Program-made: the position numbers and the translations under genes
The notes under the pieces: generated by a model
Seen by the model: only the letters and a program-made list of their open reading frames with translations
Database searches by the model: none
Told to the model about the DNA's origin: nothing
Part shown: in pieces, positions 1-33,166 of the stretch
Layout of the letters: each line of letters begins with the position of its first letter
How positions within the stretch are numbered: position 1 is the first letter of the stretch
NCBI GenBank assembly: GCA_040218145.1
Contig: JAVJQK010000141.1
Span: 1 to 33,166, forward strand
Source of the DNA: Sandaracinaceae bacterium
Lineage (GTDB): Bacteria > Myxococcota_A > Polyangia > Polyangiales > Sandaracinaceae
Length of the DNA stretch: 33,166 bases
Reading direction: 5' to 3'

Positions 1-46
1 GACCGGGACGGGAGTGTTGTCCCGTCCCGGTCGGCCGATGGCCCGT

Positions 47-370
47 CTACTTGCCGGCGAGCTTGACGAGGGTGCCGATGATCTTGTTGAGGCGGTCGAG
101 GACATCGGGATCGATGGAGTCGAGGATTCCGTCGGCGACGGCGACCTCGAGACAGGCGACCACCTCGTTCGCGGAGCCGAGGGCCGTGTGGTAGCGGCTG
201 TGCCGGTTGCGGCCGCGCGAGTAGGCGCCCTCGGCGATGTTGAGCGGTACCGACTTGGCGGCGCGGCGGAGCTGCCGAGCGTGGTCGGCGTCCTCGCGCG
301 CGATCGCGAGCCGGTAGGCGCGAACCTCGGTGACCATGGCGACGGCGTCGTCGTAGATGCGGAGCTTCAT
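47..370 (-). CDS. Four-helix-bundle protein (S23/Avd-like family)
   Basis: A 107-residue, mostly helical protein beginning MKLRIYDDAVAMVTEVR. The mid-section with SVPLNIAEGAYSRGRN and the following YHTALGSANEV are typical of the stand-alone four-helix-bundle family (often annotated as 23S rRNA intervening-sequence or S23 protein), which includes the Avd accessory protein of diversity-generating retroelements. I chose ATG 370 because a GAGGAAA ribosome-binding site lies about 8 bases upstream; the longer reading frame to 559 has no support. No reverse transcriptase or variable/template repeat is visible nearby, so there is no reason to call it Avd. The molecular role of stand-alone members is poorly known. 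Family assignment is fairly secure; function is not. Confidence 0.75.
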   Translation of the reverse strand: MKLRIYDDAVAMVTEVRAYRLAIAREDADHARQLRRAAKSVPLNIAEGAYSRGRNRHSRYHTALGSANEVVACLEVAVADGILDSIDPDVLDRLNKIIGTLVKLAGK

Positions 371-625
371 GGGAGCGTTTCCTCGTGCGCTCGCGTCCAG
401 CGTCGCGTGAGTGCGGCGCTTCGTCGATCGCACCCCTCCGAGCAATCTCCGCGCGCAGGGCGCGTCAGGGACGAGGGCCCGCAGGGCCCGAAGCCGGCGT
501 AGCCGGCGCCGCAGGCGTCCTTGACGCGCCCGAGCACGGAGATACCGTGGAGGGGGCATCGGCGAAGAACCTCCATACCAGACAACGGGAAGCCGAATTG
601 CGTACGTAACGCGGCGTGTCCGCAG
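371..625. other. Intergenic stretch, no convincing gene
   Basis: Between the four-helix-bundle gene and the hexamer tract I find no frame with a ribosome-binding site and protein-like composition. Open frames on both strands exist only because stop codons are rare at this GC content. Together with 626-1068 it makes a gene-free gap of nearly 700 bases. Confidence 0.5.
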
Positions 626-861
626 CCGCTTCCGTTCCCGCTCCCCCTACCGCTCCCGCTACCGCTACCGCTACCGCTACCGCGACCGCTACCGCTACCG
701 CTACCGCGACCGCGACCGCTACCGCTACCGCTACCGCGACCGCGACCGCTTCCGCTTCCGCTACCGCTACCGCGACCGCGACCGCGACCGCGACCGCTAA
801 CCGCTGCCGCCTCCGGCACCGCTACCGCGACGCGCTACCGCGACCCGCTACCGCGGCCAGA
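626..861. repeat. Hexamer tandem repeat, CTACCG/CGACCG
   Basis: About 230 bases built almost entirely of the hexamer C-(T/G)-ACCG, with only the second base switching between T and G over most of the array; the edges decay into CTTCCG, CTCCCG and similar units. No frame in either strand has a stop codon, so long open frames (Pro-Leu/Pro-Arg, Thr-Ala, or Gly-Ser/Gly-Arg dipeptides) cross it, but none has a plausible start, ribosome-binding site or non-repeat domain. I treat it as a non-coding simple repeat, likely variable in copy number. Confidence 0.85.
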
Positions 862-970
862 TAGCCATAACGAGAGTGGGTGAGCCCGTGGGGCGAGGCA
901 TCGGCGAGCGACTCGAGGCACGACCACGAGATTCACCCCACGCACTCCGACGAGGAGCAACGCAGGTCGC

Positions 971-990
971 CCGGCGGGCCGACCCGCCGG
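971..990. terminator. Hairpin downstream of the MopE-like gene
   Basis: A perfect 8-bp inverted repeat, CCGGCGGG and CCCGCCGG with a 4-base spacer, lies about 80 bases beyond the stop codon of the minus-strand gene at 1069-2130. There is no T-run, so it may stabilise the 3' end or pause polymerase rather than be a classical intrinsic terminator. The rest of 862-1068 shows nothing else. Confidence 0.35.
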
Positions 991-1068
991 CTCATGCACT
1001 CCGCGGAGGACATCTCGCCGACGACCCTCCCCTCGCAGGCCCCGCCCCGCTGGCGAACACACACCGCG

Positions 1069-2130
1069 TCAGCGACAGGTGACCCTGCAGCCGTCACCGA
1101 CCGAGGCGTCGTCGGTCGGATAGTTCTGACAGCAGTCCCCCGAGCGCTCGCAGCAGGACGCGCTGTACACCGAGCCGCCGCAGCCAGACGGGGTCTCGAA
1201 CGTCGAGATGCAGCTCCCCCAGCGCTCGTCGTCGCCGCAGGTCTGGCGTCCCCAGGCGTCGTCCGAGTCCTCGTTGCACCAGCGCCGAGAGCCGGGCTCG
1301 CAGCGCTGGCAGTCTACGTCCGCGCAGTCCACGTGGCCGTCGCAGTCGCCGTCGACGCCATCGCCGCACATGGTCTCGGCCAGCTCGCAGCCGCAGAGCC
1401 CGGGGCGCCGGCAGTCGCGATCGTCGCAGTCCGAGTCTCCGTCACAGTCGTTGTCGTCCGAGTCCGTGCAGCGGATCTCGAAGATGAACGGGAACTCCGG
1501 CGTGCACCCCGGGATGGGGAACGGCGACCGGCACGCGCTCGCCGACTCGCAGTCGCGGTCGAGGCAGTCCACCGCGCCGTCGCAGTCGTTGTCGATGGAG
1601 TCGTCGCAGCGCGCGTCGGCTTCGGCCACACAGGTCATCCGGCACGCCGCGAACGACGCGCAGGCCGGGTCGTCGCAGTCCACGCGGCCGTCACAGTCCT
1701 CGTCCACGCCGTCGTCGCAGACGGTCTCCTCCGCCTCGCAGGATCCCTCTCCGTCATTGCCGTCGCAGTCCTCGTCGACGCCGTTGCCGGGGATCTCGCG
1801 CGCGGGGAGCACCGCGCCTTCGCAGCTCCCGAACGCCTCGAACTCGCCGAAGGGCTCGCACGTCTGCACCCCGTCGCGACACGCGCCCACCCCGCGGCGC
1901 GTCACCGTGCCCGGCCAGCAGCCCTGCCGCTCGCCGACCGTGCACGGGCACGCGTCGTCGATGAGCCCGTCGCCGTCGCCGTCGATGCCGTCGTAACAGA
2001 TCTCGCCCGACGTCATGGGCGCGTCCATCCGCGCGCGCCCGCCGTCCTCCACGAGCCCCACCACGCGGCGGCCGTTGCAGCCGACCGCGACGAGGCACGA
2101 AAGAGAGACGAGGACCAAGCGAAGGAGCAC
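1069..2130 (-). CDS. Cys-rich lipoprotein with DxDCDG metal-binding repeats
   Basis: A 353-residue exported protein. The N-terminus is hydrophobic and ends in AVGC, a somewhat imperfect lipobox; start is GTG 2130, the first codon before the signal sequence. The mature part carries five to six copies of a short Asp/Cys motif (GIDGDGDGLIDD, GVDEDCDG, SIDNDCDG, GVDGDCDG), each usually followed by VDC..xDC. This is the putative metal-binding (probably Ca2+) motif described in MopE and in many myxobacterial surface proteins. The last 75 residues are a separate Cys-rich tail including SCCERSGDCC. Likely role: outer-membrane-anchored, disulfide-stabilised surface protein; no enzymatic domain visible. 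It is divergent from the carboxypeptidase gene, with a 64-base shared upstream region. Confidence 0.75.
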   Translation of the reverse strand: MLLRLVLVSLSCLVAVGCNGRRVVGLVEDGGRARMDAPMTSGEICYDGIDGDGDGLIDDACPCTVGERQGCWPGTVTRRGVGACRDGVQTCEPFGEFEAFGSCEGAVLPAREIPGNGVDEDCDGNDGEGSCEAEETVCDDGVDEDCDGRVDCDDPACASFAACRMTCVAEADARCDDSIDNDCDGAVDCLDRDCESASACRSPFPIPGCTPEFPFIFEIRCTDSDDNDCDGDSDCDDRDCRRPGLCGCELAETMCGDGVDGDCDGHVDCADVDCQRCEPGSRRWCNEDSDDAWGRQTCGDDERWGSCISTFETPSGCGGSVYSASCCERSGDCCQNYPTDDASVGDGCRVTCR

Positions 2131-2194
2131 GGCCTGAGGGTAGCCGAGAGCGGCTTCGCTTGCCCTCCCGTCGCGGCCGGCGGTACGAGTACGG

Positions 2195-3670
2195 ATGGCC
2201 GACGAAGCGGACGAGAAGAAGCGCGCGCCCAAGCCCCCGCCCGTGGAGCGCAGCGCGGTGACCCACCACGAGGTCAGCATCGGCGGGCAGGCCGTCGCCT
2301 ACCGCGCGACCGCGGGCACGCTCTTTCTCCGAGGCGACGACGACGAGCCGACGGCCGAGGTCTTCTACGTGGCCTACGAGCGCGAGGACGCGGAGCCGTC
2401 GGATCGACCCATCACGTTCGCCTTCAACGGCGGCCCCGGCTCCTCCGCGGTGTGGCTGCAGCTCGGCGCGCTCGGCCCGCGGCGCGCCGACGTGCCCGAC
2501 GCGGCGCCGAGCCCGCCCCCTCCGCATCACCTCGTCGACAACGCCGAGAGCATCCTCGACGTGACCGACCTCGTCTTCGTGGACCCCGTCGGCACGGGCT
2601 ACAGCCGCCCGCTCGGGGAGACCAAGGGCGACGCCTTCCACGGCGTGAAGGAGGACGTCACGTCGGTCGGCGAGTTCGTGCGGCGCTACCTCAGCCGTCA
2701 CGCCCGCTGGAACTCGCCCCGCTTCCTCGCCGGCGAGAGCTACGGCACCACCCGCGCGGCGTCGCTCGCGGCGCACCTCTCGCGCGAGGGCCTGATGGTC
2801 AACGGGCTGGTGCTCATCAGCCCGGCGCTGATGTTCCAGACCATCGTGTTCGAGACCGGCAACGACCTGCCGCACCTCCTCTACCTCCCGAGCTTCGCGG
2901 TCACGTCCGCCTTCCACGGGGCGCTCGAGGCGAAGCCGAAGGACCTCGGCCCCTTCCTCGCGGAGGTGGAGACCTTCGCGCTCGAGGAGTACGCGCCCGC
3001 GCTCCTCGCCGGGGCGTCGCTCCCGGACGAGCGTCGCCGCGCCATCGCGACCCGCCTCGCGGGGTGGACCGGGCTCTCCGAGGACGTCTGGCTGCGCTAC
3101 GACCTGCGGGTCGATCTCGCGCGCTACTGCCGTGAGCTGCTGCGCGCGGACGGTCGCATCGTCGGCCGGCTCGACTCGCGCTTCACCGGCATCCTGGCCC
3201 ACGCCAACGACGACCCGCTCGAGAACGACCCGGCGCTCCACTACCCGTACGGCGCGTACGCCGCGCTCATCAACGACTACCTCCGACGCGAGCTGCGCTA
3301 CGAGGAGGAGCGGCGCTACGAGGTGCTCAGCTTCGCGGTCAACGAGGGCTGGAAGTGGCACGACGAGAAGCGCTTCGGCTTCATCAACGCCGCGGCGGAT
3401 CTACGGCGCGCCATGGTCGAGAACCCGCACCTCCGGGTCTTCTTCGGGAGCGGGCTCTACGACATGGCGACGCCTTACTTTGCGTCGATGCACACCGCGC
3501 GTCACCTCGGCCGGGAGTCGCAGATCCAGGGCAACATCCACGAGGCCTTCTACGAGTCGGGCCACATGATGTACCTGCACGAGCCCTCCCGGAAGAAGCT
3601 CCGGGCCGACCTCGTGAGCTTCTATGGCGAGGCCACGGGAGGCGGGGGTCAAGCCGCGAGCCGGAGCTGA
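2195..3670 (+). CDS. S10-family serine carboxypeptidase
   Basis: A 491-residue protein of the peptidase S10 family, alpha/beta-hydrolases that remove C-terminal amino acids. Visible landmarks in order: oxyanion-region FNGGPGSS at 77-84, VDPVGTGYS at 129-137, nucleophile elbow GESYG with Ser182, Asp423 in GLYDMATP, and His457 in SGHMMYLH, so the Ser-Asp-His triad is complete. No signal peptide is evident at the N-terminus (MADEADEKKR), so it may be cytoplasmic or exported by another route. Start ATG 2195 is the first in the divergent region. The 3' end overlaps the convergent GGDEF gene by 22 bases. Natural substrates of bacterial S10 enzymes are mostly unknown. Confidence 0.9.
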   Translation: MADEADEKKRAPKPPPVERSAVTHHEVSIGGQAVAYRATAGTLFLRGDDDEPTAEVFYVAYEREDAEPSDRPITFAFNGGPGSSAVWLQLGALGPRRADVPDAAPSPPPPHHLVDNAESILDVTDLVFVDPVGTGYSRPLGETKGDAFHGVKEDVTSVGEFVRRYLSRHARWNSPRFLAGESYGTTRAASLAAHLSREGLMVNGLVLISPALMFQTIVFETGNDLPHLLYLPSFAVTSAFHGALEAKPKDLGPFLAEVETFALEEYAPALLAGASLPDERRRAIATRLAGWTGLSEDVWLRYDLRVDLARYCRELLRADGRIVGRLDSRFTGILAHANDDPLENDPALHYPYGAYAALINDYLRRELRYEEERRYEVLSFAVNEGWKWHDEKRFGFINAAADLRRAMVENPHLRVFFGSGLYDMATPYFASMHTARHLGRESQIQGNIHEAFYESGHMMYLHEPSRKKLRADLVSFYGEATGGGGQAASRS

Positions 3671-4311
3671 CCCTTTCGCGCGCGCTTGTCCTCGTACATG
3701 CGCTCGTCGGCCGCGGCGAGCACCTCGGCGCCGTCGTGCCCGTCGGGGCCGGCGACCGCGAGGCCCATGCTGACCCGCAAGCGCACGCCGCACACGCTCT
3801 GGCTCTCGATGCCTTCGCGCACGCGCTCGGCGACGATCTCGGCGCCTCCGACGTGCGTGTCCGGCAGGAGGATGGCGAGCTCGTCGCCGCCGAGGCGCGC
3901 CACGAGGTCACCCGCGCGCACCTGCTCGAGGCAGGCGGTCGCCGCGAGGCGGATGGCCTCATCGCCGGCCGCGTGACCGAAGCGATCGTTGATCTCCTTC
4001 AGACAGTCGAGGTCGAGCAGGAGCACGGCCGGGCCGCCAGCGCGACGGCGCCGCGCGAGCTCACGCCGGAGCGCGTCCGCGAACGAGCGGCGATTGGCCA
4101 GGCCCGTCATCGCGTCCTCGGTCGCGAGCCGTTCGAGCTCGTAGACGCGGATCGACTTCTCGGCGAGCGCGTCGACCAGCGCCCGCATTCCCTGCGAATC
4201 TTCGCCGAGCAGCTTCGCGGCCTGTCGCCACTGCCGCTCCAGCTCCATCGGACCATCGGCGCTCACGAGCGCCTTGAGTGCATGAACGAGCTCTTCACAA
4301 ACCTGGGTCAT
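3649..4311 (-). CDS. GGDEF-domain diguanylate cyclase (GGDEL variant)
   Basis: A 220-residue soluble protein. Residues 1-65 are helical and unrecognised, probably a dimerising or sensory segment. The GGDEF domain follows: MTGLANRR at 68-75, LLLDLDCLKEINDRFGH with metal-binding Asp100, the signature as GGDEL at 141-145, and C-terminal ADERMYEDK. An inhibitory-site RxxD (RAGD, 132-135) is exactly five residues before the signature, as in product-inhibited cyclases. The final Phe is replaced by Leu, a substitution that need not abolish activity; cyclase activity (two GTP to cyclic di-GMP) is therefore inferred. Start ATG 4311 is chosen because AGGAGG precedes it by 6 bases; ATG 4338 lacks such a site. 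No membrane segments. Confidence 0.9.
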   Translation of the reverse strand: MTQVCEELVHALKALVSADGPMELERQWRQAAKLLGEDSQGMRALVDALAEKSIRVYELERLATEDAMTGLANRRSFADALRRELARRRRAGGPAVLLLDLDCLKEINDRFGHAAGDEAIRLAATACLEQVRAGDLVARLGGDELAILLPDTHVGGAEIVAERVREGIESQSVCGVRLRVSMGLAVAGPDGHDGAEVLAAADERMYEDKRARKGQLRLAA

Positions 4312-4415
4312 CCCCGACCTCCTACTTCCTTGCGGCATCCCGCCGTCACGCAGGAGTTCGGATCGAATGGGGACGTCCTTGAGCGTTCATTTCCAGTGAG
4401 ACCGATTTTCCGTCG

Positions 4416-5870
4416 TCACGGTCGGCGCACGCGAACCCCACCGCCCAACCGCGGGGTCGGACCCCGACGCTGGGCCGACGTAGAGGGTCGCCGGACCGCG
4501 GGCCGCTGACTCCGCGACGGCGCCGTCACACGAGGCGCCGGTCGCTGCACCCGCGGCGCGGGCTGCGTGATCCGCGGCGGCGCCTGCACCCGCGGCGCGG
4601 GGCGCTGAATCCGGGGCGCGGCCTGCACGCGCGGCGGCGCCTGCACGCGCGGCGTGGGCTGCACGATCCGCGGCGGCGCCTGCACCCGCGGCGCGGGGCG
4701 CTGGATCTGCGGCGGGCGGCTGGGGACCGTGACCCGCGGCGCCTGGCGCACGGGGCGCTCGACGCGAGGCACGGGCCGCGGCGCCGCCATGCGCGGAGGA
4801 GCCTGCACCCGCGGCGGGATCTGAACCCGCGGAGCCGGCGTCGGCCTCGTGATCTGGGGCCTCGGCGCCGGACGGATGGCGGTCCTCGGCGGCAGCCGGA
4901 CGTGCAGGTCCCCGGCGGGGCGCGCACGCTCGCGCAGCCCGTCCGAGTGGACCACCACCGTCCCGTGGGACGGCTCGCTGCCCGCGGACGGCTGCCGCGG
5001 CCGGACGCTCGCGCTCGGACCGCCCCGCACCGCGGGATCTCCCGGCCGCCGCGCGCGCACCGGCTCTCCTCGTCGCCGCGGCCTGACCGTGGCGCGACCT
5101 CCCGGGTCGGCGACCCGCGGTCCACGCGGCGAGCGGGCACCCACGCGCCGCCCGCGCGGCGGACGGGCCCGCACCCCACGGCGCCCCGGCCCGCGCGCCC
5201 GCACCGTCGAGGGCCGCGGGTGCCCGAAGCCGCGCACCCCCCGGCGTCCCATCCAGGTCCGCGGCGGCCCCGCGTACCCGGACGTGTAGGTCGCCGTCGC
5301 GAAGGGGGCGCAATCCGAATAGAACGTCTGCACCTCGGCGAGCGAGTAGGCATAGCTCGTCACGAAGTCAGCGAGCAGGAGCGTCGTGTCGATGAACACC
5401 CATGCCTGCAGCGGCGGCGTGCCCTCGACCAGCCGCGGCGCCCAGCCCACGACCTCGCGCTCGTCCGAGTAGCGCCACTCCACCCAGCCGGGTCCCCACT
5501 CCGTGTCCGGCACCCAGGCCCAGCGTCCGTCCTCGAGCACGATCCACCCGCCGTAGTGCGTCACGGCCCAGCCGATCGCGTCGTAGGAGACCCACTCGAC
5601 CCCCTCCTGCGTCTCCACCCAGTGCCCGTTCTGGTAAGGCCGATAGCCCTCGTCGAACGGCACGAACACGCGCCCGTGCCGCGTGTGATCGCGCCACTCC
5701 CCGTACGGCGCGAGCTCCTGATAGAAGAGCTGGATCGTCACCGACACCGAGCTGCCGGACGTCGCCAACACGTGACGCTCCGCCCGAGGCACCTCCATCG
5801 CGCTGCCGTATTCGATGGATCCGCACGCGCCACAGACGAGCGCGAAGACGACGACGTGAGCCCTGTGCAT
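4416..5870 (-). CDS. DUF6600-type Trp-rich protein with long Pro/Arg tail
   Basis: A 484-residue exported protein. A hydrophobic leader ends near CGAC, possibly a lipobox although the -3 residue is Cys. Residues about 45-200 hold the aromatic domain seen in DUF6600 proteins: FYQELAPYGEWRDH, GYRPYQNGHWVET, GWIVLEDGRWAWVPDTEWGPGWVEWR. From about 205 to the end the protein is Pro/Arg/Ala-rich and low complexity, with a C-terminal array of short units such as RPAPRVQAPPRI, which is a DNA-level tandem repeat at about 4530-4860. The basic tail probably binds an acidic surface (inference). The function of the family is unknown. A weak GGTGAG site precedes ATG 5870. Confidence 0.75.
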   Translation of the reverse strand: MHRAHVVVFALVCGACGSIEYGSAMEVPRAERHVLATSGSSVSVTIQLFYQELAPYGEWRDHTRHGRVFVPFDEGYRPYQNGHWVETQEGVEWVSYDAIGWAVTHYGGWIVLEDGRWAWVPDTEWGPGWVEWRYSDEREVVGWAPRLVEGTPPLQAWVFIDTTLLLADFVTSYAYSLAEVQTFYSDCAPFATATYTSGYAGPPRTWMGRRGVRGFGHPRPSTVRARGPGRRGVRARPPRGRRVGARSPRGPRVADPGGRATVRPRRRGEPVRARRPGDPAVRGGPSASVRPRQPSAGSEPSHGTVVVHSDGLRERARPAGDLHVRLPPRTAIRPAPRPQITRPTPAPRVQIPPRVQAPPRMAAPRPVPRVERPVRQAPRVTVPSRPPQIQRPAPRVQAPPRIVQPTPRVQAPPRVQAAPRIQRPAPRVQAPPRITQPAPRVQRPAPRVTAPSRSQRPAVRRPSTSAQRRGPTPRLGGGVRVRRP

Positions 5871-5949
5871 GCTCTCACCCTGGTCGAGTGAGCGCGCGCA
5901 TTCACGCGAAAAGCCGCGCCCCGGCTCCGAAAAACCGAGGCCCTTCGCC

Positions 5950-6108
5950 AGAAAGTCGCCGGTAGCACCTGCGCTGCCGGCCCGACGAGCGACGAGCGCC
6001 AGCGAAGTCGCGCCCGGAAGCGGGTCCCCAGAAAGTCGCCGGTAGCACCCTGCGCTGCCGTCCCGACGAGCGACGAGCGCCAGCGAAGTCGCGCCCGGAA
6101 GCGGGTCC
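5950..6108. repeat. Two 79-bp direct repeats, 80-bp period
   Basis: The segment CAGAAAGTCGCCGGTAGCAC and about 60 following bases occur at 5950-6028 and again at 6030-6108, differing at only a few positions. Each unit contains GACGAGCGACGAGCG, itself a short internal duplication. The repeats lie between the DUF6600 start codon and the larger repeats downstream of the flagellar operon. Confidence 0.85.
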
Positions 6109-6145
6109 TCCGCGGCAGCGGGCGCCCAGCTTTCGCGCAGCGAAA

Positions 6146-6511
6146 GCGCGAGGCGCGTGGCTCACGCGCGAAGCGCGGGACACGGGCGACGAAGTCGCCC
6201 GACTTGGGTTGGGGGGGCCCCGTGGAGCCGGCGCAGCGATGTTTGCGAAGGGCGCGAAGCGCCCGCAGCGAACATCGTTGCGACGGCGCAGCGGGGGGGA
6301 GGGGCTTGAAAAGCCCCGCCCAAAAACTCGAGGCGCGAGGCGCGTGGCTCACGCGCCTCGCGCGGGACACGGGCGACGAAGTCGCCCGACTTGGGTTAGG
6401 GGGGCCCCGTGGAGCCGGCGCAGCGATGTTTGCGAAGGGCGCGAAGCGCCCGCAGCGAACATCGTTGCGACGGCGCAGCGGGGGGGAGGGGCTTGAAAAG
6501 CCCCGCCCAAA
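6146..6511. repeat. Two 179-bp direct repeats rich in hairpins, 187-bp period
   Basis: A 179-bp unit occurs at 6146-6324 and 6333-6511 with few differences. Each contains nested inverted repeats: GGCGCGTGGCTCACGCGC, GGCGACGAAGTCGCC, an arm pair built on GATGTTTGCGAAGGGCGC / GCGCCCGCAGCGAACATC, and GGGGCTTGAAAAGCCCC. The second copy ends two bases before the pilT-like stop codon, so any transcript of the flagellar operon would run into the whole structure. It could be a mobile repeat or a structured 3' end. Confidence 0.85.
6488..6504 (-). terminator. Hairpin just after the pilT-like gene
   Basis: A perfect 7-bp stem with a 3-base loop (GGGGCTT GAA AAGCCCC on the plus strand) begins 9 bases after the stop codon of the last gene of the flagellar operon. 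In the transcribed direction it is followed by C-rich, not T-rich, sequence, so termination strength is uncertain. An identical hairpin sits in the other repeat copy at about 6301-6317. Confidence 0.4.
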
Positions 6512-6513
6512 GT

Positions 6514-7653
6514 TCAGTATCGCTTGCCCATTTTCAGGGCGCGGACGAGGTCGTTGGGGGACGAGGCGGCGGCGCGGGCCGTGTTCTCGTCGATCAGGCC
6601 GTCGCGCACCATCTGGATCAGCTGCTGATCGAAGGTGTGCGTGCCGTACTCGCTCGTGCCGCTCTCGAGCGCCTGGCCGAGGCCGCGGAAGCGGTTGGGA
6701 TCGCGGATGCAGTCCTGCACGGTCGGGGAGCGCATGAGCACCTCGGTCGCGAGGATGCGCTCCTTGGCCCCACGGCGCTGGACGAGCCGCTGGCTGATCA
6801 CCCCGGCGAGCGCGTCGGCGAGGCGCTGCCGCAGGGTGTCGCGGTGGCCCTCCGGGTAGAAGTGGATCATCCGGCTGATCGCGCGCGCCGAGTCCTGGGC
6901 GTGCAGGGTCGAGACGACCACGTGCCCCGCCTCGGCTGCGCTGAGCGCGATGTCGAACTCGTCGGGGGTGCGGATCTCGCCGACGAAGATCCAGTCCGGA
7001 TCCTCGCGGAGCGCGCCGATGAGCCCCTGCCGCACGTCGTCGACGTCGCGGCCCACCTCGCGCTGCGAGAAGGTCGAGCGGTACTCCTCGAAGAGGTACT
7101 CGACCGGGCTCTCGATGGTGACGATGTGCTTGCTGCGCTCCTGGTTCACCAGCTCGAGGAGCGACGCGATGGTCGTGCTCTTGCCGTTGCCCGTCGCGCC
7201 CGTCACGAGCACCAGGCCGCGATCGAGCGCGGTCAGGCGCTTGGCCACCGGGGGCACGCGCAGCGTCGCGAAGTCCGGCACCGGCGACGGAATGGTCCGC
7301 AAGACCAGCGCCGCGGTGTTGTTCTGCCGATAGAAGTGCACGCGGAAGCGGCCGACGTCGGGCACCTCGCACGCGAAGTCGCCCTGCTTGGCCTGGAGCC
7401 GCTCCTCGGGGATGTCCGCGTAGGACGCGAGCATGTCCCGGACCAGCTCCACGAAGCGCGGCGGCAGCTCGGGGTGATCGAGCGGACGCAGCGATCCCTC
7501 CATGCGCACGATCGGGGCGTGCTTGGCGCGGAGGTGCACGTCCGACGCGCCCGCGGCCAGCGAGCCCTTGAGGATGCGGAGCAGCGCGTCGGTGACGCGC
7601 TGGATGCTGCCGCCCCCCGAGTTGCTCTCCTGAATGGTCGCCGCGACGCTCAT
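6514..7653 (-). CDS. PilT-like secretion ATPase at end of flagellar operon
   Basis: A 379-residue GspE/PilT-superfamily hexameric ATPase. Landmarks: N-terminal ASDVHLRAKHAPIVRMEG (37-53), Walker A GATGNGKST (152-160), Asp-box-like TIESPVEY (179-186), Walker B WIFVGEIR (221-228), and the His-box region STLHAQDSARAISRMI. This is closest in layout to PilT/PilU, the pilus-retraction motors, but the PilT AIRNLIRE motif is replaced by TVQDCIRD at 311-318, so retraction activity is not assured. ATG 7653 overlaps the CsrA-FliW stop by 4 bases (ATGA), indicating translational coupling; the longer upstream frame is a shadow of fliW. No other pilus gene is in the window. Confidence 0.85.
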   Translation of the reverse strand: MSVAATIQESNSGGGSIQRVTDALLRILKGSLAAGASDVHLRAKHAPIVRMEGSLRPLDHPELPPRFVELVRDMLASYADIPEERLQAKQGDFACEVPDVGRFRVHFYRQNNTAALVLRTIPSPVPDFATLRVPPVAKRLTALDRGLVLVTGATGNGKSTTIASLLELVNQERSKHIVTIESPVEYLFEEYRSTFSQREVGRDVDDVRQGLIGALREDPDWIFVGEIRTPDEFDIALSAAEAGHVVVSTLHAQDSARAISRMIHFYPEGHRDTLRQRLADALAGVISQRLVQRRGAKERILATEVLMRSPTVQDCIRDPNRFRGLGQALESGTSEYGTHTFDQQLIQMVRDGLIDENTARAAASSPNDLVRALKMGKRY

Positions 7654-8246
7654 CCCGCCGCCGCCTGCTTCTCGCGCACCTGTCCGATCGGCGCGTCCAC
7701 CGAGAGCCCGCGGCGCTCGATCATCACCTGTCGGCCCACGCGGGACTCCACGCCGACGACCAGCGGCGCCATGAGGTTCGCGGTCGGCTGGCTGCCGTCG
7801 CCGGGCACGTTGACGACCAGCGCGATGGCCTTCTCTTCGTCGAGGTCGAGCGCGGCGCGCGCCTCCTCCACCGGGTAGCCCGGCCAGGCCTCCTCCGCGT
7901 CGACCACGAGGAGCTGCACCTCCGGATCCTGGCAGCTCATGAGGCAGCGGATGGGGTTGCCCTCGTCGAGATCGCACAGCACGAAGCGCTCGTGATCGCG
8001 CAGCCCGAAGAGGCCCTCCGGGAAGCGGATCTCCGCGCCCGCGGCCACGCCCTCCTCGACGACCTTCGCCAGCGCGAGGCGGTTCTGCTCGCTGACGCGC
8101 TCGACGAGCTCGGCGCGGTGCACCGGCAGCTCCCTCGGCGCGCGAATGCCGAGCCGCACGCGGCCGCCCGACACGCTCACGACGGTGACTTCGATGTCAC
8201 CCCCGATGGTGATGGTCTGCCCGACCCTTCTCGTGAGCGTCAACAT
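7650..8246 (-). CDS. CsrA-FliW fusion protein
   Basis: A single 198-residue frame joins two normally separate regulators. Residues 1-65 are a full CsrA: MLTLTRRVGQTITIGGDIEV, RVRLGIRAP, and VHRAEL, with the RNA-binding residues Leu4 and Arg44 kept. Residues from about 72 are FliW: IRFPEGLFGLRDHERFVL, then VNVPGDGSQPTANLMAPLVV and GRQVMIERR. CsrA represses translation by binding GGA hairpins, typically on flagellin mRNA; FliW binds CsrA and relieves repression until flagellin captures it. Here partner and antagonist are covalently linked in 1:1 ratio. The linker is short (about 8 residues) and there is no stop or frameshift between them. GGGAGG lies 10 bases before ATG 8246; flgL ends 6 bases upstream. 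Both domain assignments are secure. Confidence 0.93.
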   Translation of the reverse strand: MLTLTRRVGQTITIGGDIEVTVVSVSGGRVRLGIRAPRELPVHRAELVERVSEQNRLALAKVVEEGVAAGAEIRFPEGLFGLRDHERFVLCDLDEGNPIRCLMSCQDPEVQLLVVDAEEAWPGYPVEEARAALDLDEEKAIALVVNVPGDGSQPTANLMAPLVVGVESRVGRQVMIERRGLSVDAPIGQVREKQAAAG

Positions 8247-8252
8247 TTCTTA

Positions 8253-9134
8253 CTAGCCTCCCATCTCCACCAGTGACGGTGGCGGCATCCTTGCCGCGAT
8301 GGCCAGCGCCTGCTGAAGGGCGCTCTCAGCCTTGACCAGATCCGTGAACGCCTCGACCGGGTCTGCCTCGGTCAAGGTCGCGCGACGCCGGATCGCTTCG
8401 TCGCGCACGCGCGCCGCGGCCGCCTGGGCCTGCTGCAGCGCTTGCTGGTGTGCGCCCGCGTTGGCGCGGCCGTTGGCGACCTGGTCGACGCTGGTCGCGA
8501 GCCCGCCGATCGACGCGTGGATCGCGTCTCCGTCGTTCGCGTTGAGCGCCGCCTCGAGGTCGTCGAGGGCGGTGAACGGGTTGGTGCCGCCGGTCACGCC
8601 GAAGATGGCGGCCGCGCTCACCTGGGTCGGGAGCCGCAGGCCGGGGCCGACCTCGATCTCCTTGAGCTGCGTCTCGCCGAGGTAGGCGCCCGTCGGGTCG
8701 AAGGGCGTGCGGTCGACGCTGAGCCCGCTGAAGACGTACTCGCCTTCGATCTTCGTGTTGCTGAGGTTGAGCAGCTCCGCGCGGAGCGCGCTGACCTCGG
8801 TCGCCATCGCGGCGCGGTCGTTCAGGGACACGTGGTCGTTGGCGCCCTGCACCGCGAGCTCCCGCGCGCGGGAGAGGATGTCGCCGATGCCGCCGAGCGT
8901 GTCGTCGACCGCCTGCAGCCGGTCGATCGCCTCGCCGCTGATCTTCTCGATGGCCTGGCTCCGGCGCTCGCGGCTCTTGGTGCCGCGCGCGAGCCCCGCC
9001 GCGACGGGATCGTCGGACGGCTTCTCCACGCGGAGCCCGCTCGAGGCGATGCGCTGCTTGTCGAAGAGCGCCTCTCGGTTGCCCGTCACGCCGCGCGTGG
9101 CGAGCTCGTGCATCATCGAATCAGAGACACGCAT
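8253..9134 (-). CDS. flgL: Flagellar hook-filament junction protein FlgL (HAP3)
   Basis: A 293-residue flagellin-like protein. The N-terminal D0/D1 helices (MRVSDSMMHELATRG, then IASSGLRVEKPSDDPVAA) and C-terminal helix (EAFTDLVKAESALQQALAIA) are characteristic of FlgL, with a short middle domain containing EYVFSGLSVDRTPFD. FlgL forms the distal part of the junction to which the filament attaches. ATG 9134 lies 3 bases after the flgK stop, and a strong GGGGAGGTGAGCC site sits inside the end of flgK. Confidence 0.92.
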   Translation of the reverse strand: MRVSDSMMHELATRGVTGNREALFDKQRIASSGLRVEKPSDDPVAAGLARGTKSRERRSQAIEKISGEAIDRLQAVDDTLGGIGDILSRARELAVQGANDHVSLNDRAAMATEVSALRAELLNLSNTKIEGEYVFSGLSVDRTPFDPTGAYLGETQLKEIEVGPGLRLPTQVSAAAIFGVTGGTNPFTALDDLEAALNANDGDAIHASIGGLATSVDQVANGRANAGAHQQALQQAQAAAARVRDEAIRRRATLTEADPVEAFTDLVKAESALQQALAIAARMPPPSLVEMGG

Positions 9135-9137
9135 GGC

Positions 9138-10532
9138 TCACCTCCCCAGGTTCACGAGCTCTTGGAGCATCGTGTCCGCCGCTTGTACGACCCGAAGGGA
9201 AGCCTGGTAGCCCCGCTGGTAGCGGCTCAGCGCGATCATCTCCTCGTCCATCGAGACGCCGGAGACGCTGTCGCGCATGGATTGAATCTGGGCCGCCGCG
9301 TCGTCCGCGAAGGCCGCGTCGAGGTGCGCGTGGCGGATCGAGGTGCCCGCCTCGCTGACGAGCGCGCCGAGCGACTCCTGCGCCGTCATCGTCGCGCCCC
9401 GCGCCACGTCCGCGTCGGCGAGCGCGGCGAGCGCGAGCGCGTTGCGGTTGTCACCCGCGGCGAGCGCCGGGTCGGTCGCGGCCGCGAGCCGGTCGGGCTG
9501 GCCGAGCACGTCGGTCGAGACCGAGAACGCGGCCGCCGCGCCGTCCACCGCGGTCAGCGGCGTGAACAGGTTGCGCCCCGTGACGCCGTCGGTGCCGTAG
9601 CCCGCCGCGTGCACGCCGTTGTAGGCGGCGGCGAAGTCGAACGCGAGCTGGTCGAGCGCGGCCTCCGAGTCGGCGAGCGCGCCGTCCCGCGCCGCCACGA
9701 GCCCGCCCAGGCGGCCGCTGTCCGCGTAGCCCGTGACGTCCTGGTCGACGCCCGAGGTGCGCCGGAAGAGATGCATCGCGCCCGTCGTCGCGTCGGGCTT
9801 CGCCGAGAGCTGCGCCACCGTGCCGTCCGGGTTCACCAGCGACGGGCCGCCGCCGAGCGTGATCTGCACCGCGCCGCTGTCTTCGGTGATGACCTCGACG
9901 GGGATCTTCTCGCCGAGCTCGCGGATGAGCTGGTCGCGCCGGTCGCGCAGATCGCTCGCCTCGCGGCCGCCGATCTCCGACTTCTGGATCTGGATGCCCA
10001 GGTCGCCGATGGAGCGGAGCATGCCGTTGATGCCCGTGACCTCGCGCTCGATCTGCGTGTCGATGTCCCCGCGGGTGCGGTCGATCTCGCGCGCCGCCTG
10101 GTTGAACGCGACCGAGAGCCGCTCCGCCGTGGCGAGCACCTGCCCGCGCGTGGCCGGGTCGGCGGGCCGCCCGGTCAGCTCGCTGAGCGCGACCTCGAAG
10201 TCGTCGAGCGACGCGCCGAGCCCGCCCTCCACGTCGGCCAGCACGCGGTCGAGCACCGAGAGCGCCTCGCTGCGCGCGGTCGCTTCGCTCTTCGCGCCCG
10301 TCGCGCCGAGCAGCCGCCGCTCGAGGAACTGGTCCATGATGCGCCGCGAGCCGCGCACGCGGACCCCGCCGCCGCCGTCGGGCGGAGGGCTGATCGGCTC
10401 GAGCCGCACGTCGCGCCGCGTGTAGCCCACCGTGTTGGCGTTCTGCGCGTTCTGCGACGTGACGCCCATGGCGTAGCCCTGCGCGTGCAGGCCGGTGGCG
10501 CCGGTGTTCAGGAGACCGAAGAGGCTGCTCAC
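9138..10532 (-). CDS. flgK: Flagellar hook-associated protein FlgK (HAP1)
   Basis: A 464-residue FlgK, shorter than the enterobacterial protein but complete at both ends. The N-terminus SSLFGLLNTGATGLHAQGYA with QNANTVGYTRRDV and the C-terminus VSMDEEMIALSRYQRGYQAS, ending ADTMLQELVNLG, are diagnostic. FlgK is the hook-proximal junction protein. GTG 10532 is chosen because it begins the conserved N-terminus and overlaps the flgN stop by 4 bases (GTGA), with GAGAGG upstream; the longer frame to 10769 would run through flgN. Confidence 0.93.
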   Translation of the reverse strand: MSSLFGLLNTGATGLHAQGYAMGVTSQNAQNANTVGYTRRDVRLEPISPPPDGGGGVRVRGSRRIMDQFLERRLLGATGAKSEATARSEALSVLDRVLADVEGGLGASLDDFEVALSELTGRPADPATRGQVLATAERLSVAFNQAAREIDRTRGDIDTQIEREVTGINGMLRSIGDLGIQIQKSEIGGREASDLRDRRDQLIRELGEKIPVEVITEDSGAVQITLGGGPSLVNPDGTVAQLSAKPDATTGAMHLFRRTSGVDQDVTGYADSGRLGGLVAARDGALADSEAALDQLAFDFAAAYNGVHAAGYGTDGVTGRNLFTPLTAVDGAAAAFSVSTDVLGQPDRLAAATDPALAAGDNRNALALAALADADVARGATMTAQESLGALVSEAGTSIRHAHLDAAFADDAAAQIQSMRDSVSGVSMDEEMIALSRYQRGYQASLRVVQAADTMLQELVNLGR

Positions 10533-10843
10533 AGCACACCTCTCGTCAGGCGCGGGCCCTCGGGCGTCTGCTCGCGGCCGTCCGCCCCGTAGGCGCCCTG
10601 CGCGTCGACGCCGGCGAGGGCGCGGTGCAGGAGGACGAGCTGACGGATCAGGCCGACGTTGGCGCGGGCGATCTCGGCGAGCCGACGGAACCGCGGCCCC
10701 TCGAGGCCCCCGGCGTCGCGCACGCGGTCGAAGAGCGCGCGCTTCTCCTCCTGCAGCCCCTCGAGGCACGCCACATCCGCACCGAGGGCCGCCTGGCGCT
10801 CACGGTCGAGGACGTCTCCGAGCTCTTGCAGAAGGTCGTCCAT
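10529..10843 (-). CDS. flgN: FlgN-like secretion chaperone
   Basis: A 104-residue helical protein (MDDLLQELGDVLDRERQAAL, EEKRALFDRVRDAGG, IARANVGLIRQLVLLHRALAG). Size is below usual FlgN (about 140 residues) but the N-terminal helix pattern and the position directly between flgM and flgK fit FlgN, the chaperone that holds FlgK and FlgL for type III export. Identification relies partly on context. ATG 10843 lies 3 bases after the flgM stop and the end overlaps the flgK GTG by 4 bases. Confidence 0.75.
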   Translation of the reverse strand: MDDLLQELGDVLDRERQAALGADVACLEGLQEEKRALFDRVRDAGGLEGPRFRRLAEIARANVGLIRQLVLLHRALAGVDAQGAYGADGREQTPEGPRLTRGVL

Positions 10844-10846
10844 GTC

Positions 10847-11122
10847 TCAGCGCTCTTCGTCGAACATCGCGGAGGCGATGCGCTCGGGGTCGATGCGGAA
10901 CTCGCCGTCCAGGATGGCCTGCTTGAGGCGGGCCACCTTCTGGGCGTCGGGCTGCTCGGGCGCGCGGGCTTCACGCATGGCGCGCGCCGCGTCGCTCATC
11001 TCCACCTCGGCCGCCGGGCGACCGACGGCGCTCTCCGCCTTGGCGGACTCGCTCGCCGGGGCGCCCTTGCGCTCACGGGTGGACTCGATCTTCGAATACG
11101 GGTTCTGGCCGGTGATCTTCAT
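10847..11122 (-). CDS. flgM: Anti-sigma-28 factor FlgM
   Basis: A 91-residue largely disordered N-terminus (MKITGQNPYSKIESTRERKG) followed by SDAARAMREARA and the C-terminal helices KVARLKQAILDGEFRIDPER, then IASAMF, typical of FlgM. FlgM holds sigma-28 (FliA) inactive and is exported once the hook is finished, releasing late-gene transcription. No fliA is in the window. ATG 11122 overlaps the flgJ stop by 4 bases (ATGA), with CGGAG upstream. Its place within a structural operon implies stoichiometric production with rod, ring and junction parts. Confidence 0.88.
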   Translation of the reverse strand: MKITGQNPYSKIESTRERKGAPASESAKAESAVGRPAAEVEMSDAARAMREARAPEQPDAQKVARLKQAILDGEFRIDPERIASAMFDEER

Positions 11123-12327
11123 GGATGGGTCTCCGAGCTTTCATTCGGACGGTCCGAGGTCGAGCTTGAGGAAAAAGATCGATTTTCTTCCGATTCGCCC
11201 ATTCGCGCCGCGTCATGCACGGAAGCATTGGCGTTTTCGTGGATCGGCCGCTCCGGCCGCGCCCCATCCTGGGGACGTCGGAGGGCGATGATGTGGATGG
11301 AGTCGAAGCCGCCGCGCGCGTCCTCGCCGCCCGGGTTGCCGTAGCGGTTCCAGGTGCGGCGGGTCAGGTGCATCGCGCCGCGCGAGCGCCCCTCCCAGCC
11401 GTCGAAGACCACGCGCTGGACGCGGCCCTGCTCGTCGTAGTCGACCTCGTGCACCCGCTCGACGACGCCCATGTGGCCGGAGCGGCCGTCGACGCTCGAG
11501 CCGGTGAGCATGAACGCCCGGTCGCCGCGCACGATGGCGGAGTCGAGGCTCTCGGCCGTCTCGCCGGTCACGACCTCGCCCCACTCGCCGCGGAGCTGCC
11601 CCGCGTTCGCGTCGGCCGTCACCCCGTCGGGGCCCATGTAGCCCCAGCCGCGCGTGCGGCCGACGAGCGGGACCTCGAAGCCGGCCCGGCGCGCCATCTC
11701 GAACGCGAAGAGGTTGCACTTGTAGTTGTCCTCGAAGCCGGCCGCGTCGCGCACGTTGAACGCGGCCACGCCGTCGGGCCCCTCGGTCGCGAAGTCGCTC
11801 GCGAGGTCCGCCTCGGTCAGCCGCCCGGCGCGCCCCCACTGGGTCGCCACGCCGTCCGAGCCGAGCATCTGTCGCGCGATCCCCTGGAGCCGCCCCGTCA
11901 TGCCGGAGAGCACCGAGCCCGCGGGCGGCCGCGCCTCGATCACCTCGCCCACCGTGCGCGGCTCGAACGGCGTGAGCGGCCGCAGGGCTGTGTCATTCCG
12001 CTGCTCCATCATGCGCTGGTAGGCGGCGGGGCCGAGCATCGAGCGCTCGATCGTCGAGCGCATGCCCATGCCGCCCGCCGCGGTCAGCGAGTCGGCGAAG
12101 CTCTGGTCGAACATGTGCGCGTACATCTCGGAGCCCGCGCCGCTGCCGAACATGCCGCCCTCGCCGCCGACCGTGCTCCGCATCACCGACACCAGCTGCT
12201 GGATCAGCAGGCCCTCGAACTGGCCGGCCGCGCTCTCCACGCGCTCCTGCCGCCGCTCGGCCTCGGCCGCCGGGTCGGGCTGGGTGGGGATGCCGGGCAC
12301 GCCGGCGCCGGGGAGGCCGACGGTCAC
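11119..12327 (-). CDS. flgJ: FlgJ rod-capping domain fused to a Cys/His hydrolase-like domain
   Basis: A 402-residue protein. Residues about 28-95 are the FlgJ rod-binding domain: AAGQFEGLLIQQLVSVMRST, GSEMYAHMFDQSFADSL, and GGMGM. Enterobacterial FlgJ continues with a glucosaminidase domain; here none of its motifs is seen. Instead residues about 165-350 contain DNYKCNLFAFEMARRAGF (Cys204) and RSGHMGVVERV (His285), followed by VVFDGWEGRSRGAMH, the arrangement expected for CHAP or NlpC/P60-type amidases/endopeptidases. I infer a peptidoglycan-opening function through a thiol hydrolase. The last 50 residues are polar and Ser-rich. GTG 12327 overlaps flgI by 4 bases. Confidence 0.82.
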   Translation of the reverse strand: MTVGLPGAGVPGIPTQPDPAAEAERRQERVESAAGQFEGLLIQQLVSVMRSTVGGEGGMFGSGAGSEMYAHMFDQSFADSLTAAGGMGMRSTIERSMLGPAAYQRMMEQRNDTALRPLTPFEPRTVGEVIEARPPAGSVLSGMTGRLQGIARQMLGSDGVATQWGRAGRLTEADLASDFATEGPDGVAAFNVRDAAGFEDNYKCNLFAFEMARRAGFEVPLVGRTRGWGYMGPDGVTADANAGQLRGEWGEVVTGETAESLDSAIVRGDRAFMLTGSSVDGRSGHMGVVERVHEVDYDEQGRVQRVVFDGWEGRSRGAMHLTRRTWNRYGNPGGEDARGGFDSIHIIALRRPQDGARPERPIHENANASVHDAARMGESEENRSFSSSSTSDRPNESSETHP

Positions 12328-13442
12328 TGGACCTCGATCTCCGCGTGCAGCGCGCCCGCCGTGCGCAGCGCCTGGAAGATGGCGATGAGGTCCCGCGGCC
12401 GGGCGCCGAGCGCGTTGAGCGCGTTGACCACGTCCTGCAGGTTCGCGGCGGGGCCGATGCGCCGGAGCGCGCCGCCCTCGGACTGCACCTCCACGTCGCT
12501 CTGCTCCACCACCGCGGTGTCTCCGTCCGCGAGCGCGTTCGGCTGCGAGACCGCCTGCTGCTCGCGGATCTGCACCGTGAGCCCGCCCTGGGCCACCGCG
12601 ACCTCGCTGATGGTCACGTTCGCGCCGACCACCACCGTGCCCGTGCGCTCGTCGATGACGATCCGCGCGCGGCTCTCCGGATTCACCTCGAGGATCTGGA
12701 GCCGCGCGAGCAGCCCCACGCGGTCCTCCGCGTCGTCGTCGGGCACCGTGATCCGCACCGTGCCCGAGTCGATCGCGCGGGCCGCGCCGTCGCCGAGCTC
12801 CCCGTTGATCGCCTCGGCCACGCGGCGCGCGGTGATGAAGCTGGGCGCGCGGAGCGTGAGCGTCAGCGGCCCCTCGGTGGGCAGCCCGTTGCCGGGCACG
12901 CGCCGCTCCACGATGGCGCCCTCGGGCACGCGGCCGGCCGTGAGGTGATTGCGGCTGACGCTGCTGCCGCTCGCGCCGCTCGCGCCGAAGCCGCCGAGCA
13001 GCACCGCGCCCTGCGCGACCGCGTAGACGTTCCGGTCCGCGCCGTAGAGCGGCACCTGCAGGAGCGTTCCGCCGGCGAGGCTGCGCGCGTTGCCGAGCGA
13101 CGAGACCGTGACGTCGATGTGCGTGCCCGGGTTGGCCGACGCGGGGAGCGTCGCGGTCACCATCACCGCGGCCGCGTTGCGCGTCTGGATCATGCGCGGG
13201 TCGATGGTCGCGCCGAGCCGGCGGAGCATCGCGGCGGTGGACTGCAGCGTGAAGCGCGCCTGGCCCGAATCGCCCGTGTTGTTGAGCCCCACGACGAGCC
13301 CGTAGCCGACCAGCTGGTTCTCGCGGACCCCGTCCACCTCGCAGAGCTCGAGGATGCGGGCCGCGTGCGCGGGCTGCGGCGTGAAGACGGCCAGGGCCAA
13401 GAGCGCGATGGGGAGAATCTTGCGGGACATCATCATGCTCAC
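12324..13442 (-). CDS. flgI: Flagellar P-ring protein FlgI
   Basis: A 372-residue exported protein, the usual FlgI length. Signal peptide ends at PQPAHA, followed by RILELCEVDGVRENQLVGYG and LVVGLNNTGD, the FlgI hallmark; then NAAAVMVTATLPASANPGT and C-terminal LQDVVNALNALGARPRDLIA. It assembles in the periplasm into the P-ring bushing around the rod, with FlgA as chaperone. The frame opens with GTG overlapping the flgH stop (GTGA); three in-frame ATG codons follow within 5 codons, so the exact start is uncertain by a few residues. Confidence 0.95.
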   Translation of the reverse strand: MSMMMSRKILPIALLALAVFTPQPAHAARILELCEVDGVRENQLVGYGLVVGLNNTGDSGQARFTLQSTAAMLRRLGATIDPRMIQTRNAAAVMVTATLPASANPGTHIDVTVSSLGNARSLAGGTLLQVPLYGADRNVYAVAQGAVLLGGFGASGASGSSVSRNHLTAGRVPEGAIVERRVPGNGLPTEGPLTLTLRAPSFITARRVAEAINGELGDGAARAIDSGTVRITVPDDDAEDRVGLLARLQILEVNPESRARIVIDERTGTVVVGANVTISEVAVAQGGLTVQIREQQAVSQPNALADGDTAVVEQSDVEVQSEGGALRRIGPAANLQDVVNALNALGARPRDLIAIFQALRTAGALHAEIEVQ

Positions 13443-14128
13443 ATCGGGTTGACGTGACCGAGGAGCTGCTGCAGCCAGCCGGGGCGCTGGTTCTGCGTCA
13501 GATCGCCGCGGCCCGAGAACTCGATCTCGGCGTCGGCGATCCGGCTCGAGGGCACGGAGTTGTCGGCCTGGATGTCCTGCGGGCGGATGACGCCCGAGAC
13601 GTAGATGTGGAGCTCCTCTGCGTTGATGAGCAGCACCTTCGTGCCCTCGATGAAGAGGTCGCCGTTGGGCAGCACGCGTCGCACGCGCACCGCGATGTCC
13701 GCCTCGATGTTGCTCGAGCGGCTTGTGTTGCCGCTCCCATCGAACTGCGTCGTGCTCATCAGGTTGAGCAGCTGCGAAGGGTCGAGGTCGGGGTATGCGC
13801 CCTGGAGCGCGGCCATCAGCCCGAAGAGCCCGCCGATCCCGAAGTTGAAGTTGCTCTCGCGGTCCATCGAGGTCGACGCGTCGCCGATGGCGCGCGGGTT
13901 CTCGTCCACGCTGATGGTCACGAGATCGCCCACCATGCTCGCGCGGAAGTCGGCGAAGAGCCCACGGCTGCGGTCCTGCCAGAGGCTGCCGCCCGACACG
14001 GGCGTGCTCTCCTCCTCGTAGGGCCCGGGCTCGTACTCCCGATGCCGCGCGGTGTAGTCGCGGATGTGCGACTGCGGATAGCAGCCGGCCAGGATCACGA
14101 GCGAGATCAACGGCGCGAAGCGCTTCAC
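13439..14128 (-). CDS. flgH: Flagellar L-ring lipoprotein FlgH
   Basis: A 229-residue lipoprotein with lipobox LAGC (Cys16). Conserved FlgH features: SLWQDRSRGLFADFRASMVG, DLVTISVDE, VRVRRVLPNGDLFIEG, INAEELHIYVSGVIRPQDI. It forms the outer-membrane L-ring. GTG 14128 has GGAGGTGGTCCC just upstream and overlaps the flgA stop by 4 bases (GTGA). Confidence 0.95.
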   Translation of the reverse strand: MKRFAPLISLVILAGCYPQSHIRDYTARHREYEPGPYEEESTPVSGGSLWQDRSRGLFADFRASMVGDLVTISVDENPRAIGDASTSMDRESNFNFGIGGLFGLMAALQGAYPDLDPSQLLNLMSTTQFDGSGNTSRSSNIEADIAVRVRRVLPNGDLFIEGTKVLLINAEELHIYVSGVIRPQDIQADNSVPSSRIADAEIEFSGRGDLTQNQRPGWLQQLLGHVNPM

Positions 14129-14808
14129 GGGACCACCTCCACGGTGTCGGCGTCGATGACGCGGGCGCGCAGACCGCTCCGCGTCTGAAGGTTCTGGATG
14201 CGGATCACGTCGCCCACCCGCCCGGGCTGGCGCGCGACCCCGGGGGCGCTGGCCTCCACCGCGCCGAAGCGCGCGATCACCCGCACCCGCCGTCCGGGCG
14301 CGATGACAGGGGCGGGACAGGACACGCGGGCTTGCGCCGGTACGCGGACCTCGCGGCCGCCAGCGCGGAGAATGACGACCACCGGCGCGGCGCCCGACGA
14401 GCGCGGCGCCTGCCCTTCGGCCTCCACCTCGAGCGGCCCCTGCGCCACCGACGCGTCCCCGCGGACCGTCAAGTCGTCGACGGTGCAGGGCGCGAGCGCC
14501 TGCCGCACCGCCCCGCGGGACAGCTCCGCCAGCGCTTCCGAGTCCAGCGCGCGCGCCTCCCGGCGAACCCGGGTGGCCCGAGGGATGGCGAGCCCCCGCA
14601 CATCTCGTCCCGCGCGCCGCAGCGCCGCGAGCACCTCGCTCCGGCGCACCACGCGGCTCGCCCCGGGGGGCGGCGCGGCGCCGAGCGGAATCTGACCGAG
14701 CTCGGTCCCGGCGAGGGCGGGGATGACCTCACCGAGCTGGATCTGCTCCTGAGCGAGCGCGAAGCTCGGCACGAGCAGGAGCGTCAGCAGGGCGACGAAG
14801 AAACGCAT
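14125..14808 (-). CDS. flgA: Flagellar P-ring chaperone FlgA
   Basis: A 227-residue exported protein, signal peptide MRFFVALLTLLLVPSFALA. The C-terminal half has the SAF/ChapFlgA pattern: ASRVVRRSEVLAALRRAG, ARVSCPAPVIAPGRRVRVIA, then GRVGDVIRIQNLQTRSGLRA and RVIDADTVEVV. FlgA assists P-ring assembly of FlgI. It is the first gene of the operon. ATG 14808 places the signal peptide directly at the N-terminus; an in-frame GTG at 14820 would add MRRG and cannot be ruled out. Confidence 0.85.
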   Translation of the reverse strand: MRFFVALLTLLLVPSFALAQEQIQLGEVIPALAGTELGQIPLGAAPPPGASRVVRRSEVLAALRRAGRDVRGLAIPRATRVRREARALDSEALAELSRGAVRQALAPCTVDDLTVRGDASVAQGPLEVEAEGQAPRSSGAAPVVVILRAGGREVRVPAQARVSCPAPVIAPGRRVRVIARFGAVEASAPGVARQPGRVGDVIRIQNLQTRSGLRARVIDADTVEVVP

Positions 14809-14820
14809 GCCCCGTCTCAC

Positions 14821-14836
14821 AGCACCGCCCGTGCCA
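14821..14836 (-). promoter_or_regulatory. Possible sigma-54 -24/-12 element before flgA
   Basis: Read on the minus strand the sequence is TGGCACGGGCGGTGCT, which matches the -24 TGGCAC block and has GC in place at -12 with exactly 10 bases between GG and GC. The -12 block is GTGCT rather than TTGCA. Transcription would begin at about 14810, almost on the flgA ATG at 14808, giving a nearly leaderless message. Sigma-54 control of mid-class flagellar operons is common, but this single imperfect match is weak evidence. Confidence 0.25.
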
Positions 14837-14848
14837 CCCGCCTCCCCT

Positions 14849-14862
14849 CCCCGAATTCGGGG
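14849..14862. promoter_or_regulatory. 14-bp perfect palindrome upstream of flgA
   Basis: CCCCGAATTCGGGG is a perfect palindrome 41 bases upstream of the flgA ATG, at the head of the flagellar operon, where an operator could lie. No regulator is identified and nothing else supports the assignment. Confidence 0.3.
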
Positions 14863-14977
14863 CGTTTCGCCCGCGATCCCCCCGATCGTCAGTCATCCCC
14901 CTGGCGATCCGCCGGACCCTTGACGCTCACCGGGGACGGTCTCCCGCGTCCCATTCCCTCCCGGGACCGGAGACAGT

Positions 14978-15064
14978 GGGGACGCTCTTCGTCTTATCGT
15001 CATTGCGGCAACCGCCCGAAATCGCTCCTAATAAACGAATGACGATATGACGAAGAGCGTCCCC
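14978..15064. repeat. Family-1 palindromic repeat, copy 1
   Basis: An 87-bp element whose first 27 bases (GGGGACGCTCTTCGTC, TTATCGTCATT) are the inverse complement of its last 27 (AATGACGATATGACG, AAGAGCGTCCCC) with a single mismatch. The 33-base centre starts with a mini-hairpin GCGGCAACCGC. It is clearly less GC-rich than its surroundings. Copies 1 and 2 are identical, and the identity extends to 113 bases (14972-15084 and 15987-16099). Confidence 0.95.
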
Positions 15065-15087
15065 GCCCTTCCAGCTCCTACGCCTCG

Positions 15088-15207
15088 CGGGACGACGGGT
15101 TCGACTGTCCGACCGCGTTCGCGGCGCTCGAGCTCGACGCGGTGAAGGCCGACATCGAGCGGACTCTCAGCACTTCGCAGGCACTATGGCGGGCGAACGA
15201 TCACGGC
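15088..15207 (+). pseudogene. Fragment resembling the N-terminal part of catalase-peroxidase (KatG)
   Basis: Beginning just after the copy-1 flank, one plus-strand frame reads DDGFDCPTAFAALELDAVKA, then DIERTLSTSQALWRANDHG. This resembles the KatG segment preceding the distal active site (pattern: FDY.E.F..LDL.AvK.Dl...LttSQ.WWPAD.GHYG). The frame loses similarity around 15207, exactly where the minus-strand gene at 15201 ends. There is no start region and nothing of the remaining gene. I read it as a short remnant cut off by recombination. Similarity is by eye from a stretch of about 37 codons, so it is moderate evidence. Confidence 0.45.
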
Positions 15208-15932
15208 ACCCGCTCGAACACTGGCGCTCGCAAACGTCGATTGGGACGAGTCCGGTCGAAGACCCAGCTGTCGCCCCACGCGGCGAGCTCCCGGGCTCGC
15301 GCAACCGAGGCCGAGTCGCTCGCCCAGTCCGTAGACGCTGGGTACAGGACGCGCATCACACCGCCGTCGATGCGTTCCCAGCCCCCAGCGATGAAGTCGA
15401 AGTCAATCGCCTGCACATACGCGGGCCCCAAGAAGTTCGCCCAGTACAGACCTGGAAGCCCGTCCTCCAACCGAACTCCGATTGCGTACGTGCCGTCGTT
15501 CCCTCGGTGCATGTTCGTGGCGGAGAGTTCCCCGTCCCGGCACGCCCGAGCATGGTGACATCGGAACTCGACCACGATGCCGCGCAGGAGCGCGAGGGCG
15601 CGCTCGTCGTACGGTCCACGCCCCTCGAGGTCGATGAGGATCGCGTTGGCTCTCGGGTCTCGGTGAGACGGTGGGGCCCCGAGTAGGTAGACCGTCACGC
15701 CGCTCGTCGCCGAGGGCACCACGAGGACCTCACCGGTCGCGCCAGTGACGCCGAGATCAGACAACGCCTCCTCGGCGCTCATCTCGAAGAGCCAAAGGGG
15801 ATCGTCGTCTTCGTCCTCGGCGAGGCCCACTCTCGAGAACTCAGGAAACACGCCAGACAATACGGCCGACAGGCGAGCGAGCGCCTCGGGTGTCAGGAGC
15901 GCGTCCTGAAAATACGCGGTCAGTTTCAGCAT
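15201..15932 (-). CDS. Unrecognised protein between repeat copies 1 and 2
   Basis: A 243-residue soluble protein without signal peptide or membrane segment. Visible pieces: acidic stretch EDEDDDPLWLFEMS near 40-52, GEVLVVPSATSGVTVYLLGA, a possible Cys/His cluster EFRCHHARACRDGE, and DGLPGLYWANFLGPAYVQAI near 180. The small soluble alpha/beta style with many aromatic residues is like polymorphic-toxin immunity proteins and their relatives, but I recognise no specific family. GAGGT lies 6 bases before ATG 15932. It occupies its repeat interval alone, together with the katG-like fragment. Confidence 0.75.
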   Translation of the reverse strand: MLKLTAYFQDALLTPEALARLSAVLSGVFPEFSRVGLAEDEDDDPLWLFEMSAEEALSDLGVTGATGEVLVVPSATSGVTVYLLGAPPSHRDPRANAILIDLEGRGPYDERALALLRGIVVEFRCHHARACRDGELSATNMHRGNDGTYAIGVRLEDGLPGLYWANFLGPAYVQAIDFDFIAGGWERIDGGVMRVLYPASTDWASDSASVARARELAAWGDSWVFDRTRPNRRLRAPVFERVP

Positions 15933-15992
15933 CAGCTACCTCGAATCGGGCGGAAGACGAGGATCCCCTCCTCGACTGACTGGGGGGACAGT

Positions 15993-16079
15993 GGGGACGC
16001 TCTTCGTCTTATCGTCATTGCGGCAACCGCCCGAAATCGCTCCTAATAAACGAATGACGATATGACGAAGAGCGTCCCC
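15993..16079. repeat. Family-1 palindromic repeat, copy 2
   Basis: Identical in sequence and orientation to copy 1; the identity includes 6 bases on the left and 20 on the right of the 87-bp core. The minus-strand lipoprotein frame at 16043-16258 runs into this copy and stops inside it. Confidence 0.95.
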
Positions 16080-16258
16080 GCCCTTCCAGCTCCTACGCCC
16101 TCGAGGTGGACGTCGTCCGGATCCTCGACCCCGGGCTCCTCGGCCGGCGGCGGCGGCTCGGCCTGCACGACCGGCTCCGGCTCGACCTCCTGGCGACCGC
16201 CACAGGCAGCGAGAGCGGTGAGCGAAAAGGCGATGAAGAGCGTCTGGGACAAACGCAT
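16043..16258 (-). CDS. Small lipoprotein running into repeat copy 2 (probably truncated)
   Basis: A 71-residue frame with a good lipoprotein signal: MRLSQTLFIAFSLTALAAC, lipobox LAAC, followed by GGRQEVEPEPVVQAEPPPPA and EEPGVEDPDDVHLEG, an acidic Pro-rich tether. The last residues (about GTLFVISSFVY) are encoded by the repeat itself, so the original 3' end has been replaced when the repeat arrived. Whether the remaining protein is made is unknown. Start ATG 16258 fits the signal peptide. Confidence 0.55.
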   Translation of the reverse strand: MRLSQTLFIAFSLTALAACGGRQEVEPEPVVQAEPPPPAEEPGVEDPDDVHLEGVGAGRAGTLFVISSFVY

Positions 16259-16524
16259 CGAGCGACCTCGTAGGAAGAGGACGACGGCGCGATCTGCGCC
16301 TCGGAACACGACGTACCACGCCGAGACCCCCGCCAGGCGCTTCCCGAGTCCAACGCAGGCCAGGGCTCCCCCACGACCGCATCCCCATGCCCCTGGAGGC
16401 GGACCTCGAAGAGACGTCTGTGGATTTGTCGCAGTTCGTCCCTGGCCCCGGATCGATGGGCCGACTCACCCCCCTGCCCGATCGGCTTGCGCACCGCACG
16501 GCGTGTGGCATCGTCGCCGCCGCC

Positions 16525-17130
16525 ATGTCCAAGACGCTTTCGACCCTCGTCCCCCTCGCCGCCCTCGTGATCTGCGCCGCTTGCGGAGACCCGCGCGACG
16601 TCCCGTCCTCCCCGTTCGCGGCGCGCTGCGAGTTGCTGTGCGACATCGACGGGACCATGGAGTGTGAGTCCAGCGACGAGCAGGATTGCCTCGCGAACTG
16701 CAACGCTCGCACCGCAGCGCTCCCGCCCAACTGCGGCGCGTGTGTCCTCGACAACAGCTCTGGCCACTCGGGGGAGTGCTTCGACGACGGCACGGGCCCG
16801 GTCTGCGCCTGCTACCGGGCGCGGATCGGCAGGGTCTCAGGCAGCTGCGAGTCCCTCTGTCAGGACATCGTCGCCCCCGTCCCGGTGGAGGCGCGGTGCG
16901 CGCTGCTCTGCTCCGGGACCGGCGAATGCGAGGTCGAGACCGAGGCCTGCCAGGCGAACTGCGTCGCCCGGTTCCAGCCGCTCTCTCCAGGTTGCAGCTC
17001 CTGCCTCCTCGACAACTCGTCGCGACAGTTCGAGGAGTGCGTCGACTTCGGCGACGGCCCCGAGTGCCAATGCCGCGACGCGCTCTTCGCGCGCATCTCC
17101 AGCCCGGAGTGCGAGAGCTTCTGCCAGTAG
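16525..17130 (+). CDS. Cys-rich lipoprotein of two tandem domains
   Basis: A 201-residue exported protein. Leader MSKTLSTLVPLAALVICAAC suggests lipid attachment at the Cys in CAAC (the -3 residue is Cys, so the lipobox is imperfect). The mature protein is two copies of one domain of about 80 residues: CELLCDIDGT..CxxNCNARTAALPPNCG.CVLDNSSGHSGEC..CESLCQ and CALLCSGTGE..CxxNCVARFQPLSPGCSSCLLDNSS..CESFCQ. Conserved Cys spacing implies disulfides. An in-frame upstream extension to 16387 has no signal peptide, so ATG 16525 is preferred. Function unknown. Confidence 0.75.
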   Translation: MSKTLSTLVPLAALVICAACGDPRDVPSSPFAARCELLCDIDGTMECESSDEQDCLANCNARTAALPPNCGACVLDNSSGHSGECFDDGTGPVCACYRARIGRVSGSCESLCQDIVAPVPVEARCALLCSGTGECEVETEACQANCVARFQPLSPGCSSCLLDNSSRQFEECVDFGDGPECQCRDALFARISSPECESFCQ

Positions 17131-17267
17131 CTCGGCGGGCCCCGGCCGCGCTTCACGAGCCGGAGCTCGACCCTGGACAGGCCCTCGCCCTCGAGGCGGG
17201 TCCACGTCGACGTCTCCGATCGCGCTGGACCTGGGCAGCGGAGCGGCGACCGTCTACGATACTGCCC

Positions 17268-17597
17268 ATGGGACACCTTCGCGGTCTGGTCTTCTTGAAC
17301 CTCTTCTTCGGACTCGCGAACGTGCTCTCCATCTGCCTGGTGCCCGCGCTGATGATGAACGGCCGGGACGACGGAGTGCTCGACGAGCTCTCGACCCTCG
17401 CGATCACTCCACTGATGCTGCTGCTGGGCGTCGCGCACCTCTACATCGCGCGGCAGATGCATCGGCGGACCACGCGCTTGCCGCAGACGCTGCTGGCCGT
17501 GCTCTACCTGGCGGCCTTCCCGGTGGGCACGATCTTCGGCGCCTACGCGCTGTGGGTGATCTGGTCCAACGACGAGAGCGCCGAGGCGTTCTCGTGA
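17268..17597 (+). CDS. Small integral membrane protein
   Basis: A 109-residue protein with about three hydrophobic helices: LVFLNLFFGLANVLSICLV (near 6-25), LAITPLMLLLGVAHLYIA (near 43-61) and LLAVLYLAAFPVGTIFGAYA (near 75-95), connected by charged loops (MMNGRDDGVLDEL and RQMHRRTTRLP). No known domain recognised. ATG 17268 starts the first hydrophobic segment; I see no strong ribosome-binding site. Confidence 0.65.
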   Translation: MGHLRGLVFLNLFFGLANVLSICLVPALMMNGRDDGVLDELSTLAITPLMLLLGVAHLYIARQMHRRTTRLPQTLLAVLYLAAFPVGTIFGAYALWVIWSNDESAEAFS

Positions 17598-17680
17598 CGG
17601 TCGGTGCCCTCACGCGCCGTCCAGGGCCAGGTTGACCACGGACTCCTCGCGGTGACCCAGGGCCGCCCCGCTGGCGACGG

Positions 17681-17884
17681 CGTTTCCGCGGAGACGCTTC
17701 AGGGGGTGCGCCAGGGCTCCTGAGCTCCGCCCGCAGAGCTCGACGAATGATGGGATCGTCCCTGTCGTTCCGGCGCCGCGCCGCCGACGGCGTATCCGCG
17801 GAGACGCTCCGGGGTGGTGCGCCGGGGCTCCGGAGCCTCGCCCCGCGGAGTTTGACGAATGAATGGGTTCGTCCCCGTCGTTCC
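17681..17884 (+). repeat. Family-2 repeat, tandem dimer A
   Basis: Two related units of about 100 bases, starting at 17681 and 17791. Each opens with CGTTTCCGCGGAGACG or CGTATCCGCGGAGACG (one mismatch from a 16-bp palindrome), passes a GGGCTCC-rich middle and ends with GACGAATGA and a GTCCC(C/T)GTCGTTCC block. The dimer is almost identical to the one at 19099-19304. It fills most of the 335-base gap 17598-17932 and ends 48 bases before the stop of the next minus-strand gene. Confidence 0.9.
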
Positions 17885-17932
17885 ACAGCTCGAAGACGCG
17901 TCCCGCCGGCGCGAAAGGCGGCTGGGACTCTC

Positions 17933-18835
17933 CTAGATGTCGGGGACGCAGACGTATCGGTGCCGGGAATCTACCCGGGTGTCGACGCACTGGTGGCCCT
18001 CCCGGCATTCGCCCCGCATGGGGTTTCCTCGCGCGTCGAAGTCCGTGCAGCCGTAGCGGCACCAGTACAAGCCGCGGTCCGGGTCGCCATAACATCCGGC
18101 GTGCGAGAACGAGCAATCCACGCTGTTCTCACCCTCTCGGCAGAGACGCGCGCAGCGTCCTCCCACGCTGGTCTCCTCGCAGAAGCGACAGGTGCCATCA
18201 CCAGGCGTACACGGCGTCCATTCTCTGGCTTCGCACACTCCGATGTTCGGCTCGTCCCACGAGTAGCGGGTGAGAGCGGTGCACGATTCACTCTCGCACT
18301 CGCTCGGGCGCGTGCACGGCTCGCCGAGAGCGCGGGGCGCGATGCAGGTAGCATCCGCGAACGAGCAAATCCCGCTCGCACAGCGTTCATCGGTTTCACA
18401 GGCGTCGCCGATCGCGAAGAGAGGCGCACACGCGTCCGCGTCTTCGTCGCAGTACTCGCCGTCCGGACACTCGCAGCGGGCGATGGTGTGACAGCCCCTC
18501 CCGGCTCCACCCGCACAGCTCACGTATCGACCTTCGGCGCAGGCGAGGTAGACGTCATCGTGGGCGAAGTCGCCCGACCGGTCCTGCGGAAAGTAGTCCC
18601 CGCTGGAACACGCCGGGAGGCAGACGCGAGAGCCATCGACGGCCGCGGGCGTGCAAACACTGCCACCCGGGCAATCGGCATCATCGCCGCACTCGGATGC
18701 GCAGAACGCTGCGCTCGTAGACTCGCCAAAGCACGCGGAGTCAGGGCCGCAGCCCCCCTGGCTCGAGCAACGCTCCCGCGATTCGCACGCGACAGCGAGA
18801 CAGAGAATCGCAAGTCCTAAACAAGAGTACTTCAT
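17933..18835 (-). CDS. Cys-rich lipoprotein
   Basis: A 300-residue secreted protein. Leader MKYSCLGLAILCLAVACES gives a lipoprotein-like cleavage before Cys17. The rest is densely Cys-rich in pairs typical of myxobacterial adhesin-like or EGF-like modules: CSSQGGCGPDSACF, CASECGDDADCPGGSVC, CECPDGEYCDEDADAC, CETDERCASGICSF, CTRPSECESESC, CRFCEETSVGGRCARLC. No catalytic domain. Likely an outer-surface protein. The in-frame extension to 18883 adds non-signal sequence, so ATG 18835 is chosen. GC is visibly lower than in the flagellar operon. Confidence 0.75.
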   Translation of the reverse strand: MKYSCLGLAILCLAVACESRERCSSQGGCGPDSACFGESTSAAFCASECGDDADCPGGSVCTPAAVDGSRVCLPACSSGDYFPQDRSGDFAHDDVYLACAEGRYVSCAGGAGRGCHTIARCECPDGEYCDEDADACAPLFAIGDACETDERCASGICSFADATCIAPRALGEPCTRPSECESESCTALTRYSWDEPNIGVCEAREWTPCTPGDGTCRFCEETSVGGRCARLCREGENSVDCSFSHAGCYGDPDRGLYWCRYGCTDFDARGNPMRGECREGHQCVDTRVDSRHRYVCVPDI

Positions 18836-18913
18836 CGCGTCGAACCTACATGATCGGAGCGAGAATGAGAACAGACTCGACATACGCGTGCAATGCGCAT
18901 GGCGGACGCCCCG

Positions 18914-18948
18914 TTCGACGAGTGAATGGGCGCCCCGTTCGTTCCGGC
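18914..18948 (+). repeat. Partial family-2 repeat
   Basis: TTCGACGAGTGAATGGG followed by CGCCCCGTTCGTTCCGG resembles the right end of the family-2 unit (GACGAATGAATGGG, CGTCCCCGTCGTTCC). The left half of the unit is absent. It lies between the lipoprotein start codon and family-1 copy 3. Confidence 0.5.
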
Positions 18949-18980
18949 CGTCTCCCTGCCCTCGCGGGCGCTCGAGCAGC

Positions 18981-19067
18981 GGGGACGCTCATCGTCTCAT
19001 CGTCATTGCGGCAACCGCTCGAAATCGCTTCTCATTGACGAATGACGATATGACGAAGAGCGTCCCC
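18981..19067. repeat. Family-1 palindromic repeat, copy 3
   Basis: 87 bases, same orientation as copies 1 and 2. It differs from them at T to A at position 11, T to C at position 18 and several bases in the centre; the last 29 bases are identical. Preceded by GAGCAGC, as in copies 4 and 5. It is part of the 487-base gene-free gap 18836-19322, which otherwise holds only family-2 sequences. Confidence 0.95.
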
Positions 19068-19098
19068 GCATTTTCCCCGCCGCCAGCCCGGCCGATGA

Positions 19099-19304
19099 CG
19101 TCTCCGCGGAGACGCTTCAGCGGGTGCGCCAGGGCTCCTGAGCTCCGCCCGCAGAGCTCGACGAATGATGGGATCGTCCCTGTCGTTCCGGCGCCGCGCC
19201 GCCGACCGCGTCTCCGCGGAGACGCTCCGGGGTGGTGCGCCGGGGCTCCGGAGTCTTGCCCCCCGCGGAGTTTGACGAATGAATAGGATCGTCCCCGTCG
19301 TTCC
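19099..19304 (+). repeat. Family-2 repeat, tandem dimer B
   Basis: Two units with perfect 16-bp palindromes CGTCTCCGCGGAGACG at 19099-19114 and 19209-19224. The dimer matches 17681-17884 nearly base for base, so a block of about 205 bases has been copied. Its right end lies 18 bases before the stop codon of the minus-strand gene at 19323. Confidence 0.9.
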
Positions 19305-19322
19305 GGTGGACGATCCACCCCA

Positions 19323-19907
19323 TCAACCCGAGCTCACCTCACCGCGCCAGCGGTCCAGCTGCTCGCGACCGACGCCCGCCAGGTGTCCGTACGCCCAGGC
19401 GCCGTCGGGACGTCGGACGAACCCCGCGTACCAGGCCTCCTGCTCCTCATCCCGGAGGGTCACGACCATCATCGACGCGCGGCCGTTCACGCGGCTGCCC
19501 CCGCTGACCCACACGAACGCGGCGTCTCCTGAGCGCGCGCGCAGGGGCCGATCCAGGTTCGCCTGGCTCCACATCTCGCGATGCAGCAGCCGCGCGTCCG
19601 CGACCGGCACGTACCGCCCGTCGTTCAGCGCGAACCGTCGCTCCGACTCCACCCGCTTCGGCACGAACGGCGGGATCACCAGCGCCTTCTTCTTCGTCAC
19701 GTCTCGGTGAACGGACACGAGCCCCAGATACGTGTTCCCCGCGAATCCCAGCCAGCGAGGCCCGAACCAGTTGTCGACCTCGACCACGAACAGATCCTCG
19801 GGCCGCATCGCGCTGACGATCCCGTCGACCAGCGCGCCCGCGAGCGACACGAACGCCTCGTCATCCCCCTCCCGTGGGCCGAGGTCCGGAACCAGCCGCG
19901 TCGCCAT
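19323..19907 (-). CDS. Unrecognised protein between repeat copies 3 and 4
   Basis: A 194-residue soluble protein starting MATRLVPDLGPREGDDEAFV. Noticeable pieces are LFVVEVDNWFGPRWLGFAGN, LVSVHRDVTKKKALVIPPFV, PKRVESERRF, FVWVSGGSRVNGRASMMVVT and EAWYAGFVRRPDGAWAYGHL. No signal peptide or membrane segment. I do not recognise a family. GTG at 19922 is an alternative start five codons upstream; neither has a clear ribosome-binding site. It sits alone in its repeat interval. Confidence 0.65.
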   Translation of the reverse strand: MATRLVPDLGPREGDDEAFVSLAGALVDGIVSAMRPEDLFVVEVDNWFGPRWLGFAGNTYLGLVSVHRDVTKKKALVIPPFVPKRVESERRFALNDGRYVPVADARLLHREMWSQANLDRPLRARSGDAAFVWVSGGSRVNGRASMMVVTLRDEEQEAWYAGFVRRPDGAWAYGHLAGVGREQLDRWRGEVSSG

Positions 19908-19951
19908 GCTGTGGAATAGCACGCCAAGCTCAGCGCCCGCCGCTGAGCAGC

Positions 19952-20038
19952 GGGGACGCTCGTCGTCTTATCGTCATTGCGGCAACCGCTCGAGATCGCT
20001 CCTAATAGACGAATGACGATATGACGAAGAGCGTCCCC
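19952..20038. repeat. Family-1 palindromic repeat, copy 4
   Basis: 87 bases, same orientation. Position 11 is G here (T in copies 1-2, A in copies 3 and 5-7). Preceded by CGCTGAGCAGC. The last 29 bases are identical to all other copies. Between it and the Imm5-like start codon at 20121 one frame reads DDDAPPEATRRVYEGIPW before a stop, possibly the tail of a lost gene. Confidence 0.95.
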
Positions 20039-20120
20039 GCCCTACTCGCCAGCGATGACGACGCTCCGCCCGAGGCTACTCGGCGGGTCTACGAGGGCAT
20101 CCCCTGGTAGTGGAGGATAT

Positions 20121-20750
20121 ATGCATGCGGAACTTTCGGAGGCTATCCGTCGAGCTCGGACTGAGGTGTTACAAGCTGACTCTGGCCACTTGGAGCTTAC
20201 ATTTCGGGATCAAATCTGGGCAGCTATGGGACCCTATGAGATGGCGCCGGGGAACCGTGCTGTCCGGTGCCCAGGCCTCATTCGACGGACCCGATTATGC
20301 GTACTCTGTGTGCAGCGAGTCCTGCCCATATTCTCGAGCGTGCGCCAGGCAGCCAACGAAACGCTCGTGCGTCTGGACGACGAGCCGGGCGCGCTGATGG
20401 AGTTTGTGCAGGAATACCTGGAAGGCCGGTACTCCTGGGACGAAGCGTGGAGCCGGTCGATGAGTTTCGTGACTATGCTTCAGCACGATTACGAATTGAT
20501 GGCGGACCACGTCCGAGCTGCTCTCGTGCTGCATGCGAGTGGAGCTGCGCTAGGAACTGCTCTCAAAGACATGGGAGAGTACGGAGGGGCTACTCTGGAC
20601 CGTGACCTGGATGCCTGGGATGCGGATGCGTATGCGTGCTGGGCTGAAGTGGGTGTCGAGCCCTGGAAGCCAAGCGGGGCCGTGCAGCGACGTACCTTCT
20701 GGATTTGGTACCTCGACAACGCTGTTCCGGCCGCGTTTGAGTCAGCCTAG
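20121..20750 (+). CDS. Imm5-like immunity protein
   Basis: A 209-residue, mostly helical soluble protein. The segments FRDQIWAAMGPYEMAPGNRA, LCVLCVQRVLPIFSS, LMEFVQEYLEGRYSWDEAW, and the C-terminal WDADAYACWAEVGVEPWK and AVQRRTFWIWYLDNAVPAAF match, as I recall it, the Imm5 family of polymorphic-toxin immunity proteins, including the terminal RR.FW.WYL..AVP motif. Such proteins neutralise a cognate toxin domain; no toxin gene is adjacent, so it is an orphan here. GGAGG lies 4 bases before ATG 20121. GC is visibly lower than in the rest of the window, suggesting transfer. It is the only plus-strand gene between copies 3 and 7. Confidence 0.7.
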   Translation: MHAELSEAIRRARTEVLQADSGHLELTFRDQIWAAMGPYEMAPGNRAVRCPGLIRRTRLCVLCVQRVLPIFSSVRQAANETLVRLDDEPGALMEFVQEYLEGRYSWDEAWSRSMSFVTMLQHDYELMADHVRAALVLHASGAALGTALKDMGEYGGATLDRDLDAWDADAYACWAEVGVEPWKPSGAVQRRTFWIWYLDNAVPAAFESA

Positions 20751-20919
20751 AACATGTTTCCAGGACGATGACAGACCGTGGCACTGATGGTGCTACAGTC
20801 GAACCATCTGAAGTCCACATAAGACTACGCGCCGCCGGCCCCTCAACCCTCTAGCCATGCCGAGCGACTTCAATGCGTCGAAGAATCAACTCACAGTGGG
20901 CCGCTCGCCGCTGAGCAGC

Positions 20920-20998
20920 GGGGACGCTCATCGTCATTGCGGCGACCGCTCGAGATCGCTCCTCATAGACGAATGACGATATGACGAAGAGCGTCCCC
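20920..20998. repeat. Family-1 palindromic repeat, copy 5 (8-bp deletion)
   Basis: 79 bases: the left arm lacks 8 bases (CTTATCGT) relative to the other copies, so the inner part of the stem cannot pair, whereas the right 29 bases are intact. Its right end lies only 3 bases before the stop codon of the gene at 21002. Confidence 0.93.
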
Positions 20999-21001
20999 GT
21001 C

Positions 21002-21796
21002 CTACTCTTGCAGGGCTCGACCGACGGCGAACTCAGCCAGGAAGTCCGCTACGGCGTCGTTGGGTAGAGGTGAGCCGGCTTCGCTGTCAGGAGACGAGCG
21101 AACGACGGTCGCTCCTCCCTCGGAGCACCGGAGCGTCACCACCTCGCCGCGGTAGTTCTCGACCTCGACGAACCCGTCCGACCCGGGTTCGCGAAGGGCC
21201 CGCGCGCTGAACCTGGATACGAATGGAAGCTCCATGATGGAGCGCTTGCGGAACGGATGAGTCGTTTCTCCATCGGCCCCGCGCCCCCTCATCTTCAGGA
21301 CCGGAAACAGCTGCCGGCTGCACGACGGCCGGAGGGAGGGGAGATTCCGGTAGTACCACTTGCCCCCGTACCTTTGTTCGCTCGTCCACACCTCACAGGG
21401 GTGGACGGGCTGCAGGATCCAGGTCGTCTCGAGGGGCAGCTCATAGAACATGTGGTGAACGCCATGGCCTATACAGAGCCATGACTCGAAGCGCCCACAG
21501 ATCGGCGCGAACCCGACGCTATCCACCGGTACGACACACACCCTCCTCCCGGCGACGAGGTCCAGGATCGCGGCTGCCCCCGTCGGGGTCACGAGCTCGG
21601 CCCATTGACTCTCGTCCTCATAGTCTTCTGCGAGAACGCTGCCCGACGCGCACCACACGAAGCGGCGCCGTGCGTCCAGCTCGTGTGAACGCGACTCGAG
21701 GAAGCCGTCACCTGTGCTCACCTCCTCGGCGTAGTCTTCGAGGACCACACGGAGCCCTCGCATCTCGGCGTTCTGGTCAGTCACGGTGATCTCCAT
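21002..21796 (-). CDS. Unrecognised protein between repeat copies 5 and 6
   Basis: A 264-residue soluble protein, start MEITVTDQNAEMRGLRVVLE, no signal peptide. Visible pieces: WCASGSVLAEDYEDESQWAE, FESWLCIGHGVHHMFYELPL, EVWTSEQRYGGKWYYRNLPS, and a C-terminal part with GFVEVENYRGEVVTLRC. The last 45 residues could be a small separate domain. No family recognised; composition is in keeping with the immunity-like neighbours, but that is only context. A GGGGGAG site precedes ATG 21796. Confidence 0.75.
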   Translation of the reverse strand: MEITVTDQNAEMRGLRVVLEDYAEEVSTGDGFLESRSHELDARRRFVWCASGSVLAEDYEDESQWAELVTPTGAAAILDLVAGRRVCVVPVDSVGFAPICGRFESWLCIGHGVHHMFYELPLETTWILQPVHPCEVWTSEQRYGGKWYYRNLPSLRPSCSRQLFPVLKMRGRGADGETTHPFRKRSIMELPFVSRFSARALREPGSDGFVEVENYRGEVVTLRCSEGGATVVRSSPDSEAGSPLPNDAVADFLAEFAVGRALQE

Positions 21797-21810
21797 CCGG
21801 CTCCCCCCGC

Positions 21811-21890
21811 CGCTTCGGGGACGATCCTACTTCGTTGTCGAGCTCGCCGGCCTCGGTGTTCAGCCGACGCCGCGTCAACGCAGCCGTCGC
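21811..21890 (-). repeat. Family-2 repeat, inverted copy C
   Basis: CGCTTCGGGGACGATCC, then TTGTCGAGCTCGCCGGCC and CAGCCGACGCCGCGTCAACG, form the reverse complement of the right part of a family-2 unit (GAGCTCGACGAATG, GATCGTCCC). The same block recurs at 22888-22966. It starts 15 bases upstream of the start codon of the minus-strand gene 21002-21796. Confidence 0.7.
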
Positions 21891-21915
21891 TCGCTGAGCA
21901 GGGGGGATGAGCAGG

Positions 21916-22002
21916 GGGGACGCTCATCGTCTTATCGTCATTGCGGCAACCGCTCGAAATCGCTCGTCATGGGCGAATGACGATATGACGAAGAGCGTCC
22001 CC
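21916..22002. repeat. Family-1 palindromic repeat, copy 6
   Basis: 87 bases, same orientation. The centre differs (CGCTCGTCATGGGCG). The flank GAGCAGGGGGGA is duplicated immediately to the left. Right end is 39 bases before the stop of the DUF1963 gene. Confidence 0.95.
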
Positions 22003-22041
22003 GTCCTTTCCCCGTCTATGCCGTTTCCCGCACCTCGCTCT

Positions 22042-22794
22042 CTACCCCGAGTCGGCTGCGAGCTCAGACAGGTCGCCCACGCGCAGCCGGTCGCGTCGAC
22101 CGAACACGTGGAGAGGGCCCCCGTCGTGCCACCACAGCTCCAGCGAGTCGACCGTGTCGAGGGAGAGCAACGGGGTCCACTCGGGCCCGGGCGTGGGGTC
22201 GTATGCGAGCGTGCTGACCGCCGGGTAGCCCAGCAGGTAGCCCCAGCGCGCCGCCACCGTCGCCCGTTCTCGTTCGCGCCACCATTCGACGAGCGCGCCC
22301 GCGAGCTCCGGGGAGGGCCAGTCCGTCCGCTGACACGCGTCGTGCGGGAGATCCATGCCGACCTCGAAGCGCAGCGCGTGCGCATCACCCCCTCGTGTGG
22401 CCCCGGTCGGAGGCGCGACCGTCTGCAGACCGTTGTGGTCCCGTAGGTACAGGGCGTGCACGTAGTTGGGATCTTGCCAGAAGAGCTCCGTCTCCTCGTC
22501 GTCCGCAACGAAGAAGGCGACGAGCCCCTCACGCGGAAGCGCATCGATGCGCGCAGGGAGCTCCGCGAGGTTCACCTGCAGAAGGAATCGGTAGGGGCCA
22601 CCCGGATGGCAGGGCCAGGTCGCGCCGCGCGGGAGGTCTGCCGCGCCCCCTCCGATCCGGCTCCGGCCGAGCGACGCTGGCATGCTGGAGGGGAGCAGCT
22701 CCACGCGCGGTCGGCTCACTGCGGCGACGTAGTTCCGGTGGGCGCCGACGATGGCCGCCCGCTCGAGGGCGACGTCCAGCTCATCCAAGTTCAT
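22042..22794 (-). CDS. DUF1963 (YwqG-like) protein
   Basis: A 250-residue soluble protein. The motifs SRIGGGAADLPRGATWPCHP, GGPYRFLLQVNLAELPA, EGLVAFFVADDEE and the later WGYLLGYPAVSTLAYDPTPG are those of the DUF1963/YwqG family (normally GG.P.LP....WP....G....fl.QinL.e.p..LP..G.L.fF.d). Biochemical function of the family is unknown; members are often found among polymorphic-toxin and accessory loci. It lies alone between copies 6 and 7. GAGGACC precedes ATG 22794 closely. Confidence 0.82.
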   Translation of the reverse strand: MNLDELDVALERAAIVGAHRNYVAAVSRPRVELLPSSMPASLGRSRIGGGAADLPRGATWPCHPGGPYRFLLQVNLAELPARIDALPREGLVAFFVADDEETELFWQDPNYVHALYLRDHNGLQTVAPPTGATRGGDAHALRFEVGMDLPHDACQRTDWPSPELAGALVEWWRERERATVAARWGYLLGYPAVSTLAYDPTPGPEWTPLLSLDTVDSLELWWHDGGPLHVFGRRDRLRVGDLSELAADSG

Positions 22795-22887
22795 GGTCCT
22801 CGTCCGAAGGAGAAGTAGAGCTCATCGTCCACGCCCAGGTCCACCCACGACGGCGATCACCCGGCGCCAGGAGCGGGCTCCCGTCGG

Positions 22888-22966
22888 CGCTTCGGGGACG
22901 ATCCCATTCATCGTCGAGCTCGCCGGCCCCGGTTCACAGCCGACGCCGCGTCAACGCTTCCGTCGC
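22888..22966 (-). repeat. Family-2 repeat, inverted copy D
   Basis: Same block as 21811-21890 (CGCTTCGGGGACGATCCCAT, TCGTCGAGCTCGCCGGCCCC, GCCGACGCCGCGTCAACGC). It lies upstream of the DUF1963 start. The 513-base gap 22795-23307 contains this copy, the plus-orientation family-2 pieces at 23026-23095 and family-1 copy 7, and no gene. Confidence 0.7.
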
Positions 22967-23025
22967 AGGGGAGGTGAGCGAAAACGGCCCGATCCTCTCA
23001 TGTCTCGCGTCGGCAGCCACCCCGA

Positions 23026-23095
23026 AGCTCGACGAACGAACCGGATCGTCCCCTGCGCGCCACCGCCGACGGCGTTTCCGCGGAGACGCTTCAGG
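23026..23095 (+). repeat. Family-2 repeat pieces next to copy 7
   Basis: AGCTCGACGAACGAACC and GGATCGTCCCC (right end of a unit) at 23026-23053 are followed at 23073 by CGTTTCCGCGGAGACGCTTC, the left end of the next unit, which is interrupted 20 bases later by family-1 copy 7. Confidence 0.75.
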
Positions 23096-23115
23096 GGCTG
23101 CGCTCGCTGAGCAGG

Positions 23116-23202
23116 GGGGACGCTCATCGTCTTATCGTCATTGCGGCAACCGCTCGAAATCGCTCCCAATAGACGAATGACGATATGACGAAGAGCGTCC
23201 CC
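23116..23202. repeat. Family-1 palindromic repeat, copy 7
   Basis: 87 bases, same orientation, with the left-arm A at position 11 and CCAATAGACG in the centre. It interrupts a family-2 unit and is the last copy; the HNH gene begins 105 bases to its right. Confidence 0.95.
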
Positions 23203-23307
23203 GTCCTTTCCTCGGCGGCGTGTGGTCCGACGGCTGACGCCGACGTGGGATCCCTCGATGGCGTCATCTATATTTTCGATAGGACAGGCGCTCGACGTTG
23301 TGCCACC

Positions 23308-24819
23308 ATGCTGCTCATGCGTACAGAGCAGGTTTTCGACCCATCCTCCACGCACCCGCCGCCTGCGCGTCGGCGCGAGGACATCGAGCGCGAGCTGGCC
23401 GAGCTGTCGGCGCAGGTGGACGCGGCGAAGCACCGGCAGCTGATGCTCATTCACGAGGCGGACGTGGAGGGCTGCTGGGCGCACACCGGCGCGCGCTCGT
23501 GCGTCGACTGGCTCGGCTGGCGCATCGGCATGACGGCGGGCACGGCGCGCGAGCACCTGCGCGTGGCCCGCGCGCTGAAGAAGCTGCCGCTCATCGACGC
23601 CGAGATGGAGCGAGGCAAGCTGAGCTACTCCAAGGTCCGCGCGCTGACCCGCGTCGCCACCCCCGAGAACGAAGAGACGCTCTCGGACATGGCGCTCAAC
23701 AGCACCGCGGCGATGCTCGAGAGGATCTGTCGCGGGGTCAAGCTCGCCAGCCGCGACGAGGACGGCGAGCTGATCGCGGCGCCCGAGCCCGAGCGCTGGG
23801 TCAACAGCCGCTGGGAGGGCGACGGCATGACGCGGGTGACCGCGGTGCTCAGCGCGGACGAAGCGGAGCTGCTCATGGAGACGCTGCGCTCGGTGCGCGA
23901 GACGATGAAGAGCGACGAGAGCGAGGCGGAGCCGAGCCTGGCCGACGCGCTGGTCCACGTGGCCGAGCAGGCCGCCACCGAGAAGAAGGTGCAAGAGGCG
24001 CAGACCCGCACCACCGGCGGCGACGCGCAGATGGTCGTGCTGCACCTCCGCGAGTCGATGCTCGGCGACGGCGTCGTGACCCAGCTCGAGGATGGCTCGC
24101 GCGTCTCCGCGGAGACGTTTCGGCGCGTGGCCTGCGACGCCTCGCTGCTCCCGGTCCTGGAGGGCGGGCTGGGCCAGGTCCTGAACGTCGGCCGCAAGAC
24201 GCGCAGCATCCCGCCCGCCGTCCGCCGCGCGGTCGAGGCGAAGCACGGTCGCTGCTGCAGCTTCCCCGGTTGCACGAGCACGCGCTTCATCCACTTCCAT
24301 CACGTCCAGCACTGGGCCCACGGCGGCGAGACGAGCGCCAGGAACCTCCTGCCGCTCTGCTCCTTCCATCACCGGCTCGTGCACGAGGGCGGCTGGACGG
24401 TGCAGTACGACGGCGTCGGCGCGCCCGAGTTCCGCCAGCCGCAAGGCTCGCCGCTCCCGCCCTGGATGACCATGCCCTCCACCCCGCCCGACGTCATCGA
24501 GCGGATGCGAGAGGCGCACGCCGTCTTCGACATCGACGAGGACACGGGCCTCTGCGACTGGGACGGCCACCCGCTCGACCTCTACGCCTGCGTCGACGCC
24601 GTGTGTCCCATCGAAGACCGCCCCTTCAGCGCGGCCGAGTACTACGCCGAGCACGGCTTCGGCACCGAGCGCGCGGACGCGTCCGAGACCCCCGCCGAGG
24701 CGCTGCAGATCCTCGAGCGCATGATCGCGCAGAGCGGCATGGCCGACGGCGAGCGCGCGCGGCGGCTCAGAGAGAGGCTCCGCGAGCGAGCCCGCGAGGC
24801 CACCGCCCTTCAGCACTGA
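23308..24819 (+). CDS. DUF222-HNH endonuclease-like protein
   Basis: A 503-residue protein of the large DUF222/HNH (13E12-type) family. Residues about 25-290 are DUF222: helical, with AHTGARSCVDWLGWRIGMTA, REHLRVARALKKLP, GKLSYSKVRALTRVATPE and SRVSAETFRRVACDASLL. The HNH domain at about 305-362 has GRCCSFPGCTS (Cys317, Cys322), FHHVQHWAHGG (His331, His332), NLLPLCSFHH (Asn346, His354, His355) and VHEGGW (His359), so metal- and catalytic-residue positions are kept. DNA cleavage is expected but the family's biological role is unknown. ATG 23308 starts the conserved part; ATG 23317 is an alternative. Codons 265-270 contain the 16-bp palindrome CGTCTCCGCGGAGACG found in family-2 repeats. Confidence 0.85.
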   Translation: MLLMRTEQVFDPSSTHPPPARRREDIERELAELSAQVDAAKHRQLMLIHEADVEGCWAHTGARSCVDWLGWRIGMTAGTAREHLRVARALKKLPLIDAEMERGKLSYSKVRALTRVATPENEETLSDMALNSTAAMLERICRGVKLASRDEDGELIAAPEPERWVNSRWEGDGMTRVTAVLSADEAELLMETLRSVRETMKSDESEAEPSLADALVHVAEQAATEKKVQEAQTRTTGGDAQMVVLHLRESMLGDGVVTQLEDGSRVSAETFRRVACDASLLPVLEGGLGQVLNVGRKTRSIPPAVRRAVEAKHGRCCSFPGCTSTRFIHFHHVQHWAHGGETSARNLLPLCSFHHRLVHEGGWTVQYDGVGAPEFRQPQGSPLPPWMTMPSTPPDVIERMREAHAVFDIDEDTGLCDWDGHPLDLYACVDAVCPIEDRPFSAAEYYAEHGFGTERADASETPAEALQILERMIAQSGMADGERARRLRERLRERAREATALQH

Positions 24820-24880
24820 CGCGACCCGACCACCGCGCGAGAGGGAGACCAGGCGAGCGCGCTCGTAGGTCAGGGGTGAC

Positions 24881-25234
24881 GTGCTCGACCCCCCGCGCGA
24901 CGGCTCTCGGTTCCTCTGCGCCTCGGCCTTCGTCGCCGCGACGCTCATCGCCGCGGTGGGCCACGCCCGCGTGCCCGTCGCCCCGGAAGCGCGCGCGCTG
25001 CAAGCCCGACTGAGCCGCTGCTGGGACCAGGCCGAGGCCGAGGCGCCGACCATCGTGCGCTACGAGGTCGTCGTCGAGGTCCGCGGCGCGCGCGCCCGGT
25101 CGGTCACCGTCGAAGGCCCCGACCTCGCTCAGCTGAGGCCCTGTCTACGAGCGGCGCTGCGCCGCCACGCGTGGCCGGACGGCGCGCACCGCGTGGCCTT
25201 CCCGCTCGTGTTCGCACGTCGCACGGATCGCTGA
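24881..25234 (+). CDS. Small exported protein resembling AgmX/TonB C-terminal domains
   Basis: A 117-residue protein with an N-terminal hydrophobic segment (FLCASAFVAATLIAAVGHA), probably a signal peptide. The remainder, ALQARLSRCWDQAEAEAP, then VRYEVVVEVRGARARSVTVE, LRPCLRAALRRHAWPDG and HRVAFPLVFARR, has the two-Cys pattern (C...x.y.v.v...G.v..v.v......L..C....l....fP......v..PlvF) of the domain at the end of myxobacterial AgmX/PglI and TonB-like proteins. By itself the domain gives no precise function. Start is GTG 24881 behind AGGGGTGAC. Confidence 0.55.
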   Translation: MLDPPRDGSRFLCASAFVAATLIAAVGHARVPVAPEARALQARLSRCWDQAEAEAPTIVRYEVVVEVRGARARSVTVEGPDLAQLRPCLRAALRRHAWPDGAHRVAFPLVFARRTDR

Positions 25235-25259
25235 CGGCGCTCCGGTGATCATCCGTCCC

Positions 25260-25646
25260 CGAGCCTCGGGCCCCGAGTCCAACCGCCGGGTCGCGGGCGG
25301 CGTTCCCGCGGAAACGTATCAGGTGGGTAGGATCGCCCCTGGGTCGCCCCGCTCCGGGGACGATTCGTCCCAAAGACTCGGGCCCCGAGTCCGACCGCCC
25401 GGTCGCTGACGGCGTTCCCGCGGAGACGTTTCACCGGCGCGCCACGCTTCGGGGGACGGGCCCTACCCAGCTACCCGAGCTCGACGAGGTCCGGGCCCGG
25501 ACTCGGATTCCGCGGCCGGAGTTTGACGAATGAATAGGATCGTCCCCATCCCCGTAGCGGCCCCGCGGAGACGTTTCAGCTGCGGGGGACGACCCTGGGC
25601 TCCGGAGTCCGCGGCCGGAGTTTGACGAATGAATATGATCGTCCCC
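25260..25646 (+). repeat. Cluster of divergent family-2 units
   Basis: The 416-base gap 25235-25650 consists of at least four decayed family-2 units. Left-end motifs occur at 25301 (CGTTCCCGCGGAAACG), 25413 (CGTTCCCGCGGAGACG) and 25562 (CCCGCGGAGACGTTTCAG); right-end motifs GGAGTTTGACGAATGAAT plus GATCGTCCCC occur at 25518-25547 and 25617-25646. A block with CTCGGGCCCCGAGTCC is repeated at about 25265 and 25378. The last right end is 4 bases from the stop codon of the gene at 25651. Confidence 0.8.
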
Positions 25647-25650
25647 GAGG

Positions 25651-25992
25651 TCAGCGGGGGCCGGTGCGGCGGCGCAGGGCGGAGGGGCGCTCGGGCTCGG
25701 TGGAGACCTCGCGGCTGGCTTCGAAGCGCTCGCGCACGAGGCGGGCCCAGCGGAGGCGCGGGGTGCCGACGCTGCGGAGACGGAGGGTGGTCACGCTGCC
25801 GTGGCGCGCGACCTCGGCCGGCAGCTCGAGCGGGCCACGCTCGTCTTCGACCACGAGGGTGACCGCGGCGCGCCACGGGAGGCCGATCTCGTCGAGACCC
25901 CGCAGCTCCGCGCTCCGCGCAGACGCCGAGACGATCCGAACCGGCACCCTGATGACCGTGCCACGCGACTCCACACAGACGACCCCGTTCAC
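25651..25992 (-). CDS. Small basic protein, possibly PilZ-like
   Basis: A 113-residue soluble protein: MNGVVCVESRGTVIRVPVRI, then VSASARSAELRG, LPWRAAVTLVVEDERGPLEL, PAEVARHGSVTTLRLRSVGT and a C-terminal Arg-rich tail. The beta-rich alternation and length resemble degenerate PilZ domains, but the RxxxR and D/NxSxxG ligand motifs of c-di-GMP binding are not seen, so this is a weak guess. GTG 25992 is chosen over the longer frame to 26055 because GGAGG lies 4 bases upstream. It is divergent from the histidine kinase gene. Confidence 0.5.
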   Translation of the reverse strand: MNGVVCVESRGTVIRVPVRIVSASARSAELRGLDEIGLPWRAAVTLVVEDERGPLELPAEVARHGSVTTLRLRSVGTPRLRWARLVRERFEASREVSTEPERPSALRRRTGPR

Positions 25993-26189
25993 GCTGCCTC
26001 CAGTCCGCCATTCGTCCCCCGAACGGCGCGCGGACGCTATCGGGGCATGCCCCACAGAGGCGGATCGAGCCCGCGCCTGGAGACCATCGAAGCAGACAGT
26101 GTGGTGCCTTGGAGGTGCGAAAGCCCATTTCCGCCCTCCGACGTTGTTACTCTGCGTGAGCGGTGGGGTTGGAGGGGGAGACCGGGGGG

Positions 26190-27443
26190 ATGGAGTCGGG
26201 CGCGACGCCGGCGGAGCGACGCTCCAGGACCCTGCTCGCCGTGTACATCGGGGCCGCGATCGTGCTGACCCTCGGCTACATGGCCTGGCCGACCGTCTTC
26301 CTCCCGGGCGGGGCGACGGGCGTGAACGTCGTCAACCGCTACGTCGTGCCCGGCGTCAGCGTCATGGTCGGCGCCGGGTTGCTGCTGCTCTTGATGCGCG
26401 GCCACACGATCGCGGTGGCGCGGGCCATGGTCGGCTTCACGCTCGTCAGCAACACGGCCGTGGTCATCGCGGCCGATCAGGATGGGCCGACCCAGACCGC
26501 AGTGTCCGTTGCGTTCATGGTCTACCCCGTGCTGTTCGCCGGCGTGTTCCTCAGCGCGCGCGAGACGCTCGTCACGTGGGTCGTCGCGGTGGTCCTGGCC
26601 ATCATCGCGGTCAACGGCCGCGGCGTGCTGCTCCCCTCGCTCGAGGTGGTCGTCTTCCTGGGCGGCTTCGCGCTGCTCACCAGCTGGCTGCGCCAGCGTG
26701 ATCTGTCGGACCAGCGCGTTCAGATGCAGCGCACCAACACGCTCCAGCGCCAGCTGCTCCTGTCCGACCGGCTCGCGAGCCTCGGGGTGATGGCGGCCGG
26801 CACCGCGCACGAGCTCGGCAACGCGCTGACCGTCCTGCGCTTCAGCCTCGAGAGCGCCTCCGACTCGACCGAGACCGACGCCGTCGAGGAGTCGATCGAG
26901 GCCGGGCAGAGCGCGACCGATCGCTTGGAGGAGCTCGTGTCGGACCTGCGGAGCCTCGGCCGCACGGACGTCTCGGCGTCCGTCACCTCCGACCCCGCCG
27001 ACGCCGTGCGCTCGGCCGTGCGCCTCCTGCGCCCCACCATCCCCCAGGGCGTGACCTTGTCGGTCGAGACCGAGGAGGGCGTCCCGCGCGTGAAGGTCCC
27101 CTCCAGCCGCATGGGCCAGATCGTGCTCAACCTCGTCCGCAACGCGGTCGACGCGATGCCCCCCGAGCGCGCCGCGCCGACCATTCACGTCCGCGTCGCC
27201 AAGCGAGGCCGGGAGGTGATCCTCGAGGTCACCGACAACGCGAGCGGGATGCCGGAAGAGGTCCGCTCGGCTGCCACGACGCCGTTCTTCACGACCAAGC
27301 GCGAGGAGAAGGGCTCCGGGCTCGGGCTCCACGTCTGCACGACCATCGCCGAAGAGGCGGGCGGCCGCCTCGAGCTCGACTCGCTGGCCGGCCACGGCAC
27401 CACCGTGCGCGCGTGCTTCCCCGCCTGCCCTTCGCCCAGCTGA
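26190..27443 (+). CDS. Membrane-bound sensor histidine kinase
   Basis: A 417-residue two-component kinase. Residues about 13-165 hold five to six hydrophobic helices with very short loops, so sensing is probably within the membrane. A short coiled segment (QRVQMQRTNTLQRQLLLSDR) leads to the H-box LGVMAAGTAHELGNALTVL with His207 as phospho-acceptor. The ATPase domain has the N-box NLVRNAVDAMP, G1 VTDNASGMPEE, F-box PFFTTKREEKGS and G2 GSGLGLHVC. The H-box HELGN instead of HEINNP is a recognised variant. ATG 26190 is preferred (GGAGGGGG upstream); GTG 26163 is possible. No response-regulator gene is adjacent, so it is an orphan kinase. Its last 17 codons are part of a tandem duplication. Confidence 0.92.
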   Translation: MESGATPAERRSRTLLAVYIGAAIVLTLGYMAWPTVFLPGGATGVNVVNRYVVPGVSVMVGAGLLLLLMRGHTIAVARAMVGFTLVSNTAVVIAADQDGPTQTAVSVAFMVYPVLFAGVFLSARETLVTWVVAVVLAIIAVNGRGVLLPSLEVVVFLGGFALLTSWLRQRDLSDQRVQMQRTNTLQRQLLLSDRLASLGVMAAGTAHELGNALTVLRFSLESASDSTETDAVEESIEAGQSATDRLEELVSDLRSLGRTDVSASVTSDPADAVRSAVRLLRPTIPQGVTLSVETEEGVPRVKVPSSRMGQIVLNLVRNAVDAMPPERAAPTIHVRVAKRGREVILEVTDNASGMPEEVRSAATTPFFTTKREEKGSGLGLHVCTTIAEEAGGRLELDSLAGHGTTVRACFPACPSPS

Positions 27444-27587
27444 CGCCGCTCAGCCGTCGTAGGGTTCGACCATCGACGCGCGCTCGCGCAACGGCACCAC
27501 GGTGCGCGCGTGCTTCCCCGCCTGCCCCTCACCGGGCTGACGCCGCTCAGCCGCCGTAGGGCTCGATCATCGACGCGCGCTCGCGCA
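27394..27587. repeat. 97-bp tandem duplication spanning two convergent gene ends
   Basis: 27394-27490 and 27491-27587 are diverged copies with a period of 97 bases (for example GTGCGCGCGTGCTTCCCCGC at 27405 and 27502, and CATCGACGCGCGCTCGCGCA in both). Each unit contains the end of the kinase gene and the end of the convergent membrane-protein gene. Only the left kinase end and the right membrane-protein end are in use; the middle is a relic of both. Confidence 0.9.
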
Positions 27588-28341
27588 GCCGCTCGATCAC
27601 CGCCTCCACGTCGGCGTCGTCGAACGCCTCCTCGCTCAGCTGCACCCAGGCGCCCGAGGGGGCGACCAGGAAGCCCACGTGGTGATAGCCGCCGCCGCGG
27701 CCGCGGAGCGCCTCCGTCCCGAGGTCCGGCACCGGTGTCTCCTCCGCGAGCCGCGCGCGTTTGAAGTCGTAGCCGCCGCGGAAGTGATCCTCGTGCACGC
27801 TGATCGCGGCCACCGGCGACTCATCGCCGGGCGCCATGATCCGCAGCGTGCACACCTCGACGTCGGCGTCGGCCTCGCTCAGCTCGCCCGCCTCGAGCGA
27901 CTGGCCGGCGAGCGCGCTCAGCTCCTCCACCGTCACGAGCTCCCGGCACTTCGAGAAGCGGCCGCCGATCCAGCCGTAGACGCCGAGCGGCCACGCGGCC
28001 AGCAGCGCCACCACCAACGTCACGAGCGCCGTCGCCCCGGCCACCAGCTCCACCGGCACCGGCTCGCCCCCGTGCACCGTGCCCGAGTCGAGGTCGATCT
28101 CGCCGCGCCGCAGCGTCACCACGCCGGCGAGCCCGAAGAGCAGGCCCAGCACCAGCCCGATCACGATCATGCGTAAGGGCAGGCGCGCGCCGCGGAACGC
28201 GCCGTCGTACATCGCGTAGGCCGTGAAACACGCGAAAGCCACGCTGCACACCGCGAAGGTCAGCGCGCCCACGCCCATCACGAGCCGCCGCATCATCACC
28301 GCGCGCAGCAGCTTCGCCTCGTGGTCTCCCTCGGCGTCCAT
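27547..28341 (-). CDS. Membrane protein of unknown function
   Basis: A 264-residue protein. Three hydrophobic helices are visible: LVMGVGALTFAVCSVAFACF (near 20-40), LRMIVIGLVLGLLFGLAGVV (near 56-75) and VAGATALVTLVVALLAAW (near 100-120). The C-terminal 130 residues are soluble: TVEELSALAGQSLEAGELSE, VHEDHFRGGYDFKRARLAEE, and a Gly-rich YHHVGFLVAPSGAWVQLSEE. I do not recognise a family. It is convergent with the kinase gene, separated by the duplicated relic sequence. Confidence 0.75.
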   Translation of the reverse strand: MDAEGDHEAKLLRAVMMRRLVMGVGALTFAVCSVAFACFTAYAMYDGAFRGARLPLRMIVIGLVLGLLFGLAGVVTLRRGEIDLDSGTVHGGEPVPVELVAGATALVTLVVALLAAWPLGVYGWIGGRFSKCRELVTVEELSALAGQSLEAGELSEADADVEVCTLRIMAPGDESPVAAISVHEDHFRGGYDFKRARLAEETPVPDLGTEALRGRGGGYHHVGFLVAPSGAWVQLSEEAFDDADVEAVIERLRERASMIEPYGG

Positions 28342-28392
28342 CTCGCGAGCATGCCACGGCCTCGCGCGTCTCCCCGGAGACGCCGCGCCAGC

Positions 28393-29760
28393 TCACATGG
28401 GCCAGCCGCCGTCGTAGTCGGAGCAGTCGATGATCTGCGCCACGAAGGGGCCGCTCACCGTGCCGACCGTGTCGTCCTGGAAGTACTCGGTCGCGCGGAG
28501 CTCCACGCGGCCGCGCACCTCGGTCGCGGTGCGGGACTCGACGACGATCGTGCCGTGAAACGCGAGGTTGTGGCTGCGGCCGGTCCGGCCGTCCCAGAGC
28601 CACGTCTTGCCCCGCAGCTGACCGCGTCGGAGGCCACCCACCACGCGGTGCGTCCCGACCTCGTCCGGGAAGTCCGACATGAACCAGATGGCGTCGAGCG
28701 GCAGCAAGCCCCGCCGCGATCGCGGGCGGCACGTGTCCTCGGGCATGGTGCGGAGGACCAGCGTCTCGACCGCTCCCGGGCCGTCGAGCCCGACGATCCC
28801 GGCGAGCAAGCTAGCGTGCATCAGACGACCCTCGTAGGGATGCCCGAATAGATCGGGGAAATCGTAAGCGACCGCCCCCGGCCCGGGCGGCGGCTCGGGC
28901 GGAGTGGTGTCGACCACCGGGGAGCCCACCGGAGGCGCCGCGCTCGGGGTCGGAGCCACCGCGGAGGGGGCCGGCGGCGGGGGCTGGCTCGGCGGGGGCT
29001 GGCTCGGCGGTCCTGGCGAAGCAGGCGCGTCGATCGCCGCCACGCACTGGCCCGCGTCGTCGCGGGCGCAGCGACCGTGGGGCAGGCACGCCGGCTGGTT
29101 GTGCGCGTGCGGCGTGCAGGGGGTGACGCCCGGCTCCCCGGGCCTGGCGCAGTACGCGTAGCGGCAGTCCTCGCAGCCCTCGGGTCCCGCCGGCGCGCAG
29201 CGGCCGAGGTGCTTGCAGACCCAGCTTCGCTCGCAGGCCGCGGCGTCGTCGAGCGGCACCCGGCACTCCGCCGTCATGCCGAGGTAGCTGAAGTACGCGC
29301 AGAGCCCCTCCACCTGGCAGCCCGTCGACGGCGCGCAGTCCGCGTCCGTGCGCGGGACGCAGACGCCCCCGGCGGCGCGGCATCGCCCGCGCGTGCGGCA
29401 CTCGAACGAGGCGGCGCAGTCCGCGTCCGAGTCGGCCCAGCAGACCCCGCTCCGGCTCCCGCATTGCCCGCGCCGACTGCACGCGACCGAGCCCGCGCAC
29501 CGATCGGCGGAGACCCCGTCCGCCGCGCGGCAGACGCCCTGCTCGCTCGCGAAGCAGCGCCCCTCCGCGCGACAGACGTCGGACGCCGCGCAGTCGTCGT
29601 CGCTCCTCGCGTAGCAGGCGTACGCGCCGTCGCCGGCCCGGAACGTGCGCACCCCGCATCGCCCCTCCGACTCGCAGCTCTCGTCGCAGAGCGCGCTCCC
29701 GCACCCCACGAGCGCGAAGGCGAACAAGGCGACGGTGCGGAATGGGGCGGCGGCGAGCAT
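28393..29760 (-). CDS. Large Cys-rich lipoprotein with Pro-rich linker
   Basis: A 455-residue lipoprotein. Lipobox LVGC at 17-20. Residues 20-245 contain about six Cys modules with a loose consensus C..S..C...GRC....GVC.A..DADC (e.g. CAASDVCRAEGRC, CAGSVACSRRGQC, CAASFECRTRGRC, CAPSTGCQVEGLC). A Pro/Ser/Ala linker (PSQPPPSQPPPPAPS and following) spans about 252-300. The C-terminal domain, about 160 residues, has LVLRTMPEDTCRPRSRRG, LDAIWFMSDFPDE, GKTWLWDGRTG and IVVESRTATEVRGRVELRAT, beta-rich and unrecognised. The architecture (anchor, disulfide-rich repeats, flexible linker, globular head) suggests an outer-surface protein. GAGG lies 11 bases before ATG 29760. Confidence 0.75.
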   Translation of the reverse strand: MLAAAPFRTVALFAFALVGCGSALCDESCESEGRCGVRTFRAGDGAYACYARSDDDCAASDVCRAEGRCFASEQGVCRAADGVSADRCAGSVACSRRGQCGSRSGVCWADSDADCAASFECRTRGRCRAAGGVCVPRTDADCAPSTGCQVEGLCAYFSYLGMTAECRVPLDDAAACERSWVCKHLGRCAPAGPEGCEDCRYAYCARPGEPGVTPCTPHAHNQPACLPHGRCARDDAGQCVAAIDAPASPGPPSQPPPSQPPPPAPSAVAPTPSAAPPVGSPVVDTTPPEPPPGPGAVAYDFPDLFGHPYEGRLMHASLLAGIVGLDGPGAVETLVLRTMPEDTCRPRSRRGLLPLDAIWFMSDFPDEVGTHRVVGGLRRGQLRGKTWLWDGRTGRSHNLAFHGTIVVESRTATEVRGRVELRATEYFQDDTVGTVSGPFVAQIIDCSDYDGGWPM

Positions 29761-29870
29761 CGGGCAGACGCCTCAGGGTACGCGCCCACACGGCCATCAT
29801 CCCCATGTCTCGCCGGTCCGCGGGGCGCGACGTTGCGCGGCGAGGCGCGGGGCTGCTACCTCCAACCATC

Positions 29871-30776
29871 ATGCGCCGCTCGTCACTCCGTGCTCGGACG
29901 CGAGCCTGCGTCGTGGTCGCCGCGCTGGCGCTCGCGGCCTGCGGCTCGGCGCCGTCGGTGGGGGTCGGCACCCTGGAGTCGGTCCGGCTCGCCGGCGTCG
30001 AGGAGGAGCTCCGCGCCGGGACCTGGCGCTCGGGGTACTCCGGCTCGACCGTCTGGCACTGGGAGACCCTGCGCTTCGTCGCCCCCGATCGCGTCGAGCT
30101 GCGCCGGGGGCACGACCCGCACGGCGCGCCGGCCGAGGAGCGCGCGAGCGAGGCGGCGCCGGCGCTGGGTCGCTATCGCGTGACCCCGAGCGGCGCCCTG
30201 GAGATGGAGCTGGCCGGCCGCACACAGAGCGCAACCTTCGTGGCGGCCCACGCGGCCGGCGGCGCGCGCGTCTGGGCGGGCTGGGGCTTCGTCGCGTCGA
30301 GCCGCTCTCCGCGCAGCTATTGGCACGAGCACGCGTCCCGCGGCGGCCCGGGCGAGCCCGGCAGCGACGTGCGCGCGGAGCTGACGTTCGACTCCCCCCT
30401 CGAGGCGCTCGCGCCGGGCGCCCCGTGTCGCGCGCGGCTGCGCGTCGAGGCGCGCGTGCTCGAGGGCGCGACAGAGACCGAGCGCGCCTCCCTCGCGCTC
30501 TCGCTCGCGTGTCGCCTCGAGGTCGTCGACGGCCGGAGGCTCCTCGTGTTCGCCGACCTGCCCACGCCCGCCAGAGACATCGACGCCGGGAGCGACTGGT
30601 CCAACTGGCTCGCGCGCGAGGGGCACCGCACCTGGAGCGGCGCCGCGATGAGCGACGCGATGGCCGCCGCCTTCGTGTCCACCTTCGTCGTCGACCCCGC
30701 GCGCCCCGGCGTCCTGCACGGCGTCTACGTCGCCGGCCGGCAGCTCGAGACCGAGGTCCCGCCAGGCACGGAATGA
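29871..30776 (+). CDS. Lipoprotein of unknown function
   Basis: A 301-residue lipoprotein: MRRSSLRARTRACVVVAALA, then LAAC lipobox. The mature protein is probably beta-rich: GTWRSGYSGSTVWHWETLRF and YRVTPSGALEMELAGRTQSA in the first half, VVDGRRLLVFADLPTPARDI and WSNWLAREGHRTWSGAAMSD near the end. No family recognised. ATG 29871 is selected because the upstream in-frame extension to 29742 would bury the signal peptide. It is divergent from the Cys-rich lipoprotein gene. Confidence 0.75.
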   Translation: MRRSSLRARTRACVVVAALALAACGSAPSVGVGTLESVRLAGVEEELRAGTWRSGYSGSTVWHWETLRFVAPDRVELRRGHDPHGAPAEERASEAAPALGRYRVTPSGALEMELAGRTQSATFVAAHAAGGARVWAGWGFVASSRSPRSYWHEHASRGGPGEPGSDVRAELTFDSPLEALAPGAPCRARLRVEARVLEGATETERASLALSLACRLEVVDGRRLLVFADLPTPARDIDAGSDWSNWLAREGHRTWSGAAMSDAMAAAFVSTFVVDPARPGVLHGVYVAGRQLETEVPPGTE

Positions 30777-30874
30777 CGGGCGCCGAGTGACGGGCGAGCC
30801 GGCGCCGTCCTTGACGCGTCGCCCTCCCCCGCACGCCCTTCCGGGAGACTTTCGTGGCTGGTAGCGTCGCGCGA

Positions 30875-32455
30875 ATGGACATCGGCGCATTCGTTCTGAC
30901 CACCCTGGACTCGGACGTTCACACCACGGTCGCGAGAGTCACGCGCAGCTATCTGGCGGAGATCGGCAGCGATCCAGCCAGGGCTTCGCTTCTCTATGCG
31001 GTGGACCCACTCGTCCCCGCCATCGCGCTGTGTGTGCTCGACCGCGAGGACGCGGATGTCTACGTCTGGCACCTGGAGAACGGCGCGCTGGGCGCCCGCC
31101 TCGCCCGTGAGCTCGGCGTGGAGGCGTGGTCCATCATCTCGGAGCGACGGACCGGTTACACCGAGGGACGGCGCTTCGACGCGCGGGGGCGGTGCAAGTA
31201 CGAGGCGGGCGAAGAGTCGGACCGCGTCATCCGGGCGTGCGCGAGGCGCATCAAGGGCGACCGCAAGGCGCTCGCCGAGTTGCTCACGTTCTTCGGGCCC
31301 ACGCTCAGCCAGCCGCTCTCGGAGGCGGACGACCCCGAGCTTCTTCAGGAGGCGATCGCCAAGGCCAAGGCGAAGGCGCCCGCGCCGAAGCCGGCGAAGC
31401 CGAGAAAGAAGCGCACCCCACGGGCTCCCAAGATCGCTCCCGTCACCGTGATGAGGCCGGACGGCTACACGGGGGACGACGAGCAGCTCTTCAAGCCGCC
31501 AACGGCATGGAGCGAGACCATCGACCGTCGTCGCTTCGGCTGGTTCTCGGAGCCCGAGCTCGAACCGTCTGCCGCGGTCGCGGCCAAGGAGATCCAGCAA
31601 GCCAAGAGCAAGCTCTCGGTGTACGGCACATGGCTCGTCTTCGACCTGATGCCCGAGGGGCACTGTGGCTACCGTTCAAAAGAGATGATCGAGGCGGTGG
31701 CCTCTCGTTTCGAAGGGAACATCGAGGCGGTCGGCTCTGCGCAGGTCGAAGGCGCGGCTGCCTCCGCGCTGCGTCCAGTCGGAGACCTCGAGAGCGCCGA
31801 GGCGGCCTTCGTCGACCTGTGGGTCGCGACGCGTGGGCTCGCGTTCGCGGTCGAGTGTGTCCTGGACGCGCAGAACTTTGCGTACGCATTCCAGCCAGCA
31901 GGTCAGTCAGGGAGGGCCTACGGGCAGCCCGTCTACGGAGCCTCCTCGAACCTCGCCCGCGCCCTGCGGCGCCACCTCGCGGCCGCGAGCGAGGTCGCCT
32001 ACACCGCGGCGCGACAGGGATGCGCCGAGCGGCTCGAGACGCGGTCCGTGCAGGCGTTGGCGCTGCGCAGCTACCTCTTCCCCGACGAGCCCGAGTGGTT
32101 CGAGGCCGTCGCGGCGGAGGGCGATTGGTTGGGCCTCGCGGAGGCCAACCGGCCCACGGTCCCCCCGCTCAACATCTTTTGCGGCCTCGAGCACCTGCCG
32201 GCCTGGGTCGAGAGCTTCGGGCTCGATCTGGTTCCGTTCCTCGATGCCCAGCTCAAGAACCGACATTTCGCTGTCTCCCGTGACCCGCTGTACTCGGCGC
32301 AGTGCCGCTCGTTGGGCGAGGCGCTAGCGAGCATCCCCTCCGACGACGCGATGAGGGTGCTTCATCGATGGAAGGGGAAGCCTTCCCTGGCGCGGTACCT
32401 CGCAACTGCGGTGAGCAACTACCCCGAACGGGCTGCGCGAGTCGGTGTGGTCTGA
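30875..32455 (+). CDS. Unrecognised 526-residue protein with repeat-like C-terminus
   Basis: The N-terminal part (MDIGAFVLTTLDSDVHTTVA, YVWHLENGALGARLARELGV, YTEGRRFDARGRCKYEAGEE) is followed by a basic Ala/Lys/Pro linker at about 165-190. The C-terminal 200 residues have helical repeats (LRSYLFPDEPEWFEAVAAEG, LAEANRPTVPPLNIFCGLEH, DDAMRVLHRWKGKPSLARYL) that look like the HEAT-like section of DUF4132-type proteins common in myxobacteria, but the DUF4132 domain itself is missing. No signal peptide. ATG 30875 or GTG 30854 could be the start. Function unknown. Confidence 0.7.
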   Translation: MDIGAFVLTTLDSDVHTTVARVTRSYLAEIGSDPARASLLYAVDPLVPAIALCVLDREDADVYVWHLENGALGARLARELGVEAWSIISERRTGYTEGRRFDARGRCKYEAGEESDRVIRACARRIKGDRKALAELLTFFGPTLSQPLSEADDPELLQEAIAKAKAKAPAPKPAKPRKKRTPRAPKIAPVTVMRPDGYTGDDEQLFKPPTAWSETIDRRRFGWFSEPELEPSAAVAAKEIQQAKSKLSVYGTWLVFDLMPEGHCGYRSKEMIEAVASRFEGNIEAVGSAQVEGAAASALRPVGDLESAEAAFVDLWVATRGLAFAVECVLDAQNFAYAFQPAGQSGRAYGQPVYGASSNLARALRRHLAAASEVAYTAARQGCAERLETRSVQALALRSYLFPDEPEWFEAVAAEGDWLGLAEANRPTVPPLNIFCGLEHLPAWVESFGLDLVPFLDAQLKNRHFAVSRDPLYSAQCRSLGEALASIPSDDAMRVLHRWKGKPSLARYLATAVSNYPERAARVGVV

Positions 32456-32557
32456 AGCACGCTCGCGTTCCTCCACCCGCCGAAACGCGTTCCAGAGCAC
32501 CCCGAGCTCCGCGTCGACTTCGTGGTGCTCCCTCTATCGCGCGGCTGAACGCACGAC

Positions 32558-32596
32558 CGCCGCCGACGCGTCGCTGCCGACGCGCCGACGGCGGCG
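32558..32596. terminator. Bidirectional hairpin between convergent genes
   Basis: Arms CGCCGCCGACGCGTCG and CGACGCGCCGACGGCGGCG pair with a 3-base bulge and a 4-base loop. The hairpin lies between the plus-strand gene ending at 32455 and the minus-strand gene ending at 32614, the expected place for a shared terminator, though there is no T-run. Confidence 0.4.
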
Positions 32597-32613
32597 CACT
32601 CCTCCAGGACGGC

Positions 32614-33165
32614 TCAGGCCTCGAGCGGCTCGGGGCTGATCGGATCTGGGCTAATCGGGTCCGGCGCGACCGGCTCGGGGATCGGGTCGACCAGCGTGGG
32701 ATCCGGCGTGTCGGTGTCCACGTCGTCGTCGACGATCACGTCCACCTCCGTGCCGTCGGCGCGGCGGACCGGGCGGAGGAAGCCGAGCGAGCGGAGGATG
32801 CGACGGTCACGGATGACCACGCGCGCGATGCCGCTCCACTCGAGGTACCAGTTCCACGCGCGGTCCTCGGCCTCCTGCACCGCGGCGGGCGTCTTGCGCG
32901 CGAGGGGGTCGCGCGTGGCGGGCACCGAGCCGACTCGCGCGATGAGCCCGCGCGCCCCGGCCACGACGTCCTCGGTCAGCCCGCGCGCGTCGAGCCGCGC
33001 CCGCGCCTCCTGACCGCGCTCGAGACCGCCCTCGTCGACCGGCTTGGCCACCGCCTCGAGGCGGTCGAGCAGGGTGACCACCGAGACGATCACGTCGATC
33101 CCGGACGTCTGCGTGAGGTTGCGGAACACGACCTCGTGCACCTCGGGGTAGTTCGTGCGCAGCAC
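32614..33165 (-). CDS. Unrecognised protein, 5' end probably beyond the window
   Basis: At least 183 residues. The frame is open to the right edge of the window; the GTG at 33165 lies in what looks like continuing coding sequence (LRTNYPEVHEVVFRNLTQTS), so the true start is likely outside. Visible features: IDVIVSVVTLLDRLEAVAKP, EDRAWNWYLEWSGIARVVIR, then SLGFLRPVRRADGTEVDVIV. The C-terminus is acidic and Pro-rich with repeated DPISP units. No family recognised. Confidence 0.65.
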   Translation of the reverse strand: MLRTNYPEVHEVVFRNLTQTSGIDVIVSVVTLLDRLEAVAKPVDEGGLERGQEARARLDARGLTEDVVAGARGLIARVGSVPATRDPLARKTPAAVQEAEDRAWNWYLEWSGIARVVIRDRRILRSLGFLRPVRRADGTEVDVIVDDDVDTDTPDPTLVDPIPEPVAPDPISPDPISPEPLEA

Positions 33166-33166
33166 G

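Follow-up and report, generated by a model that had tools for sequence, protein, structure and literature searches.

Integrons are the textbook route to an oriented chromosomal bank of exchangeable single genes. The minimal mobile elements of Neisseria, reportedly described by Saunders and Snyder in 2002, are defined by conserved flanking genes and not by a repeat, with exchange by natural transformation and homologous recombination, and the PeSL cassettes of T4-type phages are said to have been described by Arbiol et al. in 2010. REP/BIME elements are 20 to 40 nt long with stems of up to ∼13 bp and a GTAG or CGTC tag, and TnpA-REP cuts near the hairpin on both its 5′ and its 3′ side, with unpaired stem bases mattering (PMC2817692, PMC8266576). 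The TIR repeats of RAYT-like tyrosine transposases (TIRtrons/TIRYT) are long terminal inverted repeats and include wholly self-complementary ones; several start with GGGGWSAS, and the families occur as dimers or clusters (Di Nocera et al. 2013, PMC3733652). An account of PeSL (promoter-stem-loop) cassettes places dense intergenic stem-loops in gene-shuffling regions and proposes them as mediators of modular exchange (PMC4503421). Our literature search returned nothing on palindromes in the genus studied here.

An oriented family of palindromes

The window, the whole 33,166-nucleotide stretch analyzed here, contains seven palindromes of one family (family 1), six of 87 nt and one of 79 nt. The initial annotation had placed them at the same starts, with spacings from r1 to r7 of 1015, 2988, 971, 968, 996, and 1200 bp, and we reproduced these exactly.

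14978 to 15064, + strand, palindrome r1, 87 nt
15993 to 16079, + strand, palindrome r2
18981 to 19067, + strand, palindrome r3
19952 to 20038, + strand, palindrome r4
20920 to 20998, + strand, palindrome r5, 79 nt, left arm lacking 8 nt
21916 to 22002, + strand, palindrome r6
23116 to 23202, + strand, palindrome r7

The orientation of each copy was read from its asymmetric core and from a conserved T-T mismatch in the stem (position 17 with 71); all seven are on the + strand, in line with the single orientation that had been noted. The 87-nt palindromes have GGGGACG termini and 27-nt arms, and short conserved flanks extend the unit to ∼110 nt; r1 and r2 are identical over 113 nt, flanks included. 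All seven form a long hairpin fold, with z scores of −5.8 to −9.2 against dinucleotide shuffles, and none of 200 such shuffles was as good as the real palindrome. The arms are conserved at the sequence level, even with pairing lost at columns 10-11 and 77-78. Compensatory base changes do not rise above shuffles and so give no evidence of a structured RNA; an Rfam search of the window gave no match. Right arms of a second family (family 2) are also present in and beside the array.

17848 to 17876, + strand, family-2 right arm (...GACGAATGAATGGGTTCGTCCCC)
19268 to 19296, + strand, family-2 right arm; a variable segment ends 7 bp downstream
25519 to 25547, + strand, family-2 right arm, close to where the variable region ends on the right
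25618 to 25646, + strand, family-2 right arm, 33 bp from 25585, where homology to the second genome resumes

There are ∼47 family relatives in the 11-Mb genome of this uncultured marine myxobacterium, occurring as pairs 110 to 210 bp apart and as arrays; in a whole-genome control the true arm gave 97 matches and the reversed pattern none. Rather than being scattered genome-wide in random orientation with no link to variable genes, the copies are clustered at strain-variable sites (∼30 neighbors within 4 kb versus 0.8 expected) and arranged head to tail in 28 of 30 neighbor pairs, with unit duplications at three loci (C49, C80, and C713). Palindromes akin to these, with arms laid out in the same way, occur in three relative genomes.

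Gene content and strain variation of the array

The species is represented by a second genome (MAG Sandaracinaceae MED-G138, here G077), which made a comparison of the intervals between strains feasible; both genomes are assembled in fragments, with the second 84% complete and its array interrupted by a contig gap. Five of the six intervals (928, 884, 881, 917, and 1113 bp) each contain a single gene, as the initial annotation had noted for those of ∼1 kb, and the remaining one (2901 bp) contains three. One gene matches Imm5 and another DUF1963; the initial annotation had suggested two immunity-type proteins.

15201 to 15932, − strand, 243-aa gene between r1 and r2, no Pfam match; not found in G077 between the shared blocks
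17933 to 18883, − strand, Cys-rich protein gene, within the 17626 to 19302 segment
19323 to 19907, − strand, 194-aa gene between r3 and r4, 97% identical in G077
20055 to 20750, + strand, Imm5 immunity-type gene between r4 and r5 (E = 3e-22)
21002 to 21796, − strand, 264-aa gene between r5 and r6, no Pfam match; its stop codon is 4 bp from r5
22042 to 22794, − strand, DUF1963 gene between r6 and r7 (4e-16)
23308 to 24819, + strand, DUF222-HNH endonuclease-like gene to the right of r7, without a homolog in other repeat loci or the assembled part of G077

None of the window genes matches a PADLOC defense model, and the flgA region of other genera, inspected for the ancestral order, lacks both the array genes and the right neighbors.

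Alignment to G077 delimits the variable region and two segments within it.

14928 to 25584, no strand, strain-variable region
16390 to 17625, + strand, segment common to G077 (C289:7673-8906), with a small Cys-rich protein and a small membrane protein
17626 to 19302, no strand, segment present here, with 25 bp in its place in G077; it contains r3, the Cys-rich gene, and two family-2 elements

The flanks align at 99.2% (8396-14927) and 97.4% (25585-31264), with whole-gene differences between conserved flanks within one species; inside the variable region only 16390-17625, 19303-20043, and the repeats align. Stretches of 1306 and 1677 bp of the array are absent from G077, and 981 bp to the left of the first repeat is different DNA in the two strains. 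The G077 counterpart of r4 keeps the left neighbor of r4, carries the r6 core, and is followed on its right by different DNA, with the strain switch 5 bp past r4. In the sharpest test that the initial annotation had proposed, array intervals differ between the two genomes in presence and gene content while the repeats stay, and junctions between variable and common DNA fall at palindrome edges.

Other repeat loci behave similarly. At C71/C277 both repeats are kept and the DNA between them differs (1.9 kb with a gene of unknown function versus 1.4 kb with a GAF-cyclase gene), and at C138 a 1397-bp insertion ends 14 to 16 bp before a repeat that is identical in both strains. A 963-bp insertion at C80/C223 starts directly after a palindrome and ends in one, and a 3.16-kb insertion in G077 at C122/C27, a site that is empty here, ends 16 bp past a repeat and shows a direct duplication of 18 bp. 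In G077 C223, tandem paralogous genes are separated by a repeat.

Many contigs end at these ∼100-bp repeats, which assemblers can collapse or skip in metagenomes, and the strain differences might in principle be artefacts of assembly. We regard this as very unlikely. Many junctions lie in unique DNA with no repeat in one genome (C289 6532 and 8906/8932, the left end at C138, C122 11089, and C23/C97), and repeat collapse therefore cannot act there; moreover, the window-specific genes are not found elsewhere in G077, except for a 67% homolog of one.

The layout, with an array of single genes, palindromic separators, and one orientation, together with strain-variable single-gene segments between repeats in two genomes, bears out the earlier likening to a cassette array and is what a chromosomal integron or CALIN (an attC cluster lacking an integrase) would present. 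However, RYYYAAC...GTTRRRY core sites are missing from all 53 repeats, scanned on both strands together with flanks of 20 nt, and the five tyrosine recombinases of the genome (XerC, XerD, and three others) all fall below the TIGR02249 cutoff for integron integrases (best 135 bits; cutoff, 265). The attC test rules out an attC array, the chance of an integron or CALIN is close to nil, and the earlier remark that no integrase is seen and the repeat ends are not attC-like is upheld.

Breakpoints and the role of the palindromes

Breakpoints between strains lie within 50 bp of an arm in 22 of 45 instances, versus 4.7% of aligned positions, a tenfold enrichment; with intergenic breakpoints only, the count is 19 of 33 versus 21% expected, or 2.7-fold, and the breakpoints are not independent of each other. 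The palindromes could be passive markers, accumulating between the genes of a region whose turnover has other causes, such as transformation or islands, and resembling borders because nearly every intergenic gap there holds one. The drop in enrichment under the intergenic null is consistent with this, as are several indels with no nearby palindrome (C122b, 1576 bp; C80, 889 bp; C130, 466 bp) and the lower GC content of the array (67.8% over 14928-25584, versus ∼72.6% in both flanks). Nonetheless, junctions lie 1 to 20 bp from unit edges at many independent sites, and random landing does not account for the uniform orientation (28 of 30) or for repeat subtypes confined to one array; we consider passive accumulation a serious but unlikely explanation.

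The most likely reading, to which we give guarded preference, takes these palindromes as a family of REP/TIR type, with direct-repeat arrays that act as recombination boundaries of a hypervariable gene locus. A species-specific element of this type would spread mainly locally, by copying of units and of gene-plus-repeat stretches, and head-to-tail arrays would therefore result. The arrays lie in hypervariable accessory-gene regions, where the repeats would serve as preferred break and join points; gene-sized segments between or beside them would come and go or be exchanged, with most repeats staying in place. Recombination between direct repeats may cause the junctions, and the incoming segments presumably come from other cells. 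However, about half of the junctions have no recognized palindrome at the other end, and a search for overlooked ones found none that are consistent; pure repeat-repeat recombination thus fails to explain these. Nicking at the hairpin edge by an HUH (RAYT-like) enzyme is possibly involved.

A more specialized arrangement would be a dedicated non-integron cassette system, in which an enzyme reads the single-stranded hairpin, cuts at its edge, and moves gene-plus-repeat units. The strictly constant 87 nt, the conserved T-T stem mismatch with a varying core, and the single genes of TA, immunity, and orphan type are in keeping with such a system, as are insertions that end at the repeat edge, with or without a repeat, and a strain switch just 5′ of the repeat in two informative cases (C289 9581 and C223r 23605). 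Against it, the arrays lack an associated candidate enzyme, and junctions fall on both sides of the repeat at varying distances (+2 to +16 and −9 to −16) and not at one base. Further, no moved unit is seen at a second site among the compared loci; only a 167-bp piece recurs, common to two G077 arrays. We therefore think this system improbable, and we are similarly doubtful of an integron-like but unrelated platform in the myxobacterial chromosome, with an enzyme that recognizes the 87-nt hairpin and inserts or excises gene units at its edges, so that TA, immunity, and orphan genes accumulate as oriented arrays.

Comparison with known systems

Among the closest known systems are TIRtrons, with which the family shares dispersed and partly self-complementary copies, dimers, and clusters; its own ends are GGGGACG. 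In this species the RAYT-type genes have GGGGACGGTGTT... repeats on either side, and the ends of the 87-nt family read GGGGACGC, one base off GGGGWSAS, with GGGGACAG just upstream of r2; the three relatives likewise have RAYT-type genes with GGGGAC terminal repeats. Unlike TIRtrons, the 87-nt family flanks no transposase gene in either genome: the Y1_Tnp genes of both strains have other GGGGAC repeats beside them, and among RAYT/IS200 genes of this genome, its sister, and four further genomes, none is flanked by this family. One IS200-type gene in the genome G004 is beside a half arm of that genome's own related palindrome.

Like REP/BIME elements, the family consists of extragenic hairpins, and the cleavage by TnpA-REP is a possible analogy to the edge junctions and T-T mismatch seen here. 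It differs in its 87-nt length, 27-nt arms, and lack of a GTAG/CGTC tag rule. Its organization as head-to-tail arrays around single variable genes sets it apart from TIRtrons; for GTAG and CGTC REPs, head-to-tail pairs are described as missing or uncommon. The CGTCCCC repeat end had suggested a CGTC-tagged REP, an assignment that was dropped because those REPs have 8- to 9-bp stems. As in MITEs, the 87-nt family has inverted repeats with no coding capacity; no parent element was found, and one direct duplication, of 18 bp, was observed at C122/C27. The GGGGACG termini, T-T mismatch, local unit duplications, and parallel with TIRs agree with the earlier view of a REP/MITE-like element around mobile genes.

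In Neisseria, minimal mobile elements (cited in PMC2649163) likewise have different whole genes at one place in strains of a species, exchanged with no resident integrase, whereas in this locus the borders are marked by a family of palindromes arranged in arrays. PeSLs are phage regulatory cassettes, unlike this 87-nt element of a bacterial chromosome. The locus resembles integron cassette arrays in how it is laid out and in the turnover of its genes between strains. It differs from them in having neither an integrase nor attC core sites, in the mixed orientation of its genes, and in junctions on both sides of the repeat. In its behavior the locus recalls a store of interchangeable gene cassettes, though one that lacks the known integron machinery. 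Such borders provide a handle for finding genes of accessory, TA, and immunity type in uncultured Myxococcota, and, if our reading is true, it becomes possible to test whether the abundant palindromic repeats of bacteria organize gene turnover or are bystanders to it. If built on REP/TIR-like palindromes, it would represent a second route, besides integrons, to an oriented single-gene bank.

An oriented array of palindromes

The seven repeats reported in the initial annotation, starting at window positions 14978, 15993, 18981, 19952, 20920, 21916, and 23116 (r1 to r7), were all confirmed. Six of these family 1 palindromes are exactly 87 nt and r5 is 8 nt short in its left arm. The consensus, with arms GGGGACGCTCTTCGTCTTATCGTCATT and AATGACGATATGACGAAGAGCGTCCCC, pairs perfectly along the stem but for a T-T mismatch at 17/71, and the window repeats fold far more strongly than shuffled sequences. 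A single gene, on either strand, occupies each of five of the six intervals; gene calls came from a simple codon-score script written for this analysis rather than a standard gene finder. An integron is ruled out by the two defining features tested, attC core sites and an integron integrase.

There are about 47 family 1 copies in the 11.06-Mb study genome (covariance model of 26 copies plus a pattern search), with zero matches to a reversed-pattern control genome-wide. Genome-wide scatter, which the initial annotation had set against its array reading, is not seen, and the copies are clustered and mostly same-facing: seven on the window contig, 10 in one array on contig C80, and groups of two to six on nine further contigs, with ∼30 neighbors within 4 kb (0.8 under random placement) and the same orientation in 28 of 30 neighbor pairs (P ∼ 4e-7). 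Copies do not vary in length, but their 33-nt core splits into subtypes, with the window's subtype almost restricted to its array, and the arms are kept as sequence, not through compensating changes. Short flanks are conserved within subtypes (∼6 to 14 nt 5′ and 2 to 20 nt 3′), and the repeated unit is thus ∼110 nt; its duplications are directly visible at C49, C80, and C713.

At L036 (C71, 3840 to 3866) a palindrome is cut exactly at the left arm/core border and followed by a complete copy, where the second genome of the species, the MAG Sandaracinaceae bacterium MED-G138, has an intact copy. At L041 (C35, 1489 to 2017), three solitary right arms, in tandem units of 200 to 300 bp, neighbor what appears to be an IS630-like transposase gene, and at C80:39225-43057 composites (family 3 left arm and family 2 right arm) recur every ∼1 to 2 kb, extending the C80 array.

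Relatives and transposase genes

Screening 84,980 GTDB species genomes with the exact pattern of the arms gave matches only in MED-G138 and, probably by chance, one in Acetobacter. Palindromes of the same plan and other sequence (GGGGACGATCCTCGTC..., GGGGACGCTCTGCGTC..., GGGACGATCGTCGTC...) are present, mostly no more than one to a contig, in three same-family or same-order genomes among 77 related genomes searched, with a lone copy in a fourth. GGGGAC terminal repeats, differing in sequence, flank RAYT-type (tyrosine-transposase) genes in two of these genomes as well as one such gene per study strain, which is the TIRtron pattern (PMC3733652); no RAYT-type gene was found between 87-nt family copies in the study strains or relatives. 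At one chromosomal place (L049, C3:8482; L131, MED-G138 C4:8352) the strains carry different RAYT-type genes and different GGGGACGGTGTT... terminal repeats, and the transposase cassette itself has therefore been swapped. In relative G004 (L079, C124), a half arm of the related palindrome found in that genome adjoins an IS200-type gene, as though the palindrome had been the insertion site of this IS.

Strain differences at the repeats

The array flanks align to MED-G138 at 99.2% (left, 6.5 kb) and 97.4% (right, 5.7 kb), and between them alignment is limited to two short blocks and the repeats. MED-G138 has 981 bp of different DNA ahead of the first repeat, lacks a 243-amino-acid gene and one repeat between the shared blocks, and has 25 bp in place of 1,677 bp including r3; its match to r4 has the core of r6 and different DNA to its right. 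The window's Imm5, DUF1963, and DUF222-HNH (23308 to 24819) genes were not found elsewhere in that assembly, where a contig end breaks the array, so their absence from the array is not claimed.

A pattern of genes differing while repeats stay is seen at C71/C277 (study genome/MED-G138), where both repeats are kept around an unknown 384-amino-acid gene or a GAF-cyclase gene. At C138, a 1,397-bp insertion stops 14 to 16 bp short of a repeat that does not differ between the strains. Among several differences at C80/C223 is a 963-bp insertion beginning directly after one palindrome and ending in another, and on C223 a repeat separates paralogous genes. At C122/C27 the study genome has an empty site and MED-G138 has 3.16 kb ending 16 bp after a repeat, with an 18-bp direct duplication. 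Two more palindrome families, with GGGGACG/CGTCCCC ends, are likewise involved in strain differences.

At these loci, picked for holding repeats and controlled by their own flanks, 22 of 45 large-indel breakpoints lie ≤50 bp from an arm, versus 4.7% of aligned positions. Against intergenic positions, the fairer null because repeats are intergenic, the count is 19 of 33 versus 21% expected (nominal P ∼ 5e-6), although P values are optimistic since breakpoints are paired with common history and block ends may run through repeats. That the palindromes mark segment turnover and do not cause it seems rather unlikely; we lean modestly toward repeat-bounded turnover of segments, with an enzyme share of unspecified size. 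Segments could be lost by recombination between repeats, whose direct orientation is what such loss requires, and hybrid or replaced repeats are found at r4/r6 and C80/C223. Recombination alone does not account for one-ended junctions or for two switches located just 5′ of a repeat. As TnpA-REP cleaves 5′ and 3′ near its hairpin, with the E. coli group requiring unpaired stem bases (PMC8266576), an HUH enzyme acting in trans would be a reasonable, if unproved, addition.

Gene content and known systems

Imm5 occurs twice in segments, in different arrays and different strains. Other segment genes include DUF1963, DMP19, AbiEi/AbiEii, HIT, pRiA4 ORF-3-like, pentapeptide repeats, AAA, a cyclase, and lipoproteins, and many segment proteins have no Pfam match. 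Large chromosomal cassette arrays are known for similar gene content.

Small multicopy PF05635 genes (23S rRNA-intervening-sequence/four-helix-bundle) lie beside G+C-rich hexamer tandem repeats at window positions 47 to 370 (minus strand) and 600 to 820, and also on C49, C41, C33, C63, C67, and C89; at six sites such a gene lies within ∼0.3 to 1.2 kb of a family 1 palindrome, and this may be one mobile unit. Short GCGTTTCCGCGGAGACGC palindromes at 17664, 17774, 19082, 19192, 23056, 25284, and 25396, and at 24085 inside the HNH gene, were also noted, the noncoding ones resembling the DUF222-HNH stretch encoding an RVSAET motif.

We found no description, in the literature searched, of oriented chromosomal arrays of long palindromes around strain-variable single genes; palindromic repeat families, minimal mobile elements, and stem-loop-bounded phage cassettes are already known.
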